Source: Caldithrix abyssi DSM 13497 | GTDB lineage: Bacteria > Calditrichota > Calditrichia > Calditrichales > Calditrichaceae | Length of the DNA: 64,000 bases | Reading direction: 5' to 3' | Assembly (NCBI RefSeq): GCF_001886815.1 | Contig: NZ_CP018099.1 | Span: forward strand, 2,044,501 to 2,108,500 | Shown here: one piece after another, positions 1 to 64,000 of the stretch | Position numbering within the stretch: the first letter of the stretch is position 1 | How the letters are laid out: each line of letters starts with the position of its first letter | Translations under genes and position numbers: made by a program | Notes under the pieces: generated by a model | What the model saw: the letters and a program-made list of their open reading frames with translations, nothing else | What the model was told of the DNA's origin: nothing | Databases searched by the model: none

Positions 1-564
1 GCGGTGTGGCAGGGCGTTCGCGAAAAAGACATTAATCTTCAGGTGACTCTTCAGTTAAATCAATGGCTAAAGCAAAAAGGACATCGCGTTTTTACCACGC
101 GCCGCTCGGATGATCACGTTCCTCCCCTGAGAACGCGTTGTAAGCTGGTCAATGCGCATCACCGCCAAAAAGCGCCAGCCTTTGACGCCATTATTTCCAT
201 TCATTGTAATGTGGCGGCGCGCTTCGAGCCGTCGCTTGACGATTATCTTCCCCTTCCACAAAGGCGCGGACTCTACGTTATTTACAGCGAAGAATCGCAG
301 GCCGGAACTCAACTGGCGCAAGCCATTGCCCGCGCCTGCAAAGAGCAGGGCATTCAGCTGGCTCACGGCGGAAAAATTTCCACCGTGGAATTGGGACGCA
401 GCCTGGCCTGGATTCACCAGACCCTGCCGCCGGCCGTTCTGGTGGAGCTGGGATTTTTAACCAATCCGGAAGAACGCGCCTTATTGCAGGATGCGTCATA
501 CCAGCAAACCCTGATTCAGGCCATTGCTGCCGGCCTGGAAAACGCAATAAGTCCCGTCACCTGA
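1..564 (+). CDS. N-acetylmuramoyl-L-alanine amidase (Amidase_3), 5' truncated by window edge
   Basis: The frame is open from the first base, so the true start lies outside the window. The visible 187 residues cover most of an Amidase_3 zinc hydrolase, which cuts the bond between MurNAc and the stem peptide of peptidoglycan. Visible landmarks are the GVREKDINL segment that follows the missing first zinc ligand, the IISIHCN block with a zinc-binding His, and the VELGFLTNPEE block with the catalytic Glu. The usual HGG zinc motif near the N-terminus is off the window. It is followed 22 bp later by three small membrane or coiled-coil genes. A housekeeping envelope amidase and a phage-type endolysin are both possible; the neighbours slightly favour a lysis or envelope module. 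Confidence 0.88.
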   Translation, partial: AVWQGVREKDINLQVTLQLNQWLKQKGHRVFTTRRSDDHVPPLRTRCKLVNAHHRQKAPAFDAIISIHCNVAARFEPSLDDYLPLPQRRGLYVIYSEESQAGTQLAQAIARACKEQGIQLAHGGKISTVELGRSLAWIHQTLPPAVLVELGFLTNPEERALLQDASYQQTLIQAIAAGLENAISPVT

Positions 565-586
565 AAAATCTGGAAAGGAGAAGTTG

Positions 587-967
587 ATGGACAAATTCCG
601 TGGTAAGCCAAGCGCCTGGCTGCTTAAAAATTCTAAAGGGTTTCCCGATTTTTTATTTACCATTTTGACCTATTCCATGATTCTGCTGATTTTTTTAATG
701 CTGATCTGGATTGCCTTTGCCATATTAGCTTTCATCCATGCCGGTTCGCCCAAGGCCGTTATTTTAATTCAGATTATGGACAGCATGAAAACCGGCTTAA
801 TATCGCTGGCTGGCGTGGTGTTTGGACTGGCCGGAAGTTACACGGTGCGACGTTTTAAAACCGATGATCATTACCTCCAGAAAAAGCGGCTGGAAATAGA
901 AGTGGATCGGGCAGAAAAAGATGGTAAACAAGGATTGCAGGTGGTTGAAGATCAGGAGGACATTTAA
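587..967 (+). CDS. Small membrane protein with two transmembrane helices (holin-like?)
   Basis: This 126-residue protein is not a family I recognise. It has a first hydrophobic helix at about residues 22-50 and a second at about 63-82 (ending SLAGVVFGLAGSYTVRRF), then a charged tail rich in Lys, Glu and Asp. ATG 587 is preferred because a GGAGAAG ribosome site precedes it; an in-frame TTG lies one codon upstream. The stop overlaps the next ATG by one base (TAATG), so the two are translationally coupled. Two helices plus a charged tail next to an amidase is the look of a phage holin, but this is inference from size and context only. Confidence 0.7.
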   Translation: MDKFRGKPSAWLLKNSKGFPDFLFTILTYSMILLIFLMLIWIAFAILAFIHAGSPKAVILIQIMDSMKTGLISLAGVVFGLAGSYTVRRFKTDDHYLQKKRLEIEVDRAEKDGKQGLQVVEDQEDI

Positions 968-1521
968 TGCCGGATTTAAGCGCATTCACCGTTTTGTTCG
1001 ACGTTTTGTTATTGCTCGTCCCGCTGCTGGTGGCCATGTTTCTGGTTTACAAACTGATTTTACCTCGAAAGCCGAAATTGGTCCTGGGAATTTTAGCGGG
1101 AATGGGAGCGCTTGGCGCCTTTTTTCTGCAGCGCAAATTAAAAAAAGCGTTTGCCGTGGAAGACAAACTGAGCGAGTTCAACGAAAAATACGCTCGTTTT
1201 AAAGAGATCCAAAAACGACGTCAGGAAGCGGTAACGGCCAATCAGCAGGTGATTAAGGTGCTCGAAGAGAGACGCAAAAAACTGGAACAAAATGCAGAAA
1301 AATATCGCAGCGAATTACAGTTGATCGACGCGGAGTTGAAAGATCGCCTGGCGTTAAACGAAAAATTGATCCATGATGCTCAGTCGTTTCTGGCATCGGC
1401 AAAAGAACGCAGCGCTCAGCGAAAAAAACTCCTGACTCATGATCCGCCGCCCGATGCCCCTTCTTCTAAAGCCAGTGATTCTGATATCGAAATTGACGGC
1501 TACCGTTTATTCGAGGAGTAG
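967..1521 (+). CDS. Membrane-anchored coiled-coil protein
   Basis: The protein has 184 residues. Two hydrophobic segments at about residues 8-31 and 36-55 are followed by a long Lys/Glu/Gln-rich coiled coil (about 60-150) and a Pro/Ser/Asp-rich tail ending DGYRLFEE. No enzymatic motif is visible. It starts on the last base of the preceding stop codon and ends 5 bp before the next gene, so it belongs to the same transcript as the amidase. An inner-membrane anchor with a long periplasmic or cytoplasmic rod would suit a spanin-like or envelope-bridging role. The family is unknown to me. Confidence 0.7.
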   Translation: MPDLSAFTVLFDVLLLLVPLLVAMFLVYKLILPRKPKLVLGILAGMGALGAFFLQRKLKKAFAVEDKLSEFNEKYARFKEIQKRRQEAVTANQQVIKVLEERRKKLEQNAEKYRSELQLIDAELKDRLALNEKLIHDAQSFLASAKERSAQRKKLLTHDPPPDAPSSKASDSDIEIDGYRLFEE

Positions 1522-1526
1522 AGCCA

Positions 1527-1976
1527 ATGAAACTGATTAAATCGATGGTCTGGTGCCTTTTATTGGTGGCGCTGGTTGGGGCCCAAGCGCGTGACGAATT
1601 AAAACGCGCGCTGGCTGAATGCGAAGCCGATCTGCAGGTCAGCTTGCAGAAGATCGAGACCCTGACCAGAGCGCTGGAAACGACCGATGAGCTGATCCAG
1701 AAAAAAGAACAGGCGCTGGACAGCCTGCTGGCCAATCTGCAGCGACAAATAGAAACCCAAACGCTGATTCGGGCAAAGCTACAATTGAACGCCGATACAT
1801 TGCAATTGATGGTAAGCGACTACCAGCAAAAATTGGACGAAGTGGCTGACCTGTACCGTAAAGAATTAAAAAAGAGCAGTCGGCCGTGGATTTTTACCAG
1901 ACAGGGTTTGCAGGGCTTCACCACCGGTATTTTAATCGGCGGTGCGCTGGGGTTGATTTACGGACTGCTGCTCTGA
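1527..1976 (+). CDS. Exported coiled-coil protein with C-terminal membrane anchor
   Basis: This 149-residue protein opens with a signal peptide (Lys-containing start, hydrophobic core, VGAQA cleavage region near residue 21). About 90 residues of heptad-like coiled coil follow, rich in Leu, Gln, Glu and Lys, and a glycine-rich hydrophobic C-terminal helix (TGILIGGALGLIYGLLL) closes it. The layout of signal, rod and C-terminal anchor resembles tail-anchored envelope-spanning proteins, including phage Rz-type spanins. It is the last gene of the left-edge operon and converges with the minus-strand gene that ends at 2040. The function is unknown. Confidence 0.65.
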   Translation: MKLIKSMVWCLLLVALVGAQARDELKRALAECEADLQVSLQKIETLTRALETTDELIQKKEQALDSLLANLQRQIETQTLIRAKLQLNADTLQLMVSDYQQKLDEVADLYRKELKKSSRPWIFTRQGLQGFTTGILIGGALGLIYGLLL

Positions 1977-2039
1977 CGTTTAATTCCGAAAAAAGCAGAA
2001 CCATTCACCCAGCCGGGCTGTTTGGCCGGGGATTTAACG

Positions 2040-2879
2040 TTATTTCCACAGTGGATTGGCGTAGCAGTAAATACAGCCAAAATAGCAGGGCTGTCTGCGG
2101 TAATCGCCGATGTCGATGGAACGCGTACAGGCGCACTGAGCGCGCGATGGGGCCCGCGCCTCGGAAACCTTCTTCTTGCCGGTCAGGCGGTTCAAATAAT
2201 GACCGTTGATGCAGGCCGCTTTTTGGACGCCGACAATTTTTAGTAAAAAATCACTGCAGCAGGCTTCGATTTTAATTTGATGCTTTTCGGCAATTTCGAC
2301 CATGCTGGATACCGTTGATTTAACAAACGCCGCGGAAGGATCGAGTAAGCGGACGTTGGGAAATTTTTGCCTGAGGCGGCGTTGAAATTTAGCGTAAGGC
2401 GTGGCCACGCTTGTAGTGCAGCTTTTTAAACCCAACTGACTGATTTCCCGGGCCAAAAATTCAAACTCTCGCCCGTTAAAGTTTGATTGAACTGTATTGC
2501 CTTCCTGCCAGAACACCAGAGGATCATAACGCCAGACAATGCGCTGAGCTCCGTAAAATTTTACCAGCTCTTCCAGTTGCCGCAGCTGGCGCTTAATGAG
2601 CATGGAGCTCTTTTCCAGCACGGAGGGCGAGAGGATGGTAAAGTGAAAAAATAACTGGTAGCCCTCAAAAACGGCGCGTTTTTTAAGAAAATGACTGTAA
2701 TTGCGCGACCAGAAGACAAACCACTCCACATGCTCTGTATCCAGCAAAACGCGTTTAACCGCTTGCGGATAAAAGGGATTTTGCACCTCCACAAAGCCTT
2801 CTCTGATTCGCTGAATGAACCAGTTCAAATAAAAAGCCGGAATATCTGTACGCCGCGAAGCGGATATGATGTCCTTCAT
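2040..2879 (-). CDS. DUF1848 family protein with C-terminal CxxxCxxC cluster
   Basis: This 279-residue protein opens with IISASRRTDIPAF, the hallmark start of DUF1848. It has the IVWRYDPLVF block at mid-protein and a cysteine-rich C-terminus. The tail contains Cys249, Cys251, then Cys265-x3-Cys269-x2-Cys272 (CYFGCIYCYA). CxxxCxxC is the spacing that binds the 4Fe-4S cluster in radical SAM enzymes, but here it lies at the C-terminus rather than the N-terminus. No substrate has been assigned to the family as far as I know. It lies downstream of hisC on the same strand, separated by a terminator-like hairpin. No strong ribosome site precedes ATG 2879. Confidence 0.8.
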   Translation of the reverse strand: MKDIISASRRTDIPAFYLNWFIQRIREGFVEVQNPFYPQAVKRVLLDTEHVEWFVFWSRNYSHFLKKRAVFEGYQLFFHFTILSPSVLEKSSMLIKRQLRQLEELVKFYGAQRIVWRYDPLVFWQEGNTVQSNFNGREFEFLAREISQLGLKSCTTSVATPYAKFQRRLRQKFPNVRLLDPSAAFVKSTVSSMVEIAEKHQIKIEACCSDFLLKIVGVQKAACINGHYLNRLTGKKKVSEARAPSRAQCACTRSIDIGDYRRQPCYFGCIYCYANPLWK

Positions 2880-2910
2880 TGCTTTGTCGCCAATTACAGT
2901 TTGAAAGAAA

Positions 2911-2951
2911 AAAATCGTGTACCGCTGATTTTTTCAGAGGCACACGATTTT
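2911..2951 (-). terminator. Rho-independent terminator after hisC
   Basis: Bases 2911-2920 (AAAATCGTGT) pair with 2942-2951 (ACACGATTTT). Read on the minus strand the hairpin is followed by a run of T, as expected for a terminator of hisC. An inner CTGA/TCAG pair can extend the stem. It separates hisC from the DUF1848 gene. Confidence 0.6.
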
Positions 2952-2984
2952 AATTTTAAAATGAAGCGAATTCAGTGCAAGCAA

Positions 2985-4070
2985 TCACAGTACTTTTTTC
3001 AGCTTCTGGGCAAAAAATTCATTCTCTTCCGGCAGACCGATGGAAACGCGAATGCAGTTGGGCAGACCAAAAGACTTTAAGGGGCGAACAATTACGCCCT
3101 CTTTAAGGAGCTTTTCAAACAGTGTATTAACGCGTTTCTCCGATTCAAAGACAATGGTCACAAAGTTCGTGTACGATTCCAGGTACTGCACCCCTACTTT
3201 TTTGAACAGATCGTACAAAAACTGTTTACCGATGCGATTATTGTGCAGGGTCTGCTCCAGAAAATCGGCGTCTTCCATGGCAGCCACGGCAGCCATTTGA
3301 GCCAGCGTGTTGGGCTCAAAAGTCAGCTTAATCTTCATCAAATTAGCGATCAACTCCTCGTGCGCAAAGCCATAGCCAATCCGCACACCGGCCAGGCCAT
3401 AGGCCTTGGAAAAGGTGCGCAGAGTAATCACATTGTCCAGTCGGTATTGCATGGAATCCGGATAGGTCGGAGCGTCATGCGCGAATTCAAAATAGGCTTC
3501 ATCCAGAATAACCAGTACGCGTTCCGGCACTTTTTTGATAAAGTTCTGGAACTCGCTGACCGTAAAAATGGTGCCGGTCGGGTTGTTTGGATTGGCCAGG
3601 TAGATGATTTTGGTTTTGGGCGTAATCCGTTCGGCCATGGCTTGCAGATCGAGCCGGTAATCTTTTAACGGCGTACGGATTACTTTGATGCCGCGCGACT
3701 GCGCCTGAACGTCAAAGGTAACAAAGGAGCCGTGGGAAGTAATCGCCTCTTCATCATCCAGCAAAAAAGTGCGCATAATGGCGGCAATAATTCCTTCCGA
3801 TCCGTTTCCGGTAAACACATTTTCGATTTTTACATCGTACTTTGCGGCCAGCGCCCGGCGTAATTCGTAAGCATCGGGACTGGGGTAACGGTTGACGGTG
3901 GTTAAGGCTTTGTGCATGGCCTGTAAGGCCAGCGGCGAAACGCCGATCGGGTTTTCGTTGGAAGCTAATTTGACAATTTTACTAAGGCCCAATTCTCGCT
4001 TTAACTCTTCAATCGACTTGCCCGGTTTATAGGGCCTTAAATCTTTGATGTGTTGTGGTACCAAAGGCAT
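2985..4070 (-). CDS. hisC: Histidinol-phosphate aminotransferase
   Basis: A fold-type I PLP aminotransferase of 361 residues, the normal length for HisC. It converts imidazole-acetol phosphate and glutamate to histidinol phosphate in histidine synthesis. Visible motifs are LASNENPIG near the N-terminus, the PNNPTG substrate loop, DEAYFEF, and the PLP lysine in TFSKAYGLAGVRIGYG. The C-terminal RVSIGLPEEN contains the Arg that binds the substrate carboxylate or phosphate. The minus-strand start is preceded by an AAGGAAA ribosome site. No other his genes are in the window. Related aminotransferases (for aromatic amino acids or cobalamin synthesis) share these motifs, so the exact substrate is inferred. 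Confidence 0.9.
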   Translation of the reverse strand: MPLVPQHIKDLRPYKPGKSIEELKRELGLSKIVKLASNENPIGVSPLALQAMHKALTTVNRYPSPDAYELRRALAAKYDVKIENVFTGNGSEGIIAAIMRTFLLDDEEAITSHGSFVTFDVQAQSRGIKVIRTPLKDYRLDLQAMAERITPKTKIIYLANPNNPTGTIFTVSEFQNFIKKVPERVLVILDEAYFEFAHDAPTYPDSMQYRLDNVITLRTFSKAYGLAGVRIGYGFAHEELIANLMKIKLTFEPNTLAQMAAVAAMEDADFLEQTLHNNRIGKQFLYDLFKKVGVQYLESYTNFVTIVFESEKRVNTLFEKLLKEGVIVRPLKSFGLPNCIRVSIGLPEENEFFAQKLKKVL

Positions 4071-4252
4071 CGGGTTTCCTTTCTTTATTGGCCAATAACT
4101 ATGAGATTAATTTAACAAATTTTTAACAACAAAAAAATCAAAAGTGAAGGACGCCAGTAGGGCAATGGATGGGGCATCGCCCAAAATACACCCAAAACAA
4201 ACCATCTGCCCTTTCCTGATCTCAGAGAAAAATTCCGGACAGAAAACGAACT

Positions 4253-4295
4253 TTAACAAAATCCTAATATAATCCTAACAAAAGAATGCTAATCT
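4253..4295 (+). promoter_or_regulatory. Pho-box-like operator and -10 element of pstS
   Basis: Three hexamers recur with an exact 11-bp period: TTAACA at 4253, CTAATA at 4264 and CTAACA at 4275. PhoB and PhoP regulators bind direct repeats of 11-bp period, and TTAACA is the Bacillus PhoP core. A possible -10 (TAATCT, 4290-4295) lies 9 bp after the last repeat, the layout of activator-dependent Pho promoters in which the box replaces the -35. No phoB gene is in the window. Binding is inferred. Confidence 0.55.
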
Positions 4296-4340
4296 TTCAC
4301 TTAAAGATAGAAATCAAACGTTATTAATCAGGAGGAAAAA

Positions 4341-5420
4341 ATGAGACTTAGGTTTATTGCCATTTTGTTGGTGGCTTTTTCAATCGTATTTACGCTCAAC
4401 GCCTGTAAAAAAGAAGATGGAAAAGCGGGTAAAGCAAGCGTAAAGGTAATTAACGGCGCAGGCGCTACCTTCCCTTATCCCGTCTATTCGCAGTGGGCTT
4501 ACAAATATGAAAAGTTAACCAGAATTAAAGTAAACTACCAGTCGATCGGTTCCGGCGGCGGTATTGCCCAGATTAAAGCTAAAACCGTTGACTTTGGGGC
4601 ATCGGACGCGCCTTTAACAAAAGAAGAACTGGACGAGGCCGGCTTAATTCAGTTTCCGATGGTCATTGGCGGCGTGGTGCCGATCGTTAATCTGCCTGGC
4701 GTGGAAGAAGGAAGCATTAAACTTTCTGCTAAAGCGCTGGCCGATATTTATCTGGGAAAAATAAAAAAGTGGAATGATCCGCAATTAAAACAATTGAATC
4801 CGGACGTTGATCTGCCAGATAAAGCGATCACCACCGTACATCGTGCTGATGGTTCTGGCACTACATGGATTTTTACCAATTATCTTAGTAAAGTTTCTGA
4901 TGAGTGGAAAGAGAAAGTAGGATTCGGAAAGGCTGTTGCCTGGCCGCGTGCAAGCAGTGTAGCCGGCAAGGGAAATGAAGGCGTGGCTTCATTTGTGAAA
5001 AATGTAGAAGGGGCCATTGGCTATGTTGAGTATGCTTATGCCTTTCAAAATAAAATGAATTATGTCCAGTTGCAGAACAAAGACGGAAATTTTGTAAAGC
5101 CTGTGATCGAAAGTTTCCAGGCCGCAGCGGCCAATGCCGACTGGGCCAACGCCCCTGGTTATTACATGGTTTTAACCGATCAACCTGGAGCCGATTCCTG
5201 GCCCATTACCGGCGCATCTTTCATCTTAATGCATAAAGAGCAGACAGATAAAGACCACGCCAGAAATGTGCTGGAGTTTTTTGACTGGTGTTACAGGCAT
5301 GGCGCAGACTTAGCGGTTAAGTTACATTATGTCCCGGTTCCTGAAGCCGTTTATACCATGGTTGAGACAACCTGGAAGAACGAAATCCGGGCCAATGGAC
5401 AACCCGTCTGGGATAAATAA
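4341..5420 (+). CDS. pstS: Phosphate ABC transporter substrate-binding lipoprotein
   Basis: PstS captures phosphate in the periplasm and delivers it to the PstCAB permease. The 359-residue product has a lipoprotein signal peptide with the lipidated Cys at position 22 (TLNAC|KK). The mature part starts with the PstS block GAGATFPYPVYSQW, then YQSIGSGGGIAQI and DFGASDAPL, which form the phosphate-binding loops. HRADGSGTTWIFTNYL is the second phosphate loop. AGGAGG lies at 4331-4336. It is first in pstS-pstC-pstA-pstB-phoU and sits behind a Pho-box-like repeat. A strong hairpin follows it, so pstS is probably expressed above the permease genes. Confidence 0.96.
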   Translation: MRLRFIAILLVAFSIVFTLNACKKEDGKAGKASVKVINGAGATFPYPVYSQWAYKYEKLTRIKVNYQSIGSGGGIAQIKAKTVDFGASDAPLTKEELDEAGLIQFPMVIGGVVPIVNLPGVEEGSIKLSAKALADIYLGKIKKWNDPQLKQLNPDVDLPDKAITTVHRADGSGTTWIFTNYLSKVSDEWKEKVGFGKAVAWPRASSVAGKGNEGVASFVKNVEGAIGYVEYAYAFQNKMNYVQLQNKDGNFVKPVIESFQAAAANADWANAPGYYMVLTDQPGADSWPITGASFILMHKEQTDKDHARNVLEFFDWCYRHGADLAVKLHYVPVPEAVYTMVETTWKNEIRANGQPVWDK

Positions 5421-5473
5421 AAATCCTTTTGATGGGTGCGGATAAACTAACATTGTGACTGTAGTTTTTTGGC

Positions 5474-5510
5474 AAAGCGTTAAAGGCGTCAAAAGGGCCT
5501 TTAACGCTTT
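5474..5510 (+). terminator. Hairpin (attenuator) between pstS and pstC
   Basis: A perfect 14-bp stem pairs 5474-5487 (AAAGCGTTAAAGGC) with 5497-5510 around a 9-base loop. The right arm ends in CTTT, and no long T run follows. It probably stabilises the pstS 3' end or causes partial termination, giving more binding protein than permease. Confidence 0.6.
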
Positions 5511-5573
5511 CATTAAATAAACGCAAGGATGGAAGAAACATAGGTAAATGGTAACGGAGAGCGCAAAAAAGAG

Positions 5574-6509
5574 ATGAAGCTTTTACTCGAACGCAGCACA
5601 CAGAGTCGGAGCGATGGTGTTTTCAGGTTGTTGACCATTTTAGGAGGGGCTTTGATCTTATTGATCATGGCTTTGCTGTTCATTGAACTGGTCAGCAATT
5701 CCTGGCTTTCCATCGAAAAATTCGGCTTACGTTTTTTTTACACCAATATCTGGGATCCGGTTCAGCAGGAGTTTGGCGCGCTTTCCAGCCTTTACGGAAC
5801 GCTCATATCTACGTTAATCGCCATGATTATTGCCGTGCCGTTAAGTCTGGTCATCGCTTTATTTCTGGTAGAGATGGCGCCGCCCCCCATAAGTAAGTTT
5901 TTTGGAATGGCCATTGAGTTGCTGGCTGCCATACCCAGTATTATTTATGGCATGTGGGGGTTATTTGTCTTTGCGCCCCTTATGGCCCGCTATATTCAGC
6001 CGTTTTTGCAAAAAGTAAGCGGCAATTTCTTTTTGTTTGAAGGGCCGCCAATGGGGATTGGCATGCTGACCGCCGGAATCATTCTGGCCATTATGATCTT
6101 ACCTTTTATCAGTTCGGTGATGCGCGAAGTTTTTTTGATGGTTCCATCGGTGGTTAAAGAATCGGCCGTGGGCATGGGCGCCACCACCTGGGAGATGGTC
6201 AAGGTGATGATTCGCTATGGCGTACAGGGGATGATCGGGGCTACCTTTATCGGATTGGGCCGGGCGATTGGCGAAACCATGGCCGTAACGTTTGTAATTG
6301 GAAACAGCCATGTTATTTCCACGTCTCTTTTTGCTCCTTCCAACAGTATTACCGCCACCCTGGCCAATGAGTTTGCCGAAGCGTCCGAACCGCTCTACCT
6401 GAGCGCACTGATAGAGCTGGGGCTGTTGCTCTTTCTGGTAACCTTTTTAATTCAAATGATCTCTCAATTGTGGCTAAAACGGATTCAGAAAACAATGGGT
6501 GTCCAATGA
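5574..6509 (+). CDS. pstC: Phosphate ABC transporter permease PstC
   Basis: An inner-membrane permease of 311 residues with about six transmembrane helices. It forms the phosphate channel with PstA. Visible family blocks are the LYGTLISTLIAMIIAVPLSL core, the AAIPSIIYGMWGLFVF segment and the cytoplasmic EAA loop (ESAVGMGATTWEMVKVMI, followed by GLGRAIGETMAVTFVIGNS) that contacts PstB. The start at 5574 follows a purine-rich AAAAAAGAG stretch. The stop overlaps the pstA start (ATGA). Confidence 0.95.
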   Translation: MKLLLERSTQSRSDGVFRLLTILGGALILLIMALLFIELVSNSWLSIEKFGLRFFYTNIWDPVQQEFGALSSLYGTLISTLIAMIIAVPLSLVIALFLVEMAPPPISKFFGMAIELLAAIPSIIYGMWGLFVFAPLMARYIQPFLQKVSGNFFLFEGPPMGIGMLTAGIILAIMILPFISSVMREVFLMVPSVVKESAVGMGATTWEMVKVMIRYGVQGMIGATFIGLGRAIGETMAVTFVIGNSHVISTSLFAPSNSITATLANEFAEASEPLYLSALIELGLLLFLVTFLIQMISQLWLKRIQKTMGVQ

Positions 6510-7354
6510 AAGAACGATCAGAAAAGACCAGAGTTTACCTGGATTTTGTCATTCGAATGATTTCCGCCAGCGGCGCGTTGCTGGGGCTTGTTTTCCTGAT
6601 CTGGATTTTGGCGGTTGTGCTGCTAAGAGGCATTGCGTCCATCGACTGGGCTTTTTTTACAGAACTCCCCGCTCCGCCGGGCATGGGCGGCGGAGGTCTG
6701 GCCAATGCCATCCTTGGCACGTTGATCATTACCGTACTGGCAACCCTGCTTAGCGTACCCTTTGGACTTTTGGCGGGAATTTATTTGAGCGAATTCGGTG
6801 GTCAGTCTAAGTTCGCTCAGTCAATCCGTTTTTTTACCAATATTTTAATGGGCACGCCTTCCATCATCATCGGTATTTTCGTGTACACGCTTTTAGTTCG
6901 TCCTATCGGTCATTTTTCTGGCTATGCCGGGGCGGTGGCTCTGGCCATTTTGATGTTGCCGTTGGTAGCCCGAACCACAGAAGATATGCTGCAATTGGTT
7001 CCCAGTGCCTTGCGAGAATCTGCTCTTGCCCTGGGCATGCCCCGCTGGAAGGTTACGCTGAATGTCGTGTTCAGAGCTTCAAAAAAAGGTTTGATTACAG
7101 GCATCATGCTTGCGGTTGCGCGTATCAGCGGCGAGACGGCTCCTTTACTTTTTACGGCGCTTAACAGTCCATACTGGCCCGAAAACTTTGCACGCCCAAC
7201 GGCAAATCTTACGGTAACCATTTTTAACTATGCCATGTCGCCTTATGCCGACTGGCAACAGTTAGCCTGGGGCGCTTCTTTTTTGATTACCTTTACAGTA
7301 CTAATTACAACAATCGGTGTACGTTATTTAGTGAGAGATAAACATGTCAAATGA
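6506..7354 (+). CDS. pstA: Phosphate ABC transporter permease PstA
   Basis: The second half of the phosphate channel, 282 residues from ATG 6506, which overlaps the pstC stop by 4 bp. A longer reading from an upstream TTG would run into pstC and is not preferred. Several transmembrane helices are visible, along with the [25 protein letters not shown] core and the EAA loop [19 protein letters not shown], followed by [14 protein letters not shown]. It ends 11 bp inside pstB. Confidence 0.95.
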
Positions 7355-8147
7355 AATTATTATGGAAAAAGCGGATAAAATTATGACCAAAGGCGAGGGA
7401 AGAATCTCCGTACGTAATTTAAATTTCTTTTACGGAGATCAACAGGCCTTGTTTAACAACAATCTGGAGATTTTGCCTAAAAAGGTCACGGCGATTATCG
7501 GCCCTTCCGGTTGCGGCAAGTCCACCCACCTGCGCGTTTACAATCGTATCTACGAATTGTATCGCGATCAGCGGGCAGAAGGCGAAGTGTTCCTGGACGA
7601 CGAAAATATTCTGTCTGAAAACACCAATCTGATCAAACTGCGCAAACGCGTGGGCATGATCTTTCAGAAACCAACCCCCTTTCCCATGTCCGTCTTCGAA
7701 AATGTGGCTTACGGTTTGCGCTTGCACTACAAATTGAGTAAAAGCGAACTGACCGGCCGCGTGGAAGAAGCCCTCAAACGCGCGGCTTTATGGGATGAAG
7801 TGAAGGACAAACTCAATCAACCCGGAACGGCTTTGTCCGGAGGCCAGCAGCAACGTTTATGTATTGCCAGAGCCATTGCCATTGAACCGGAAATTTTGTT
7901 GATGGACGAACCAACCTCGGCCATCGATCCTATCGCCACGGCTAAAATAGAAGAACTGGTCGAGTCTCTTAAGAATCGCTACACCATCGTCATTGTAACA
8001 CACAATATGCAACAGGCCGCCAGAATTTCTGACTACACGGCGTTTTTCTATAAAGGATACATCGTTGAATATGGCGAAACCAGGCAAATTTTCACCAATC
8101 CCAAAAAGAAAGAAACGGAAAATTACATTACAGGCCGATTCGGTTAA
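7344..8147 (+). CDS. pstB: Phosphate ABC transporter ATP-binding protein
   Basis: The 267-residue ATPase that powers PstCA. It has Walker [10 protein letters not shown] at about residues 53-61, Q-loop [16 protein letters not shown] signature [14 protein letters not shown], Walker [14 protein letters not shown] and switch His in [16 protein letters not shown]. The residue after Walker A is His (KSTHLR) where PstB usually has Phe or Leu; this should not affect catalysis. The start overlaps pstA by 11 bp. The gap to phoU holds a separate promoter. Confidence 0.96.
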
Positions 8148-8200
8148 TAGCTGAATAGGGAACATATCAGCTAAAAGTCATTTAAAATGGGTAAAGCATA

Positions 8201-8229
8201 TTGAATTTACGCCGTAAACAAGTTATAAT
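8201..8229 (+). promoter_or_regulatory. Sigma70-type promoter upstream of phoU
   Basis: TTGAAT at 8201-8206 and TATAAT at 8224-8229 are separated by exactly 17 bp, near-consensus for the housekeeping sigma factor. It lies about 85 bp before phoU. This suggests that phoU, the repressor of the system, is also transcribed independently of the Pho box. Confidence 0.6.
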
Positions 8230-8313
8230 TGTATAAGGGCTGATTACCAGTTTGAATCGGAAAAGCCCGGACTATTAAAAACGAATCATTTACCCTGTAA
8301 AGGAATTAAAACG

Positions 8314-8979
8314 ATGAGCATACATTTGCAAAAAGACATCGAAAAGCTGAAGAAAAAGGTGCTGACTTTAAGCATGATGGTGGAAGAGACGCTTTACGAT
8401 GCCGTAACCGCATTAAAAACACAAAACAAAGAATTAGCTCAGCGAGTCATTGAGAATGATGAAAAAATTGATAATATGGAAGTGGAAGTGGAAAATGACT
8501 GCCTGAAGATTTTGGCTTTGCACCAGCCCGTGGCCATTGATTTACGCTACGTGATTTCCGTGTTAAAAATCAACAATGACCTGGAAAGAGTGGGCGATCT
8601 GGCTTCCAACATTGCCCAGCGGGCGATGGAGCTGATGTACCTGGGACAGAACGATTTACACTTCGATCTGGATACCATGTTCGAAAAAGTGAAAATTATG
8701 CTCAAAAATAGTCTTAAAGCCCTGATCAACCTTGATATTGATGAAGCCAAATCGGTTTTACAGATGGATGATGAGGTGGATGCCATGCATCGCAGCCTCT
8801 ATCAATTGGTGGCCCAAAAGCTTGCCGAAAATCCGCAAAAGGCAGCCATCTACCTGCAGTACATCTCTATTTCCCGTTATCTGGAACGGATTGCAGACCT
8901 GGCAACCAATATTGCCGAAGATGTAATTTACATGGTGGAAGGAACCATTGCCCGCCACAGCCCGGAAAAATTTCAGTGA
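8314..8979 (+). CDS. phoU: Phosphate signalling protein PhoU
   Basis: An all-helical cytoplasmic protein of 221 residues, the normal PhoU length. It links Pst transport to the PhoR kinase and represses the Pho regulon when phosphate is plentiful. Two PhoU three-helix repeats are visible. The first contains ENDEKIDNMEVEVE and LRYVISVLKINNDLERVGDLASNIAQRA. The second contains MDDEVDAMHRSLYQ and SISRYLERIADLATNIAEDVIYM. The E/D-rich helices bind metal clusters in the family. It follows pstB after 166 bp and ends the module at a strong terminator. Confidence 0.95.
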   Translation: MSIHLQKDIEKLKKKVLTLSMMVEETLYDAVTALKTQNKELAQRVIENDEKIDNMEVEVENDCLKILALHQPVAIDLRYVISVLKINNDLERVGDLASNIAQRAMELMYLGQNDLHFDLDTMFEKVKIMLKNSLKALINLDIDEAKSVLQMDDEVDAMHRSLYQLVAQKLAENPQKAAIYLQYISISRYLERIADLATNIAEDVIYMVEGTIARHSPEKFQ

Positions 8980-9094
8980 AGTTAGAGAAAAATTTGATCA
9001 CTTTTGAAGTTTTATTTAATTCTGTAAAGCCATGACCGAATTTAAATAAGGAACACGGAAGTTCTGGGACTCTATGGAAAGAAGCAAGGCCCGT

Positions 9095-9122
9095 AGCCAT
9101 CCTGCTGAAAAGCAGGATGGCT
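9095..9122 (+). terminator. Rho-independent terminator after phoU
   Basis: A perfect 12-bp stem pairs 9095-9106 (AGCCATCCTGCT) with 9111-9122 around a GAAA tetraloop, followed by ATTTTGTTT. It ends the phosphate module. Confidence 0.85.
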
Positions 9123-9392
9123 ATTTTGTTTAGAAAACTTTCTTCAAAAATTCTGGCGCTTTGACGACCCTAAATTTTAAAGCGGCTGAAAAAAAGCCGC
9201 TCAATTAACAAGTACGCCATACGCGTAAATGAAAAACCCTCCTCATCGGACTCGAAAAAAATCGTCAAATTCACTTTTTACGCCGCATTGCTCAAATGTC
9301 GCGCCATTTCCTTTGTCTTCTTCACGATAATTAAATCAAAAGTCTTTTGCCTGAACCAAAATGTATAAAATTGCATGCAAGTGTAAAAAAAT

Positions 9393-9420
9393 TTGCATTT
9401 TCTTTGCTGTTTATTATATT
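9393..9420 (+). promoter_or_regulatory. Probable promoter of the arginine operon
   Basis: TTGCAT (9393-9398) and TATATT (9415-9420) are separated by 16 bp. Transcription would begin near 9427, about 20 bases before the leader peptide start. The region is AT-rich. No clear ArgR palindrome is seen, although a TGCATGCA repeat lies just upstream (9372-9379). Confidence 0.45.
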
Positions 9421-9445
9421 TGCCAAAACAAAAATTGAAACGGTT

Positions 9446-9523
9446 ATGATGCAAAGTTTAATTTTTATTCACTTACCACGCTATTTTTATTTTTACCGAC
9501 CTCGCGGGCGACGACGATCGTAG
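9446..9523 (+). CDS. Arginine-rich leader peptide of the arginine biosynthesis operon
   Basis: A 25-codon frame starts at ATG 9446 (a second ATG follows directly) and stops at TAG 9521. The product contains six Arg, five of them in the seven residues RPRGRRR just before the final Ser. The codons there are CGA, CGC, CGA, CGA, CGA, with three CGA in a row. A short frame loaded with the end-product amino acid, 80 bp ahead of the biosynthetic operon and just behind a plausible promoter, is the hallmark of ribosome-mediated attenuation. Scarce Arg-tRNA would stall the ribosome over the hairpin at 9504-9530. No clear Shine-Dalgarno site is seen. It is too short for ordinary gene callers. Regulatory function is inferred. 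Confidence 0.6.
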   Translation: MMQSLIFIHLPRYFYFYRPRGRRRS

Positions 9524-9538
9524 GCCCTGCTTTATTTA
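9504..9538 (+). terminator. Possible attenuator hairpin overlapping the Arg codons
   Basis: GC-GGGC at 9504-9509 pairs with GCCC-T-GC at 9524-9530 with one bulged T, and is followed by TTTATTTA. The left arm lies inside the Arg codon run, so a stalled ribosome would prevent folding. The loop holds the palindrome ACGATCGT. The stem is short, so efficient termination is not certain. Confidence 0.35.
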
Positions 9539-9604
9539 CAAAACCAAACGTATTTTTATTAATCGAATCGCGTAAACTTTTTCTTTACTGAGAAGGAGTC
9601 ATTA

Positions 9605-10213
9605 ATGGACAAAAACAAAGTAACTATTGTAACTGCAAGCCAGGAACACTTTAAATATGCAGAGAAAATCTGTGAAACAATCGAAGACGCCGCTAAAATC
9701 AGAGGCACCGGTATTGCTAAACGCAAACCGGAATATATCCGCTCCAAAATGCGCGAAGGAAAGGCGGTTATTGCCTTAACGTCGGATGGCCGATTGGCCG
9801 GCTTTTGCTACATCGAAAGCTGGGGCAAAGAGAAGAATTACGTGGCCAATTCCGGTTTAATCGTCGTGCCGGAGTTCAGAGAGCTGGGACTGGGCAAAAT
9901 GATTAAAAAGGCCGCCTTTGAACTTTCTCGCAAAAAATATCCCCATGCCAAACTGTTTGGTATTACCACCAGTCCGGCGGTGATGAAAATAAACTATCAA
10001 CTTGGTTACCGGCCGGTAACCTTTGCCCAGCTCACGGACGACGAAGAGTTCTGGAAAGGTTGTGAGAGCTGCGTAAATTTTGACATCTTACAACGAACCA
10101 ACAGAAAGCATTGTCTGTGCACGGCCATGCTGTTTGATCCAGAAGAAAAGAAGAAAAACAAAACGAAAGAAAGTGAAGTCATCAATGAACAAAAAAGTAG
10201 TGTTGGCCTTTAG
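9605..10213 (+). CDS. GNAT acyltransferase, probable N-acetylglutamate synthase (Bacteroidetes type)
   Basis: A GNAT-fold acyltransferase of 202 residues. Motif A with the acyl-CoA pyrophosphate loop is seen at VVPEFRELGLGKMIKKAAFEL. A distinctive C-terminal segment carries four cysteines, GCESCVNFD then KHCLCTAMLF (C-x2-C, later C-x-C), and could bind a metal. GNAT proteins of this type sit at the head of arginine operons in Bacteroidetes relatives and are taken to make N-acetylglutamate (or the succinyl analogue). GAGAAGGAG precedes the ATG. The 3' end overlaps argG by 29 bp, so the two are coupled. The acyl donor cannot be told from sequence. Confidence 0.8.
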   Translation: MDKNKVTIVTASQEHFKYAEKICETIEDAAKIRGTGIAKRKPEYIRSKMREGKAVIALTSDGRLAGFCYIESWGKEKNYVANSGLIVVPEFRELGLGKMIKKAAFELSRKKYPHAKLFGITTSPAVMKINYQLGYRPVTFAQLTDDEEFWKGCESCVNFDILQRTNRKHCLCTAMLFDPEEKKKNKTKESEVINEQKSSVGL

Positions 10214-11393
10214 CGGCGGTCTGGATACCACCTACTGCGCCAAATATCTGGCGAGTGAAAAGGGGCTGGACGTTTTTACCATCGCCGTTAACACCGGCGG
10301 TTTTTCGAAAGACGAGGTGGAGGCCCTGGAAGCCAAAGCCCGCCAGCTTGGCGTCGTCGAGCACCGCACGGTAAACATTGAACAGGAATTTTACGACCGG
10401 TGTGTCAAATACCTGATTTTTGGCAACGTGTTACGCAATGGCGTTTACCCGCTTTCGGTCAGCGCAGAACGCGTGTTTCAGGCCATGGCTGTTGCCGACT
10501 ATGTGAAAGAGATCAACGCCGATTACGTGGCGCACGGCAGCACCGGCGCCGGTAACGATCAAATCCGCTTTGATATGATCTTTCAGATTCTTTTGCCGCA
10601 GGTTGAAATTTTAACGCCCGTGCGCGATCAAAAACTTTCGCGCGAAGAAGAGATCGCCTACCTGAAAAAGTTTGGGCTGGATGTGCCTTGGCAAAAGGCA
10701 AAATATTCCATCAATCAGGGGCTGTGGGGCACATCGGTGGGCGGAGAGGAAACATTAACATCGCACCGTCCTTTGCCTGAAGAGGCGTACCCCACACAGG
10801 TTACCGAACAAACGCCGCTGGTTTTAACGCTGCAATTTGAAAACGGAGAGCTGAGCGGATTTAATGATCGCAAGTTTGACAATCCGCTCAAGGCCATTAA
10901 AGCCTTAAACGCCCTAATTGCCCCTTACGGTATTGGACGGGACATTCACGTGGGCGATACCATCATCGGCATTAAAGGAAGAGTGGGCTTCGAAGCGCCG
11001 GCGCCGCTGCTGATTCTAAAAGCGCATCAGTTGCTGGAAAAGCATGTTCTTACGAAATGGCAGATGTACTGGAAAGACCAACTGGCCAACTGGTACGGCA
11101 TGCTGTTGCACGAAGGGCAATATTTGGAGCCGGTAATGCGCAATATCGAAACGTTTTTAGAGGACACGCAACATCATGTCAGCGGAACGGTTTTTGTAAA
11201 AGTTCATCCTTACCGTTTTGAATTACAGGGAATTAAAAGTCCCTTTGATTTAATGGCTTCCGACGCAGCGGCTTACGGCGAAATGAACCATTTATGGGAT
11301 GGTAACGACGCCCGCGGTTTTGCAAAGATTCTGGCCGTCCAGAGTAGAATTTTCCATCAGGTGCAACAAAAAGCCGGAGGTAATGAGGAATGA
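10185..11393 (+). CDS. argG: Argininosuccinate synthase
   Basis: It joins citrulline and aspartate with ATP to form argininosuccinate. The product has 402 residues starting MNKKVVLAFSGGLDTTYC, where SGGLDT is the ATP-pyrophosphatase P-loop at about residues 10-15. Other family blocks are the AHGSTGAGNDQIRFD substrate loop and YSINQGLWGTSVGGEE. A 35-residue longer frame exists upstream, but it lies inside the GNAT gene; ATG 10185 gives the expected N-terminus. The stop overlaps argC (ATGA). Confidence 0.95.
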   Translation: MNKKVVLAFSGGLDTTYCAKYLASEKGLDVFTIAVNTGGFSKDEVEALEAKARQLGVVEHRTVNIEQEFYDRCVKYLIFGNVLRNGVYPLSVSAERVFQAMAVADYVKEINADYVAHGSTGAGNDQIRFDMIFQILLPQVEILTPVRDQKLSREEEIAYLKKFGLDVPWQKAKYSINQGLWGTSVGGEETLTSHRPLPEEAYPTQVTEQTPLVLTLQFENGELSGFNDRKFDNPLKAIKALNALIAPYGIGRDIHVGDTIIGIKGRVGFEAPAPLLILKAHQLLEKHVLTKWQMYWKDQLANWYGMLLHEGQYLEPVMRNIETFLEDTQHHVSGTVFVKVHPYRFELQGIKSPFDLMASDAAAYGEMNHLWDGNDARGFAKILAVQSRIFHQVQQKAGGNEE

Positions 11394-12355
11394 TTCGTGC
11401 GGGAATTGTGGGCGGAGCGGGATATGTAGGCGGCGAATTACTGCGCATTTTGCTCAACCATCCATGGGTGGAACTGGCTTTTGTACACAGCCGCAGTCAG
11501 GCCGGTAAACCGCTAACCGACGTGCACAAAGATTTAATCGGCGAAACAAAGATGTGTTTTTCGGAGACTATTTTACCCGATGTGGATGTGTTGTTCCTGA
11601 GTATGGGGCATGGCGCATCTGCGGAGTTTTTACAAAAAACGAACCTCAAGTCTGGTATTAAGATCATCGATTTAAGTCGGGACTTTCGTCTGAAAACAAC
11701 GGACAACGATTTTGTGTACGGTTTGCCGGAAGCATTTAAAGATCAAATTAAAACGGCCTCGAAAGTTGCCAACCCGGGATGTTTTGCCACGGCCATTGAA
11801 CTGGCTTTGTTACCGCTGGCTGCCGGCGGTTTGCTGCAGGCGGAAGCGCATGTTTCTGCCATTACGGGTTCCAGCGGGGCCGGGCAGGCCCACTCAGAAA
11901 CCACGCATTTTACCTGGCGCAGCGGCAATGTGTCGCTTTACAAACCGTTTAAGCATCAGCATCTGGAAGAAATTAAGCAAACCCTGCAGCGCGTCGGCAG
12001 CGGTGAACAGCCGGTCATCCGTTTTGTGCCCATGCGCGGCAGTTTCACGCGCGGCATTCTGGCGGCCGTTTACACAAAGGCCAAACTGAATCTAAAAGAA
12101 GCGCGCTCTTTGTACGAAGCCTATTTCCTTCAGCATCCCTTTGTGTTTGTGGTCGAGGCTAACCCGGATGTAAAGCAGGTAGTCAATACCAATAAAGCGT
12201 TGCTGCACCTGATAAAAGAAGACGATCAGCTGCTCATCATCAGCGTCATTGACAATCTGATTAAAGGCGCCGCCGGTCAGGCCGTGCAAAACATGAATTT
12301 AATGTTTGGCCTTGCGGAGAATGTGGGATTGCATTTAAAACCATCGGCTTATTAA
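11390..12355 (+). CDS. argC: N-acetyl-gamma-glutamyl-phosphate reductase
   Basis: An NADPH-dependent reductase of 321 residues that makes acylglutamate semialdehyde, the third step of arginine synthesis. The N-terminal Rossmann motif is GIVGGAGYVGGELLRIL. The catalytic cysteine lies in ANPGCFATAIELAL. GSSGAGQAHSETTHF and PFKHQHLEEI are family blocks with the active-site His. The start overlaps the argG stop by 4 bp. The next 170 bp before argB hold no gene I can recognise. That gap is where argD or argF would sit in some relatives. Confidence 0.95.
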   Translation: MIRAGIVGGAGYVGGELLRILLNHPWVELAFVHSRSQAGKPLTDVHKDLIGETKMCFSETILPDVDVLFLSMGHGASAEFLQKTNLKSGIKIIDLSRDFRLKTTDNDFVYGLPEAFKDQIKTASKVANPGCFATAIELALLPLAAGGLLQAEAHVSAITGSSGAGQAHSETTHFTWRSGNVSLYKPFKHQHLEEIKQTLQRVGSGEQPVIRFVPMRGSFTRGILAAVYTKAKLNLKEARSLYEAYFLQHPFVFVVEANPDVKQVVNTNKALLHLIKEDDQLLIISVIDNLIKGAAGQAVQNMNLMFGLAENVGLHLKPSAY

Positions 12356-12525
12356 AAGTTGCAAAAGTAATCGTCGGTCTGTGGCGGCCAGATGAACTTA
12401 ATATGCTGCAAATCCCGGGCGGCTTCCGGACAGCGCAGCGATATGTTTTTACGCGTTGTACACGAAGCGTTCGTAATGTTGAAATCGGCTTAGCGACGCG
12501 TTTAAATATTTAACAGGCGAACAAG

Positions 12526-13296
12526 ATGAAAAGAAAATTAACGATTTTTAAAATAGGCGGAAGAGTTCTGGAAGATGAACAGGCATTGGGCGCATTCTTA
12601 AAGGCTTTCAGCGCCTGGCCGGAACTCAAGCTGCTGGTACATGGCGGCGGGAAAAAAGCGACGCAAATTGCGGATCAATTAGGCTTTACGCCCCGCATGA
12701 TCGAAGGCCGGCGCATTACCGATGAACCGGCTCTGGAAGTGGCTTTAATGGTTTACGGCGGCCTGTACAACAAAAAGATCGTGGCTCTGCTGCAGGGACT
12801 TGGCGTAAATGCCGTTGGTTTAAGCGGAGCCGACGCCGGATTGATTTTGGCCCAAAAACGGCCGGCGCAAACCATCGATTTTGGGCTGGTGGGCGACGTC
12901 GTAAAGATTGATTCGCTGCGCGTACACTGGTTTCTGGAAACTGATCTGACCCCGGTGTTTTGCGCATTGACGCATGATGGCCGGGGACAAATGTTGAACA
13001 CTAACGCCGATACTATTGCCACGCAACTGGCCATTTCCATGAGCGCCGTTTTCCCCACGGAATTGATCTTCTGCTTCGAAAAGCCGGGTGTGCTTGCGCA
13101 GGCGCAGGACGAATCCAGTGTTATTCCGCAACTGAATGCGGCACTTTACGAACGGTATCGCCAGCAAAAGGTCATTACCGATGGGATGATTCCCAAGCTG
13201 GACAACGCCTTCGACGCCTTACGTAAAGGAGTGCAAAAGGTGCGCATTACGCATTTTAATCAACTGAAAAAAGGAACGCATATTACATTGGAATAA
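12526..13296 (+). CDS. argB: Acetylglutamate kinase
   Basis: An amino acid kinase family enzyme of 256 residues that phosphorylates N-acetylglutamate. The N-terminal FKIGGRVLED carries the nucleotide lysine, and LLVHGGGKKATQIAD is the conserved glycine loop. IEGRRITDEPALEVALMVYGG binds substrate, MLNTNADTIATQLA is typical of the family, and VITDGMIPKLDNAFDALRKGVQKVRI closes it. No N-terminal arginine-sensing extension is seen, so this is the short form, usually not feedback-inhibited by arginine. It ends 4 bp before the argE-like gene. Confidence 0.93.
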   Translation: MKRKLTIFKIGGRVLEDEQALGAFLKAFSAWPELKLLVHGGGKKATQIADQLGFTPRMIEGRRITDEPALEVALMVYGGLYNKKIVALLQGLGVNAVGLSGADAGLILAQKRPAQTIDFGLVGDVVKIDSLRVHWFLETDLTPVFCALTHDGRGQMLNTNADTIATQLAISMSAVFPTELIFCFEKPGVLAQAQDESSVIPQLNAALYERYRQQKVITDGMIPKLDNAFDALRKGVQKVRITHFNQLKKGTHITLE

Positions 13297-13300
13297 TCTC

Positions 13301-14374
13301 ATGCAAAATATTCAACAATTGACCAACGAAGCCATCGAACTGCTTAAGCAATTGATTAAACGGCCGTCTTTTAGCGGGCAGGAAGATGAAACTGCGGCGC
13401 TGATCGAGGCCTTTTTGCAGGAAAAGGGCGTCGCCACCAGCCGAAAACACAACAATGTGTGGGCGCTTAATAAAAATTTTGATCCGACCAAACCGACGCT
13501 TTTGCTCAATTCACATCACGACACGGTACGTTCGGTGCAGGGCTGGCAAACCGATCCGTTTGAACCGGTGGTCAACGACGGAAAATTAATCGGACTGGGA
13601 AGCAACGACGCCGGCGGGCCGCTGGTCAGTTTGCTGGCTGTTTTTGTCTATTTTTACGAAAAAGAGAATCTTTCGTACAACGTTATCATGGCGGCCACGG
13701 CAGAAGAAGAAAATTCCGGTGAAAAAGGTATCCGCTCCGTACTGCCGGAATGGGGCGCCATAGACCTGGCGATCGTTGGAGAACCAACCGGCATGCAAAT
13801 GGCCACTGCCGAAAAGGGCCTGATGGTTTTGCGCTGTAGAGCGCATGGCGTGGCCGGCCATGCCGCCCGCAATTTGGGGGAGAACGCCATTCTAAAAGCA
13901 ATGAAAGACATCGAATGGTTCAGCACGTTTCAGTTCCCAAGAGTTTCGAAACTGCTGGGGCCGGTGAAAATGACGGTAACCACCATTCAGGCCGGCGAAC
14001 TGCACAATGTGATTCCCGATCGTTGCGACTTTACAGTGGACATCAGAACAACGGAAGTTTACACGCATGAAGAGATTCTGGACCTCATCCGCCAGAATAT
14101 CGAAAGCGAGATCGTTCGCACTTCGCTGCGCCTGAAACCGTCTTCCATCGACGCCGGGCATGAGCTGGTGAAAATTGCGGAAAAAATGGGCATCTCCACC
14201 TTTGGTTCGCCCACGCTTTCCGATCAGACTTACATCGAAGCGCCCTCTGTGAAAATGGGGCCGGGCATGTCGGAGCGTTCGCACACGCCCAATGAGTTCA
14301 TTTACCTGAGGGAGATTGAAGATGGCATTAGAAAATACGTTCAGCTATTGGAAAGGCTGCTGGGGGGAGGGTAG
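13301..14374 (+). CDS. argE: M20 deacylase, probable N-acetylornithine deacetylase
   Basis: A zinc peptidase-family M20 enzyme of 357 residues, here expected to release ornithine or citrulline from its acyl group. Metal and catalytic residues are visible: His-Asp in NSHHDTV, bridging Asp in GSNDAGGPLVS, catalytic Glu pair in TAEEENSGEKG, Glu in VGEPTG, and the distal His in SERSHTPNEF. The central dimerisation domain includes AHGVAGHAARN. The place between argB and argH supports ArgE over DapE or carboxypeptidase G relatives. Whether the substrate is acetylornithine or acetylcitrulline depends on which argF type the genome has; none is in the window. Confidence 0.88.
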   Translation: MQNIQQLTNEAIELLKQLIKRPSFSGQEDETAALIEAFLQEKGVATSRKHNNVWALNKNFDPTKPTLLLNSHHDTVRSVQGWQTDPFEPVVNDGKLIGLGSNDAGGPLVSLLAVFVYFYEKENLSYNVIMAATAEEENSGEKGIRSVLPEWGAIDLAIVGEPTGMQMATAEKGLMVLRCRAHGVAGHAARNLGENAILKAMKDIEWFSTFQFPRVSKLLGPVKMTVTTIQAGELHNVIPDRCDFTVDIRTTEVYTHEEILDLIRQNIESEIVRTSLRLKPSSIDAGHELVKIAEKMGISTFGSPTLSDQTYIEAPSVKMGPGMSERSHTPNEFIYLREIEDGIRKYVQLLERLLGGG

Positions 14375-14500
14375 GATGTTTAGTGGTTTAGAAGTTTAGG
14401 GGGGTAGGGGGAAGAGGTTGAGGTCGGCCTGGCATTCCGGTCCCGCACGTGGCGGAATGAGGTCAGAGACCTTTGTATTTTAAAAAAAGAGAACGGTATC

Positions 14501-15847
14501 ATGAAAAACAGTAAAAAAGTGTGGCAAAAAAATAGTCCATTAGATGCAGAAGTGGAACAATTTACCATCGGCAAAGATCTGCAATTGGATGATCTGCTGG
14601 CCCGGTGGGATGTCATCGGTTCACTGGCGCACAGCGCCATGTTGCGAAAAGTGGGATTGCTCGATGAAAATATCCATCAAAAGCTGCAAAACGGCCTGAA
14701 GCAAATTCTGCGCCAGATTGATTCCGGCTCCTTTCGTTTTGAGCCGGGCGTAGAAGACATTCATTCGCAGGTTGAATTATTGCTGACCAAAATGGATGCC
14801 GAAGCCGGAGCGCGTTTGCACACCGGCCGTTCGCGCAATGATCAGGTGCTGGTTGACCTGCGGCTTTTTGTACGGGCCGAAATTAAAAAGATCGTGGAAC
14901 TGGTGCGCGCGCTTTTCGATTTGCTAATCCATTTAAGCGAGCAGTACAAAGACGTTTTACTGCCCGGCTACACGCATTTGCAGATTGCCATGCCATCGTC
15001 TTTTGGCCTGTGGCTGGCGGCCTTTGCCGAAAGTCTGGTGGACGATTTAATCCAGTTGCAGGCCGCCTACCGCCTGGTCAACAAAAATCCTCTGGGCTCT
15101 GCGGCCGGGTACGGCTCCGGCTTTCCTTTAGATCGCCAAATGACCGCCAGACTGCTGGGCTTTGATGAGTTGAACGTCAATTCGGTGTACGCCCAGATGA
15201 CCAGAGGCAAAATGGAGCGCGTGGTCGCCCAAGCGCTGGGCGGCATCGCCGAAACGTTGAGCAAGCTGGCCATGGACCTGGTGCTCTATCAGAGCCAGAA
15301 CTTCGGATTCGTTAAATTTCCGGAAAGCATTACCACTGGTTCGAGCATCATGCCGCACAAAAAAAATCCGGATGTGTTTGAGATTTTACGCGCCAGGTGT
15401 AATCGCTTAAAAACATTGCCTGTGCAGATACAAATGGTTGCCAACAACCTGCCTTCCGGTTACCACCGTGATTTTCAGATTACAAAGGAGCAGTTTTTAC
15501 CCGCGTTTCAGGATTTGAAGGAGTGCCTGACCATACTCATCCACGTGCTGCCCAAAATGGAAGTCAACCGCCAGATTTTAAAAGATGAAACATACCGCAC
15601 TCTTTTTACAGTGGAAGCGGTAAACGAGCAGGTTAAAAAGGGCGCGCCGTTCAGAGAGGCTTACCGTCAGGTGGCCGAAGAGGTGAGCAAGGGGCTGTTT
15701 AAACCTCCGGAAAAGGCGCATTACAGCCACGAAGGCAGTATCGGCAATCTGGCCAACGCGCAGATTAAACGCCAGATGCAGTCGATTTTAAAAGAATTCA
15801 ATTTCGAAAAATGGCAACGGGCGCTGGAAAAATTGACTGCCGATTAG
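14501..15847 (+). CDS. argH: Argininosuccinate lyase
   Basis: It cleaves argininosuccinate to arginine and fumarate, the last step. The 448-residue protein is of normal length for the fumarase/aspartase superfamily. Motifs are DIHSQVELLL, LHTGRSRNDQVLVDLRLF, LPGYTHLQIAMPSSFG and the superfamily signature GSSIMPHKKNPD with the flexible catalytic loop. YHRDFQITKE follows. The ATG at 14501 has a GAGAACGG site upstream. It follows argE after 126 bp that contain G-rich, low-information sequence. A promoter of its own cannot be excluded. Confidence 0.95.
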   Translation: MKNSKKVWQKNSPLDAEVEQFTIGKDLQLDDLLARWDVIGSLAHSAMLRKVGLLDENIHQKLQNGLKQILRQIDSGSFRFEPGVEDIHSQVELLLTKMDAEAGARLHTGRSRNDQVLVDLRLFVRAEIKKIVELVRALFDLLIHLSEQYKDVLLPGYTHLQIAMPSSFGLWLAAFAESLVDDLIQLQAAYRLVNKNPLGSAAGYGSGFPLDRQMTARLLGFDELNVNSVYAQMTRGKMERVVAQALGGIAETLSKLAMDLVLYQSQNFGFVKFPESITTGSSIMPHKKNPDVFEILRARCNRLKTLPVQIQMVANNLPSGYHRDFQITKEQFLPAFQDLKECLTILIHVLPKMEVNRQILKDETYRTLFTVEAVNEQVKKGAPFREAYRQVAEEVSKGLFKPPEKAHYSHEGSIGNLANAQIKRQMQSILKEFNFEKWQRALEKLTAD

Positions 15848-16324
15848 CTCATGACAATCGATCCAGGGCAGCAAAACTGCAACCAGAATCAACTGCAACG
15901 CGCTCAAAGTAATTTTCTCGCAGATTACGCCAATAATCGCAGAAAAAGATTAAACAAATTATGAGTTCAGTATAATAACCACGAATTTCACGAATGGACA
16001 CGAATATATTTTATGTAATTTAAATAAAAACAATAGTCCAGTTTAAATGAAATTCAATAATAATTTTTTTTAGAGTGGACTCAATTATTTTATGCAACCA
16101 GTAAGAGCGCGAAGAAGTCACAAAAGGCGCAGAGAATGTTTCAAATTAAAAATAGTTTCAATTGCCCTCACCCCCTCTCCCTGAATAAAAGTCCGGATGA
16201 GGGGAACGCTGAACGTGGGCAGTTGCCATTTAACCAATCAACTATTCAACTAATTAACCATTCAACCAATCCAGCTATGGCGGAATAGATGTTTTGAAGG
16301 AAGTATCCTAAAGAGAGGAGGGGC
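15848..16324 (+). repeat. Intergenic mosaic of dispersed repeats before gltB
   Basis: No gene is seen. 15870-15955 resembles 40503-40600 and the reverse complement of 49236-49325 (shared core CAAAGTAATTTTCTC, then AGATTACGCCAAT). 15962-16083 is a copy of the small element at 42174-42296. 16162-16205 is a C-rich sequence starting CCCTCACCCCC that also appears near 40832. 16219-16320 carries repeats of the type AACCATTCAACC and matches the reverse complement of 49327-49412. GAGGAGGGG just before 16325 is the gltB ribosome site. Confidence 0.7.
15962..16083. mobile_element. MITE-like element, copy 1 (122 bp)
   Basis: It begins TGAGTTCA and ends TGGACTCA, an 8-bp terminal inverted repeat with one G-T wobble. 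Inside are the short direct repeats ACGAATTTC, ACGAATGG and ACGAATAT. About 85 per cent of it matches 42174-42296. Internal AGTCCA (16035-16040) can pair with terminal TGGACT; in copy 2 both arms have changed together (AGTCCC with GGGACT). It has no coding capacity. Confidence 0.55.
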
Positions 16325-19300
16325 ATGAAAAACAAAGGACTGTACCATAAACAGTTTGAGCACGACGCCTGTGGACTGGGCTTTATTGTCAACATCAACG
16401 GCGCCAGAGAGCACGCCATTATCGATCATGCCATCACCATCCTGAACAATCTTGAACATCGAGGCGCGGTGGGCGGCGATGCCAAATCGGGCGACGGAGC
16501 GGGCATGATGCTTCAGATTCCGCACAAGTTTTTTCAAAAAGCGCTTGATTTTTCTCTGCCGCAGGCGGGCTCTTATGGCGTGGGTTTTTTATTTTTACCC
16601 CGCAATGAGACCGAAAAAGCTCGCAAAATGGTGCGCGCTATGGTTCGTAAAGAGGGCGGTCGGTTGCTCGGCTGGCGCCAGGTGCCGGTGAATCCCGATG
16701 CTCTGGGCGCCTTTGCCCGAAAATCTATGCCCACTTTCTGGCAGATTTTTGTCCGCTTTAAAAATCTTGTTGGGCAGCAGCTGGAACGCAAGTTGTACAT
16801 TCTAAGAAAAACGCTGGAGAGCGAGGCGCAAACAAACCACTGGACGATGGACGATTTTTACGTTGTTTCGCTCTCTGCCCGAACCATAGTTTACAAAGGC
16901 ATGTTTGTTTCGCTGCAATTCCAGAATTTTTACCCGGATTTGACTGATCCCGATTTTGAATCGGCCCTGGCCATGGTGCATCAGCGCTACAGCACCAACA
17001 CCTTTCCTTCCTGGCCGCTGGCCCAGCCGTTCCGCTTCATCGCGCATAACGGCGAAATTAACACCTTACGCGGCAATATTAACAAAATTAAGGATCGCGA
17101 GTACACTTTGTCTTCGCCGTTGTTTGGCCAGGAGATCGAAAAGATTTTCCCCATTGTCAATCCAGAGGCCAGCGATTCCGCCTGTTTTGACAACGTGTTC
17201 GAGTTGCTGGTGCAGGGCGGACGCAGCATGGAGCACGCCATGATGATGATGGTGCCCGAGGCTTTTGGTCTGCAATTTCACATGAGTCAGGACCTGCGCG
17301 CTTTTTATGAGTACCACATGACCATCATGGATCCATGGGACGGCCCGGCAGCATTGATTTTTAGCGATGGCGTAAAGATCGGCGCCTATCTCGATCGCAA
17401 CGGTTTGCGTCCGGGTCGCTACACCATCACACGCAGCGGGCGCATGATTCTGGCCTCCGAAAGCGGTGTGCTGCCCGTCGATCCGCAGGATGTGCGCGAA
17501 AAGGGCAGGCTGATGCCAGGCAAAATGATTTTAGTTGATACGCAGCGCCAGCGCGTGATTAAGGACAAAGAGATTAAAGCATCGGTTTCGCGCTGGAAGC
17601 CCTATCGGCGCTGGCTGGCGGAAAATAAAATCGAACTAAAGGGCATGTTTCAAATTCCTTACCGCATGCGCTTGAACAAGGCTCACCTGGCCGAACGACA
17701 GAAAGTCTTTGGGTACACCCTGGAAGATGTGCGCATGATTATATTGCCCATGGCGCAAAACGCCCAGGAAGCGGTGGGCAGTATGGGCAACGATGCCGCA
17801 CTGGCCGTACTTTCCGAAAAACCGCAACTGTTGTACAACTATTTCAAACAGCGTTTTGCACAGGTCACCAATCCGCCCATTGATCCCTATCGCGAGAATC
17901 TCATCATGTCGCTTTCCAGTTGGGTGGGCCGGCAGCGCAATCTGTTAGAAGAAACGCCCGAACATTGCCGCCAGCTTAAATTGCCCCATCCGGTTTTAAC
18001 CAATGAAGATATCGAGCGCTTACGCGGCGTGAATATTAAGGGGCTTAAGGTGGGAACTGTGCCCATGTTGTTCGAAGCGCGCGAAGGCGCTCTGGAAAAT
18101 GGGCTGGAACGACTGTGCGCGGCCGTTCAAAAGAAGGTGGACGCCGGATATTCGTTAATCATTTTAAGCGATCGCGACATCGATGAACAACAGGCGCCCA
18201 TTCCGGCCTTGCTGGCCACTTCTGTTGTCCACCACCACCTGGTTCGCCGGAACAAACGGCATTTGACGGCGCTAATCCTGGAAACCGGCGAGGCGCGCGA
18301 AGTGCATCACTTTGCCACGTTAATTTCCTTTGGCGCCAGCGGGATCAATCCTTATCTGGTTTTTGAAACCATTCACGATTTAAAATCCAGAGGCAAGCTG
18401 GCTTCGGATTTAAACCTGGATCTGGCCAGCATGAACTTTATTGCGGCCATCAATAAGGGGTTGTTGAAGGTGATGTCCAAAATGGGCATTTCGACCCTGC
18501 GCAGCTACCGCCACGCCGAAACGTTCGAGGCCATTGGTCTTTCCGCGGACTTTGTGCAGCGCTATTTTCCCAACACCCATTCGCCCATCGGCGGCATTGG
18601 TCTGAAAACCGTCGAAAAAGAGACGCTGGAACGGCATCGCCTGGCCTTTGAAAAACAGACAGAGAGCGGCGTTCGCCCGCTGCCTTCCGGCGGTCAGTAC
18701 CACTATCGCAGGCAGGGCGAAAAACATCTGATTACCCCGGAGATTGTGGTTCATTTACAACGCGCCGTTCGCCAGGGCGATTACCATCTGTTTAAACAAT
18801 ATTCGGCGCTGGTAGATGAACACAGTCGCAAGCTGTGCACCTTACGCGGTTTGTTCAAAATTAAAAAACCGACGCCCGTACCTCTGAATGAGGTGGAACC
18901 GGTTGAATCGATTGTGAAGCGCTTTGTTACCTCGGCCATGTCTTTTGGTTCCATTAGCAAAGAAGCTCACGAGACTCTGGCGCTGGCCATGAACCGGCTG
19001 GGGGCAAAAAGCAATTCCGGCGAGGGCGGAGAAGACGAGAGTCGCTTTCTCCCTTTGCCCAATGGCGATTCATTAAACAGCAAGATTAAACAGGTGGCAT
19101 CGGGACGGTTTGGCGTGAACATCAACTACCTGGTGCATGCCGAAGAAATACAGATAAAAATTGCCCAGGGCGCCAAACCGGGCGAGGGCGGACAGCTGCC
19201 GGGCTTCAAGGTCGATTCGGTGATCGCCAGAGTGCGCCATTCCACGCCCGGGGTGATGCTCATCTCTCCGCCGCCGCATCACGATATTTACTCTATCGAA

Positions 19301-20839
19301 GACCTGGCGCAGTTGATTTCCGATTTAAAGCACGCTAACCGTCGGGCGCGTATTTCGGTCAAACTGGTGTCGGAGTTAGGTATCGGTACGGTGGCAGCCG
19401 GCGTGGCCAAGGCCAGAGCCGACATGGTGCTGATTAGCGGACACGACGGCGGAACCGGCGCCTCACCCTGGTCTTCCATTAAACACGCCGGTTCGGCCTG
19501 GGAAATTGGCCTGGCCGAAACGCATCAGGTGCTTAAACAAAACGCCCTGCGCGATCGCATCAGCGTACAGGTGGACGGTCAATTGCGTACCGGCCGCGAT
19601 ATTATTATCGCCGCTTTGCTGGGCGCCGAAGAGTTCGGCTTTGGCACCGTGGCGCTGATGAGCCTGGGCTGTGTGATGATGCGTAAATGTCATCTGAACA
19701 CCTGTCCGGTGGGCGTGGCCACCCAGGATGAACGGTTGCGCAAACGGTTTACCGGTCGCCCGGAGCATGTGATGAATTTGATGCGCTTTCTGGCGCAGGA
19801 AGTGCGCGAACACCTGGCTGAAATGGGGTTCCGCTCTCTGACGGAGATTGTCGGCAGAAGCGATTTGCTGGAGGTGGATCAGGCTCTGCACCATTTTAAA
19901 AGTAAAGGACTGGATTTTAGTCCGTTGTTTGCGGACGGTCTGGCCGCTACCGCCGCTTCCAACTGTGCTGTCCGTCAGCAGGAACACGATTTCAGCCGTA
20001 CGCTGGATTTCAATCTGCTACCCAATTTGCAAAAAGCCATCGAAAAACAACAGCCGGTGGAACTAACCGCTCCCATTTTTAATTTTAATCGCACGGTGGG
20101 AACGATTATCAGTTCGGAAATTGCCACAAAGTATGGCTCACAGGGTCTGCCGGAAGACACCGTTACCATTCGCTTTAAAGGCTCGGCCGGGCAAAGTTTT
20201 GGCGCTTTTCTGGCGCACGGCGTAACCTTTTTTCTTGAAGGGGACGCCAACGACTACCTGGGCAAGGGCTTAAGCGGCGGCAAGATCATCATCCGGCCGC
20301 CTGAACGTTCGAACTTTTTACCGCAGAACAATGTGATTTGCGGAAATGTGGCTCTGTTCGGCGCCACCGCCGGCGAAGTGTACATCAACGGCGTGGCCGG
20401 CGAACGCTTTGCCGTGCGCAACAGCGGCGCGCTGGCCGTTGTGGAAGGCGTGGGCGATCACGGCTGCGAATACATGACCGGCGGCAGGGTGATTGTGCTG
20501 GGAGGCACGGGCGTTAATTTCGCGGCCGGCATGAGCGGCGGCATTGCCTACGTGCTCGATGAAAATCAATTGTTTGATACGCGTTGTAATCTGGAAATGG
20601 TGGACATCGAGCCGCTAAACGATGAGCAGGATGTCGCGTTTTTAAAAAGTTGTATCGAAAAGCACCATGCGTACACAGCAAGCCCGCTGGCCGCAGAGAT
20701 TCTTGCGCAATGGGAAGATTTTTTGCCGTCGTTTGTTAAAGTGATGCCCATCGACTACCGCAAAGCGCTGGAACGATTAAAAGAAAGCCAGTTTAGCGAG
20801 GACGGCGCCGTTAAAGTTACAGAGGAGGTGTTTGGTTAA
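16325..20839 (+). CDS. gltB: Glutamate synthase (NADPH) large subunit
   Basis: The 1504-residue GOGAT alpha subunit, which makes two glutamates from glutamine and 2-oxoglutarate. After a 15-residue propeptide, Cys16 (HDAC|GLGF) would become the N-terminal nucleophile of the class II amidotransferase domain (about 16-430). The central domain and the FMN-binding synthase domain (about 830-1200) follow; the latter includes KPGEGGQLPGFKV, SPPPHHDIYSIEDL and ISGHDGGTGASP. The 3Fe-4S cysteines are in CVMMRKCHLNTC. The C-terminal beta-helix GXGXG domain (GKGLSGGKIII, GERFAVRNSGA, GMSGGIAYV) closes it. It overlaps gltD by one base. Confidence 0.97.
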   Translation: MKNKGLYHKQFEHDACGLGFIVNINGAREHAIIDHAITILNNLEHRGAVGGDAKSGDGAGMMLQIPHKFFQKALDFSLPQAGSYGVGFLFLPRNETEKARKMVRAMVRKEGGRLLGWRQVPVNPDALGAFARKSMPTFWQIFVRFKNLVGQQLERKLYILRKTLESEAQTNHWTMDDFYVVSLSARTIVYKGMFVSLQFQNFYPDLTDPDFESALAMVHQRYSTNTFPSWPLAQPFRFIAHNGEINTLRGNINKIKDREYTLSSPLFGQEIEKIFPIVNPEASDSACFDNVFELLVQGGRSMEHAMMMMVPEAFGLQFHMSQDLRAFYEYHMTIMDPWDGPAALIFSDGVKIGAYLDRNGLRPGRYTITRSGRMILASESGVLPVDPQDVREKGRLMPGKMILVDTQRQRVIKDKEIKASVSRWKPYRRWLAENKIELKGMFQIPYRMRLNKAHLAERQKVFGYTLEDVRMIILPMAQNAQEAVGSMGNDAALAVLSEKPQLLYNYFKQRFAQVTNPPIDPYRENLIMSLSSWVGRQRNLLEETPEHCRQLKLPHPVLTNEDIERLRGVNIKGLKVGTVPMLFEAREGALENGLERLCAAVQKKVDAGYSLIILSDRDIDEQQAPIPALLATSVVHHHLVRRNKRHLTALILETGEAREVHHFATLISFGASGINPYLVFETIHDLKSRGKLASDLNLDLASMNFIAAINKGLLKVMSKMGISTLRSYRHAETFEAIGLSADFVQRYFPNTHSPIGGIGLKTVEKETLERHRLAFEKQTESGVRPLPSGGQYHYRRQGEKHLITPEIVVHLQRAVRQGDYHLFKQYSALVDEHSRKLCTLRGLFKIKKPTPVPLNEVEPVESIVKRFVTSAMSFGSISKEAHETLALAMNRLGAKSNSGEGGEDESRFLPLPNGDSLNSKIKQVASGRFGVNINYLVHAEEIQIKIAQGAKPGEGGQLPGFKVDSVIARVRHSTPGVMLISPPPHHDIYSIEDLAQLISDLKHANRRARISVKLVSELGIGTVAAGVAKARADMVLISGHDGGTGASPWSSIKHAGSAWEIGLAETHQVLKQNALRDRISVQVDGQLRTGRDIIIAALLGAEEFGFGTVALMSLGCVMMRKCHLNTCPVGVATQDERLRKRFTGRPEHVMNLMRFLAQEVREHLAEMGFRSLTEIVGRSDLLEVDQALHHFKSKGLDFSPLFADGLAATAASNCAVRQQEHDFSRTLDFNLLPNLQKAIEKQQPVELTAPIFNFNRTVGTIISSEIATKYGSQGLPEDTVTIRFKGSAGQSFGAFLAHGVTFFLEGDANDYLGKGLSGGKIIIRPPERSNFLPQNNVICGNVALFGATAGEVYINGVAGERFAVRNSGALAVVEGVGDHGCEYMTGGRVIVLGGTGVNFAAGMSGGIAYVLDENQLFDTRCNLEMVDIEPLNDEQDVAFLKSCIEKHHAYTASPLAAEILAQWEDFLPSFVKVMPIDYRKALERLKESQFSEDGAVKVTEEVFG

Positions 20840-22254
20840 TGGGGAAACCAACAGGATTTTTAGAATACACACGCAAAACCTATTCCGAACAACCGGTAAA
20901 AGAGCGCATTAAGCATTTTAAAGAATTCATCATATTGCCGGAAGAGGCAGAGCTGAAAAAACAGGCCGCCCGTTGCATGGATTGCGGCATTCCGTTTTGC
21001 CACTCATCTTACGGATGTCCGGTGGAAAATTTAATCCCGGAATGGAACGATCTACTTTACCGCGATCAATGGCAGGAAGCGTACGAACGCCTGGAGTTAA
21101 CCAATAATTTTCCGGAAATAACCGGACGCGTTTGTCCTGCTCCGTGCGAAACGGCCTGCACATTGAGCATTAACGACAGTCCGGTGACCATTAAACAGAT
21201 CGAATGGGCCATTGCAGAGCGAGCCTTTGCCGAAGGTTGGGTAACTCCCCGGCCGCCGCGCAGGTTAAGCGGCAAAAAAGTGGCCATCGTCGGTTCGGGC
21301 CCGGCCGGTCTGGCCGCCGCTCAGCAATTGCGCCGCGCCGGACACGAAGTGACGGTTTACGAAAAAGCGCCAAAGATGGGCGGTTTACTGCGCTACGGTA
21401 TTCCCGATTTTAAACTGGAAAAACACATTCTGGATCGGCGCCTGGCGCAAATGGAAGCGGAAGGCGTGCGTTTTGAGAATAATACGGAAATTGGCGTGGA
21501 TATTTCGGCCCGCTACTTGCTAAAGTCATTCGATGCAATTTTAATCGCCGTCGGCGCCGGCCAACCTCGCGAACTGGAAGTGGAAGGGCGTCAACTCAAA
21601 GGCGTTCACTTTGCCATGGAATATTTAACGCAGTCCAATCTGGCGGTGGACGGCCTGCGCGCCAGAGAGCAATGCATCCGGGCAGATGGAAAGACGGTGC
21701 TGGTTTTGGGCGGCGGAGACACCGGCTCCGATTGTGTGGGTACGGCCATCCGCCAGGGAGCAAAAAAAGTTTACCAGTTCGAAATTTTGCCCCGGCCTGC
21801 GGAATGGAAGGAGAGCTGGAATCTCGACTGGCCGCGCTGGCCCAATATTTTACGCACCTCTTCTTCGCAGCGCGAGGGTTGCGAACGCCAGTGGAACATT
21901 TTAACGCGAAAATTTGAAGGTCGCAACGGCCGCGTGTACCGGGCGCATTTTAGCCGCATCGAATGGTCGGGCCAGCCGCCCGTTTACAAGGAAATTCCCG
22001 GCAGCGCGTTCAGCTTACAGGTGGACCTGGTGTTGTTGGCGCTGGGCTTTTTGCACGTACAACATGGACCGTTAATCAAAGACCTGGAACTGGCGCTGGA
22101 TGAGCGGGGCAACATACTTACCAACGGAGATTATGCCACATCAAGAGCGGGCGTGTTTGCGGCAGGCGATGCCAGCGCCGGCGCTTCTCTGGTGGTGCGT
22201 GCTATTTTCCACGGCCGCCAGGCTGCGGAAATGATCCACGCTTATTTAAAATAA
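20839..22254 (+). CDS. gltD: Glutamate synthase (NADPH) small subunit
   Basis: The 471-residue beta subunit, which passes electrons from NADPH through FAD and 4Fe-4S clusters to GltB. The N-terminal cluster cysteines are seen in CMDCGIPFCHSSYGCPVENLIPEW and CPAPCETACTL. The FAD-binding Rossmann motif is VAIVGSGPAGLAAAQQL, and the NADPH motif is VLVLGGGDTGSDCVGTAIR. The C-terminal GVFAAGDASAGASLVVRAI is typical. The start lies on the last base of the gltB stop, so the subunits are co-translated. Confidence 0.97.
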   Translation: MGKPTGFLEYTRKTYSEQPVKERIKHFKEFIILPEEAELKKQAARCMDCGIPFCHSSYGCPVENLIPEWNDLLYRDQWQEAYERLELTNNFPEITGRVCPAPCETACTLSINDSPVTIKQIEWAIAERAFAEGWVTPRPPRRLSGKKVAIVGSGPAGLAAAQQLRRAGHEVTVYEKAPKMGGLLRYGIPDFKLEKHILDRRLAQMEAEGVRFENNTEIGVDISARYLLKSFDAILIAVGAGQPRELEVEGRQLKGVHFAMEYLTQSNLAVDGLRAREQCIRADGKTVLVLGGGDTGSDCVGTAIRQGAKKVYQFEILPRPAEWKESWNLDWPRWPNILRTSSSQREGCERQWNILTRKFEGRNGRVYRAHFSRIEWSGQPPVYKEIPGSAFSLQVDLVLLALGFLHVQHGPLIKDLELALDERGNILTNGDYATSRAGVFAAGDASAGASLVVRAIFHGRQAAEMIHAYLK

Positions 22255-22460
22255 AAACGTATGAGTAAACGCGGTTAGAGGCCAGTACCGAAAAACACAA
22301 AAACCCGTACGACCATGGACCAAATAAATTTTTTGGGCGCTGGTGAAAGGGAAGAGAGCGGACAGCGATGATTAAGTATTTTGTTAGCAACGTTTTTAGA
22401 AGCAGGTTAAAAACGAGTTGGAAATGCAAGTAAGTTTGAAAGCAAACAAAGAGGAGCGTT

Positions 22461-23282
22461 ATGTCCAGAAATAAAACAATTGCCATCATTGGCGTGGGCA
22501 ATCTTGGCGGAGCCATTGCCAGAGGCTTAAAAGATTCGGGAGAGTACAGGCCGCAAAACATTATTTTAACGCGACGCCATATCGATCGAATAGCCGAATT
22601 TGGCGAGGCTGGTTTTAAAATCGAAAAAGACAACTTAAAGGCCGCAGCCTGGGCCGATCTTTTGATCATTACGGTGGAACCCCAGCAGATGAACAGGTTG
22701 CTGGATGAGTTGGCGCCCGCCGTGGATGTGGATCGGCATGTCATAATTTCGTGTGTGACGGGCGTTTCGATCCGGCAGATAAAAGACCGTTTGCAAAAAG
22801 AGGCTACCGTGGTGCGCGCCATGCCCAATACCGGTGTGGCCGTGCGAGAATCCATGACCTGTCTGGCTACAGAAGGCATGAACGGTCCGGCCTTGCGCAT
22901 GGCTGAGGAGATCTTTTCCACCGTCGGCAAAACACTGATTATTGATGAAGAGCAGATGGCTGCCGCCACGGCGCTGGGCGCCTGCGGCGTGGCTTTCTTT
23001 CTGCGCGCCATTCGCGCCGCTTCGCAGGGCGGCATTGAAATCGGCTTTCCGGCGGACAAGGCCATGTTGATTGCCGCGCAAACATCGCTGGGCGCGGCGC
23101 GTCTGTTACTGGAAAATCAAACACATCCCGAAGCGGAAATCGATCGCGTGACCACGCCCCGCGGCGTCACCATTTCCGGATTGAATACCATGGAGCACCA
23201 GGGCTTTAGTTCGGCGATGATTAAGGGCATTGTCACCTCCTGGGAAAAAGCCTTCCGATTGTACAGGGAAGATAAGGATTGA
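22461..23282 (+). CDS. proC: Pyrroline-5-carboxylate reductase
   Basis: The 273-residue NAD(P)H enzyme for the last step of proline synthesis. The N-terminal dinucleotide motif is IAIIGVGNLGGAIARGL. VVRAMPNTGVAVRESMTCL is the conserved substrate/cofactor segment. The C-terminal dimer domain carries ALGACGVAFFLRAIRAA and the signature block TTPRGVTISGLNTMEHQGFSSAM, where most ProC have TPGGTT. AGAGGAGCG precedes the ATG. It follows gltD after 206 bp without a visible terminator and ends at a shared bidirectional terminator. Confidence 0.94.
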   Translation: MSRNKTIAIIGVGNLGGAIARGLKDSGEYRPQNIILTRRHIDRIAEFGEAGFKIEKDNLKAAAWADLLIITVEPQQMNRLLDELAPAVDVDRHVIISCVTGVSIRQIKDRLQKEATVVRAMPNTGVAVRESMTCLATEGMNGPALRMAEEIFSTVGKTLIIDEEQMAAATALGACGVAFFLRAIRAASQGGIEIGFPADKAMLIAAQTSLGAARLLLENQTHPEAEIDRVTTPRGVTISGLNTMEHQGFSSAMIKGIVTSWEKAFRLYREDKD

Positions 23283-23414
23283 TATTGTTACTTCCGCCTG
23301 CGGCCGCAAGCTGGAATGCCGGGTTTATGTTAGCTGTTTTCGGTAAGAATGGGAATACGTTTCGGGCGTGAGCATTGTGTTTGTAGTGCTGGGGCCGAGG
23401 TTTTGGGCAAAAAA

Positions 23415-23438
23415 AAAGCCCTGCCGAAGCAGGGCTTT
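23415..23438. terminator. Bidirectional terminator between proC and RRM gene
   Basis: AAAGCCCTGC (23415-23424) pairs with GCAGGGCTTT (23429-23438) around CGAA. A run of A on the left and T-rich sequence on the right let it serve both the plus-strand proC and the minus-strand RRM gene. Confidence 0.85.
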
Positions 23439-23452
23439 GAGATTTTCAGTTA

Positions 23453-23746
23453 TTACCAGGAACGTTGATTGCGATTCCCGAAACTGCGGTTATCTGACCG
23501 TTCGGTGCGTGGACGAGCTTTATTGACCACCAGGGTGCGTCCGCCCAGTTCGGTGTTGTTAATATTGTCGATGGCGTTCTGCGCTTCTTCTTCAGATTCC
23601 ATCGTTACAAAACCAAAGCCACGTAATTCACCGGTGTACCGATCACGAAGTAATTTAACTTCTGATACGCTGCCATACTCTTCGAACAACTCACGAATCG
23701 GTTGTTCTTCGCTGTTTCTGGGAATGTTCCCTACATAGATATTCAC
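23453..23746 (-). CDS. RRM-domain RNA-binding protein
   Basis: A 97-residue single RNA recognition motif protein. RNP2 is IYVGNI at residues 3-8 and RNP1 is RGFGFVTM near 42-49, followed by a short Arg/Asn/Ser-rich tail (RSDNRSFGNRNQRSW). Such proteins in cyanobacteria and Bacteroidetes bind RNA and often respond to cold. The start has the AAGGAG site on the minus strand. About 250 bp of AT-rich sequence upstream contains no other gene and may be a long regulatory leader, as in cold-shock genes; that is inference. Confidence 0.92.
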   Translation of the reverse strand: MNIYVGNIPRNSEEQPIRELFEEYGSVSEVKLLRDRYTGELRGFGFVTMESEEEAQNAIDNINNTELGGRTLVVNKARPRTERSDNRSFGNRNQRSW

Positions 23747-24025
23747 TATGAAACTCCTTAAAAAATAAATAAAAAAATTAACTTAGAAATTCGAAACTGC
23801 CAACAAGGGGTTAACTCTGAAGAGAAGAAAATTCTTGTCTGAAGGTCAAACTCAGGTTGGTCTGACGAATTAACTGAAGTTAAGATACGGCATAAAATGC
23901 ACAAAACCAAATAAATTATTTAACGACTGTAAATTTTCTCTAAAGGCCAATGAATATTAAGCAAAATACACGGCGTTTAATATATTTTATGCCTGTTATT
24001 CTGAACGGAGCGAAGTCGGGGGAGG
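23747..24025 (-). other. AT-rich upstream region of the RRM gene
   Basis: No gene is seen. It is AT-rich with runs of A and T and probably holds the promoter and a long 5' leader of the RRM gene on the minus strand. I cannot place promoter boxes with confidence. Confidence 0.35.
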
Positions 24026-24560
24026 GATTCACAATCCAACGGTTGCTTCGGCTACGCTCAGCAACCGCACTCCCGCTCTCTGAGTGAAGTCGAAGGCTTG
24101 CCCTGAGCGAAGTCGAAGGGGGGAGGAATCACAATCCAACGGTTGCTTCGGCTACGCTCAGCAACCGTATCCTCGCTCCCTGAGCGAAGCCGAAGGGAGC
24201 GCAGTCGAAGGACTGCCCTGAGCGCAGTCGATGGGGGAGAATTCACAATCCAACGGTTGCTTCGGCTACGCTCAGCAACCGTACTCCCGCTCCCTGAGCG
24301 AAGCCGAAGGCCTGCCCTGAGCGCAGTCGATGGGGGAGAATTCACAATCAACGGTTGCTTCGGCTACGCTCAGCAGCCGTACCCTCGCTCCCTGAGCGAA
24401 GCCGAAGGCCTGCCCTGAGCGCAGTCGATGGGGGAGAATTCACAATCAACGGTTGCTTCGGCTACGCTCAGCAGCCGTACCCTCGCTCCCTGAGCGAAGC
24501 CGAAGGGAGCGCAGACGAAGGCCTGCCCTGAGCGCAGTCGAAGGGTGGGCGTGATTAAGC
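24026..24560. repeat. Tandem array of a ~100-bp hairpin-rich repeat, five copies
   Basis: Five units start with TTCACAATC(C)AACGG. Their ACGGTTGC cores begin at 24039, 24139, 24253, 24351 and 24449, with periods of 100, 114, 98 and 98 bp. Each holds the inverted repeat CGGTTGCT/AGCAACCG (AGCAGCCG in the last two copies) and further short palindromes of the type CCCTGAGCGAAG. The array ends in GTGATTAAG followed by AAGAAACCGCT. There are no unique spacers. Apparent reading frames through it are repeat-derived and not genes. Confidence 0.85.
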
Positions 24561-24614
24561 TCAAGAAACCGCTTGTTTCGATGCGCAGCGATGAAGCGGC
24601 GCTACTCAGCCACC

Positions 24615-25748
24615 TTAAAGTCCCTCTGCAGCCATTCGCGAAAAGGACAGCGCCGCTGCATTATCGCTTAGTTTGTAATTGCTTTTGCCGGGATAAATCA
24701 CATAAAGATAATCCAGGTTCAAATCGTGCATGGCGCTTTTCATCGATTTAGTCAAAACCGGCGCATCCACAAATTTAAATTCTGCGCCGTAATGTTTTCC
24801 ACCTTCATGCCAAAGTAAATCCAGTTCGGCGCCAGCATGGGTCGCCCAGAAAAAATAGGATTGATCTTCTTTGCCCAGTAAGCGGCACAAAACGTTTAAA
24901 GCAAATCCTTCCCAGGAAGCGCCCAGTTTGGGATGAGCCATCAGTTGCTCCATGGTTTCAATGGACATTAACGCATGGAACAAGCCGGAGTCCTTGAAAT
25001 AAAGTTTGGGTCGTTTTACCAGCCGTTTTTTTAAATTAGCGTGCCAGGGCCACAGCGTCCGCAGCATAAATGTGTCTTCCAGAATTTCCACGTATTTCCG
25101 CACTGTTACATCCGAAATACCAAAAGAACGCCCGATTTCGGAGTAATTTAAAATCTGGCCGTGGTAATGGCTGAGCATCATCCAGAATCTTCGTAAGGTG
25201 CGTGCGGGAATTTGAATACCTAATTGGGGAATATCGCGTTCCAGGAAAGTGGAAATGTATTGCTGACGCCAGATAAAACTCTGTCGATCAGATTTTGCTA
25301 AGTATGACGGCGGCAGAGCGCCCCGCAGCCAGAGTTTTTTCCAATTTTCTATGCCCACGTCAGAGGGACGAAAGCCTTCCAGCTGAAAATAGGCAATTCT
25401 GCCAGCCAGCGATTCACCGCTTTGTTTTATGAGATTGCGCGAAGCGCTGCCCAAAATCAGATATTTTTGTTTAAGATAGGTATCTACCAGATGGCGCAGC
25501 ACCGGGAATAAATCCGGCTGCCGCTGGATTTCATCAATAACAATTAATCCCTGTAATTCATCCAACGTAATCAGAGGATGTTCCAACTGCGCCAGATGCT
25601 GTGGGTTTTCCAGATCAAAATAGTAATCCGCTTTAAACTGTTTTGCCAGAGTGGTTTTTCCACTCTGCCGCGGCCCGATAATAGCGGTAACCGGAAACTG
25701 ATCCAGAAGCTGTCGAACTCTTGTTCGATCAATGGGGCGGTCGATCAT
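24615..25748 (-). CDS. AAA ATPase with DUF4143 domain
   Basis: A 377-residue protein with an N-terminal AAA_14 ATPase (Walker A IGPRQSGKTT at about residues 24-33, Walker B LIVIDEIQ) and a C-terminal DUF4143 domain (GASWEGFALNVL then FFWATHAGAELDLLW, a PD-(D/E)XK-like core continuing AEFKF). In between, IGRSFGISDVTVRKYVEIL is a winged-helix-like segment. Proteins of this kind are very common, patchily spread and of unknown role; links to mobile elements and defence have been suggested. It stands alone between two arrays of the same repeat, with no operon partner. Confidence 0.9.
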   Translation of the reverse strand: MIDRPIDRTRVRQLLDQFPVTAIIGPRQSGKTTLAKQFKADYYFDLENPQHLAQLEHPLITLDELQGLIVIDEIQRQPDLFPVLRHLVDTYLKQKYLILGSASRNLIKQSGESLAGRIAYFQLEGFRPSDVGIENWKKLWLRGALPPSYLAKSDRQSFIWRQQYISTFLERDIPQLGIQIPARTLRRFWMMLSHYHGQILNYSEIGRSFGISDVTVRKYVEILEDTFMLRTLWPWHANLKKRLVKRPKLYFKDSGLFHALMSIETMEQLMAHPKLGASWEGFALNVLCRLLGKEDQSYFFWATHAGAELDLLWHEGGKHYGAEFKFVDAPVLTKSMKSAMHDLNLDYLYVIYPGKSNYKLSDNAAALSFSRMAAEGL

Positions 25749-26049
25749 TTTATCTTCTTTTTTTTAAGGAATTTAAGAAGTGTAAATTGAAAAATCAAAT
25801 AAAAGGTTTGAAATTTCAAGGAACAATGTGCTGAATTACTTGATTGCCATTATTAAAAATCATTTTAAACGCATCGTTTTACCATCATATTCTGCGTCTG
25901 GCATTGGCAATTTTATTATTCTTTTTTCATGAAATGGAACCTTCGCTCTGTTTGCGGTTCCCGCCTGCGGTTCCCGCTTGTGGTTCCCACCTGCGGCAGG
26001 ACTCAGAATGACACTCAGCATTTGCGCCCCTGAGCGAAGTAGAAGGGGG
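25749..26049. other. Intergenic region between DUF4143 gene and second repeat array
   Basis: AT-rich upstream sequence of the minus-strand ATPase gene, then degenerate short repeats (GCGGTTCCCGCCT, then GCGGTTCCCGCTT, 25958-25981) and ACTCAGAATGAC, a phrase that returns as ACTCAGAATGAT after the second array. No gene is seen. Confidence 0.5.
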
Positions 26050-26400
26050 GGGATTCACAATCAACGGTTGCTTCGGCTACGCTCAGCAACCGTACTCCCG
26101 CTCCCTGAGCGCAGCCGAAGGCTTGCCCTGAGCGCAGTCGAAGGGGGGCTTCACAATCCAACGGTTGCTTCGGCTACGCTCAGCAACCGTACTCCCGCTC
26201 TCTGAGTGAAGTCGAAGGGAGCGCAGTCGAAGGCTTGCCCTGAGCGCAGCCGAAGGGGGGGATTCACAATCAACGGTTGCTTCGGCTACGCTCAGCAACC
26301 GTACTCCCGCTCCCTGAGCGCAGTCGAATGGGAGTGCGTGATTAAGAACAAGAAACCGCTCGTTTCGATGCTTCCTGTCAGAGTGGGACTCAGAATGATA
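26050..26400. repeat. Second array of the ~100-bp hairpin repeat, three copies
   Basis: Three units in the same orientation as the array at 24026-24560, with cores at 26064, 26161 and 26273. It ends with the same tail (GTGATTAAG followed by AAGAAACCGCT). The two arrays flank the ATPase gene as long direct repeats. Confidence 0.85.
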
Positions 26401-26418
26401 AGTATCGTCGTTGTCCAG

Positions 26419-27765
26419 CTACTCCTTTTCCAGATGATATTTGCGTAATTTAAAATAGAGGCTTTTTTTACTGATGCCTAACAACTGGGCGGCTCTGGTT
26501 TTATTGCCATTCGTCTCTTGCAGGACGCGCAAAATGTGCTGGCGTTCCACCTCTTCTAATTTTAGATTGGAGTCGGATAAAGGTGCTGTGGCGAGGCTTT
26601 TAATGTCGCCGGGCAGATCATCCTCTTTAATCTGGTTGCCGTCGCACAGAATCACCGCGCGCTCCAGCACATTTTCCAGTTCGCGGACATTACCGGGCCA
26701 GGAATAATCTTGCAGGATTTTCATCGCTTGCGGGCTACATTTTTTAACGCACTTTTTTAAGGCGAAGCACGATTTGCTTAAAAAATGTTCAACCAGCACG
26801 GGAATATCTTCCGGCCGCTCACGCAGGGGCAAAAGGTGGATGTTAAACACGTTTAAGCGGTAAAAGAGATCTTCACGGAATTTGCCCTGCTTCATAAGCT
26901 CTTTTAAGTCGCGGTTGGTGGCGGCAATAATGCGCACATCGCTTTTGTAGGTGTGCGTGCTGCCCAGAGGACGATATTCGCCGCTTTCCAGAAAGCGCAG
27001 TAATTTCGTCTGAAATTCCGGGCTCACATCGCCAATTTCATCCAGGAAGAGCGTGCCGCTGTTAACCACTTCAATCAATCCGCTTTTATTTTTAACGGCT
27101 CCGGTAAAGGCGCCTTTTATGTAGCCGAACAGCTCGCTTTCCAGCAGGGTGTCCTGCATGGCGCTGCAATTGATCACAATAAACGGCTTGTCGCTGCGCG
27201 CGCTTTTGCGATAGATGGCTTTGGCTACCAGCTCCTTGCCTGTGCCCGTTTCGCCGGTGATTAAAACGGTGGAGTTGGTGGGCGCTACCTTTTCCACTAA
27301 CTGTAATATTTGGCGCGTGTGTTCGCTCTGGCCGATGAATTCTTCAAAACGGCTTTTGAGGAATTTTTCGTGCTCTGCAGCCTCCCGTTCTCGTTTAAGG
27401 CGGGCCAGCTCAAAGGCCCTGTTCACCAGAATGGACAGTTCTTCAAAATCAAAGGGTTTAACCAGGTAGTCATAGGCGCCCAGCTTCATGGAAGCAATGG
27501 CGTTTTCAACGGTGGCGTTGCCGGTCATCATAATAATTTGAGTAAAAGGCGAGCTCAAATGCAGTTGTTTTAACACCTCAATTCCGTCGATATCCGGCAG
27601 AATAATATCCAGCAAGACCACATCAAATAACGTTTCCTTGGCTTTGTCAATCGCCTCAAAGCCATCGGCCGCCTCGGCCACCTGATAGCCCTTGCGTTCA
27701 AAAACATGGCGTAAATGGACGCGAAACGAAACTTCGTCGTCGACAATGAGCAGGTTCATGACCAT
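26419..27765 (-). CDS. Sigma54-dependent NtrC-family response regulator
   Basis: The 448-residue protein has a receiver domain (acidic pair VDDE near residue 9, phosphoacceptor Asp53 in VVLLDIILPD). The AAA+ domain follows, with Walker A GETGTGKE, the GAFTGA loop that contacts sigma54, and an ESGEYRPLG block. A Fis-type helix-turn-helix ends it (NKTRAAQLLGISKKSLYFKLRKY). It activates sigma54 promoters when phosphorylated, presumably by the kinase encoded just upstream. AAGGA directly abuts ATG 27765 but is 6 bp from an in-frame ATG at 27759, so the true start may be two codons later. Confidence 0.94.
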   Translation of the reverse strand: MVMNLLIVDDEVSFRVHLRHVFERKGYQVAEAADGFEAIDKAKETLFDVVLLDIILPDIDGIEVLKQLHLSSPFTQIIMMTGNATVENAIASMKLGAYDYLVKPFDFEELSILVNRAFELARLKREREAAEHEKFLKSRFEEFIGQSEHTRQILQLVEKVAPTNSTVLITGETGTGKELVAKAIYRKSARSDKPFIVINCSAMQDTLLESELFGYIKGAFTGAVKNKSGLIEVVNSGTLFLDEIGDVSPEFQTKLLRFLESGEYRPLGSTHTYKSDVRIIAATNRDLKELMKQGKFREDLFYRLNVFNIHLLPLRERPEDIPVLVEHFLSKSCFALKKCVKKCSPQAMKILQDYSWPGNVRELENVLERAVILCDGNQIKEDDLPGDIKSLATAPLSDSNLKLEEVERQHILRVLQETNGNKTRAAQLLGISKKSLYFKLRKYHLEKE

Positions 27766-27774
27766 TCCTTTTAT

Positions 27775-29415
27775 TTATGCTTCTCTCCGGGCAACGGGCA
27801 ATAAAACCGTAAACACCGTGCCCTGGTGTAATTTACTTTCCACCTGAATGGAACCGCCGTGTGTCCTGACAATGCGCTTGCTGATGGCCAAACCCAGACC
27901 GGTGCCGGCTCCCCGCGGTTTGGTGGTAAAAAAGGGATCGAAAATTTTGTTCAGATTCTGGATGGGAATGCCGTAGCCTTCATCCTGAACTTTGACAAAG
28001 ACAAATTGATGATTTTGCGTGCCGCTTTTGATGTAGATGCTTTTGCCAGTGGGTGTAAATTCCAGCGCATTTAAAATTAAATTGATGAACACCTGCGCCA
28101 GTTCGTCCGCTTCGCCTATAATTTCCGGCAACGGCTGCTGCAGATCCAATTCGATGTTTTTATGTTCCTTTTCCGCCTTGTAACGAACCAGCATCAAAAC
28201 ATTTCGCAAAACCTGATTTAAGTTCAGCGGCACCCTGCGATGGGTGGATTTTCGTGAAATGTCGAGCAAACCGGTGGTGATTTTTTTACAACGCTGGATT
28301 TCGTTTTTCATGCTTTGTAAGCATAGTTTAATGTCGTTGGCATTTGCCGCTTCGTGGCCGTTGGATTGCATGACATCGGTGATTTGCTGAATGCAAACCG
28401 CAATGGCGCTTAAGGGATTATTAATTTCGTGCGCAATGCTGCTGGCCAGCTCGCCGATGGCGGCCAGTTTGCTTTTGTGGATCATTTGCAGGTTCAATTC
28501 CTTTTCGCGCGTGATGTCTTGCATCAGTTCAAGGATTTGTTCGATCTCGCCGGCTTCATTCATCAAAGGCGCGGCCGTTACGCGAAAGAATTTCAACTGA
28601 TGATTGTCCGTTTTAAATTCGATCTCCTTTGTTTCGATTTTTCCGCTTTTAAGGCAGCGTTCGGTGGGACAATCATTACAGATGTCCGAAGAACGCCACA
28701 GGGCATACCCGCAGAACTGATCTTTTAAATTTTGAACAGGCCCGAACCACTCTTCCGCCACGCGATTCATCCAAAGAATACGTTGATCTCTGTTTAAAAG
28801 CACAAGCCCGGCATCAATGCCCATTAAAATTTTTGCAAGTTTGTCCCGCTCCTGTTCCAGTTCTGCGCGGTGGCGGTTTAAATCATTGTAAAGCTGTTCG
28901 ATGCGCTGCCGATCGCGCGCTTCTTTTCTGGAAAGCAGGCCCATGGAACCAGCGACCAGGTAAAAGAAAGCGATGCGCAAAATCAGGTTAATAAAATTTT
29001 GAGCGTTGATTTGAGTATGGGCGCACAGCAGATAGAGCAGGGCAGAGGCAGTAGCCACTGCCAAACCGAATTTTAAGCCAAAATAAAACGAATGCAGAGC
29101 AACCAATAAAAAAAATCCTAAAATGAAATCGCTGTGAAAACCGCCCGTGTAGCGCGTTAAAATGGAAAGGAAAATCAGATCGAGGACCAGTACTACCAGA
29201 TAGGCCTTGCGAATTTGTGGCGGATGATGGTAAATATAAACATAAAGAAGGATACTGTAAACCGAGAAAAAGAAAAAGTTGTAAAACAGCAGTTTCCGCT
29301 GCCCGCCTGGAATGGGCGCTAATAATACCCACACCAGCCCGCCCACCAGGGTTAAAACACGCAAAAGTGCGAATAACTGATCAATGGAATTGAGTCGATT
29401 TAAAAATTTTTTCAT
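27775..29415 (-). CDS. PAS-containing membrane sensor histidine kinase
   Basis: The 546-residue protein starts at ATG 29415, which has a GGAGGG site; an upstream GTG would include that site. About six hydrophobic helices (residues 15-165) form the membrane part, followed by a coiled coil and a PAS domain (about 205-320). The PAS contains four cysteines spaced C-x10-C-x2-C-x4-C (FCGYALWRSSDICNDCPTERC), possibly a redox or metal site. The HisKA H-box is SIAHEINNPLSAIA, and the HATPase domain has DEADELAQVFINLILNAL and GAGTGLGLAISKRIV. It is operonic with the NtrC-type regulator. The signal sensed is unknown. Confidence 0.93.
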   Translation of the reverse strand: MKKFLNRLNSIDQLFALLRVLTLVGGLVWVLLAPIPGGQRKLLFYNFFFFSVYSILLYVYIYHHPPQIRKAYLVVLVLDLIFLSILTRYTGGFHSDFILGFFLLVALHSFYFGLKFGLAVATASALLYLLCAHTQINAQNFINLILRIAFFYLVAGSMGLLSRKEARDRQRIEQLYNDLNRHRAELEQERDKLAKILMGIDAGLVLLNRDQRILWMNRVAEEWFGPVQNLKDQFCGYALWRSSDICNDCPTERCLKSGKIETKEIEFKTDNHQLKFFRVTAAPLMNEAGEIEQILELMQDITREKELNLQMIHKSKLAAIGELASSIAHEINNPLSAIAVCIQQITDVMQSNGHEAANANDIKLCLQSMKNEIQRCKKITTGLLDISRKSTHRRVPLNLNQVLRNVLMLVRYKAEKEHKNIELDLQQPLPEIIGEADELAQVFINLILNALEFTPTGKSIYIKSGTQNHQFVFVKVQDEGYGIPIQNLNKIFDPFFTTKPRGAGTGLGLAISKRIVRTHGGSIQVESKLHQGTVFTVLLPVARREA

Positions 29416-29658
29416 CTTACTGCCCTCCACAGGCAGCAGAAAAGTAAATCAATACTTTTTTAAGTAATTTAGGAAAACTTTGAGGCAATTACCAGAAATA
29501 TTAGACGCTAATGGAGAAAAGCGATAGCAAACAAGATTAAACGCCCATCTTTTTACTTAGGTGAAATGGCTGTAGCGCGTTTTTAAGGATATATGTTTGA
29601 TTTATTTGCTATTTTTTCTAAAATTAAATTTCGTTCATTAAAAAATGAGGTAATCGTC

Positions 29659-31830
29659 ATGAAGCTGATCTTTAAAGCGCTTGTCCTGCTTTCTTTTTTT
29701 AGTTTACAGCTTTTACATGCCCAACAAAAAGCCCTGACCGTTGAGGATATATTCAAGTCGCGGCAGTACGCATTAAAATCTTTAAGCGGCGTCCATTGGC
29801 TGCCAGATAGCAGGGCCTTGCTGTTTACGCAAAAAGAAGAAAACCGCATCGTCAAACATGAGGTTGAGACCGGCGAAGAAAGCGTCTGGCTTGAATTGGA
29901 AGACATTGTGGACCCGCACACAGGCAAAGCGCTTAAACTTTTTAGCTATCGGCTTTCAAAAGACGGTCAAAAAATCCTTTTTAAAACCGATGCAAAGCGT
30001 GTGTGGCGCCGCTATGATGAAGCCCGTTTTCTGGTTTATGACCTGCGGAAAAAACAAATCAAAGCCGTTTTTAATGATTCCACGCGTGTGCGGCATGCAA
30101 AACTTTCGCCGGATGGCCAGTGGGTTGGTTTTGTTTTTGAGAACAATATTTATGTTCAAAATCTGAAAGACAATACGATCAGGCAAATCACCCACGATGG
30201 ATCGCAGGTGATTCTCAATGGCAAATTCGATTGGGTGTACGAGGAAGAATTCGGCCAGTCGGATGGTTGGCGCTGGGCGCCGGATTCCAGAAAGATCGCC
30301 TTCTGGCGCATTGATCAGAGCAATGAGCCAACTTTTAGCTGGACTGAATTCGACGGTAAGTACGGCTCGGTTAGAACCATCCACTATCCTAAAGCAGGCG
30401 ATGCTAACGCCATCGTAAAAATCGGCGTGTACCATTTAGAAAATGAAAAGACCGTCTGGATGGACCTCGGACAGGAAACGGATATCTACATTCCGCGCAT
30501 TTTGTGGACCAGCGATCCGCAAACTCTGGCTATTCAACGCTTGAATCGCTTGCAAAATCATCTGGAACTTTTACTGGCAGATGTAGCCGACGGCCGAACG
30601 AAGGTGGTTTTGACGGACGAAGATTCCTGCTGGGTGGATGTGCGCAACGATTTGCAGTTTCTAAAAACCAGAAAACAATTTATCTGGACTTCGGAACGCG
30701 ATGGCTACCGACACATTTACCTGTATGATTTAAACGGCCGTTTAATAAAGCAATTGACGAGCGGGCCATGGGAAGTAACCCGCGTGCTGGGCGTTGATGA
30801 GCAAAAAGGGAGCGTTTATTTTACGGCTAATAAGGGCAATACGATCGAAAACCATATCTTTTCGATCGATTTAGACGGTTCAAATATGAAACAATTAGAC
30901 AATGAAAGCGGAACGCATCGCGCTCTGTTTTCGCCAGACTGGAAGTACTTTATTGACACCTATTCTTCCGCACACCAACCGCCCGTTCAGGTTTTAAAGA
31001 CGGCTGACGGTAAGGCGGTGCGCGCTTTGCTCGAAAATAAGCTGGACATTTTTGAGGATGTGCAACTGGCCTTTCCGGAATTTTTGACGTTCGAAACCAG
31101 CGATGGCGTGTCGCTCAACGCCCGGATCATTAAACCGGTGGATTTTGATCCGCAAAAAAAATACCCGGTTTTGATTTACGGCTACGGCGGGCCGGGCTCG
31201 CAACTGGTGCGTAATGCCTGGGGACGTAATATTTTATGGTACACTCTGCTAACTCAAAAAGGCTATATTATTTTTACGGTGGATAATCGCGGTACCGGCG
31301 GCAGAGGCAAGGCGTTTAAAAATCTGGCCTATGGCGACATCGGAAAATATGCCTTAAAAGATCACATCGAAGCCGCAAAGTATTTAGCAAAACTCCCGTA
31401 CGTGGATGAAAGCCGCATTGGCATTTGGGGTTGGAGCGGCGGCGGTTATTTAACGTTGATGTGCATGACCAAAGGCGCCGAATACTTTAAAGCGGGCATT
31501 GCCGTGGCGCCGGTGGCAGATTTCCGACTGTACGACACCATCTGGACTGAGCGCTACATGGGATTGCCTCAAACCAATCAGGCCGGCTATGATTCCACGT
31601 CGGTCTTGACCTATGTTGATCGCTACAAAGGCGGGTTGCTTATCGTACATGGCGCCTCGGACGACAATGTGCACATGCAAAACACCATGCAGGTGATTAA
31701 ACAATTGCAGCTACAGGGCAAACAATTTCGATTAATGATCTATCCCGGATTAAATCACAGTCTGCAGGGAGCTGGCGCGCATTACCATCTGTACAAAATG
31801 ATGACCGATTTTATTGTGGAAAATCTGTAA
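29659..31830 (+). CDS. Dipeptidyl peptidase IV-like serine peptidase (S9B), exported
   Basis: A 723-residue exported prolyl-type peptidase that removes N-terminal dipeptides. The signal peptide ends LLHAQ. A beta-propeller domain (about 50-480) includes the DPP-IV block FDWVYEEEFGQSDGWRWAPDS with the Glu pair that binds the substrate N-terminus. The C-terminal alpha/beta hydrolase domain has nucleophile Ser in GWSGGGYLT, Asp in HGASDDNVH and His in GLNHSLQG. ATG 29659 is chosen for the signal peptide; an in-frame start 66 bp upstream adds an unlikely N-terminus. It is divergent from the histidine kinase gene. Confidence 0.92.
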   Translation: MKLIFKALVLLSFFSLQLLHAQQKALTVEDIFKSRQYALKSLSGVHWLPDSRALLFTQKEENRIVKHEVETGEESVWLELEDIVDPHTGKALKLFSYRLSKDGQKILFKTDAKRVWRRYDEARFLVYDLRKKQIKAVFNDSTRVRHAKLSPDGQWVGFVFENNIYVQNLKDNTIRQITHDGSQVILNGKFDWVYEEEFGQSDGWRWAPDSRKIAFWRIDQSNEPTFSWTEFDGKYGSVRTIHYPKAGDANAIVKIGVYHLENEKTVWMDLGQETDIYIPRILWTSDPQTLAIQRLNRLQNHLELLLADVADGRTKVVLTDEDSCWVDVRNDLQFLKTRKQFIWTSERDGYRHIYLYDLNGRLIKQLTSGPWEVTRVLGVDEQKGSVYFTANKGNTIENHIFSIDLDGSNMKQLDNESGTHRALFSPDWKYFIDTYSSAHQPPVQVLKTADGKAVRALLENKLDIFEDVQLAFPEFLTFETSDGVSLNARIIKPVDFDPQKKYPVLIYGYGGPGSQLVRNAWGRNILWYTLLTQKGYIIFTVDNRGTGGRGKAFKNLAYGDIGKYALKDHIEAAKYLAKLPYVDESRIGIWGWSGGGYLTLMCMTKGAEYFKAGIAVAPVADFRLYDTIWTERYMGLPQTNQAGYDSTSVLTYVDRYKGGLLIVHGASDDNVHMQNTMQVIKQLQLQGKQFRLMIYPGLNHSLQGAGAHYHLYKMMTDFIVENL

Positions 31831-31920
31831 GTTAAATAAAAACGACGGCCAGAATAATCGGGTGAGTGCAGTCATCCTTTGCCGAGATTTGAATGGCGTT
31901 TTAAAACCAGGACGGGGAAA

Positions 31921-33048
31921 ATGAATGTTTTAAACAGCATCAAGCGGCCGACGCTTTTGCTCGACCGACGCAAGTGTTTAAACAATATTGAAAAAATGGT
32001 TAAAAAAGCAGCCGATCATGGCCTCCGCTTTAGACCCCATTTTAAAACACACCAGTCTGTGGAAATCGGAAGGTGGTTTAACGATTTGGGTGTGCGATCG
32101 ATTACCGTTTCTTCTTTGAGTATGGCTGAGTATTTTGCCCGGGCCGGATGGCAGGATATTACGGTTGCGTTTCCGGTTAACGTTCGGGAAATGGATGCCA
32201 TTAATCGCCTTGCTGGCCGGATTCAATTAAACCTGCTGGTTGAATCGAGCCAGGTAACCGATTTTCTGGCCGCGAAGCTCAATTCGAAAGTCAATTTGTT
32301 CATCAAAATAGACACCGGTTTACATCGTACCGGCCTGGAGCCGGCGGCGACCGATGAGGTGGATCGCATTCTGGATGTAGTGCAAAAGTCTCCGCTGTTA
32401 AGTTTTAGCGGCTTTTTGACGCACTCCGGTCACACCTACCGGGCGAAATCTGTTGCCGAAATAAAAGATATTCATACAGACGCTGTCCGCCAGCTGTCTG
32501 CTCTAAAAGAAAAGTACAGGGCGCGTTTCCCCCATTTAATCGTATCCATCGGCGATACGCCTTCCTGCAGTCTGGTGGATGATTTTAGCAGCGTGGACGA
32601 AATTCGGCCGGGCAATTTTGTGTTTTACGACGTGATGCAGTGGCAGCTCGGTTCCTGCACTCTGGATCAGGTGGCCGTGGCTTTGGCCTGTCCGGTTGTG
32701 GCCAAACACGAACAACGGGGCGAATTGGTGCTGTATGGGGGCGCCATTCATCTTTCAAAAGAGCGCCTGATTTTACAAGACGGCAGAATCTGTTATGGCG
32801 TGATGGTGGAGCTTAAGGAGGACGGCTGGGAGATTCCTTCGAAAATACAACCGCTAACGGGGCTTTCTCAGGAACATGGTATTTTAAACGTGGATAAAGA
32901 GAGCATGCAAAAAATTGCGGTGGGCGACCTGGTGGGAATCCTGCCCGTGCATTCCTGTTTAACCGCTCATTTAATGAAAGGTTATTTGACATTCGACGGG
33001 CAAACGATCGATCACCTGAACGCCCGGACCAATTTTTTACAGACTTGA
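31921..33048 (+). CDS. D-threonine aldolase / D-serine dehydratase-like PLP enzyme
   Basis: A 375-residue fold-type III PLP enzyme. The N-terminal alanine-racemase-like barrel starts RPTLLLDRRKCLNNIEKM, and Lys42 in PHFKTHQ is the likely PLP lysine. GLHRTGLEP and FLTHSGHTY follow. The C-terminal beta domain has an H-x-C pair in PVHSCLTAH, which binds Zn in D-serine dehydratase relatives, and ends with GQTIDHLNAR. ATG 31921 is preferred over an upstream TTG. It could split D-threonine or dehydrate D-serine; the substrate is not decided by sequence. It stands between an exported peptidase and cstA, which hints at catabolism of peptides and D-amino acids. Confidence 0.85.
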   Translation: MNVLNSIKRPTLLLDRRKCLNNIEKMVKKAADHGLRFRPHFKTHQSVEIGRWFNDLGVRSITVSSLSMAEYFARAGWQDITVAFPVNVREMDAINRLAGRIQLNLLVESSQVTDFLAAKLNSKVNLFIKIDTGLHRTGLEPAATDEVDRILDVVQKSPLLSFSGFLTHSGHTYRAKSVAEIKDIHTDAVRQLSALKEKYRARFPHLIVSIGDTPSCSLVDDFSSVDEIRPGNFVFYDVMQWQLGSCTLDQVAVALACPVVAKHEQRGELVLYGGAIHLSKERLILQDGRICYGVMVELKEDGWEIPSKIQPLTGLSQEHGILNVDKESMQKIAVGDLVGILPVHSCLTAHLMKGYLTFDGQTIDHLNARTNFLQT

Positions 33049-33188
33049 GTTTATTGCGCCATCAGCGTCGGCTGTCTCCTGTTTGTTAGTTTAGTACAAT
33101 CCTGAACAAATTTTACATTTTTGTGATGATTTCATAAATTAACCAATTAATTTGATTTTTAACAGACATTTATCCGGGAGGCGGGTCC

Positions 33189-34922
33189 ATGAGCGTGCTT
33201 TTAATGGTTTTGCTGACTTTTTTCGGCTACATCCTGATGTACCGGCTGTATGGAAAATATCTGGCCAGGGTCATCTTTAAGCTTACGGATGACGCTGTGG
33301 TGCCTTCTAAGGAATTTGAAGATGGGATCGATTACGTTCCCACCAAAAAAGAGATCATCTTCGGCCATCATTTTACCTCGATCGCCGGAACCGGGCCCAT
33401 TGTCGGCCCGGCGATCGCCGTCATCTGGGGCTGGGTGCCGGCTTTACTCTGGGTGTTTTTAGGTTCCATTATGATGGGCGCCGTTCATGACTTTGGCGCG
33501 CTGGTTATTTCCATGCGCAATAAGGGCAAGTCCATCTCCGAATTTACCGCACGCTACATCAACAGCCGAACGCGTTTCTTTTTCTTTTTGATCGTTTTTC
33601 TGGCTTTGTGGATTGTCATCGCTATTTTCGGGCTGGTGATCGCCATCATTTTTAACATCTTCCCTTCGTCTGTACTGCCCGTTTGGCTGCAAATTCCCAT
33701 TTCCATTGCCCTGGGCTACGTCATTTACAGGCGCAAGGGGAACATTATCCTCTGGTCGGTTATTGCGGTTCTGTTGCTTTACGGCACCATGGTGCTGGGG
33801 AGCTATTTTCCGATTAAGATGCCGACCGTGGCAGGGATTCCGCCCACCGGCGTGTGGACGATTATTTTATTGATTTATGCTTTCTGGGCTTCGGTACTGC
33901 CGGTTACCACCTTACTTCAGCCTCGTGATTTTATCAACGCCTATCAGCTGTTGATTGCCATGTTTTTGATGACCATGGGCATCCTGGCCGCCGCCGTTAG
34001 CGGTCGTCTTGAGCTGGTGGCCCCCGCCGTACAGATGCATCCGGCCGAGGCGCCTTCCATGTGGCCCTTTTTATTCATTACCATTGCCTGCGGCGCCATC
34101 AGCGGATTTCATTCTCTGGTGGCCTCGGGAACCTCATCCAAACAGGTAAAAAGCGAACCGGATGCGCTGTTTGTGGGCTATGGCTCTATGTTAACCGAAG
34201 GGGCGCTGGCTACGCTGGTTATTGCCGCGGTGGCCGCGGGTATTGGTCTTGGTTACCACAGCGGCGGTAAAACGTTGTTTGGTTTGGAAGCCTGGTCAAC
34301 GCACTACGCCTCATGGACCGCCGCTGCGGGACTCGGTTCAAAGATCGCTGCCTTTGTAACGGGCGCCGCCAATTTTCTTTCCAGCCTTGGAATTCCGCAG
34401 AGTATTGCCGTGGTTATTATGGGCGTTTTTGTGGCCTCGTTTGCCGGAACCACTCTGGATACCGCAACGCGCATTCAACGTTACATCATAAGCGAACTGG
34501 CCTCGAATATTAACCTGCCTGTTCTCACCAAAAGACACCCGGCAACGGCCTTTGCCGTGATCTCGGCCGGTCTTCTGGCTTTTGCTTCTGGCGCAGATGG
34601 CAAGGGCGCTTTGACCCTGTGGCCCATGTTCGGAGCCGTGAATCAGACGTTGGCGGCCCTGGCTCTCATCGTCATTACCCTTTACCTGCGCGGCAGAGGC
34701 GGGCTGAAGTGGATGGTTTCTGGACTGCCGGCTCTTTTTATGGCAGGAATGACCTTGTGGGCCAGCATTCTGAATCAATTAAATTTTGTTTCTGCGCAAA
34801 AAATTTTACTGCTTTCCATTAACGGCATTATTATTTTATTAGTTTTGTGGATTGCAGTCGAAGGATTGATTAAATTCTTTTCCGATAACCAAAAAGGGGT
34901 GGATGTGCAAATTGAACATTAA
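33189..34922 (+). CDS. cstA: Carbon starvation protein A (peptide/pyruvate transporter family)
   Basis: A 577-residue inner-membrane protein with many transmembrane helices. Family blocks include the N-terminal YGKYLARVIF, YVPTKKEIIFGHHFTSIAGTGPIVGPAIAVIWGW, GAVHDFGALVISMRNKGKSI and FHSLVASGTSSKQV. CstA relatives take up peptides or pyruvate during carbon limitation. GGGAGGCGGG precedes the ATG. The last 20 bp overlap the next small gene, and an ArsA-like ATPase gene follows, so the three form one operon. Confidence 0.95.
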   Translation: MSVLLMVLLTFFGYILMYRLYGKYLARVIFKLTDDAVVPSKEFEDGIDYVPTKKEIIFGHHFTSIAGTGPIVGPAIAVIWGWVPALLWVFLGSIMMGAVHDFGALVISMRNKGKSISEFTARYINSRTRFFFFLIVFLALWIVIAIFGLVIAIIFNIFPSSVLPVWLQIPISIALGYVIYRRKGNIILWSVIAVLLLYGTMVLGSYFPIKMPTVAGIPPTGVWTIILLIYAFWASVLPVTTLLQPRDFINAYQLLIAMFLMTMGILAAAVSGRLELVAPAVQMHPAEAPSMWPFLFITIACGAISGFHSLVASGTSSKQVKSEPDALFVGYGSMLTEGALATLVIAAVAAGIGLGYHSGGKTLFGLEAWSTHYASWTAAAGLGSKIAAFVTGAANFLSSLGIPQSIAVVIMGVFVASFAGTTLDTATRIQRYIISELASNINLPVLTKRHPATAFAVISAGLLAFASGADGKGALTLWPMFGAVNQTLAALALIVITLYLRGRGGLKWMVSGLPALFMAGMTLWASILNQLNFVSAQKILLLSINGIIILLVLWIAVEGLIKFFSDNQKGVDVQIEH

Positions 34923-35208
34923 ACAGTGTGTCTGTTTTTTAATCAATCGCTTAAAAAAACAATATCGCCTGTGGGATGCGTTTTTTCGTTCTAAAGCCAC
35001 TGCCACTCTGGAATGGGAGGTGGCGGAAATGGAACATCTTTTTGCTTTAATGACGGCGGGTTTCTGGATTGGCGTGCCGGCTGTGCCTTTGCCCATCACC
35101 CTGAAACTGCTGCCCGAAATGGAAGAAGAACTGCTGCTATTGTTAGAGCGAGTGGAGTTAGCCCATGCTCCGCTTTCACAATTATTTTCAACGCTGGATG
35201 TGGGTTAA
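34903..35208 (+). CDS. Small helical protein, resembles cory-CC-star family
   Basis: A 101-residue protein whose start overlaps cstA by 20 bp and whose stop lies 3 bp before the ArsA-like gene. After a basic N-terminus, the segment ATLEWEVAEMEHLFALMTAGFWIGVP and LKLLPEMEEELLLLLERVELAHAPL match my memory of the small cory-CC-star proteins, which are encoded next to ArsA-like ATPases. The namesake terminal Cys-Cys is absent here. Tight coupling on both sides suggests it works with the transporter and the ATPase. The family call is from memory of motifs. Confidence 0.55.
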   Translation: MCKLNIKQCVCFLINRLKKQYRLWDAFFRSKATATLEWEVAEMEHLFALMTAGFWIGVPAVPLPITLKLLPEMEEELLLLLERVELAHAPLSQLFSTLDVG

Positions 35209-35211
35209 ACC

Positions 35212-36084
35212 ATGATGCATTATTTCATCCTGGGGAAAGGCGGCGTGGGTAAATCGACCGTCGCTCTTTTAAAGGCGCTGGCCTTTAATGCACAAGGGAA
35301 AACGGTGCGGTTGGTTTCCCTCGATCAGGCGCATAATCTTAGCGATATCCTTGGTCCGGATGCGGATAAAATCCCTAAAGATTTAATCATTGACGAGCCT
35401 GATATTGACCGGTTTATAAAGGAATACGTTAGCCAGAGCGAAGCATTACTAAAGAAAAATTATCGCTACCTTACGGCGTTAAATCTTGAACACCATTTCA
35501 ACATATTAAAATACGCGCCGGGCATGGAGGAATACGGTCTTTTGCTGGCCTACCAGCGCTACCTGAAGCGTGCCAGGGAAGATGTCCTGCTTTTCGACAT
35601 GCCGCCGACCGCCCTGGCCTTAAAGTTCTTTAGCCTGCCTTTTGTCTCTATTATCTGGCTAAAGCAGCTCAGGGAATTACGCAGGCAAATCCTGGAGAAA
35701 AAACAAATCATCTCCGGAGTTAAATTTGGCAAAAAAGAAGTTGAAACCGATTCGATTAAAAAAAATCTCGAAGAGCAGCTCGAACAATATCGGGAAATAA
35801 CGCAACAATTTCAGAATGGGGAAACTTGTAGAATTGCGGTAGTCGCCAATGCCGATTCGGTCTCAATTGCCGAAAGCGCCAGGATAATCCGTCACCTGGA
35901 GGAATTGAGTATCTCTGTAAGCGAATTTTTTCTAAATAAAAGCACGGAAGAGGGCTTAAAGCAGTTGCAATTACCAGTAAAGGAAAAAATACGGCTTATT
36001 CTCATTCAACCATCAACAAAAACGTTGGTTGGTATGAGCGCCTTATCGGAATTTATGAAGACTTGTAGCCAAAGTTTAGTATGA
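35212..36084 (+). CDS. ArsA/MinD-type P-loop ATPase
   Basis: A 290-residue ATPase of the deviant Walker A type, ILGKGGVGKSTVALLKALAF, with the signature Lys in GKGGVGKST, typical of ArsA/Get3/MinD dimers. VSLDQAHNLSDILG matches the switch I region of ArsA (usually STDPAHSLSD), and DVLLFDMPPTALALKF resembles the switch II DTAPTGH region. No ArsA metal-site cysteines or arsenic genes are present, so arsenite export is unlikely. Two ATG codons in tandem could start it (35212 or 35215). Its place behind cstA and the small helical gene suggests regulation or membrane delivery of the transporter. Confidence 0.85.
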   Translation: MMHYFILGKGGVGKSTVALLKALAFNAQGKTVRLVSLDQAHNLSDILGPDADKIPKDLIIDEPDIDRFIKEYVSQSEALLKKNYRYLTALNLEHHFNILKYAPGMEEYGLLLAYQRYLKRAREDVLLFDMPPTALALKFFSLPFVSIIWLKQLRELRRQILEKKQIISGVKFGKKEVETDSIKKNLEEQLEQYREITQQFQNGETCRIAVVANADSVSIAESARIIRHLEELSISVSEFFLNKSTEEGLKQLQLPVKEKIRLILIQPSTKTLVGMSALSEFMKTCSQSLV

Positions 36085-36169
36085 ATCAATAAAACAATTC
36101 AAGGTTTTGATGGTTTCATCGAAGATAAAAAATAAGGTTTAATCATAATTAATATGGATCGTTAATTAA

Positions 36170-39100
36170 ATGAAAAAAATTATCCTTTTAGCCTGTTTGG
36201 CATTTATTGGATATTTGCCGGCCGCACAGATGGATGTTATCAATTACAATGTCCAACAAGGCCTGGTTCAGTCGCAGGTTTTTGATATTGTCCAGGATAA
36301 TGATGGCTTTATCTGGTTTGCAACTGCAGGGGGCATTTCCCGTTTTGACGGACATGACTTCATTTCGTTTACAAAGCGGCAGGGCATTGCCGATAATTTC
36401 ACCACCTCCGCTTTATTAGATCGTGACGGCTTTTTGTGGTTTGGACATCAAAAAGGCAAACTTTCAAAAATTAATCCCAAAACGTTTGAAATACAAACCT
36501 ACCAGATCAAAATCGATAATAAGCCGCAGAATAAATTACAAATCATTAGCCTGTTTGAAGATGTAACCGGAAGGTTGTGGATACTAACCGTGGGGAAAGG
36601 GCTTTTCTTTTTGCAGGACGGAAAGTTCTATCCCCTATCTCGCAAAATGGGGCTGCTCAGTTCCTATGTTTATAAAATGATCCAGTACAATGATTCTACA
36701 CTGTGGGTGGCCACGGCCCGGGGCCTTTCGGCCATCAACTGCCGGGACTCCATCCCTCAAAAATGCGACTCCCTGGGCGTATTCGGCTTAAAAAATCCGT
36801 ATATTGTCGATCTGGTTAAAGACCGCGACGGGCGCGTCTGGTTTAGCATCCTGGATGAAGGATTATTTTATCTTAATCCGGATGGCAGCTTTAACAAAAT
36901 CACCAAGAAAGATGGACTGATCGAAAATAATATCTGGGGCATTGCGCTGGATCCGAAAGGCGGCATGTGGTTAACCTATAATGTAAAAGGGATTTCCTAC
37001 CTGGAGGTTCAGGAGTTAAACCAGAACCAATACCGGATTAGCCATTTTAACTCACAAGAAAAGTTAACCACCATAGATATTTTTAAGATATTTGTGGATA
37101 GGGAAGGCAATGTCTGGCTCGGCTTAAACGGAAAAGGCGTTGACCTGCTCAGAAAGTCATTATTACAAACCTACCGGATTAGCGGAAAAAACATGCCGGA
37201 AAACATTGTGTGGTCTATCTGGGGAGATGGAAAAAGATATTGGTTCGGTCTGGAAAACGGACTGGCCAGTATGGATATGCGCACCGGCAAAATAAATCTG
37301 GTTAAAGAGATTGACGGCGTTAAGTTAAACAGCGTGATGCAGATTTTAGCGGAAAAAAACGGTGATTTCTGGATCATTTCGTATGGAAGCGGCATTTTTC
37401 ATTATGATTCACAACAGCGCCGTTTTAGACGCTTCAAGATTCCAGAAGATATTGATCCCCGCTTTGTTTATTGCATTAGCAAAGATGACGAGGATAAATA
37501 TTGGTTTGGTTTTGAGTTTTTTGGCTTGCTGATTTATGACTCCAAAAGCAAAACGTTTAAACGACTGACGCGCAGCGACAATAAGATATTGAGCGATAGT
37601 ATAGCCGTCCTTTATAATGATGGCGTTGGGAATATGTGGATCGGAACATTTGATGCCGGCCTTATTCAATATGATGGCAGCACATTCAAATTATTTTCGA
37701 GTGAAACCGGTTTTCCGATCCATGGAGTCAATTCCATTACGCGAGGACCGGACGGCAGGTTGTGGTTAATCAGCGATAGCGACGAAGTGGTCGTTTTTGA
37801 CGGAGAAAAAGTTGAAGTTTTGACGGAGCGCTTCGGTTTAAGGCAGAATTCACTTTATTCTTTGAGCTTCTGGAAAAATCAATTATGGGTTGGTACCAAT
37901 CGTGGTATTGTGTGCATCGATTTAAAGAGCGGCGGCAAGTATGATATTGGCCTGAATACGGGCTTTGATGTAACTGAGGCCAATGAGCGTGCTGTTTTTA
38001 TAGCCCCCGACAGCTCGCTATGGTTTGGAACCATTGATGGGGTTATTCGTGTTAATCCGGCATCCTTGCAAGATTATATGCTATCGCCCAATGTGGAATT
38101 GTATGATGTGAAGATTTTTTCCCAGCATGCGGAATGGCCAGAGGATAGCCGGCTGTCGCATAATAAAAATCATCTTACCTTTGTTTATACCGGCATATTT
38201 TTTAAAGTGCCGGAATGGCTAAAATTCCAATATCGTTTGCGCGGCTTTGACAGAGAATGGTCCAAACCAACCGATAGCCGTTCGGTAACCTATTCCTACA
38301 TTCCGCCGGGGGAATATGTGTTTGAAGTGCGGGCATCGATCGATGGCGTAAACTGGTCTGAGCCTGCCACACTGAGTTTTACTATCTCTCCGCCTTTTTA
38401 CAAAACATGGTGGTTCCTTTTTATGGCCAGCCTGTTCATATTTTCTGTGGTTGTGGGAACCATTTATTATCGCGATAAAAAAAATAAGCAGATTCAAGCC
38501 TATCTTGAACAAAAAGTTAACGAACGCACACAAGAGTTACTGCAGCAAAAAGAACGCGTTGAAACCATTAATAAAGCTTTAAGCGAAAGTGAATCGAAAT
38601 TCAGAACCTTGACGGAAATTTCGCCCTCTGCTATTTTTATTTATCAGGATTACAAATTTATCTACGTAAATCCTGCCACTGAAAAAATTACCGGTTACAA
38701 AAAAGAAGAATTACTGGACAAACCCATTTTTGAGATCGTTCATCCAGACTTTAAAGCTATTGTTGCCGAGCGCGCGCGCAAGCGGTTAAAGGGAGAGAAA
38801 GTTCCCGATCGCTATGAATTTAAAATTATCAGAAAAGACGGCCAGGAACGCTGGGTTGATTTTTCAGCCAGAGCCATAACCTACCTGGGAAAAGAGGCGG
38901 GGCTTGGAACCGTGTTCGATGTGACGGAACGTAAAAGAGCAGAGGAGGCTTTGTTAGAGGAAAAGGAAAGGTTAGATGCAACGTTGTCGGCCATCGGAGA
39001 CGGCGTTATTGCAACCGATAGGGAGCAACGAATTATTATCTGCAATAAACGCGCCTTAAACATATTGGGTCCTGATAATTTTGAAGAAAAAAAATATATC

Positions 39101-40495
39101 GGCGCTTATTTCCCCGATCTGTTTAAAATATTTAATGAAAACACCAACGAGCCTTTGCCCAATCCGGTCTCTACTCTCATTGAATCAAATGGCGCGAATC
39201 AAATCGAGGGCAGCGGATTTTTAAAGAGCCGTGGCAAGAAAAAGGTTTTGATTGAGTATTCTGCTGCGCCCATCTTTGACAAACACAGCAATATCATTGG
39301 CGTGGTTATTGCCTTTCGGGATGTTACGGCCAAACGGCGGATGGAAGCAGAGCTTTTGAAAAATCAAAAATTGGAGTCCATCGGCGTGCTGGCTGGCGGC
39401 ATTGCCCATGATTTTAACAATTTTTTAACCGCTATTATGGGCAATTTATCTTTGTTAAGAATGCGGATGAATGAAGAGGATAAACGATTAATCAGCCGCA
39501 TTCAAAGCGCGGAAAAAGCGGCTGAAAAGGCGCAGGAATTAACACAGCAACTATTGACCTTTTCAAAAGGCGGGTTGCCCATTAAAAAAACGACCGATAT
39601 TCGAGAACTGGTACAGGATTCCGCTGAGTTTGTCCTGAGCGGCGCGAATGTCGATTTTGTGTTGGAAAGTGATTCGGACCTGTGGCACGCCGAAGTAGAT
39701 CAGGGCCAGATCAATCAGGTAATCCAAAACCTGATCATTAATGCCAATCAGGCCATGCCGAACGGTGGAACCATCTATCTGAAACTCAAAAATATGGAAT
39801 TAAAGACGCCGGGCAAACTGCCTCTGGAAGCGGGTAAATATATTAAGATTACTATTAAAGATCAGGGCGTGGGGATTCCGCCCAAATACCTTTCCAAAAT
39901 CTTCGATCCTTTCTTTTCTACCAAACAGAGCGGCAGCGGGCTGGGATTGACCACCGCCTTTTCTATCGTTAAAAAACACAAAGGGCATATTGAAGTGCAA
40001 TCCGAAGTCGGAGTTGGAACGGAATTTACAATCTACTTACCGGCGACGACCAAACGGAAAGAAAAAGTCGCAGAAAAACTTAAGTTTTCTAAATTTAAAT
40101 TCGGCAATCAGCGACCGGTGGTTTTAATTATGGACGACGAAGAGATGGTGCGCGATCTGGCAGCGAATTTGTTCGATCAGCTTGGCTTTGTTGTGATTCA
40201 GGCAAGAGACGGGAGCGAGGCCATTAATTTGTACAAAAGTTTCAAAGAAAACGAGCGGAAGATCGACCTGGTGGTCATGGATTTGACCATTCCCGGAGGA
40301 ATGGGAGGAAAAGAAGCGATTAAAAAGTTGTTGGAAGTAGATCCGGATGCCCGGGTGGTGGTCTCCAGCGGCTATTCCAATGACCCGGTAATGGCCCAAT
40401 TTGAAAAATATGGATTTAAGGCCTGTCTTAGAAAACCTTTTAAATTAGAAGAGCTGCTTGTCATTTTAAACAGCATGGATTTTAACGGGAATTAA
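36170..40495 (+). CDS. Hybrid two-component sensor with propeller ectodomain, PAS, kinase and receiver
   Basis: A 1441-residue hybrid kinase. A signal peptide is followed by two seven-bladed Reg_prop propellers (about 20-690, repeats such as NDGFIWFATAGGISRFDG and DGRVWFSILDEGLFYL) and a Y_Y_Y domain (about 690-740, ending FEVRASIDGVNWSEP). One transmembrane helix (about 745-767), a coiled coil and two PAS domains (about 806-930 and 930-1060) lead to HisKA with GGIAHDFNNFLTAIMGN. The HATPase has DQGVGIPPKYLSKIFDPFFSTKQ, and the C-terminal receiver has phosphoacceptor Asp1371 in VVMDLTIPG. It lacks the AraC-type DNA-binding tail of Bacteroides polysaccharide sensors, so it must signal through another protein. 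Confidence 0.94.
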   Translation: MKKIILLACLAFIGYLPAAQMDVINYNVQQGLVQSQVFDIVQDNDGFIWFATAGGISRFDGHDFISFTKRQGIADNFTTSALLDRDGFLWFGHQKGKLSKINPKTFEIQTYQIKIDNKPQNKLQIISLFEDVTGRLWILTVGKGLFFLQDGKFYPLSRKMGLLSSYVYKMIQYNDSTLWVATARGLSAINCRDSIPQKCDSLGVFGLKNPYIVDLVKDRDGRVWFSILDEGLFYLNPDGSFNKITKKDGLIENNIWGIALDPKGGMWLTYNVKGISYLEVQELNQNQYRISHFNSQEKLTTIDIFKIFVDREGNVWLGLNGKGVDLLRKSLLQTYRISGKNMPENIVWSIWGDGKRYWFGLENGLASMDMRTGKINLVKEIDGVKLNSVMQILAEKNGDFWIISYGSGIFHYDSQQRRFRRFKIPEDIDPRFVYCISKDDEDKYWFGFEFFGLLIYDSKSKTFKRLTRSDNKILSDSIAVLYNDGVGNMWIGTFDAGLIQYDGSTFKLFSSETGFPIHGVNSITRGPDGRLWLISDSDEVVVFDGEKVEVLTERFGLRQNSLYSLSFWKNQLWVGTNRGIVCIDLKSGGKYDIGLNTGFDVTEANERAVFIAPDSSLWFGTIDGVIRVNPASLQDYMLSPNVELYDVKIFSQHAEWPEDSRLSHNKNHLTFVYTGIFFKVPEWLKFQYRLRGFDREWSKPTDSRSVTYSYIPPGEYVFEVRASIDGVNWSEPATLSFTISPPFYKTWWFLFMASLFIFSVVVGTIYYRDKKNKQIQAYLEQKVNERTQELLQQKERVETINKALSESESKFRTLTEISPSAIFIYQDYKFIYVNPATEKITGYKKEELLDKPIFEIVHPDFKAIVAERARKRLKGEKVPDRYEFKIIRKDGQERWVDFSARAITYLGKEAGLGTVFDVTERKRAEEALLEEKERLDATLSAIGDGVIATDREQRIIICNKRALNILGPDNFEEKKYIGAYFPDLFKIFNENTNEPLPNPVSTLIESNGANQIEGSGFLKSRGKKKVLIEYSAAPIFDKHSNIIGVVIAFRDVTAKRRMEAELLKNQKLESIGVLAGGIAHDFNNFLTAIMGNLSLLRMRMNEEDKRLISRIQSAEKAAEKAQELTQQLLTFSKGGLPIKKTTDIRELVQDSAEFVLSGANVDFVLESDSDLWHAEVDQGQINQVIQNLIINANQAMPNGGTIYLKLKNMELKTPGKLPLEAGKYIKITIKDQGVGIPPKYLSKIFDPFFSTKQSGSGLGLTTAFSIVKKHKGHIEVQSEVGVGTEFTIYLPATTKRKEKVAEKLKFSKFKFGNQRPVVLIMDDEEMVRDLAANLFDQLGFVVIQARDGSEAINLYKSFKENERKIDLVVMDLTIPGGMGGKEAIKKLLEVDPDARVVVSSGYSNDPVMAQFEKYGFKACLRKPFKLEELLVILNSMDFNGN

Positions 40496-41064
40496 AAGGG
40501 AGCGCAGACAAGCCGTAACCAAAAATCAACCGCAACGCGTACAAAGTAATTTTCTCGCAGATTACGCCAATCATCGTAGAAAATTATTTAACATTTAAGA
40601 CGAAAGCTAAGCAAACCGGTACTCTACTTTTAATAATTCGGGCACAGCCTCCCGCTCCGCGTGATAATCCGGGCACAGCCTCCCACTTCGTGTGATAATT
40701 TTTAATTGTAGTACAGCATGGCCGCAACTAAAAATATTTCCGCAGGGATTTAAGCAAACGCAGAGTGTACAGCGCACAGAGAAGTCCCAAAGTTCGCAAA
40801 GAATGTTAAAAGTTAAAAGTAGTTTGAATTACCCTCACCCCTGCGTTCTCCCTCTCCCAGAATAAAAATCTGGGAAAGGGGGAAGTTGATCGCATCCAGT
40901 GCAGGCATCCAGTGCAGGCAACCAGCGCAAGCATCCAGTGCAAGCATCTAGTGCAGGCGGTCTGTCTTTGTTTAACGCTGTAAGGCATGAGAGATTTCGT
41001 TGAAAATTTAACTATTCAACCAATCAACCATTCAACCACTTTACGCCCTGAGGCAGCGCTCGAC
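40496..41064 (+). repeat. Intergenic repeat mosaic between hybrid kinase and rnhA
   Basis: No gene is seen. 40503-40600 repeats 15870-15955. 40633-40663 and 40664-40694 are two 31-bp direct repeats (core CGGGCACAGCCTCCC). 40780-40880 holds the C-rich unit seen at 16162. 40892-40956 is a 13-bp minisatellite. 41012-41040 has AACCATTCAACC-type repeats. Confidence 0.7.
40892..40956. repeat. 13-bp minisatellite, five copies
   Basis: Five tandem units of GCATCCAGTGCAG with scattered substitutions (third unit GCAACCAGCGCAA, fourth ends in A, fifth GCATCTAGTGCAG). It is non-coding. Copy number is likely to vary between strains. Confidence 0.85.
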
Positions 41065-41526
41065 TTAGAGATCATTAAGTTTGGGCCTGGATGCCGCCTT
41101 CACCGCCAATTCATCGCATCGTTCGTTTTCGGTGTGGCCAGCATGTCCTTTAACCCAAATGAATTGCACTTTATGTTTTTCGAGCTGTTTAAGAAGTCGC
41201 TTCCATAAATCGACATTTTTTACGGGTTCGTTTTTGCCCCGAATCCAGCGTCGCTTGACCCAGTTTTTCAGCCAGCCTTTATTGATGGCGTCCACAATGT
41301 AGCGAGAATCGGAATAAACCGTCACCTCGCACGGCTCTTTTAAGGCCTCCAGCCCTTTTATGATAGCCATCAATTCCATGCGATTATTCGTCGTTTTGAA
41401 ATAACCTTCCGATAGTTCTTTGGTGTGTTGTTGATATTTTAAAATCGTTCCATAGCCACCGGGGCCGGGATTGCCTGAACAGGCGCCGTCTGTAAAGATT
41501 TCTACTTGTTTCATACCACCTTTCAT
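41065..41526 (-). CDS. rnhA: Ribonuclease HI
   Basis: A 153-residue enzyme that cuts RNA in RNA-DNA hybrids. Catalytic acidic residues are visible: Asp13 ([12 protein letters not shown]), Glu51 (NNRMELMA), Asp73 (VYSDSRY) and the C-terminal Asp in ENERCDELA, with the His loop WVKGHAGH. The basic handle [23 protein letters not shown] is the E. coli type. The first ATG directly follows the stop of the UPF0316 gene; a start at 41514 (MKQVEIF) is also possible. Confidence 0.95.
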
Positions 41527-42081
41527 CTATTTTTTCTTTAGAATGGCACGCCATCTTCTGCCGCGCGAATGGCTCAGTTGGGGATAGGCGCTTCGTACGT
41601 CAGAAACCGAAATTAAAGCGTTTGGATCGAACTCTCTGGCAATTTGCATGGCCTGACTTACTTTTTTTCTGGGCGTAATTAAATAAAGAAAATCAAGGCG
41701 CTCCCTTTCGTTGCTGGCATAAAGATGAGTTACCTTAAAACCTTCTTCGCGCAACAGCATGCTCAACGTCTTGAGATTATCTTCCGTCACAATCTGAACA
41801 ATCTGGTAGCCAAGAGCCAGTTTGTTTTCAATGGAAATTCCGATAAAATTTCCCAGAGCAAAGCCCAGGCCATAGGCCAGGTATGATGCCACGTTGTCCA
41901 AATTTTTAAAGACCTGACCGATTGCCAGCAACCAGATTATTACTTCAAAAAAGCCGAGGAGGCTGGCCAGTAAACGATTGCCCCTGCCGATCATGATAAT
42001 GCGAATCGTTCCAATGCTCACATCTGATATTCGAGCCAGACAGATGAACAGCGGCGCAAACAGCGCATCCCAGTTCAGCAT
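41527..42081 (-). CDS. UPF0316 / DUF2179 membrane protein
   Basis: A 184-residue protein with three N-terminal transmembrane helices (about 8-30, 37-57, 64-85), including ARISDVSIGTIRIIMIGRG and the glycine-rich LGFALGNFIGISIENKLALG, all typical of UPF0316. A C-terminal DUF2179 domain (about 95-165) follows. Its role is unknown; DUF2179 is thought to sense small ligands. A GGAGGT site precedes it on the minus strand. The stop abuts the rnhA start, so the two are co-transcribed. Confidence 0.88.
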   Translation of the reverse strand: MLNWDALFAPLFICLARISDVSIGTIRIIMIGRGNRLLASLLGFFEVIIWLLAIGQVFKNLDNVASYLAYGLGFALGNFIGISIENKLALGYQIVQIVTEDNLKTLSMLLREEGFKVTHLYASNERERLDFLYLITPRKKVSQAMQIAREFDPNALISVSDVRSAYPQLSHSRGRRWRAILKKK

Positions 42082-42173
42082 GGCCGCAAATACCTCCTTT
42101 TGGCATCCAGATTATTTACAAAAATTACAAAATATTTGGAATTTATCCAACTGAAAAAATCGTTAAAAATAAT

Positions 42174-42296
42174 TGAGTTCAGTATAAAAACCACGAATTT
42201 CACGAATGGACACGAATATATTGTATGTAATTTAAATAAAAACAATAGTCCCATTTACATGAAATTCGATAACAATACCTTTTTAGAGGGGACTCA
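42174..42296. mobile_element. MITE-like element, copy 2 (123 bp)
   Basis: The second copy of the element at 15962-16083, starting TGAGTTCAGTATA and ending GGGACTCA. Internal AGTCCC (42247-42252) pairs with terminal GGGACT; copy 1 has AGTCCA with TGGACT, a compensated change. The surrounding 42082-42445 holds no convincing gene; a short frame at 42100-42345 is made of this element. AAGGAGGAAT at 42433-42442 is the ribosome site of the next gene. Confidence 0.55.
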
Positions 42297-42445
42297 TAAG
42301 TATGAACGTTACGCAGAAAGAAAACAGGCCTTTATTCAGACTTAATATTATGGATGATGCTTTTGTGCTAAAAATCAAACAAGCGTGTTCTAAAGATAAA
42401 TATCTTCCATAGAAATTTATTTAATTATAGCTAAGGAGGAATCGT

Positions 42446-44800
42446 ATGTCCCGTTTTTTTAAGATTTTAATTGGTATCGTTTTAATCGTATCCGGCGCGC
42501 TGCAGGCCAGCTCGTTTGTGGGGTTTAAAAAAAATGTAATATCCGTTAAAATAGATGAAAAAGCATTTTACAATTTACGAACCGTTCAATTTACTATTGG
42601 AAAAACCGGCATCCAGTCCATCGATGCGCTCAATGAGCAATACAAAGTGCGGCTGGTCAAAAACTTTTTTAAATTAAAAGCGGATTTTATCAATGAACGG
42701 AATAAAGATTTACAACAATGGCTATTATTCTATTTTGAAACACCGATCGATGTAGAGCAGATCAGTCGTGAATACGCCAGTCTGGCCGATGTATTGGTGG
42801 CAGAGCCCATTCCCATTCATACCGTATTTAAAACGCCTGATGACACGCGTCTGACCGATCAGTGGCATATCAATCAGAGCAACGATGCCGACATTGACGC
42901 TTTTGAAGCCTGGGACATGGAAACGGGAAACACCTCCATTATCGTTGCGGTGATGGACACCGGCGTGGAATGGTGGCATCCGGATCTGGCCGGGGCTCTG
43001 GCCGATCGCACCAATCGGAACACGATTCACGGCAATATCTGGATCAATACTGCAGAGTTAGCCGATACAAACAGCACGGTTGATGAAGACGGCAACGGCT
43101 ACGCAGACGACTGGGTGGGCTGGGACTTTGTTACCGGCAATCCAAATTTATTGGACCTGGGCGATGACTACGATCAGGAAGATAACGATCCCAGCGATCA
43201 TGAAGGACACGGCACGCATTGCGCGGGCAATGTGGGCGCCATCAACAATAATGCGCTTGGCGTTTGTTCGGCAGCCGGCGGTTGGGGAGAAGACGCCCAG
43301 GGCGCGGGCAATGGGGTGAAAGTAATGCCCCTGCGTATTGGCTGGAAAGATTTTCCCTCGGGCCGGGTTTCCATGGATTTTGCCGCACAGGCTTTTATTT
43401 ACGCAGCCGAAAACGGGGCGCACATTGCGTCGTGTAGCTGGGGCTCCTCTGAAACGACGGCTTTGAAAGACGCCATCAACACCTTTTTGTATGGCACCAC
43501 CAGCCCTACGGCCTCCGATCCGCAAATACGTCTGATCTTTGTGGCCGCCGGCAATGACGGAAACGAGTCACAAGCCTATTTAAACAGCCGCGACGATTGT
43601 ATTTCTGTTGCTGCCACCAATGCCAACGACGGCGCGCCAAGCTGGACCAATTACGGAACGTGGATCGATATTTCAGCGCCGGGCGAAAATATTTTAAGCA
43701 CCTCTCTTAACGGCGGCTATGCCTCTTTAGACGGCACATCCATGGCCACGCCCATTGCCGCCAGTGTGGCTGCCTTAATCTGGTCTTATCAACCTTCCTT
43801 AACGGCCACAGAGGTAGAAAATTATCTTTACCAGGGCGCAGAGAATATTGACGCCAATCTCCCGGCTACGCACATCGGCAAAATGGGCGCCGGCCGCGTC
43901 AGCGCCTGGAATTCATTGAGCCTGATCACACCCAACCAGCGTCCTGTGGCAATGGCCGATACTTCCTCATTGGCCGAAGACGATTCGGTTAAAATAGCGG
44001 TTTTGAACAACGATTCGGACCCGGACGGCGATCCGCTACAATTGTCCGTTTTAACCAGCCCGCAAAACGGTTCAGTTACACAACTTGGCGACACATTAAG
44101 GTATGTTGCAAACCAGGATTTTTTTGGCAGCGATAGTTTTCAGTACAAGATCGACGATGGCAACGGGGGACTCGATACGGCCATGGTGCGCATTACGGTT
44201 CGCGCCGTTAATGACCCGCCGCAAATTGTAGGTTTGCCGCAAAATTTGATCTTGAATCCAAATGACTGCACTTCTCTGAATATGGCCAACTATCAGCAAG
44301 ATGTGGATACGCCGGATTCGCTTTTGCAGTGGTCGTTTTCGGTTAGCGATCCCACCGCTTTGAGCTACACGTACAACCCTGCCACCGATACGCTGGAAAT
44401 TTGTTCGTTAGGCCCAACGGGAACCTATTTTGTTTACACCACGTTGACCGACGACAGCGGCGCCTTTGATCAGGATACCATTACGGTGACGGTTGAATTG
44501 CCCAGCGCTCTGGCGGCCGTGGGCAAAGGTACTCCGGATAAATTTGATTTAAAGGCTAATTATCCCAATCCATTTAATCCTCAAACCACCATTGCGTACC
44601 AACTGGCTGAAAACGATTATGTAAGCATCAGAGTTTATGACATCACCGGCCGGTTGGTAAGCACGTTGGTTGATGAAACACAAAAAGCGGGTTACTACAA
44701 GATATTATTTGACGCCAGACATCTTTCCAGCGGCATCTACTTTTATGTGATGCGAACGAGCCAATTTGTCAAAATGCGCAAGATGATGTTGATTCGATGA
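42446..44800 (+). CDS. Secreted subtilisin-like serine protease (S8) with type IX sorting domain
   Basis: The 784-residue protein has a signal peptide (to about residue 22) and an I9-like prosegment to about 130. The S8 catalytic domain carries Asp in VAVMDTGVEWWHPDL (about 171), His in HEGHGTHCAGN (about 256) and Ser in LDGTSMATP (about 432). A cadherin-like tandem domain follows (about 510-590, VLNNDSDPDGDPLQLS and YKIDDGNGG), then a second Ig-like region. The C-terminal sorting domain (NYPNPFNPQTT, VRVYD-like IRVYDITGRLV, GIYFYVMRT) sends such proteins through the type IX secretion system to the cell surface. AAGGAGGAAT precedes the ATG. Confidence 0.95.
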   Translation: MSRFFKILIGIVLIVSGALQASSFVGFKKNVISVKIDEKAFYNLRTVQFTIGKTGIQSIDALNEQYKVRLVKNFFKLKADFINERNKDLQQWLLFYFETPIDVEQISREYASLADVLVAEPIPIHTVFKTPDDTRLTDQWHINQSNDADIDAFEAWDMETGNTSIIVAVMDTGVEWWHPDLAGALADRTNRNTIHGNIWINTAELADTNSTVDEDGNGYADDWVGWDFVTGNPNLLDLGDDYDQEDNDPSDHEGHGTHCAGNVGAINNNALGVCSAAGGWGEDAQGAGNGVKVMPLRIGWKDFPSGRVSMDFAAQAFIYAAENGAHIASCSWGSSETTALKDAINTFLYGTTSPTASDPQIRLIFVAAGNDGNESQAYLNSRDDCISVAATNANDGAPSWTNYGTWIDISAPGENILSTSLNGGYASLDGTSMATPIAASVAALIWSYQPSLTATEVENYLYQGAENIDANLPATHIGKMGAGRVSAWNSLSLITPNQRPVAMADTSSLAEDDSVKIAVLNNDSDPDGDPLQLSVLTSPQNGSVTQLGDTLRYVANQDFFGSDSFQYKIDDGNGGLDTAMVRITVRAVNDPPQIVGLPQNLILNPNDCTSLNMANYQQDVDTPDSLLQWSFSVSDPTALSYTYNPATDTLEICSLGPTGTYFVYTTLTDDSGAFDQDTITVTVELPSALAAVGKGTPDKFDLKANYPNPFNPQTTIAYQLAENDYVSIRVYDITGRLVSTLVDETQKAGYYKILFDARHLSSGIYFYVMRTSQFVKMRKMMLIR

Positions 44801-45148
44801 AAATAGAATAAAAAACGATGTGAGGAGTCGTTGCTTCGTCCCGATTTACCGGGACGAGCAATTCTTCTCATGTTGTGAGGCCGCTAAACCACACACAATT
44901 GAGCAATCCCTTTTTGTTTACCTGTGCCCAAAATGGTTTGTGTCTTCGTCCTGCAGGATGGTTTTATGTCTTTGGACTGCGTTCTTATTCTTTGCGTTAG
45001 GTGAGCGCCGGACGGTTTTAACTTTGTGTGAATGTAAATCCTGTGATTTACAACACGATGCGTTTTTTGTTCAAACAGTAATTTGCGGTCAACTCTTAAC
45101 AGTTTAAATTTTTAGGATAGTTTGGCGTAAACAACAGAAAGGGAAACC
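44801..45148 (+). other. Intergenic region between the two type IX cargo genes
   Basis: It holds a terminator hairpin at 44831-44861 and then about 280 bp in which I see no gene with a plausible product. A 95-codon frame at 44820-45107 is Cys-rich, has no family features and runs through the terminator. Confidence 0.5.
44831..44861 (+). terminator. Terminator after the subtilase gene
   Basis: TTGCT-T-CGTCCCG pairs with CGGGACG-AGCAA, a 12-bp stem with one bulged T, followed by TTCTTCTC. Confidence 0.6.
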
Positions 45149-46990
45149 ATGGGCGCAATAAAATTTCATACTTTAATAATTATCCTCGTATTATTTTTTA
45201 CATCGGTATGGGCGCAATATCCCAACGATCCTTTTCAATTTCCGCAGGAATTGGGTACCTTTATTACGCACGCCTCGGCCTGGGGCGATTATGATAATGA
45301 CGGCGACGACGATCTGTATTTTTCTAACGGAGAAGAAGGCTTTCAGTGGAAAAATCATCTATACCGCAATAATGGCGACGGCACCTTTACGGAAGATACC
45401 CTGGCAGGGCCCATTGTTACCGATGAATTCACCTCTGGCGGCGTATCCTGGGGCGATTTTGACAACGACGGCGACCTCGATATGCTGGTTTCTGAGCCGT
45501 TTACCCATGGATCGTTTCCCACCAATTACTCTAAGGTTTCTCTTTACCTGAACAACGGCGACGGAACGTTTAGCGTGGCGTCGGCGCCCACCTTAACCGA
45601 TGAAGAGTCATCACGTAGTAAAGTGGGAGGCTTCTGGGGAGACTGGAACGGCGACGGCTTTTTAGACGCCTTTGTCAGTAACGCCAATTTTATCGGCACC
45701 GGAACGAACCACTCTTTGTACACCAATAATCAAAACAGTACATTTACAGAAGAGAGCAATAATCTTTCTAATGGCACTTCAGCCCGCGCCGGCGGTAGTT
45801 GGGCCGATTTCGACGGCGACGGCGATCTGGACCTGGTCACCATTTCCGGGGCCATCGGGCAAAAAACCGTTTTGTGGGTTAACACAGGAACCGACTTTGT
45901 AGATTATGTACTCATCAATAACGGAGAAACAGACGGCCGTACTTCGGAAACGGCAAGCTGGGGCGATTATGACAACGACGGCGATCTGGACCTGTTTATC
46001 GGCAATGCAGGCGATACGCCCGATGTGCCGGAAAAGAACATCCTCTTTCGCAACGACGGCCTGGACGCCAATGGCAATCCAATTATGACGCGGATGGATT
46101 CGGCCACGGTGGGCGATATCGTGGCAGATGTTGATTTAACCATTTGTAGCGCCTGGGCGGATTTTGACAACGACGGCGATCTGGACCTTTTTGTGGGGAA
46201 CGACGGCGGCTACGCCGCGGGTTATCGCAGCCGCCTTTATGTGAACAACGGCGACGGAACGTTCACCAAAAAAACAAATACCATTCTGGTCGATAGCGCC
46301 AGCTTTGCCCGCAGCGCCGCCTGGTCCGATTTTGACATGGACGGCGATATGGATATTGTGGTCGGTCGCGATGGCCCCAATCGCCTGTTTGTAAATAATG
46401 GTAATTCCAATAGTTTTGTAGAAATCAAGTTAATCGGTGTAAATGCTAATAAAAGCGCCATCGGCACCATTGTACGAATAAAAGCAACCATCAACGGAAC
46501 GCCTGTGTGGCAAATGCGCGATGTCAATTCGCAAACCGGGCACGGCAGCCACAACAGCTATCGCCTGCACTTTGGGCTTGGCGATGCGTTTGAGATCGAT
46601 TCGCTGGTTATTGAATGGGCCGGTTCCGGGTCGGTTGATATTTATGAAGGCCTGGCGGCCAATGATTTTTACGAATTTACCGAGATCGGGACCAGCGCCA
46701 TCGATGACGACCTGACGGCCATTGCCGATCAATTTACCGTGCTGCCCAATTATCCCAATCCTTTTAATCCCGAAACCAGACTGCGCTTTGTCTTGAAAAA
46801 GAGCAGCAAGGTAACCATCGAACTTTACAATATCTCTGGAGAAAAGCTGGCCACCATTTATCGGGGAATCAGACGTGCAGGACTTAATCAGGTAACCTTC
46901 AACGGAGCCCAATTCGCCAGCGGCATGTATCTGGTAAAATACCGCACGGAAAATGCCGTAAAATTCCAGAAGATTTTACTGGTCAAATAG
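45149..46990 (+). CDS. FG-GAP/VCBS-repeat and ASPIC/UnbV protein with type IX sorting domain
   Basis: A 613-residue surface protein related to CRTAC1. The signal peptide ends SVWAQ. Seven Ca-binding blade motifs of the form DxDxDGxxD are visible (DYDNDGDDDLYF, DFDNDGDLDML, DWNGDGFLDAF, DFDGDGDLDLV, DYDNDGDLDLFI, DFDNDGDLDLFV, DFDMDGDMDIVV), which build a beta-propeller. An ASPIC/UnbV domain follows (about 425-510, QTGHGSHNSYRLHFGLG), then the type IX C-terminal domain (NYPNPFNPETRLRF, IELYNISGEKL, GMYLVKYRT). The role is probably adhesion or glycan binding. It shares the secretion route with the subtilase upstream. Confidence 0.93.
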   Translation: MGAIKFHTLIIILVLFFTSVWAQYPNDPFQFPQELGTFITHASAWGDYDNDGDDDLYFSNGEEGFQWKNHLYRNNGDGTFTEDTLAGPIVTDEFTSGGVSWGDFDNDGDLDMLVSEPFTHGSFPTNYSKVSLYLNNGDGTFSVASAPTLTDEESSRSKVGGFWGDWNGDGFLDAFVSNANFIGTGTNHSLYTNNQNSTFTEESNNLSNGTSARAGGSWADFDGDGDLDLVTISGAIGQKTVLWVNTGTDFVDYVLINNGETDGRTSETASWGDYDNDGDLDLFIGNAGDTPDVPEKNILFRNDGLDANGNPIMTRMDSATVGDIVADVDLTICSAWADFDNDGDLDLFVGNDGGYAAGYRSRLYVNNGDGTFTKKTNTILVDSASFARSAAWSDFDMDGDMDIVVGRDGPNRLFVNNGNSNSFVEIKLIGVNANKSAIGTIVRIKATINGTPVWQMRDVNSQTGHGSHNSYRLHFGLGDAFEIDSLVIEWAGSGSVDIYEGLAANDFYEFTEIGTSAIDDDLTAIADQFTVLPNYPNPFNPETRLRFVLKKSSKVTIELYNISGEKLATIYRGIRRAGLNQVTFNGAQFASGMYLVKYRTENAVKFQKILLVK

Positions 46991-47188
46991 CCGTTCGGCA
47001 TTTGATTTGGATTCAAATTATTGACGCTGTTTTCCTGATAAAGGCGCCAAAACAGTACGGGAAATCAAATAGACGATTAAATTGTTTACAGGGACGCTTG
47101 CGCGTCCCTTTTTTAGAACACTTCCTCTGGAATATCTAATGGAAAAGCGTTTGAAAATTTTTGTGCTGTTTTAAAAACTCATCCCCCA
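46991..47188 (+). other. Region between the FG-GAP gene and the IS1182-type element
   Basis: It contains the terminator at 47091-47114 and otherwise no gene. Confidence 0.5.
47091..47114 (+). terminator. Rho-independent terminator after the FG-GAP gene
   Basis: GGGACGC (47091-47097) pairs with GCGTCCC (47102-47108) around TTGC, followed by six T. A canonical intrinsic terminator. Confidence 0.88.
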
Positions 47189-49196
47189 GGGGCTGTCCCA
47201 AAAGTAAATCAAGATGTATAAATATGCAGGTTTTTAAATATAATTTTATTGGTAAATGTGATACGAAATTATGGAAAAGGTAAAAGATTTCAACAAAAAA
47301 ACATGAATAAAAACAAGATTTAAATTGGTTCTATTTATTGTCTTTAGCACATAAAATAACTTGCATTAATAGTTTGAAAATATTAAATTTAAAATAAAAA
47401 CCATGAAGCCAAAACGTTGTCGGAAAATCCCATTTAAAACTACCGATCAAAACCAACTTACTATTCTTCCGCCTTCATTAGATGAGCTCATAGAACCCAA
47501 TCATATGGTTCGGTTTATCAATGCCATCATAGACAAGATGGATATTGATTTTTTAATTAAAGAATACAAAGGAGGCGGTCGGGCCGCGTATCATCCGCGG
47601 ATGCTATTAAAAGTAGTCATTTATGCCTATACGCAGAAGATATTTACTTCGCGCCAGATAGCTAAGGCCTTAAGAGAGAATATTCATTTCATGTGGTTAT
47701 CAGGGAACAGTCGTCCGGATTTTAGGACGATAAATCGTTTTCGTTCATCACGATTGAAGGGAAAAATAGAGGAAGTATTCACCTATGTAGTTGAGCAATT
47801 ATTGGAGTTGGGCTATATAGGATTAAATGATCTTTTTATAGACGGGAGCAAATTTCAGGCGAATGCGAATAAATACAAGGCAGTCTGGAAGAAGAATGTA
47901 GACCGTTACCAGAGAGTACTTCAAGAGAAGCTAAAGGAATTACTAAAGAAGATAGATAGCGAGAATGCTTTAGAGAATCGTTTATACGGTAATAAAGATT
48001 TAGGAGAATTAGGAGAGGATGTTACTTTAAGCTCTAATCAGATTGAACAAATAGTTGATATATTGAATGAGCGGTTAAAAAAGGAACCGGACAATAAGGA
48101 ATTAAAGAGAGCAAAAAATAAAATAGAGAAGGATTATTTACCGCGCCAACGTAAATATGAAAAGCAACGAAAGCTTCTAAATGGTAGGAATAGCTATAGC
48201 CAGACGGACCCGGATGCTACCTTTATGAGTAAGAAGCGGGATCATCATAATAATACGGATTTGCTTCCGAGTTATAATGTTCAGGTAGGAAGTGAGAATC
48301 AATTTATAGTGAATTATACGATAAATCAGAACGCGAATGATAGCGTATTATTAAAGCCCTTTATGGAGTCATACAAGCGTTGTTATGGTAGGCAACCAAA
48401 TCGAGTAATAGGCGATGCAGGCTATGGAAGTGAGGAGAATTATGCATATTTGGAATCAGAAGGTGTAGAAGCTTATATCAAATACAGTAGTTATTACAAA
48501 GAGCAAAAGAAGTCATACAAAGAGAATCCTTTTTTGATAGATAACATGCGGTATGATAGTGAATTAGATCGCTATGAATGTCCTGCCGGTCGGTATTTAG
48601 AATATGTTGGAGAACAGGAAAGTGTTACGTCGACGGGTTTTAAAGTAAAGCATCGTATTTACCGTAGTGAGAGTTGTGAAGGCTGTGTATTGAAAGAGAA
48701 GTGCTACAAGGGCCAGACTGCACGTGTTGTTAGAGTAAATGTCATGCTTAATGATTATAAAAAGCAGGTTCGTTCTCGATTGAATACGGAAGAAGGAAGA
48801 AGATTAATCAGCAAACGAGGTTCGGAGATAGAAACAATTTTTGGACAAATAAAGCATAATCTAGGAATAAGGGGCTTTTTATTAAGAGGATTAGAGAAAG
48901 TAAAAACAGAATTTGGTATAATAGCAGTAGCGTATAATTTAAAAAAGATGTTTAATCAGATGAAAGAGTACGGTTTAGTTAACGAGATGTATAAGTATAG
49001 CGCTAACATCTTTTTTAATTTAAACCGGGCAAGCCAGTGTCAAAATTTAGGCCCAAAAAATACCATTTTAAAATCGTTAGAGCGGTTTTTTATAGAAATT
49101 AAGGAAAAAATAGTTGTTAAATATTCATCTTGTCTCTTCAACGCCAAAATATGTTTTGTATAAAAATTTACTTTCATCGACTTTTGGGACAGCCCC
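47189..49196. mobile_element. IS1182-type insertion sequence, complete (2008 bp)
   Basis: The perfect 17-bp terminal inverted repeats GGGGCTGTCCCAAAAGT (47189-47205) and ACTTTTGGGACAGCCCC (49180-49196) bound one intact transposase gene. I see no clear target duplication. The interior is more AT-rich than its surroundings and uses AGA/AGG arginine codons freely, unlike neighbouring genes, which points to recent arrival. The right-hand repeat recurs exactly at 62002-62018. Confidence 0.93.
47403..49163 (+). CDS. IS1182 family transposase
   Basis: A 586-residue DDE transposase. The N-terminal DUF772 region has PSLDELIEPNHMVRFIN and HPRMLLKVVIYAYTQKIFTSRQIAKAL. The DDE residues are likely Asp in LFIDGSKFQANAN, Asp in VIGDAGYGSEENY and Glu in KRGSEIETIFGQIKHNLGIRGF. 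A cysteine cluster (YECPAGRYL, CEGCVLKEKCYKG) lies before the last acidic residue, as in the family. A charged coiled-coil insertion at about 170-260 is usual. The frame is intact, so the element may be active. Confidence 0.94.
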   Translation: MKPKRCRKIPFKTTDQNQLTILPPSLDELIEPNHMVRFINAIIDKMDIDFLIKEYKGGGRAAYHPRMLLKVVIYAYTQKIFTSRQIAKALRENIHFMWLSGNSRPDFRTINRFRSSRLKGKIEEVFTYVVEQLLELGYIGLNDLFIDGSKFQANANKYKAVWKKNVDRYQRVLQEKLKELLKKIDSENALENRLYGNKDLGELGEDVTLSSNQIEQIVDILNERLKKEPDNKELKRAKNKIEKDYLPRQRKYEKQRKLLNGRNSYSQTDPDATFMSKKRDHHNNTDLLPSYNVQVGSENQFIVNYTINQNANDSVLLKPFMESYKRCYGRQPNRVIGDAGYGSEENYAYLESEGVEAYIKYSSYYKEQKKSYKENPFLIDNMRYDSELDRYECPAGRYLEYVGEQESVTSTGFKVKHRIYRSESCEGCVLKEKCYKGQTARVVRVNVMLNDYKKQVRSRLNTEEGRRLISKRGSEIETIFGQIKHNLGIRGFLLRGLEKVKTEFGIIAVAYNLKKMFNQMKEYGLVNEMYKYSANIFFNLNRASQCQNLGPKNTILKSLERFFIEIKEKIVVKYSSCLFNAKICFV

Positions 49197-50071
49197 GTAA
49201 ATAGCGCCGGTTTACTTAGCTTTCGCCTTATAATGTTAAGTAATTTTCTGCGTTGATTGGCGTAATCTGTCAGAAAATTACTTTGCGCGCGTTGCGGTTG
49301 ATTTTGGTTGCGGCTGTGCTGCCTTAGAATACTTCCTTCAAAACACCTATCTCGCCATGGCTGGATTGGTTGAATGGTTAATTAGTTGAATGGTTGAATA
49401 GTTAGTCTGTCATTTCAAAAATGTTTCTGCAAATGTGGTGAATTCCTACCACCGTTTACGTAGGGGCGAAGGATTTCCAAGAACAATTCAACTCTGGTAA
49501 GCATTAATCTTTAGTCATATAAAAAAAGCGCTCTGGATAAAGTGGGGATGGAAATCCTTCGCCCTTACAAGTACGGTCACTCCTAATCTTTTGTCTGGGA
49601 GTGAGGGTACAGGGCGTGAAGGCAATTCCAACTATTTTTAATTTTTAACATTCTTTGTGCCCTTTGTGAATTCTCTGTGCGCTGTGCGCTCTGAGGTTGT
49701 TTAAATCCCAGCAAAATTGTTTTTGGTTGCCTTGGTTATTAGGCCGAAATTCCGCCATGATCCGCCTACTTTGCCACCGGGCAAGTCCCGCTCGTTGAAT
49801 AGCTCCATTGGACAAAAACCGTACTCTAATTGCAGTAGAAGGGAAAGCGGACACGCCTGCTTAGCGGCCGGCAGAGGACCGTTCCTTTACACGAATTTTT
49901 TTGATCAAAAACACAGACAGCTCTTTCCTCTTGAATTAAAATATTTTAATATTCAAGTTGTGAATTTTTTAGTCGAATTAAATTGAGCGTTCAGGGGGAT
50001 AAGTAAATTTAATTTGATATTCAGTCGATAATAAACTAAAATAATTAGGCAAATGAAAAAGGGAGAACCCC
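49197..50071. repeat. Repeat-rich intergenic region before the lipoprotein cluster
   Basis: No gene is seen in about 875 bp. 49236-49325 and 49327-49412 are reverse-complement copies of the two halves of the repeat mosaic at 15870-16320. 49460-49568 is a separate inverted-repeat element. 49640-49700 repeats CTTTGTG/CTCTGTG-type sequence related to 40760-40805. The last 200 bp are AT-rich and probably hold the promoter of the lpoB-like gene. Confidence 0.65.
49460..49568. repeat. 109-bp inverted-repeat element
   Basis: GTAGGGGCGAAGGATTTCC (49460-49478) is the reverse complement, with one mismatch, of 49550-49568. The 71-bp middle is AT-rich and non-coding. Its short length and long terminal repeats suggest a MITE or structured repeat. 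Confidence 0.7.
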
Positions 50072-50689
50072 ATGGCAGTGAAAACGCATTTTCTTAATTA
50101 CCTTTCCTTATTTCTGATTTCAATCATCCTTTTTAATTGCGCTGGCCCTACGCGCACGGTTAAACGCGTTCAGGTGGACGAAGCCATCGACATTAGCGGG
50201 CGCTGGAACGATACGGATGCCCGTCTTACTGCCGAGGCCATGGTAAAAGACGTGCTTTCCAGACCGTGGCTTAAAAACTTTATCGATGAAAACGGGCGAA
50301 AACCGGTTGTTATCGTGGGACAGATACGCAACCGCACCAGCGAACACATCGAAACGGCCATGTTCATCAAACATATTGAGCGAGAGTTGTTAAACTCCGG
50401 TCAGGTGCAGTTTGTGGCTTCAGACAAAGAACGCGAAGCCCTGCGCAACGAACGATTGGATCAACAAAGTTTTGCCTCGCCAGAGAGCGCCAAGGAGCTG
50501 GCCAATGAATTGGGCGCCGATTTTATGCTGCAGGGCGTCATCACCTCCGTTACCGATTCCTTTGAAGGACGACGCGTGGTCAAATACCAGGTTAATCTGG
50601 AATTAATCGACATCGAAAAAAACACCAAGGTGTGGATCGGCCAGAAAGAAATCAAAAAATATATCGAACAAAGCAAATACAAGTGGTAG
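50072..50689 (+). CDS. LpoB-like lipoprotein (penicillin-binding protein activator family)
   Basis: A 205-residue exported protein, with a signal peptide and probable lipidated Cys24 (ILFNC|AGP, a weak lipobox). The mature domain matches LpoB: VDISG-like DISGRWNDTDARLTAEAMV, PVVIVGQIRNRTSEHI, and ADFMLQGVITSVTD. In E. coli LpoB stimulates PBP1B from the outer membrane. Here it heads a cluster of LPP20-like and COG3014-like lipoproteins, a setting also seen in other phyla where the target is unknown. GGGAGA precedes the ATG. Confidence 0.85.
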   Translation: MAVKTHFLNYLSLFLISIILFNCAGPTRTVKRVQVDEAIDISGRWNDTDARLTAEAMVKDVLSRPWLKNFIDENGRKPVVIVGQIRNRTSEHIETAMFIKHIERELLNSGQVQFVASDKEREALRNERLDQQSFASPESAKELANELGADFMLQGVITSVTDSFEGRRVVKYQVNLELIDIEKNTKVWIGQKEIKKYIEQSKYKW

Positions 50690-50874
50690 GTTTCATGATT
50701 TAAATCCTTTGAAACGATCATTAAGACTGTCACTGCCGAACGGAACGGAAGAGAGACGCTGTTGTAATGGGAGAGTTCTTGATTCCGGGCAGGCGGGATG
50801 ATTGGCTGTTCTTAGGAAACGCGGAGTCTTTTCAAAATTTTCCATAAGTACGTCCCACTTAAGCTGGAATTTAC

Positions 50875-52254
50875 ATGAAAACTGCAAAAAACTTTTTGCT
50901 GATTTTTGTCGGGCTGTGGTTATTAGCCTGCGCTTCCTCCATGCGCCAGGCGCAATATTTTGATACGGTGGTTGCCGATCTCTCTCGCGAAGAATACCAA
51001 CTGGCGCTTAAAAAAATTGAGCAAGCCAAAAAGTTAAATCTCTACCGTCAGAAAGACCGATTGCTTTACTACCTGGATATGGGCATCACCTATTTTTATC
51101 AGGGAGATTATCAACGCAGCAATCAGTACTTTGAAAAGGCCGAGCTGGCCATGGAAGAGTTGTTCACTAAAAGCATTTCGCAGGCCGGCATGTCCTTTTT
51201 TCTCAACGACCTGACCATGGATTATTACGGCGAGGTGCACGAAAATATTTACGTCAACGTGTTCAAAGCGATCAACTACATTAAGCTCGATCGGTTTGAC
51301 GACGCCTTTGTTGAAATCCGGCGCGTGGATATTAAGCTGCGAGAGCTGGAAGACAAATACCGTGAGATGGTAGAAAAGTACAACCAGGCTGACACCACCG
51401 CCATCAATTTTACCTACCAGTCGCCGCGCTTTTACAACGATGTGCTGGCTCACTATCTTTCCTATTTAATTTACCGCACAGAGGGGAGCTTTGACGACTG
51501 CCGCATTGAACTGGAAAAGATTGACGAAGCCTTTCGCCTGCAATCGGATGTGTATTATTTTGAAAAGCCGTCGTTCTTAAAGCAACCATCCATGGAGCGC
51601 GGGGCGCTCTATTTAAGCGTCATGGGGTTTGTCGGACAGGCGCCGCGCAAGATAGCCGTCGGCGGTTTGATTACCACCTACGACAATTACCTGGGCATCA
51701 GCGATTTAAGCGTTCCCATTGCTTTACCGAGAATTCCATTTCCGGGGATGAAAGCAGGTTACCATTTTAAATTCGCCTTTCCGATGATGGTTAGCGGAAA
51801 AACAAAGATAAAACGCGTGGATGTGGCCATCAACGGCCAATATGTCGGAACGCTTGAGCTTTTAGAGGATTTGGGCAAGGTGGCGGTTAAAACCTTCCAG
51901 AGCAAGCAAAAGATCATCTATTTAAAAACTCTGGTGCGCACGGTTACCAAAGGCATTCTGGCGGCCAAGGGCAAAAAGAAGCTGCGTAAAGAATTAAAAG
52001 CCGACGGTTTTTTAGGAGCGTTGCTGGATGCCAGCGTCGATCTGGCGGTTGACGCCACCGAGCAGCCTGATTTGCGCGTGTGGAAAACCATGCCCGATAA
52101 ATGTCTGGCCGGCGAATTTAAGGTGACTCCTGGCAACCATTCGGTGGACGTTACCTGTTACGATGGCGGCGGTCAGGTTTTGTTGCGTAAACATTTTCAG
52201 ACCGAAATCACCACAAAAAACGTCAATCTCATTCATTTTGCAACGCTTCAATAA
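50875..52254 (+). CDS. COG3014-like TPR lipoprotein
   Basis: A 459-residue lipoprotein with a canonical lipobox (LLAC|ASS, Cys19). The N-terminal half is helical and TPR-like (about 30-240), including LLYYLDMGITYFYQGDYQRSNQYFEKAE and the conserved INYIKLDRFDDAFVEIRRVD. The C-terminal half is beta-rich and ends with an Ig-like region (TPGNHSVDVTCYDGGGQVL). COG3014 proteins often lie beside LpoB-like and LPP20 genes. Their function is unknown; a periplasmic scaffold is plausible. No strong ribosome site precedes ATG 50875. Confidence 0.8.
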   Translation: MKTAKNFLLIFVGLWLLACASSMRQAQYFDTVVADLSREEYQLALKKIEQAKKLNLYRQKDRLLYYLDMGITYFYQGDYQRSNQYFEKAELAMEELFTKSISQAGMSFFLNDLTMDYYGEVHENIYVNVFKAINYIKLDRFDDAFVEIRRVDIKLRELEDKYREMVEKYNQADTTAINFTYQSPRFYNDVLAHYLSYLIYRTEGSFDDCRIELEKIDEAFRLQSDVYYFEKPSFLKQPSMERGALYLSVMGFVGQAPRKIAVGGLITTYDNYLGISDLSVPIALPRIPFPGMKAGYHFKFAFPMMVSGKTKIKRVDVAINGQYVGTLELLEDLGKVAVKTFQSKQKIIYLKTLVRTVTKGILAAKGKKKLRKELKADGFLGALLDASVDLAVDATEQPDLRVWKTMPDKCLAGEFKVTPGNHSVDVTCYDGGGQVLLRKHFQTEITTKNVNLIHFATLQ

Positions 52255-52274
52255 AATAAGCAGGAGTGCATGGC

Positions 52275-53312
52275 ATGAAAATACTTTTTAGAATGATCAT
52301 CGCGCTATTGTTCATTCAATTCTGGCAGTGTTCGTACGCGCAAAAATCGAGCGGCGTGCAGCGGGGGAGCGAAAAACCGGCATGGGTAAACAATCCTTAC
52401 GAAGTTTATTCCGAGCATCAATACCTGGTGGGCGTGGGCAGCGGCGATACGCGTGAAGCCGCAGAAAAGAACGCCATGGGGCAAATTGCCAAAATTTTTA
52501 AGACCCATGTTCAGGTGGACGAAACCCTGATTGAAAGCGTATTCGAATCTCTTAAAAAGAACAAAAGCTCCATTAGCAGCGAAACGAATATTTTGAACCG
52601 CACGCGTTTGCAAAGCGACGTGCAGCTAAAAAATGTCAAAATCGGTCAGGTCTTTTTTTCGGAAAAAGAAGGGCTGTACTACGCGCTGGCTTATCTGGAT
52701 CGGGCGGAAACGGCCGCCTTGCTGGAGCAGGATTTTAATGAAAACAATTTACTATTAAAAAGATATTATGAAACCAGTCAAAGCGAGACCAATAAATTGC
52801 GTCAACTGGCCAACATCAACAAAGCGCTGGCCCTGGCTCAGGTTAACAGTTTGATTAACGAACAATACAAGGTATTAACCGGCGGCGACGGTCTGGAACT
52901 GGCGGTCAGCGAAGACGCCCTGCAAAACGCAGCGCGCAAAATCAGAGAAGCGATTGTTGTGCAAATTAGCGGCGAGGGACCTTCTGCTGAAGAGATCGCC
53001 GCTTATTTGCGCGAGGTACTCGGTCGTTTTGGCTTTAGCATGGGCCGGCAAAATCCCCATCTCAGCATTCGCTATCAACTGGAGATGAATAAAACGGATT
53101 TGAATCGGCCGGGCGTTGTGGCTTACAACTGGCATTTCAAGATCGATGTCAACGATTTGATCAATCAGACGACCTTAAAAACGTTTAATATTAACAAGCG
53201 ATCGGCGGCGATTTCGGAAGATGAAGTCCGGGCGCGCGTATTGCGGACGATTAAAAAAGCGCTAACCACGAAATTTTACAAACAATTGATGGATTATTTT
53301 AATTCATTTTAA
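52275..53312 (+). CDS. Exported LPP20-domain protein
   Basis: A 345-residue protein. ATG 52275 follows AGGAG by 8 bp and gives a signal peptide ending CSYAQ; a GTG three codons earlier overlaps that site. The LPP20 domain (about 35-150) shows KPAWVNNPY, YLVGVGSGDTREAAEKNAMGQIAKIFKTHVQ and YYALAYLDRAETAALL. These are the W-x-x, GxG and alanine-rich helix signatures of the family. The C-terminal part (about 220-340) may be a second, divergent LPP20/FlgT-like domain. It lies 20 bp after the COG3014 gene, so the two are co-transcribed. Confidence 0.8.
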   Translation: MKILFRMIIALLFIQFWQCSYAQKSSGVQRGSEKPAWVNNPYEVYSEHQYLVGVGSGDTREAAEKNAMGQIAKIFKTHVQVDETLIESVFESLKKNKSSISSETNILNRTRLQSDVQLKNVKIGQVFFSEKEGLYYALAYLDRAETAALLEQDFNENNLLLKRYYETSQSETNKLRQLANINKALALAQVNSLINEQYKVLTGGDGLELAVSEDALQNAARKIREAIVVQISGEGPSAEEIAAYLREVLGRFGFSMGRQNPHLSIRYQLEMNKTDLNRPGVVAYNWHFKIDVNDLINQTTLKTFNINKRSAAISEDEVRARVLRTIKKALTTKFYKQLMDYFNSF

Positions 53313-53426
53313 AATTTAGAGGTTGCGAATTAATTTAAATTGATGCAGATCAATGCAGTTAAAAAGGAATAGTGCGAATATAAGAAAGCATTTTTCATTC
53401 AAGTCAAATCAATGTAGGAGAACGTC

Positions 53427-54035
53427 ATGAAGCGTTTTATGTTTTTTGCTTTAATTTTAGTCATTGCCTCTGCCCTGATGATTTCGTGCGGAAGTTCGAA
53501 CCCCAAAGTCGCCGCATCGGATCCGGGCGCCATGGAAGTTATTGAAGATCCATTTCAGGATTTAACCGATCTGGCCAACAAAATTATTGAATCCGGCGGG
53601 GTGGCAGCCGTGGGACAGGGCACCTCTGCGCGGCAGGATCTGGCCAAAAAGAAGGCCGTAACCGACGCCATGGGCAACCTGGCGCAGGTTTTTAACACCA
53701 AAGTTCAAAGGCTGAACAAGAGCTTCCAGGAAGAAATCGGCAGCGCAAACGATTCCGAAATTAACGAAGCCTTCACGACGGTTACCAAAACATTGACCAG
53801 TCAATTGTTACGCGGCGCCGTCACCAAAAAAGTTAAGTTCTTGCGCAATAAAGAAACCGGCCAGATTACCGCTGCCGCGGTGGTGGCCATTGATCCCAAA
53901 ACGCTTAATCAATCCATCCTGGATGAATTACAGAACAAGAAACCGCAACTTTACCAGCGTTTTAGAGCCACCAAAGCTTACGAAGAGCTGAAAAAAGAGA
54001 TGGAAGATTACGAAAAACAACAACAGGGCTTCTGA
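53427..54035 (+). CDS. LPP20 family lipoprotein
   Basis: A 202-residue lipoprotein (lipobox LMISC|GSS, Cys21). The LPP20 core runs from about 55 to 165: VAAVGQGTSARQDLAKKKAVTDAMGNLAQVFNTKV, then AAAVVAIDPKTL. The C-terminus is a charged helix (AYEELKKEMEDYEKQQQ). LPP20 was first described as a Helicobacter outer-membrane lipoprotein; FlgP of polar flagella has the same fold. No flagellar genes are near. TAGGAGAA precedes the ATG. Confidence 0.83.
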   Translation: MKRFMFFALILVIASALMISCGSSNPKVAASDPGAMEVIEDPFQDLTDLANKIIESGGVAAVGQGTSARQDLAKKKAVTDAMGNLAQVFNTKVQRLNKSFQEEIGSANDSEINEAFTTVTKTLTSQLLRGAVTKKVKFLRNKETGQITAAAVVAIDPKTLNQSILDELQNKKPQLYQRFRATKAYEELKKEMEDYEKQQQGF

Positions 54036-54355
54036 TCTTTTAACGTGGTTATGCCGGGCGTTTATGCTTGTAGAAAAGCAAGGACCTTAAATAAGCGAAC
54101 CGGCGCTGTTCCTGTGCCACGCAACGATTTTAGTGAGGGACGTCCCCTATGGGGCGTTCCCTCATTTCCCTTTTAAGCAGAGGAAGCGGGCATTTTAATC
54201 GCTACGAACTGATTAAAAAGCACTTTCAAGCGAAAAAAAACAATCGTTGTGCAAAGTCGGAAAGAAACGAACCAGAGACGTTCTTTTCGGCCGAAACCTC
54301 TGGAATGTCGCCGGATTAAAAGGCCCCTGAGGCAAGCCCGGCTATTTCCCATTAA
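54036..54355 (+). other. Intergenic region with terminator in the lipoprotein cluster
   Basis: Apart from the hairpin at 54135-54163, no gene is seen. It probably divides the cluster into two transcription units. Confidence 0.5.
54135..54163 (+). terminator. Terminator-like hairpin
   Basis: GAGGGACGTCCCC can fold onto GGGGCGTTCCCTC around TAT with imperfect pairing in the middle, followed by ATTTCCCTTTT. Confidence 0.55.
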
Positions 54356-55138
54356 ATGATCGTTATTGTCATGATGCGTTTTGTATTGATTAGTATTTTG
54401 GGCAGTCTTTGTTATTTTTCGCAGCTTTTTGCCATTGAAGAATATCCTTCGTGGTTTCTTTATCCAAAAAACTATCCGGGAATTATTGTTGGCTATTCGT
54501 ACGGCGGGCATTCCGCCAGAACCGATGCGGAAAATATGTACTGCGCTTACAAATCGTGCGTGGTCAATGGTACGCTGGAGATATTTGAAGACACCAACGA
54601 ATCGCAGTGGCTGAAAAATTCGGATTATTACTATTATTACTCGCCAGACTCCGTGCTTAAAATTCAGGGCAAACTTTTTGGCATTGATTCTTTTATGACC
54701 AATATTCTCACCGGCGATTATATTGCCGCTTACTCGTTTGAGCAAAGGGATTCCCTGTCAAAAGAATGGATTAACGCCAGGCAACTTAAGGCGCCGCCGT
54801 GGGTAGAAAAGACGTTCTGGGAGGATGAGCGCTATGCCTACGGCGTGGGCCTTTTTACCTCGCGGCGTAATGAGAATGACGCATGGAAAACTGCGGAAGA
54901 ACAGGCCATCTTTAATATTTTGACCAATCTTGCCGTGGGCTTTCATCGCATCAAAATTTTGTACAAAGATCAGACGGATGGGGAATCATCATTTCAGGAA
55001 ATTTCCTTTTTACGAATCAAATATTATTTGAAAGATATAGAAATTGTAGAACGGTATCCGGACCTGGAAAATCAGCTTTTTTATGTTCTGGTGCGCATTG
55101 CAAAAAAGAATATCATCTCGCCCATGTTACGAAGATGA
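54356..55138 (+). CDS. Exported protein with duplicated LPP20-like motifs
   Basis: A 260-residue protein with an N-terminal signal peptide (hydrophobic LISILGSLCYF, ending LFAIEE). Two similar halves are visible: YPSWFLYPKNYPGIIVGYSYGG near residues 30-50 and PPWVEKTFWEDERYAYGVGLFTSRR near 145-170. Each shows the P-x-W and Y-x-x-G-x-G pattern of LPP20 domains, followed by an alanine-rich helix (NENDAWKTAEEQAIFNILTNLAV in the second). The start is uncertain, because two more ATG lie at 54371 and 54374 and no strong ribosome site is seen. Function unknown. Confidence 0.7.
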   Translation: MIVIVMMRFVLISILGSLCYFSQLFAIEEYPSWFLYPKNYPGIIVGYSYGGHSARTDAENMYCAYKSCVVNGTLEIFEDTNESQWLKNSDYYYYYSPDSVLKIQGKLFGIDSFMTNILTGDYIAAYSFEQRDSLSKEWINARQLKAPPWVEKTFWEDERYAYGVGLFTSRRNENDAWKTAEEQAIFNILTNLAVGFHRIKILYKDQTDGESSFQEISFLRIKYYLKDIEIVERYPDLENQLFYVLVRIAKKNIISPMLRR

Positions 55139-55169
55139 TTTGAGATAAAGTTAAATTTGCTGAAGGGCT

Positions 55170-56354
55170 ATGGGGATGTTAAAGGTTATTCTAATGACTT
55201 TGTGCCTGCTTTTAACCGTGCAGGCCTACGATTTTAAGGTAACGGTTAAATGGGATGAAATGGCCATGAGCGGCGAGGCCGAGGCTGTTTTACAATATTA
55301 TCACGATGGCAAGGTGGAAGCCATTCGCGGCAATCTGGATAAACCTTCCAGCGATGGCAATGTGACGGTTAACCGCACGCTAACGGGAGGTTCGCAGGAA
55401 TTCATTATCCATGATGCAAAGGGGGCCTTATTTAATATTTGGGTGATCAACGATTTGATGGATGAGGAATTTGCCGAGGAAGAAGATTTTTACGCTCTTT
55501 CTAACGCTGGCATCGAAGTGTGGGTGGAGGATCGCCTGAATGGCGGCGTTCATTCCATTAAGCTCAAACCGGGGCAAAAGGGGCTGGTGTACCGCGCAGG
55601 CGTTATCTCAGACGGGCATTTTTACGAAGTTAATGAGTTGTTCCTGAAAAAACGGCTTTACGTGGTTAATCTGGTGGATGCGGTCAACGGTCGGCCATTG
55701 GCCGGCGTGGGCGTGGCCATTAAAAATCAGCGTACCGGCGAAACCGTTGCCCTGGGACAGACCGATGCCAATGGGACGTTTATCAGCGAAATGGAATACG
55801 GCGCCTATGATGTGCTTTTTAGCAAGCAAGGGTATCTGGAAGCCAAACATCAATTCGAAATGACCATTATGGAATTGCCGGTAAGCATGCATTTTGCTTT
55901 AACGCCGGAGGTGCGGGAATTTCGTATTATTTTAACCTGGGGCGCCTTTCCTCCGGATCTGGATGCCCATTTAAGCGGGCCGCGTCCAGGCGGCGGAACG
56001 TTCCACATCTGGTGGCGCAATAAAACGCCCATCGGCGGCCGAAATTTTCTGGACCGCGACGATCAGCACTCTTACGGTCCGGAAACCATCACCATTTATA
56101 AACCGGCGCCCGGAGTTTACACCTATGCCGTGCACAATTACAGCGGCCGAATGCACCGGGGCAGCCGCGACCTTTCGTACAGCGGCGCCCATGTGGATGT
56201 TTATGCCGATGGTCGGTTGGTGGCCAGCTTTGACGCACCGCGCGGCGTCAAAGGCAATGTGTGGAAGGTCTTTCAAATCGATCGCAATAATCAGGTGGCG
56301 CCCATTAACCAATTTTACGATCAAAAAGAGTCGGCGCAGGTGTTAAATCCCTGA
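55170..56354 (+). CDS. Exported protein with carboxypeptidase-regulatory-like and DUF2135 (YfaP-like) domains
   Basis: A 394-residue protein with a signal peptide ending TVQAY. The N-terminal third is beta-rich and unassigned. A CarboxypepD_reg-like Ig domain lies at about 165-235 (VVNLVDAVNGRPLAGVGVAIKN, GQTDANGTFISEM). The C-terminal domain at about 250-375 has LTWGAFPPDLDAHLSGP, YGPETITIY and GVYTYAVHNYSG. This matches DUF2135/YfaP, a family of secreted beta proteins often next to surface-protein and von Willebrand-type genes. The DLDAH motif may bind a metal. It lies in line with the lipoprotein genes. Confidence 0.78.
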   Translation: MGMLKVILMTLCLLLTVQAYDFKVTVKWDEMAMSGEAEAVLQYYHDGKVEAIRGNLDKPSSDGNVTVNRTLTGGSQEFIIHDAKGALFNIWVINDLMDEEFAEEEDFYALSNAGIEVWVEDRLNGGVHSIKLKPGQKGLVYRAGVISDGHFYEVNELFLKKRLYVVNLVDAVNGRPLAGVGVAIKNQRTGETVALGQTDANGTFISEMEYGAYDVLFSKQGYLEAKHQFEMTIMELPVSMHFALTPEVREFRIILTWGAFPPDLDAHLSGPRPGGGTFHIWWRNKTPIGGRNFLDRDDQHSYGPETITIYKPAPGVYTYAVHNYSGRMHRGSRDLSYSGAHVDVYADGRLVASFDAPRGVKGNVWKVFQIDRNNQVAPINQFYDQKESAQVLNP

Positions 56355-56475
56355 CTTAATGCTTCCTGCCCGGCGCTGTTTGCTGGCGAAAAAAGATGGG
56401 AAAGGCGTTGGCTAAAACGACAAAGGCCAGTACGCCCATACCGGCCAGTGTAAAATCAAAATGATTGGAGAAATC

Positions 56476-57927
56476 ATGCGCATGGGACATATTTTTATCT
56501 ATCTGGCGCTTGGCGCGTTAATATCGGGCCAAGGCCTGTTTGCTCAGGATGATGAGTTTCAGAAATGGCTGGAAAAAGATCAGGCGCAGTTTAAGCAGTT
56601 TGTGGAGCAGGAAGATAAAGACTTTGCCGAATTTTTGAAAAAAGACTGGCAGGCTTTTTTAACCGAACAAGGCATAAAAACCTTCTCCAGGCCAAAACCG
56701 CCTAAAATGCCCGTTGCCCGTGAAGAGGACAAACCAAAACCGCAAGTACCTGTCAAAAAGATTGAAGAATTGCCGCTCCCGCCTCCAAAACCTGTGGTTA
56801 AACCAAAGCCGCGCCCCCTGCCCAGGCCTCAAAAGCAGGCTATTACCGTGAATTTTTACGGCGCCAGGCTCAATTTTCCCGCGGTGCGATTGAAATCAAT
56901 AAACCTTAAAAGTCCGCTAACCAGCGAAAAGATCAGCCAGGCCTGGCTGGCCATGGCGGCCACCGATTACAAACCGCTGGTTTCGGCCCTGCAACAAACC
57001 CAAAAACAGTTACTATTAAACGACTGGGCTTTTCTGGAGCTGATAGACAAGGCGGTTCGCAAAAATTTTGCAAACGATCCCAATATCTGCACGGCTTATA
57101 ACTGGTTTTTATTGAATAAGCTGGGTTACGACGCAAAGGTCGCCTTTAAAGCCGATAAGTTATTTTTACTCATGCCTTCTAAAAATACGATTTTTGAACA
57201 ACCTTTTGTTAAGATTAACAACCAGCGCTATTACTTCATCTCGCTTAATGAAAGGCTGAATTTGAGCGGCAAGATCCGCACCTATCGCGGAACTTTTAAA
57301 AACGCGGATCAACCTCTTCGTTTAACCCTGAACCGTTTGCCGGTTTTCGCCATTACGCCTGGCGAAAAAGCCATGCATTTTACCTTTAACGGCAAACAAT
57401 ATCAGCTTTCCGCGCAGTACGACGTGCAACTGGTGCGTTTTCTGGAAAACTATCCGCAAACTGATTTAACCGTGTATTTTGCGGCGCCGGTTTCCGGCGA
57501 GCTGAATTATTCTTTGCTTACGCAATTACGGCCCATGGTGCAGGGCAAAAGCGAGCTGGAGGCGGTGAATTTGCTCTTACGCTTTGTGCAAACAGCCTTT
57601 AAATACCAGACAGATGACCAGCAATTTGGTCGTGAAAAATGTTTGCTGCCGGACGAAACGCTTTATTACCCGGCCAGCGATTGTGAAGACCGTTCCGTTC
57701 TGTTCGCTTTTTTGGTGCGTCATTTGCTGGGATTAGAGATCATTGGGCTGGATTACCCCAATCACATTGCCACGGCGGTGTGTTTTAATTCTCAGATTCC
57801 GGGCGCCGCGGTGGAATACAAAGGAAAACGATTCGTGATTTGCGATCCTACCTACATCAATGCCGACGCGGGAATGGTGATGCCCGATTTTAAAGACGTT
57901 AATCCCAAAATTATTGAATTAAAATGA
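56476..57927 (+). CDS. Exported transglutaminase-like protein with N-terminal 11-residue repeats
   Basis: The 483-residue protein starts at ATG 56476 (GGAG 5 bp upstream). A signal peptide ends LFAQ. Residues 28-61 are an 11-residue repeat with aromatics at F28, F39, F50 and F61 and again three positions later (W31, F42, F53). A Pro/Lys-rich linker (about 75-130) follows. The C-terminal domain has a transglutaminase-type triad: Cys403 in ASDCEDRSVLF, His430 in YPNHIATAV and Asp457 in VICDPTY, with even spacing of 27 residues. It could be a protease or a cross-linking enzyme. The gene downstream carries the same 11-residue repeat. Confidence 0.82.
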   Translation: MRMGHIFIYLALGALISGQGLFAQDDEFQKWLEKDQAQFKQFVEQEDKDFAEFLKKDWQAFLTEQGIKTFSRPKPPKMPVAREEDKPKPQVPVKKIEELPLPPPKPVVKPKPRPLPRPQKQAITVNFYGARLNFPAVRLKSINLKSPLTSEKISQAWLAMAATDYKPLVSALQQTQKQLLLNDWAFLELIDKAVRKNFANDPNICTAYNWFLLNKLGYDAKVAFKADKLFLLMPSKNTIFEQPFVKINNQRYYFISLNERLNLSGKIRTYRGTFKNADQPLRLTLNRLPVFAITPGEKAMHFTFNGKQYQLSAQYDVQLVRFLENYPQTDLTVYFAAPVSGELNYSLLTQLRPMVQGKSELEAVNLLLRFVQTAFKYQTDDQQFGREKCLLPDETLYYPASDCEDRSVLFAFLVRHLLGLEIIGLDYPNHIATAVCFNSQIPGAAVEYKGKRFVICDPTYINADAGMVMPDFKDVNPKIIELK

Positions 57928-58013
57928 ACTGACGCTTAAATACGTATGATGAGAACGGCATTTTAAATTTTGAGATTTGAAGCGACAGAAAACAGCAACG
58001 AGGAGAAAAGGCG

Positions 58014-58805
58014 ATGAAAATACATTGTTTGGGCTGGATGGTCATTTTGTTCTTTACTTCTGTTACGCTTGCTCAGGAGCCGCTGGGCAAGGTGACCTTT
58101 CCCATCGGGAAGAATTTTTTGCAGCATGCGGGGCAGCTGGAATGGCAGCCGGTTAAATATTACATGCCGGTGCTGGAAAAAGATCGCCTTAAAACAGGTA
58201 AACAATCGCGCTGCGAAATTACTTTTAAAAACAAGAAAGTGATGCGCATCGGCGAGAATTCGGTGATCAGCATTACGCGCGATAAAATGGGCAATGAACA
58301 GGTAGAAATGAGTCGCGGCCGGGCCTGGATCAGCTTGTTTTTAAAGGGGGTGGCCTCGCTGGTGGTTAAAACGCCCACTTCTGTTTGCGCCGTGCGCGGC
58401 ACAGTCTATCGCCTGGAAAGCGACTCTAACATGACCCGCTATCGTTGTTATGAAGGAGCCCTGGAGATTACCCCCTTAAAAAAAGATCGCTCGGGGTTGG
58501 CCGATACTTCGCTCACTTTAAGCGCCGGCCAGGAATTAATTCTGGTGATGAATTTTGAAGAGTACAAAAAGCAACAGCAAAAGGAATTTGAAGAATTTAA
58601 GAAAAAGGACGCTGACGATTTTGAACAATTCATAAAAGAGGAGCGAAAAGCGTTTGAAGACATGGTGGCTAAAGACCTGGCGGAATTTAAGCAGATGCAG
58701 GATGTGGCTTATAAAATGACTGCATTTGATGCGCAGGAAGACGCCAATTCCGACTGGGTGCAATGGAATAAAGAGCGCGACCGTTTAATGCAAGAAGGTG
58801 AATGA
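58014..58805 (+). CDS. Exported FecR-domain protein with C-terminal 11-residue repeats
   Basis: A 263-residue protein with a signal peptide ending TLAQ. The FecR-like beta domain (about 40-180) shows EKDRLKTGKQSRCEITFKNKKVMRIGENS, RGRAWISLF and the hallmark VVKTPTSVCAVRGTVYRLE, with CYEGALEITP. This is a free periplasmic FecR domain without the anti-sigma N-terminus. Residues 181-228 form five 11-residue repeats with Phe at 181, 192, 203, 214 and 225 and an aromatic or Met three residues later. GAGGAGAAAAGG precedes the ATG. The stop overlaps the next start (ATGATG), so the two are coupled. Confidence 0.86.
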   Translation: MKIHCLGWMVILFFTSVTLAQEPLGKVTFPIGKNFLQHAGQLEWQPVKYYMPVLEKDRLKTGKQSRCEITFKNKKVMRIGENSVISITRDKMGNEQVEMSRGRAWISLFLKGVASLVVKTPTSVCAVRGTVYRLESDSNMTRYRCYEGALEITPLKKDRSGLADTSLTLSAGQELILVMNFEEYKKQQQKEFEEFKKKDADDFEQFIKEERKAFEDMVAKDLAEFKQMQDVAYKMTAFDAQEDANSDWVQWNKERDRLMQEGE

Positions 58806-59212
58806 TGAGGAGGGTATTTTTATTAATATTAGCCGCCGGCCTTATTTTGTTTGCCTGTAAAAATGAAAAAGATAAACAGGGTAATGAATCGACGGTAGAG
58901 ACTGCGGACAGCGATTCGCTTGCGTTGCAGGTGAAGAATGCGCCGCAGTGGGCGCTTTCCGTTCCGCAGAAAGAGGGTTATCTGTACGCTGTTGGTAAGG
59001 GCAGCTCGCTGCGCCCGGAGTTGGCCAGGAAAAAAGCCATGCTGGAGGCGCGCGTAAAATTGGCTGAAAAGCTGAGCGGGCGCGGCGATAGTTTGAATGT
59101 TTTTTTACGCCGCAGCCGTGTAAAAGAGGAAACGCAGATCAAAGATGGTGGACGCTGGCGGAGCTTTGTGCTGCTGGAGGTTCCGTTGGCGGACGGTGAG
59201 AAGGTGGAATAG
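58802..59212 (+). CDS. Small LPP20-like lipoprotein
   Basis: A 136-residue lipoprotein (lipobox LILFAC|KN, Cys19). After an acidic linker, the LPP20 core is seen: APQWALSVPQKEGYLYAVGKGSSLRPELARKKAMLEARVKLAEKL, then SFVLLEVPLADG. It is the last gene of the cluster and overlaps the FecR gene by 4 bp. Two ATG in tandem (58802, 58805) are possible starts. Confidence 0.8.
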   Translation: MMRRVFLLILAAGLILFACKNEKDKQGNESTVETADSDSLALQVKNAPQWALSVPQKEGYLYAVGKGSSLRPELARKKAMLEARVKLAEKLSGRGDSLNVFLRRSRVKEETQIKDGGRWRSFVLLEVPLADGEKVE

Positions 59213-59492
59213 GAAAGGTTTTCGGTTTGAGGAGAAGGCCGGGGGGAAGGGGATGGAGAAGAGGGGGAGGGAAGCGCCCCCTGAAGGGGGGCGCTGGTTT
59301 GGCGTGGGGGAGATTGCCCGGGGCGCCGCCCTGGGCATGCGCAGCACAACGTAAGCAGAACCACGAACGAAGGACAAATCCCTTCGTCTTTGATATGTTC
59401 GCTCTCTGCAACAATATAAACCATGAAAAATCAGGCATAAAACAGCAGAATGGTTTTATCGATGTCGAAAATCATCATGCCAAAGGTGTTAT
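59213..59492 (+). other. Intergenic region with two hairpins after the lipoprotein cluster
   Basis: No gene is seen. 59273-59295 is a GC hairpin (AGCGCCCCC/GGGGGCGCT, loop TGAA plus one G), and 59367-59387 is ACGAAGG/CCTTCGT followed by CTTTG. Either could end the upstream operon. The G-rich stretch 59235-59275 differs in composition from its surroundings. Short frames across it have no family features. Confidence 0.5.
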
Positions 59493-59591
59493 GGGAGTGT
59501 CTCAAAAGCGACATCATATGTATATTTATAAAAATATATGGAAAAGTTTACAATAGTCCTCACCCCCTTATCCCCCTCTCCCGATTTCGGG

Positions 59592-61932
59592 CTGACCTTT
59601 ACCCACACATAGCACCGTGGGTTATGGGCCGTCTCGGCTTGAAGTAAAAATAATATACATCTCGGTTGCCGTATCCAATCGCTGTATTCCTCGCCAGAGC
59701 GTTACTGTGCCAGGCTCGCCATCACTCTTTCTGCCTAAATGGCCTCCGATCTGACCTACCATACGGATGGCTTCTCGTAAACTCATCGGCTCCTCCGGCG
59801 CTATGGGCGTCTTATGCACATAGCAATACAACGCTTTCCATTCCTCTTCTTTGAAAAATACGCTCGCCGGCGAATCCGGTATTTCACGACCTAACATGGT
59901 CATATGATAAATGCGCCAGGCTACAACCATATCCACGGCTAAGGCCGTCTCTAAACGATCCGCACTGCCTAATTGACGATCTTTTATGCGGCAGCCGCTC
60001 TTGAGCGTTCGATGATATATCTCGATACCCCAACGACGAGTGTACCACTGCACTCGTTGATAGGCATCAGTAAAATTCTCTACCGACACCGTGGTCAATA
60101 ACATCCACTCTATTGGACTCTTAATATCAGCTGGCGGATCGACCTCTCGGATATAAACAGCCCACACCTTAATGGGCTTAGAGGACGAAAATCGTTTCGG
60201 CGGTTCTAAGTCTATCGACGAATAACGCAAGGACATCTTGGCCTCACGAGCCCTGATATTGCCCCTACGAGGAACATGAATTTGAAATTGACCGCGCTCT
60301 TCTTGACTGGACATGTAATCCCACAGATCAATTCCGGCCACTTTGCGATTGCGGCGCTTGCCCACGCGTACCAAAAGTCCTGCCTTGCTATCTTTCCTTT
60401 GAGCCTCATGAAATAATTCGTAGATATCCGCCTCTCGATCGCCCACGCTTACGATAAGCGTCTCCGGACATAACTTAGCGATCTCGTTGACCCGGCGATA
60501 ACTACGTAACCATTTCATACTCTCTTTTTGCTCAATGGGTAATTCCTTCCGACGACGCGTCTTGCCTCGATCCTTCGGATCACGAGCCCATACCTGGGCA
60601 TCCAATACGCCTAACGGCGTGCCATCCTCACTAAAGGCCAATGTATCATGTAAAATCAAGCCAATGCTCTGGTGATCTATATGGCTTGTCGGCCCCAAGT
60701 CTTTGGTCATGGGATGCGTGCTGTAGTCTAAAATGGTCGTGTCCTGAGGCGCTAAAACCACCTTGTGTTCTTTTATGCGATCTATCGTCGCCTCGGTATG
60801 TGCATCTAAAATAATATCCATGGTTACCTTCTCGTTTTGAAAAAATCGATAGGCGCCCATCGTGCGCGCCTTACCACCACAGGCCTCCGGAATGTTGGCC
60901 TGCGGCTTGTTGTAAAAGTCATCCGCTATGGCGTACAAACGCTGTTTGAGACGATTGTCATATAAGCGAATGCTGCCAAATTCCCGCTCCGCCCAATTCG
61001 ATGAGTCTTTGATTAATCGTCCTTGGCCTAAACCGTCCGCACTCTCCTGACACAAAATCTTTCGCCAGTTCCTTTGCAATGGATAAAGAAATACCTTTTT
61101 GGCGATACCGTCACGACGACCGCTGGTATTTCCTACATAAAGCCAGTTGGAAGCCAGGTAACCGATGCCTTTGAAAACACTAGAATCCACATAACTTTCC
61201 ACCAAAACCGGGCGATAACCATAACGACTCTCCCAATCGGTTCCAATACGCTGCAAGGCTTTACTCAACAGAAATGAAGCCAGATTCTTGACCTTAACCG
61301 TAGGTACGATCAAAAAACGATCATTACTGATCACATACTGGATATTCTCCCTTCGCGCCTTTTCGCTCCAGCCAATATAGGCATCCCTGGCTCGTAATTT
61401 ATAAGTCGCTGAACTAAAGCCTAAAGCGCCAATATAGCCATACTTCTCGCTTTTTACAATATAGCGAATCTGAGCGCCACAAAGTTTTGCGCTTTTAAGG
61501 TAATGGAAATTCTCTATTAACTGAAACCATGCGCGCGAATCCTTGCTGTAGCGGCTTTTGATCGGCTCGATTACAATTTCGCCTAAAACCGATAAATGGC
61601 CTTCAATGGAGGCGATTGGAACATCAAGCTTACGCTTTTTCTTTTTTTCAAAAGCATAGCTTTTTTTTCGTTCTGGTAATTTGATTAAACCGCGCCGATC
61701 CAGCTCTAATAAGGCTTTACGGCAGCTCATCTCCTGGAATTTCCCATTGGGAGATTTCCAGTCCATCAGTTCGCATACCTCTCGTGATAATTTCCTACGA
61801 GATATCTGCGGCTGCCGGGCAATGATCGCATTAATACGTTTTAATATTGGTTCGCTAAAAATTTTCCCATATATTTGCATGTAGAAAATTTAACAAATTA
61901 TTCCCCCTGTGTCAAGTGTGTGCCAGGTCCAG
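59592..61932. mobile_element. IS4/Tn5-type insertion sequence with 10-bp target duplication (2341 bp)
   Basis: The 10-bp sequence CGATTTCGGG is present at 59582-59591 and again at 61933-61942, directly flanking the element. The ends are imperfect inverted repeats: left CTGACCTTTACCCACACATA, right (reverse complement) CTGGACCTGGCACACACTTG. The 9-13 bp duplication is usual for IS4-related elements. It contains one complete transposase gene on the minus strand. Confidence 0.85.
59622..61880 (-). CDS. IS4/Tn5-type transposase with N-terminal DruA-like (DUF4338) domain
   Basis: A 752-residue fusion. Residues about 1-70 form a helical DNA-binding-like region (PQISRRKLSREVCELM). About 75-270 resemble DUF4338/DruA: LCGAQIRYIVKSEKYGYIGALGFSSA, DAYIGWSEKARREN, FLIVPTVKVKNLASFLLSKAL and LVESYVDSSVFKGIGYLASNWLYVG. 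The rest is a Tn5/IS4 DDE transposase: GAYRFFQNEKV, VLAPQDTTILDYS (first Asp), VSVGDREADIYELF (second Asp) and WGIEIYHRTLKSGCRI (Glu, YREK-like). The frame is intact. DruA is known from the Druantia anti-phage system; here the domain probably serves transposition. Confidence 0.88.
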   Translation of the reverse strand: MQIYGKIFSEPILKRINAIIARQPQISRRKLSREVCELMDWKSPNGKFQEMSCRKALLELDRRGLIKLPERKKSYAFEKKKKRKLDVPIASIEGHLSVLGEIVIEPIKSRYSKDSRAWFQLIENFHYLKSAKLCGAQIRYIVKSEKYGYIGALGFSSATYKLRARDAYIGWSEKARRENIQYVISNDRFLIVPTVKVKNLASFLLSKALQRIGTDWESRYGYRPVLVESYVDSSVFKGIGYLASNWLYVGNTSGRRDGIAKKVFLYPLQRNWRKILCQESADGLGQGRLIKDSSNWAEREFGSIRLYDNRLKQRLYAIADDFYNKPQANIPEACGGKARTMGAYRFFQNEKVTMDIILDAHTEATIDRIKEHKVVLAPQDTTILDYSTHPMTKDLGPTSHIDHQSIGLILHDTLAFSEDGTPLGVLDAQVWARDPKDRGKTRRRKELPIEQKESMKWLRSYRRVNEIAKLCPETLIVSVGDREADIYELFHEAQRKDSKAGLLVRVGKRRNRKVAGIDLWDYMSSQEERGQFQIHVPRRGNIRAREAKMSLRYSSIDLEPPKRFSSSKPIKVWAVYIREVDPPADIKSPIEWMLLTTVSVENFTDAYQRVQWYTRRWGIEIYHRTLKSGCRIKDRQLGSADRLETALAVDMVVAWRIYHMTMLGREIPDSPASVFFKEEEWKALYCYVHKTPIAPEEPMSLREAIRMVGQIGGHLGRKSDGEPGTVTLWRGIQRLDTATEMYIIFTSSRDGP

Positions 61933-62057
61933 CGATTTCGGGAGAGGGGGAATTAAAGGGGGTGAGGGAAAGAAAAAATGTAAAAAAATACATTGTCTTT
62001 GACTTTTGGGACAGCCCCATACATGCTACCGTCTTTCCACAACTTTCACTACTGGTT

Positions 62058-63500
62058 TTAACGCTTCCAGAAAATGGGCACAAACAAAACAAGCACCGTG
62101 TAAATTTCCAGCCGCCCGGCAAGCATTAAAAAGGAAAGAAACCATTTACCGATCAACGGCAGATGGGCGTAATTTTCCGTGGGGCCCACCGAGCCGAATC
62201 CCGGACCGATATTATTGATGGTTGCCGCCACACTCCCAATACAGGTTTCCCAGTTTAATCCCAGCCCGCTCATGAACAAAACGCCAATAATCGAAAGCAG
62301 AATGTAGAGCAGAGTAAAACCGGCGATGTTGGTTACGATTTCTTGCGGCACGCTACGCTTGCCCACGCGAACCACAAAAACGGCATTGGGATGCAGCAAT
62401 TGTTTGACCTGATTGATGGCAAACTTGAATAAAATGATGGAGCGAATGATTTTCATGCCGCCGCCGGTCGAGCCGGCGCATCCGCCAAAATACATTAAAA
62501 TGATCAAAACAACTTTTGACAAAATTGGCCATTGCTCGTAATCTGATGTACCGTAACCAGTTGTGGTAATGATCGAAACCACCTGAAACAGCACATGGCG
62601 AAAAGAAAATTGTTCATAGCCCAATATGGAAAGAATATCAATGGCGATAAAGACGGTGGCCGCCAGAATAATGGCCATAAATGTGAGTGTTTCCGGATCT
62701 TTAAAATAGCTGAAAAACTTTCCTTTAAATGCCCGGTAATGTAAAGAAAAATTAGTTCCGGCAATAATCATGAACACAATGATGATGTAGTCGATCAAGC
62801 CGCTGTTAAAGGCGCCAACGCTGGCATTCTTTGTGGAAAATCCTCCCGTGGCCATGGTGCCAAAGGTGTGACACCAGGCGTCGAACCAGTTCATGCCGGC
62901 CAGTTTCAAGGCAACAGCCTCAATAACGCTGATAGCCACATAAACCACCCACAAAAGCTCGGCGGTGTGCTTAATGCGCGGCGTTAAACGATCTGGCGTG
63001 GGGCCGGGAACCTCGGCTTTAAAAAGCTGCATGCCGCCAATGCCCAGTAAAGGTAATATTGCCAGCGAAAGGAGAATAATGCCCATTCCCCCCAGCCAGT
63101 GCGTTAATGAGCGCCAGAAAAGCAAGCCTTCAGGCAGGGCTTCGATATCGGTTAAAATGGAGGCGCCGGTGGTGGTAAAGCCGGACATGGTTTCAAAAAA
63201 GGCGTCGGTATAGGATGGAATGAAGCCGCTAAAATAGAAGGGCAGGGCGCCAAACAGGGCGTAAAGCGTCCAGCCCAGGGTAACGATCAAAAAGCCGTCT
63301 TTAATATCCAGTGTAACCTCGCCGCGCGTCAGCAAAAAGAGGGGCAAGGCCACTATCAAAAGCACGCCCATGGTTTGCAAAAACGCTATTTCGTCGGGCT
63401 CGGCAAAATTGAACGAGATCAACAGGGGAATGATCAGCACAACGATCATAAAGAGGAGCAGCGCGCTCAGAACATGGAAAATACTGCGATAATGAATCAT
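62058..63500 (-). CDS. trkH: Trk-type potassium uptake membrane subunit
   Basis: A 480-residue K+ channel subunit with four P-loop repeats. Selectivity-type segments are TMSGFTTTGAS, FGTMATGGFSTKNAS, VVSIITTTGYGTSDYEQW and ATINNIGPGFGSVGP. It imports K+ at the inner membrane with TrkA as the nucleotide-binding partner, encoded 7 bp upstream. GCAGSTGGGMKIIR is the conserved membrane loop. The small IS-related element ends only 39 bp past its stop. The C-terminus (FVPIFWKR) is normal. Confidence 0.95.
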   Translation of the reverse strand: MIHYRSIFHVLSALLLFMIVVLIIPLLISFNFAEPDEIAFLQTMGVLLIVALPLFLLTRGEVTLDIKDGFLIVTLGWTLYALFGALPFYFSGFIPSYTDAFFETMSGFTTTGASILTDIEALPEGLLFWRSLTHWLGGMGIILLSLAILPLLGIGGMQLFKAEVPGPTPDRLTPRIKHTAELLWVVYVAISVIEAVALKLAGMNWFDAWCHTFGTMATGGFSTKNASVGAFNSGLIDYIIIVFMIIAGTNFSLHYRAFKGKFFSYFKDPETLTFMAIILAATVFIAIDILSILGYEQFSFRHVLFQVVSIITTTGYGTSDYEQWPILSKVVLIILMYFGGCAGSTGGGMKIIRSIILFKFAINQVKQLLHPNAVFVVRVGKRSVPQEIVTNIAGFTLLYILLSIIGVLFMSGLGLNWETCIGSVAATINNIGPGFGSVGPTENYAHLPLIGKWFLSFLMLAGRLEIYTVLVLFVPIFWKR

Positions 63501-63507
63501 GGCGTTA

Positions 63508-64000
63508 CTAACTGAAAAGTTTTTCTACTTTTTTAACAGCCCCGGGGAGAGCAAACACCACCACCTTATCCCCGGCCACAATCTGCGTGTTTCCGGTGGG
63601 GATGATGATCTGATCCCCGCGAATAACGCCGCCCAACAGGGCATTTTGCGGAAAAGCGATTTTTAATATGGGCTTTTTCGTGATCTTTGAGCCGGGTTGG
63701 GCAATCAATTCAATGATCTCAGCCTCCACACCGGGGATGGAGGCAATACTGACGATTTCGCCCTGGCGGATGAATTTTAATATGCCGCTGACCACCAACG
63801 ATTGTTTGGACACAAAAGCGTCGATGCCAATGGTCGGAATGATGGGCGCATAATCCGGTTTATTAATTAAAGAAATGATACGCGGCACACGCAGGTGTTT
63901 GGCCATCAGGCAGGTGATAATGTTGGTTTCGTCGTCGCCGGTCACGGCAATAAAAGCGTCCATATCAATAATGCCTTCCAGCGCCAGCAGGTTAATATCA
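63508..64000 (-). CDS. trkA: Trk potassium uptake regulatory subunit, 3' part only
   Basis: The frame stays open to the right edge of the window, so this is the C-terminal part (about 163 residues). It shows the end of a TrkA_N (RCK) Rossmann domain, EGIIDMDAFIAVTGDDETNIITCLMAKHL, and a TrkA_C domain (about the last 80 residues, PGSKITKKPILKIAFPQNALLGGVIRGDQIIIPTG). It gates TrkH in response to NAD(H) or ATP. An internal ATG at 63963 is not the start. It is co-transcribed with trkH. Confidence 0.93.
   Translation of the reverse strand, partial: DINLLALEGIIDMDAFIAVTGDDETNIITCLMAKHLRVPRIISLINKPDYAPIIPTIGIDAFVSKQSLVVSGILKFIRQGEIVSIASIPGVEAEIIELIAQPGSKITKKPILKIAFPQNALLGGVIRGDQIIIPTGNTQIVAGDKVVVFALPGAVKKVEKLFS

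Follow-up and report, generated by a model that had tools for sequence, protein, structure and literature searches.

ArgR and the genes of arginine biosynthesis form the textbook example of repressor control. In the his and trp operons, by comparison, a leader (e.g., hisL) lies between the promoter and the operon and contains a short frame in which successive codons specify the pathway product, and the leader that we describe here, ahead of an arginine-biosynthesis operon, is laid out in the same way. The 1:2 hairpin of trp carries the control codons in an arm and the stop codon in the loop, an arrangement that also applies to the hairpin of the arginine leader. The arginine leader differs from the his and trp leaders in its amino acid and in that we found neither a U-tailed terminator nor a general antiterminator pair. 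It likewise differs from the Bacteroid-trp RNA motif, which concerns tryptophan and which, going by its name, we take to belong to trp genes.

That motif (RF01692) is listed as a candidate cis-regulatory RNA of the Bacteroidetes (PMC2864571). Three further systems resemble the arginine leader in part. The SpeFL (orf34) leader peptide of Salmonella speF senses arginine with the involvement of Rho, and it shares with the arginine leader the consecutive Arg codons and the lack of an intrinsic terminator (PMC6386406). However, SpeFL controls ornithine decarboxylase in gammaproteobacteria and has the core HIRRT...HIMM (PF10940); reading of the peptides did not reveal this core in the arginine leaders, and the operon is also a different one. 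In the candidate Cys leaders of mycobacterial cys operons, a run of cognate codons adjoins the stop codon and a terminator is lacking, as in the arginine leader, and Rho has been suggested for them; they differ in their amino acid (cysteine), in their host phylum (Actinobacteria) and in that no conserved hairpins were reported (PMC1262725). In rbfL of Staphylococcus aureus, Arg codons of an upstream frame sense arginine limitation, as proposed here, but there are only two of them and both are rare codons (PMC13009471).

Neither Rfam nor the literature searched yielded a leader peptide belonging to an operon for arginine biosynthesis; this literature consisted of open-access papers, so that an earlier report elsewhere is possible. 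A flavobacterial transcriptome paper mentions clues for leader-peptide attenuation upstream of amino acid operons in general terms only (PMC9723704). Rfam covariance models (Bacteroid-trp, T-box, speF and others) gave no match at gathering score in the DNA analysed or in 20 related loci.

The DNA analysed (the window) is a stretch of 64,000 nucleotides from the genome of Caldithrix abyssi, which comprises 4.98 Mb on one contig and has its near relatives in the Calditrichota. A first-pass annotation had placed a short Arg-rich frame ahead of an operon of acylglutamate synthase, argG and argC. These three genes indeed follow the frame, and argB, an argE-like gene and argH come after them (Table 1). 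The locus corresponds to argAGCBEH (Cabys_1732-1737) of the C. abyssi genome paper, where the N-acetylglutamate synthase is described as a new isoform restricted so far to C. abyssi and the Bacteroidetes; a leader is not mentioned in that paper's passages on the locus (PMC5317091).

Table 1. Features of the arginine leader region and of the operon, with positions in the window
Feature	Position	Strand	Details
Candidate ArgR (ARG) box	9362..9375	+	TGTATAAAATTGCA, 2 mismatches vs TGAATAAAAATKCA
Promoter	9392..9422	+	sigma-70-like TTTGCA-17-TATATT(TG), scored at 9392-9420
Arginine leader peptide ORF (putative)	9446..9523	+	MMQSLIFIHLPRYFYFYRPRGRRRS, then stop; start 9446 or 9449 possible
Arg codon cluster, proposed sensor	9497..9517	+	CGA CCT CGC GGG CGA CGA CGA (R18 P R20 G R22 R23 R24)
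Hairpin over last Arg codons and stop codon	9504..9530	+	-12.6 kcal/mol
Tentative hairpin masking the GNAT Shine-Dalgarno sequence	9576..9599	+	Shine-Dalgarno sequence AGAAGGAG; z -1.9
GNAT-type N-acetylglutamate synthase (argA isoform)	9605..10213	+	new NAGS isoform per PMC5317091
argG, argininosuccinate synthase	10185..11393	+	
argC, N-acetyl-gamma-glutamyl-phosphate reductase	11390..12355	+	
argB, acetylglutamate kinase	12526..13296	+	
argE-like deacylase	13301..14374	+	
argH, argininosuccinate lyase	14501..15847	+	

The frame has 25 residues with six arginines, five of them within RPRGRRR, and its sequence and translation are exactly as first annotated. The Arg codons start at 9479, 9497, 9503, 9509, 9512 and 9515, and the stop codon occupies 9521-9523. 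When the 400 nt upstream were subjected to dinucleotide shuffling, 5 of 3000 shuffles produced a frame with four or more Arg among its last eight residues, and among the 785 short ATG frames of the window five are this rich in Arg, the leader being one of them. On these figures alone, the Arg frame of the window would be no more than suggestive; what decides the matter is the comparison with relatives, which shows that the 25-codon frame is genuine and not a product of chance.

Of the 40 Calditrichota genomes examined, 20 yielded the GNAT gene; the set includes incomplete genomes, so that a single absence of GNAT or ArgR is soft evidence. In 18 of the resulting 20 loci, an ATG frame whose last 10 residues include three or more Arg precedes the gene (shuffles: mean, 0.94; maximum, 3), and in 14 of 20 such a frame has four or more (shuffles: 0.10; maximum, 1). 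The stricter test, applied to the other 19 amino acids, picks out none or one of the Calditrichota loci for each, and on the reverse strand it picks out one. The two Calditrichota leaders that fall below the Arg-density criterion (L006 and L007) were recognized by inspection. Arg occupies the second- and third-last codons of 18 of the 20 leaders, where it is spelled CGA, CGT, AGA or AGG, and it recurs at the fourth-last (13/20) and eighth-last (11/20) codons; the N-terminal parts diverge. Since Arg is kept with synonymous codons, other amino acids are not enriched and the N-termini are not conserved, selection acts on the Arg codons and not on one DNA sequence. An alignment of upstream regions of GNAT-argG operons had been proposed along with the first annotation; this comparison reveals a short frame ending in Arg codons that is kept despite drift of the DNA.

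A GNAT alignment scan of named genomes extended the comparison to the best 80 of at least 590 loci, nearly all of them from Bacteroidota, with taxon labels that we assigned from the record titles. Among these best 80 loci, an Arg-rich leader precedes 41 of the 57 operons without an adjacent argR (shuffles: 6.1; maximum, 9), and it precedes none of the 21 in which argR lies directly 5' of GNAT, which belong to Bacteroidales and relatives. By taxon, and again among the best 80 loci, the leader is found in 22/22 Flavobacteriia/Flavobacteriales, 4/4 Sphingobacteriales, 2/2 Balneolaceae and about half of the Cytophagales, and by the Arg criterion it is missing from several loci of Cytophagales, Marinilabiliales, Kapabacteria and Ignavibacteria. 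In a set of 16 Flavobacteriia, the second- and third-last leader codons encode Arg without exception, with exchange of CGC and CGT at the third-last position. With the frame and its terminal Arg codons conserved across Calditrichota and Bacteroidota, the initial proposal of an unannotated arginine leader peptide controlling the arg operon has gained strong support.

Whole-genome searches with the ArgR C-terminal domain gave a hit in each of five genomes with an argR-linked operon and in none of 20 without one, 19 of which bear the leader. Leader and operon-linked argR thus complement each other, in that none of the operons headed by argR has the leader and ArgR is missing from all 19 of the leader-bearing Bacteroidota genomes that were checked. 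In the Calditrichota, ArgR is encoded in 29 of the 40 genomes, including that of the window. The six genomes of Calditrichota family f2 lack ArgR, and both GNAT-bearing members of this family carry the leader. Together, these groups form a natural series of leader plus repressor (most Calditrichota), leader alone (Flavobacteriia and family f2) and repressor alone (Bacteroidales). In the relatives without ArgR, the leader may act alone.

The promoter suggested earlier at 9393-9420 coincides with a sigma-70-like site in our scoring, and a Bacteroidetes-type TAnnTTTG -7 element (TATATTTG, 9415-9422) fits it as well. Each of the 11 loci of families f1 and f4 has a pair of the form TTTG(C/A)...TA(A/T)ATT on the 5' side of its leader. 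The pair has no match in any locus of families f2, f3, f5 or f6, where this pattern therefore lends no support to a transcription start. In 14 of the 16 Flavobacteriia, the Bacteroidetes -7 box TAnnTTTR ends 4-9 nt, mostly about 7 nt, before the leader ATG (e.g., L041, L048, L080 and L087). The leader is therefore expected at the very 5' end of the Flavobacteriia transcript, and this spacing implies that the peptide would be translated from a leaderless or almost leaderless mRNA.

Two further features were observed in the Bacteroidota. Some Flavobacteriaceae (L044, L062, L068, L070 and L086) have a tandem pair of Arg-rich short frames before the operon. In Flavobacteriia (L032-L103) and in Cytophagales (L030, L066, L096 and L102), a second hairpin lies 20-40 nt 3' of the leader stop codon; its pentaloop is of the type U-N-N-G-U (UGAGU, UACGU or UAUGU), and in some of these sequences its stem varies on both sides.

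It had been stated that no ArgR box is evident at this locus, which now seems doubtful. Compared with the ARG box consensus TGAATAAAAATKCA, a site with two mismatches is located just 5' of the promoter. This candidate is weak by itself, being equalled in 5 of 100 shuffles, but its position matches that of boxes in relatives with no mismatch (L003 and L011) or one mismatch (L007), and the genome encodes ArgR (G000:C1:1275056). With ArgR encoded and an ARG-box-like site directly 5' of the promoter, the arg operon of Caldithrix is probably under dual control by the leader and ArgR. Another ARG-box-like sequence with one mismatch, TGAATAAAAATTAA, is found on the minus strand at 9458-9471 within the leader frame and is possibly due to chance.

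In many relatives, the last Arg and Pro codons of the leader form the 5' arm of a hairpin that has the stop codon in its loop, e.g., GACC-GTAA-GGTC, GACGAT-AGTAAT-ATCGTT, GACCGT-AATATTA-ACGGTC and GTAGACCC-TAAC-GGGTCTAC, among others. The summed score for a stem across the stop codon is 246, whereas 1000 shuffles of the downstream sequence gave a mean of 98 and a maximum of 159. In families f3, f5 and f6, a combined pattern of leader and hairpin occurs once per genome in seven genomes, always at the arg operon, and the reversed pattern used as a control has no match in the same seven. The hairpin with a T-rich tail that the first-pass annotation had drawn over the Arg codons (9504-9538) holds as a hairpin, spanning 9504-9530, but not as a terminator: a terminator scan made no call on it, and its tail CTTTATTT contains scattered T with no U run. 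Its stability does not exceed that of shuffled sequences (z -0.92), and we therefore regard the stop-codon hairpin as a property of the family more than as something that the window proves. No U run follows the equivalent hairpin in the relatives, and the structure is not a normal intrinsic terminator.

We looked for pairings that would compete with the stop-codon hairpin. We found no general mutually exclusive pairing in the window, and inspection by eye revealed no downstream complement of the 3' arm, as in a classical 2:3 antiterminator, in families f3, f5 and f6 or in Flavobacteriia. In L002 and L004 (family f1), Arg-codon segments of the form CGACC...GGTCG...CGACC can pair alternatively 5' of the stop-codon hairpin; this is not general.

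The best explanation for the observed leader frame, its Arg-specific conservation, its link to the operon, the hairpin of the relatives and the mutual exclusion with operon-linked argR is, with high probability, ribosome-mediated attenuation of the arg operon by a leader that senses charged tRNA-Arg. We infer from the sequences that the leader is translated, that ribosomes stall on it when charged tRNA-Arg is short and that expression of the operon rises as a result. The leader, whose chief conserved trait is the run of Arg codons ahead of its stop codon, would be transcribed first from the promoter and would signal to the following operon how much charged tRNA-Arg is available. When arginine is plentiful, the ribosome would reach the stop codon and depart, the stop-codon hairpin would close and most transcripts would give no operon expression. 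With scarce arginine, the ribosome would stall at the CGA/CGC run and cover the 5' arm of the hairpin together with the C-rich leader RNA, and expression of the operon would go on. The arginine leader would then work like the leader peptides of other amino acid operons, but on the terminator test it falls outside the classical trp/his attenuator class.

Attenuation is likely, and our first guess for the way in which expression is cut off is Rho-dependent termination, which we favour because there is no intrinsic terminator, because leader and spacer are rich in C and poor in G and because Rho is encoded (in 40 of 40 genomes). The ratio of C to G is 2.0 in the leader and still 1.55 over the next 70 nt, as opposed to 1.0 further upstream; the C-rich composition may result from codon choice.

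Alternatively, the output could be translational, with the position of the ribosome on the Arg codons deciding whether the hairpin at 9576-9599 masks the Shine-Dalgarno sequence of GNAT. Such an output is possible in the genus Caldithrix since all four genomes of the genus can form the masking hairpin, that of the window and three others with comparable structures (z -1.2 to -1.6), and the lack of a visible terminator is compatible with it. Nevertheless, z values of only -1.2 to -1.9 are modest, the hairpin is absent from L008 and L011, more than 50 nt separate it from the Arg codons, to which it has no evident connection, and its direct effect would be on the first gene only. We consider translational control unlikely.

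A still less probable reading is that of an arrest peptide, in which a nascent chain ending in RRRP before the stop codon would stall termination in the manner of TnaC or SpeFL and the effector would be free arginine or a related metabolite. The position of the stop codon within the hairpin loop is in keeping with this idea, as is the identity of the last residue, which is Pro, after two or three Arg, in 13 of the 20 Calditrichota leaders and in 16 of the 16 Flavobacteriia. However, the RRRP ending, although common in these two groups, is not kept in Cytophagales or Sphingobacteriales, and other classes of leader end in PRRR, ILPRA, PLLG or PLVG and yet keep their Arg codons, which is why we favour codon sensing over arrest. 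It should also be noted that the Pro codons (CCG/CCC) double as a hairpin arm and that a stall induced by arginine would need to turn the operon off.

A classical attenuator of the trp/his type with an intrinsic terminator at 9504-9538 is improbable. A hairpin of the stability given in Table 1 followed by CTTTATTT might suggest one, but we rejected this candidate on the scattered T, the silent terminator scan, the shuffle-like stability and the relatives without a U run. The his operon of the same genus demonstrates how clear a terminator can look. There, a leader MPVRKKLNHTHCGHIHHSFIKGAQ ending at a stop codon is followed by CCCGGTTCATTGCGAATCGGG-TTTTTT, and an upstream segment GCGCAATGA can pair with the latter (L173, G000:C1, 5' of hisG near 2846160; also L171 and L172). 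This arrangement has the hallmarks of a classical His leader attenuator with an intrinsic terminator, and the arginine leader is built differently. Finally, repression by ArgR alone, with a conserved element in RNA or DNA of which the short frame is a by-product that is not translated, would agree with the ArgR gene and with the ARG-box-like site and its perfect counterparts in relatives, but is very improbable given that conservation is at the amino acid level with enrichment of Arg only and that leaders persist without ArgR and vanish where argR heads the operon.

Codon-sensing attenuation would place a leader peptide that is conserved across two phyla in a pathway known for repressor control. 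The leader provides a testable answer to the question of how these bacteria control arginine synthesis, and it very probably switches the genes on when arginine is short. More tentatively, and with somewhat less than even confidence, we suggest that in Bacteroidota without ArgR and in some Calditrichota, the principal or even sole arginine-specific switch of arginine biosynthesis could be a leader-peptide sensor and not a repressor, with the sensor operating through a hairpin with the stop codon in its loop and not through an intrinsic terminator and, in Flavobacteriia, on an almost leaderless mRNA.

Apart from the leader, the window has the sequence CTCTATGGAAAGAAGCAA at 9066-9124, after phoU, with a strong terminator hairpin behind it; this could be a small RNA or a conserved 3' end. 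The 18-mer is found again in two other genomes of the genus Caldithrix, a single time in each and on the contig that carries the arg operon.

What the first reader, a model, noticed from the sequence alone, without database searches (positions are those of the whole stretch)
50072..59212. Nine-gene envelope lipoprotein cluster: LpoB, COG3014, four LPP20-like proteins, DUF2135, transglutaminase-like and FecR proteins
All nine genes point the same way and all products carry signal peptides or lipoboxes. LPP20-type domains recur at least four times (52275, 53427, 54356, 58802), joined by an LpoB-like protein, a TPR lipoprotein, a triad-bearing transglutaminase-like enzyme and a FecR domain without an anti-sigma partner. 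No flagellar, curli or PBP genes are near, so known roles of these families do not explain the set. It may encode a periplasmic or outer-membrane assembly. This is the best candidate in the window for an undescribed system.
Basis: partly seen in the sequence, partly recalled or inferred. Interest (0 to 1): 0.75.

Follow-up and report, generated by a model that had tools for sequence, protein, structure and literature searches.

The report
Conserved bacterial cell-envelope lipoprotein–protease system
Nine neighbouring genes in a heat-loving bacterium make a set of envelope proteins (lipoproteins plus a secreted cysteine enzyme) that is kept together in its relatives and, in part, in several other bacterial phyla including gut Bacteroides, often next to cell-wall-building or cell-wall-cutting enzymes, so it is probably an undescribed cell-wall/outer-membrane maintenance system.

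Summary
The nine genes are real and conserved. The transglutaminase-like gene (g7) has relatives in Cloacimonadota, Bacteroidota, Deferribacterota, Desulfobacterota, Latescibacterota and others, with an invariant Cys-His-Asp triad. Its neighbours recur: a g4-type LPP20 gene beside it in 15 of 20 full-length Bacteroidota loci. In five Bacteroidota genomes LpoB–COG3014–LPP20–g4–MltC (lytic transglycosylase) lies divergently from g7; Deferribacterota carry g7–g4–LPP20–MltC; Cloacimonadota carry g7 after a class A PBP. g7's N-terminus, g8's C-terminus and MltC's N-terminus share an 11-residue aromatic helix repeat. Flagellar genes do not track the cluster. The closest described systems are Campylobacter cj0089–0091 and Helicobacter HP0018/HP1457, where a TPR lipoprotein was pulled down with AmiA and MltD. 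Best reading: an outer-membrane lipoprotein scaffold with a secreted cysteine peptidase, acting in peptidoglycan/envelope maintenance. The unit is well supported; the chemistry is inferred. Canonical LpoB→PBP1B activation is not supported: the only class A PBP lacks a detectable UB2H domain. DUF2135 was not confirmed.

The parts
50072..50689 (+). g1: LpoB-family lipoprotein (205 aa, lipobox LFNC)
   Evidence: PF13036 4.6e-43; TIGR02722 101 bits, below the equivalog cut-off 110.55; conserved in 15 loci
50875..52254 (+). g2: COG3014-like long TPR lipoprotein (459 aa, lipobox LLAC)
   Evidence: weak TPR hits; invariant Cys, 41-51% identity in 12 loci; adjacent to LpoB in every intact locus of the family and in family f6
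52275..53312 (+). g3: LPP20-domain lipoprotein (345-348 aa; GTG start at 52266 also possible)
   Evidence: PF02169 2.4e-12; profile hits H. pylori HP1454 structure 4kzs E 0.001
53427..54035 (+). g4: second LPP20-fold lipoprotein, the most widespread partner of g7
   Evidence: profile hit to Lpp20 5ok8 E 1e-4; AF2 model pLDDT 84, Foldseek Lpp20 prob 1.00; hhalign with g3 98%
54356..55138 (+). g5: secreted protein, remote LPP20-like domain in its C-terminal half
   Evidence: PF02169 0.096; hhalign with g3 74%, E 3e-5; not with g4
55170..56354 (+). g6: secreted protein with carboxypeptidase-regulatory-like domain and a conserved C-terminal domain
   Evidence: PF13620 2.9e-8; DUF2135 not found; 56-75% identity in 10 loci
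56461..57927 (+). g7: secreted transglutaminase-like cysteine enzyme (488 aa): helical repeat, Pro-rich linker, catalytic C-terminal domain
   Evidence: triad conserved in 80/80 relatives; AF2 pLDDT 91; best PDB neighbour LapG, prob 0.95 but E 0.027
56548..56685 (+). g7 N-terminal 11-residue aromatic helix repeat shared with g8 C-terminus and MltC N-terminus
   Evidence: hhalign scores 33.7 (MltC) and 28.2 (g8) vs column-shuffle maxima 13.1 and 15.2
57682..57846 (+). g7 stretch holding the catalytic triad C408, H435, D462
   Evidence: invariant columns in A10, 62 sequences
58014..58805 (+). g8: secreted FecR-domain protein with C-terminal helical repeat
   Evidence: PF04773 1.1e-14; repeat at codons 180-240
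58551..58733 (+). g8 C-terminal 11-residue aromatic helix repeat
   Evidence: FYW spacing 11/22/3/8, hhalign vs g7 and MltC above all 40 shuffles
58802..59212 (+). g9: small LPP20-like lipoprotein (136 aa, lipobox LFAC)
   Evidence: PF02169 22.7 bits, cut-off 25.9; hhalign with g4 99.6%; overlaps g8 by 4 bp

Best explanation
The nine genes encode one envelope-maintenance module at the outer membrane-peptidoglycan interface. Five lipoproteins (LpoB-type g1, COG3014/TPR-type g2, LPP20-type g3, g4, g9), probably sorted to the outer membrane, form a scaffold, LPP20 folds being known to self-associate. The scaffold recruits secreted proteins: the cysteine enzyme g7, and the FecR protein g8 that carries the same helical repeat. 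g7 then cuts (or exchanges) a peptide bond in a wall- or envelope-anchored substrate, in step with local wall synthesis or lysis; in other phyla the scaffold is paired with MltC-type lytic transglycosylases or class A PBPs. Shown: the genes, domains, triad, shared repeat, conserved gene set and repeated adjacency to peptidoglycan enzymes. Inferred: outer-membrane location, scaffold assembly, docking by the repeat, and the wall as the site of action. Substrate and reaction are unknown.
For: Exact nine-gene order in six other Calditrichaceae genomes plus fragments; g7 in 15/15 genomes of the family. g7 in 334 candidate places in many phyla, 22/51 Deferribacterota, 50/395 Bacteroidota. Partners recur: near-complete sets in KSB1, Ignavibacteria and Cloacimonadota records (L069, L097, L174); five Bacteroidota genomes with g7 divergent from LpoB-COG3014-LPP20-g4-MltC(SLT); Deferribacterota g7-g4-LPP20-MltC; Cloacimonadota g7 beside PBP1a in 22 loci and g6-g4 in the RuvX-MltG block. 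15/20 full-length Bacteroidota g7 loci have g4 within 6 kb, P about 1e-23 for unlinked genes. Shared repeat in g7, g8 and MltC above all shuffles, and the g7 profile by itself picks up the downstream 391-aa ORF in G070/G071. Experimental relatives: deletion of the TPR lipoprotein HP0018 changes cell shape and causes hypervesiculation, and HP0018 co-precipitates AmiA and MltD (PMC11394524); the LpoB homologue Cj0091 is outer-membrane (PMC3100323); FlgP self-associates into disks and interacts with Lpp20 (PMC11756786).
Against: No experiment here. The window genome has no MltC_N protein above cut-off; its only class A PBP is 1.4 Mb away and has no detectable UB2H domain. Cloacimonadota adjacency lies in long housekeeping blocks, so it is weak evidence. 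The helical repeat could be convergent. C. jejuni Cj0089 was found with the inner membrane (PMC3100323), against an all-outer-membrane scaffold. g7 is rare in Desulfobacterota (4/148). Deletion of Lpp20 (HP1456) itself had no visible motility or bacitracin phenotype in H. pylori (PMC11756786).
Confidence: 0.5

Rival explanations
1. A LapG-like surface-protein control system: g7 is a periplasmic cysteine protease that clips an outer-membrane-anchored surface protein, and the lipoproteins and FecR protein regulate or present the substrate.
For: Best solved-structure match of the g7 model is LapG (4fgo/4fgq, prob 0.85-0.95); the triad fits a cysteine protease; FecR domains and g6's beta-sandwich domain are typical of surface/periplasmic binding (general knowledge).
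Against: The match is weak (E 0.027, TM 0.43-0.47 by target); no LapD- or LapA-like gene was noticed in the listed neighbourhoods (not systematically searched); repeated adjacency is to LpoB, MltC and PBPs rather than adhesins.
Confidence: 0.22
2. A flagellar outer-membrane accessory: LPP20-type and LpoB/FlgT_M-type proteins form a ring or sheath-associated disk.
For: Lpp20, FlgP and FlgT share folds and FlgP builds the basal disk (PMC11756786); the window genome has a flagellar gene set (PMC5317091); g1 has a sub-threshold FlgT_M hit; two Bacteroidota g7 loci lie beside tandem flagellin-like genes.
Against: G013 (96% complete) and G014 (94%) carry the full nine genes without a detected flhA; all ten genomes of families f2 and f4 have flhA without g7; g7 occurs in Cloacimonadota and Bacteroides, groups generally without flagella (own knowledge).
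Confidence: 0.06
3. A curli-like or CsgG-like secretion/assembly system using g1 as the pore-forming lipoprotein.
For: LpoB and CsgG models overlap on the same region of the Bacteroides relative, suggesting a shared fold.
Against: g1 scores LpoB at 4.6e-43 and CsgG not at all; no CsgA/E/F-like partner was seen.
Confidence: 0.05
4. A syntenic block of functionally unrelated envelope genes kept together by shared regulation only.
For: The 320-bp gap between g4 and g5 and no promoter signal above shuffles; Cloacimonadota split the genes between two loci.
Against: Recurrent re-association of the same families in different orders and orientations in several phyla; g4 homologues found in 15/20 g7-bearing genomes tested, often at another locus; shared domains between members.
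Confidence: 0.1

Closest known systems
Campylobacter jejuni cj0089-cj0090-cj0091 lipoprotein operon / Helicobacter pylori HP0018, HP1456 (Lpp20), HP1457 (PMC3100323, PMC11394524, PMC11756786)
   Same: A 453-aa TPR lipoprotein (window g2 is 459 aa) in an operon with a 207-aa LpoB homologue (g1 is 205 aa) and a small lipoprotein; HP1457 (LpoB-like) and Lpp20 are H. pylori counterparts; linked to peptidoglycan hydrolases and envelope integrity.
   Different: No transglutaminase-like, FecR or g6 gene is described there; whether Cj0089 and g2 are homologous could not be tested here (no Campylobacter sequence reachable); Cj0089 is inner-membrane.
E. coli LpoB-PBP1B activation
   Same: g1 belongs to Pfam LpoB with a full-length match.
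   Different: Below the NCBIfam equivalog cut-off; the only class A PBP of the genome has no detectable UB2H domain.
LapG periplasmic cysteine protease
   Same: Transglutaminase-like fold, Cys-His-Asp order, periplasmic export.
   Different: g7 is much larger (repeat, linker, extra domains), the structural match is weak and no LapD/LapA partner was seen.
MltC lytic transglycosylase (Mltc_N + SLT)
   Same: Its N-terminal helical repeat resembles those of g7 and g8, and it sits in the same locus in Bacteroidota, Deferribacterota and Desulfobacterota.
   Different: Absent from the window cluster; g7 and g8 have no SLT domain and do not match Pfam Mltc_N.
LPP20-family proteins (FlgP, HP1456, HP1454)
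   Same: g3, g4, g9 share the fold and lipidation.
   Different: Not linked to flagellar genes here.

Membership tests
LpoB (PBP1B activator) | Full-length LpoB domain on an exported lipoprotein | tested here: met
   PF13036 4.6e-43, positions 1-147/147, lipobox LFNC
LpoB (PBP1B activator) | Passes the curated LpoB equivalog model | tested here: not met
   TIGR02722 101 bits, cut-off 110.55
LpoB (PBP1B activator) | Partner class A PBP with UB2H docking domain | tested here: not met
   Only one Transgly protein in the genome; Pfam at E<=0.01 finds Transgly and Transpeptidase only
LPP20 family | LPP20 domain/fold on a lipoprotein (g3, g4, g9) | tested here: met
   g3 Pfam above cut-off; g4 by profile vs 5ok8 and model vs Lpp20; g9 by hhalign with g4 99.6%
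LPP20 family | g5 carries an LPP20 domain | tested here: inconclusive
   Pfam 0.096; hhalign 74% vs g3, 3% vs g4
Transglutaminase-like cysteine enzymes | Cys-His-Asp triad in order | tested here: met
   Invariant in 62 aligned sequences, motif in 80/80
Transglutaminase-like cysteine enzymes | Pfam Transglut_core above cut-off | tested here: not met
   16.5 bits, cut-off 23; DUF553 in 4 of 62 relatives at best 2.6e-4
LapG (BTLCP) | Close structural match over the catalytic domain plus LapD/LapA partners | tested here: inconclusive
   Foldseek prob 0.95, E 0.027; partners not systematically searched
MltC lytic transglycosylase | Mltc_N and SLT domains in g7 or g8 | tested here: not met
   No Pfam Mltc_N or SLT hit in g7, g8 or the g7 relatives; only the helical repeat is alike
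FecR / anti-sigma system | FecR domain with neighbouring sigma factor/TonB receptor | tested here: not met
   FecR domain 1.1e-14; none of the listed ORFs around the cluster is recognisable as such
DUF2135 (YfaP) | Pfam DUF2135 match in g6 | tested here: not met
   None at E<=10 in 10 homologues
Flagellar accessory (FlgO/FlgP/FlgT) | Co-occurrence with flagellar genes | tested here: not met
   flhA not found with full cluster in G013, G014; present without g7 in f2 and f4
Campylobacterota cj0089-0091 type operon | Homology of g2 to Cj0089/HP0018 | not testable with these tools
   No Campylobacterota sequence could be reached; similarity is of length, TPR, lipobox and neighbour (PMC3100323)

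The most novel reading that the evidence does not exclude
A previously undescribed, multi-phylum peptidoglycan-remodelling machine: an outer-membrane lipoprotein scaffold that couples a new class of secreted transglutaminase-like peptidase or transpeptidase to lytic transglycosylases and wall synthases through a shared 11-residue helical docking repeat, present also in gut Bacteroides.
Probability: 0.3. Interest if true: 0.8.

Novelty: new variant of a known kind. Interest (0 to 1): 0.6.

Why it matters
It turns nine 'hypothetical/lipoprotein' genes into one testable system with a clear core (LPP20 lipoproteins + triad-bearing cysteine enzyme + LpoB/TPR lipoproteins) found in several phyla, most of them uncultured, and in a genetically tractable genus (Bacteroides). 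It offers a candidate for how diderms without E. coli-type Lpo–PBP pairing coordinate outer membrane and wall growth, gives a gene-neighbourhood link between LPP20 proteins (function long unclear even in Helicobacter) and peptidoglycan enzymes, and may help to explain why HP0018 loss alters cell shape and vesiculation.

Tried and rejected
Flagellar role: rejected by presence/absence of flhA against g7 across 40 Calditrichota genomes. Curli: g1 is LpoB, not CsgG. A BLAST hit of g7 to a 585-aa ORF in L030 (22.6%) was dropped because the deep g7 profile finds nothing in that genome; the 246-aa ORF next to it looked FecR-like by eye but Pfam finds only TPR-type hits. Internal duplication of g7 (tandem transglutaminase folds): the alignment register looks suggestive but the score 18.3 is below the shuffle maximum 22.5, so not claimed. 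Rfam search of the window gave nothing. Promoter-like sites are at shuffle level (13 vs 12.5 expected), so no operon claim rests on them. PDB profile searches with g7, g2, g8 gave no credible relative. Plasmid search with g2 found nothing, with g7 found the Bacteroides finegoldii record.
Full report
WHAT IS THERE. The window lies in a 4.98-Mb single-contig genome of Calditrichota (close records are titled Caldithrix). Nine + strand ORFs lie at 50072–59212: g1 LpoB-family lipoprotein, g2 COG3014-like TPR lipoprotein, g3 LPP20 lipoprotein, g4 and g9 further LPP20-type lipoproteins, g5 a secreted remote LPP20-like protein, g6 a secreted protein with a carboxypeptidase-regulatory-like domain, g7 a secreted transglutaminase-like enzyme, g8 a FecR-domain protein. 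The cluster is bracketed by two transposase genes (47403–49163 and 59622–61880), but several relatives keep a TrkH-like gene on the g9 side as in the window (62058–63500), so the transposases look like later insertions rather than carriers.

CONSERVATION IN THE FAMILY. A search of 40 Calditrichota genomes with g2 found it in 14 of the 15 genomes of the window's family. tblastn and ORF calls on the fetched loci show the same nine genes in the same order and strand in G004, G005, G008, G010, G013 and G014, and contig-limited parts of it in the others. g7 is in 15 of 15 genomes of the family, and in only 2 of the other 25. Two genomes of family f6 keep only g1–g2. Some relatives (G001, G003, G006, G010) have an extra ~500-aa gene between g6 and g7 that the window lacks; the one from G010 has LPP20 and DUF4384 domains.

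BEYOND THE FAMILY. A genome-collection scan with the g7 alignment gave 334 relatives; the best 80 come from Cloacimonadota, KSB1, Neomarinimicrobiota, Ignavibacteria, Latescibacterota, Desulfobacterota, Deferribacterota and others (taxon names are those of MAG records and some are probably mis-binned). Profile annotation of those loci shows near-complete sets in KSB1 (L069: g1-g2-g3-g4-g7) and Ignavibacteria (L097: eight of nine families), and g7–g4 pairs in Desulfobacterota, Deferribacterota and Latescibacterota. Five Deferribacterota/Desulfobacterota loci carry a lytic transglycosylase of the Mltc_N+SLT type after g7–g4–small lipoprotein (Pfam on three of them), and three further Deferribacterota genomes repeat it (L210, L214, L217; L211 is the same contig as L098). 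In Cloacimonadota g7 follows a class A PBP and a glycosyltransferase in 22–25 loci, while g6–g4 sit in another block that holds a RuvX-like gene and MltG (YceG); one genome reached through a Cloacimonadota record (L174, G040) has LpoB–COG3014–LPP20…g4…g7…g6 in one place. Of 20 g7-bearing genomes tested, 15 have a g4 homologue somewhere.

BACTEROIDOTA. g7 was found in 50 of 395 sampled Bacteroidota genomes. Of 20 full-length loci fetched, 15 have a g4-type LPP20 gene nearby and 7 an LpoB gene; with even five unlinked copies per genome the chance values are about 1e-23 and 1e-8. Related genomes are not independent, so these values overstate the strength. Five genomes, with g7 46–66% identical to each other, have g7 divergent from LpoB–COG3014–LPP20–g4–MltC; both MltC proteins scanned have SLT and Mltc_N above cut-off. 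This single locus joins the Calditrichaceae set with the Deferribacterota MltC cassette. Bacteroides finegoldii has LpoB/FlgT_C-like–DUF6175–LPP20–LPP20(g4)–unknown–g7.

STRUCTURE AND THE SHARED REPEAT. The g7 model is confident (pLDDT 91); nothing in the PDB matches it well, the best being LapG. g4's model matches Lpp20. The N-terminus of g7 (F..F.......F..F), the C-terminus of g8 and the N-terminus of the MltC proteins share 11-residue aromatic spacing; profile scores exceed all 40 column shuffles in each pair. The g7 profile independently finds a 391-aa ORF next to g7 in two Deferribacterota genomes (matching over query positions 5–144), the position and size of the MltC protein. Convergent helices cannot be excluded.

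HOW IT MIGHT WORK. Lipoprotein +2 residues (A, A, S, G, K) give no inner-membrane retention signal by the E. coli rule (own knowledge), so the lipoproteins are probably outer-membrane. LPP20-fold proteins can self-associate (FlgP disks; PMC11756786). The TPR lipoprotein HP0018, whose C. jejuni homologue Cj0089 is in an operon with the LpoB homologue Cj0091, was pulled down with the wall hydrolases AmiA and MltD, and its loss changes cell shape and vesiculation (PMC11394524, PMC3100323). By analogy I propose an outer-membrane scaffold that positions g7, g8 and, in other phyla, lytic transglycosylases or PBPs. The reaction of g7 is unknown. Canonical LpoB→PBP1B activation is not supported because no UB2H domain was found in the single class A PBP, and the window genome has no MltC_N protein above cut-off.

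ALTERNATIVES. A LapG-like surface protease system remains open. A flagellar role is disfavoured: full clusters without a detected flhA in two nearly complete genomes, and flhA without g7 in two whole families.

VERDICT.

Noticed in passing
window 59622-61880 (-): 752-aa ORF joining a DruA (Druantia-type, PF14236) N-terminal part to a Tn5-type transposase (Tnp_DNA_bind, Dimer_Tnp_Tn5); could be a fused or composite mobile-element gene.
   Followed up: no
window 47403-49163 (+): DDE transposase directly upstream of the cluster; with the downstream transposase it brackets the nine genes, though relatives suggest that the location is ancestral.
   Followed up: partly
window 45149-46990 (+): FG-GAP/ASPIC protein with a Por secretion (type IX) sorting tail; relatives of it lie just upstream of g1 in several genomes.
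   Followed up: no
L147 2893-4365; L145 255-1772; L036 4743-6269; L032 6256-7788: Extra ~490-510 aa gene between g6 and g7 (or before g7) in sister genomes, LPP20+DUF4384 in the one scanned, missing from the window.
   Followed up: partly
L142 7116-9233 (genome 3.235-3.237 Mb): A second LPP20 gene of the same genome (450 aa) beside a small outer-membrane beta-barrel gene; KSB1 L059 has a similar barrel-like ORF next to g4.
   Followed up: no
L058 10113-12776: An 887-aa protein with g9-like N-terminus, CARDB and a caspase-like (Peptidase_C14) domain directly downstream of g7; the record is labelled Nanoarchaeota, probably mis-binned.
   Followed up: no
L275 7387-14444; L276: Six nearly identical flagellin-like genes in tandem immediately upstream of g7 in a Bacteroidota genome, and a similar row in a second one.
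   Followed up: no
L232 (NZ_OY725910.1): Bacteroides finegoldii 'plasmid 8' carries chromosome-type genes (dprA, U32 peptidase, Sus genes); possibly a chromosomal fragment recorded as a plasmid.
   Followed up: no
L264 5748-9107: A PBP2-type transpeptidase gene lies three genes upstream of g7 in another Bacteroidota genome.
   Followed up: partly
L176 10783-12054; L232 7162-8427: DUF6175 proteins recur beside LPP20 genes in both Neomarinimicrobiota and Bacteroides.
   Followed up: no
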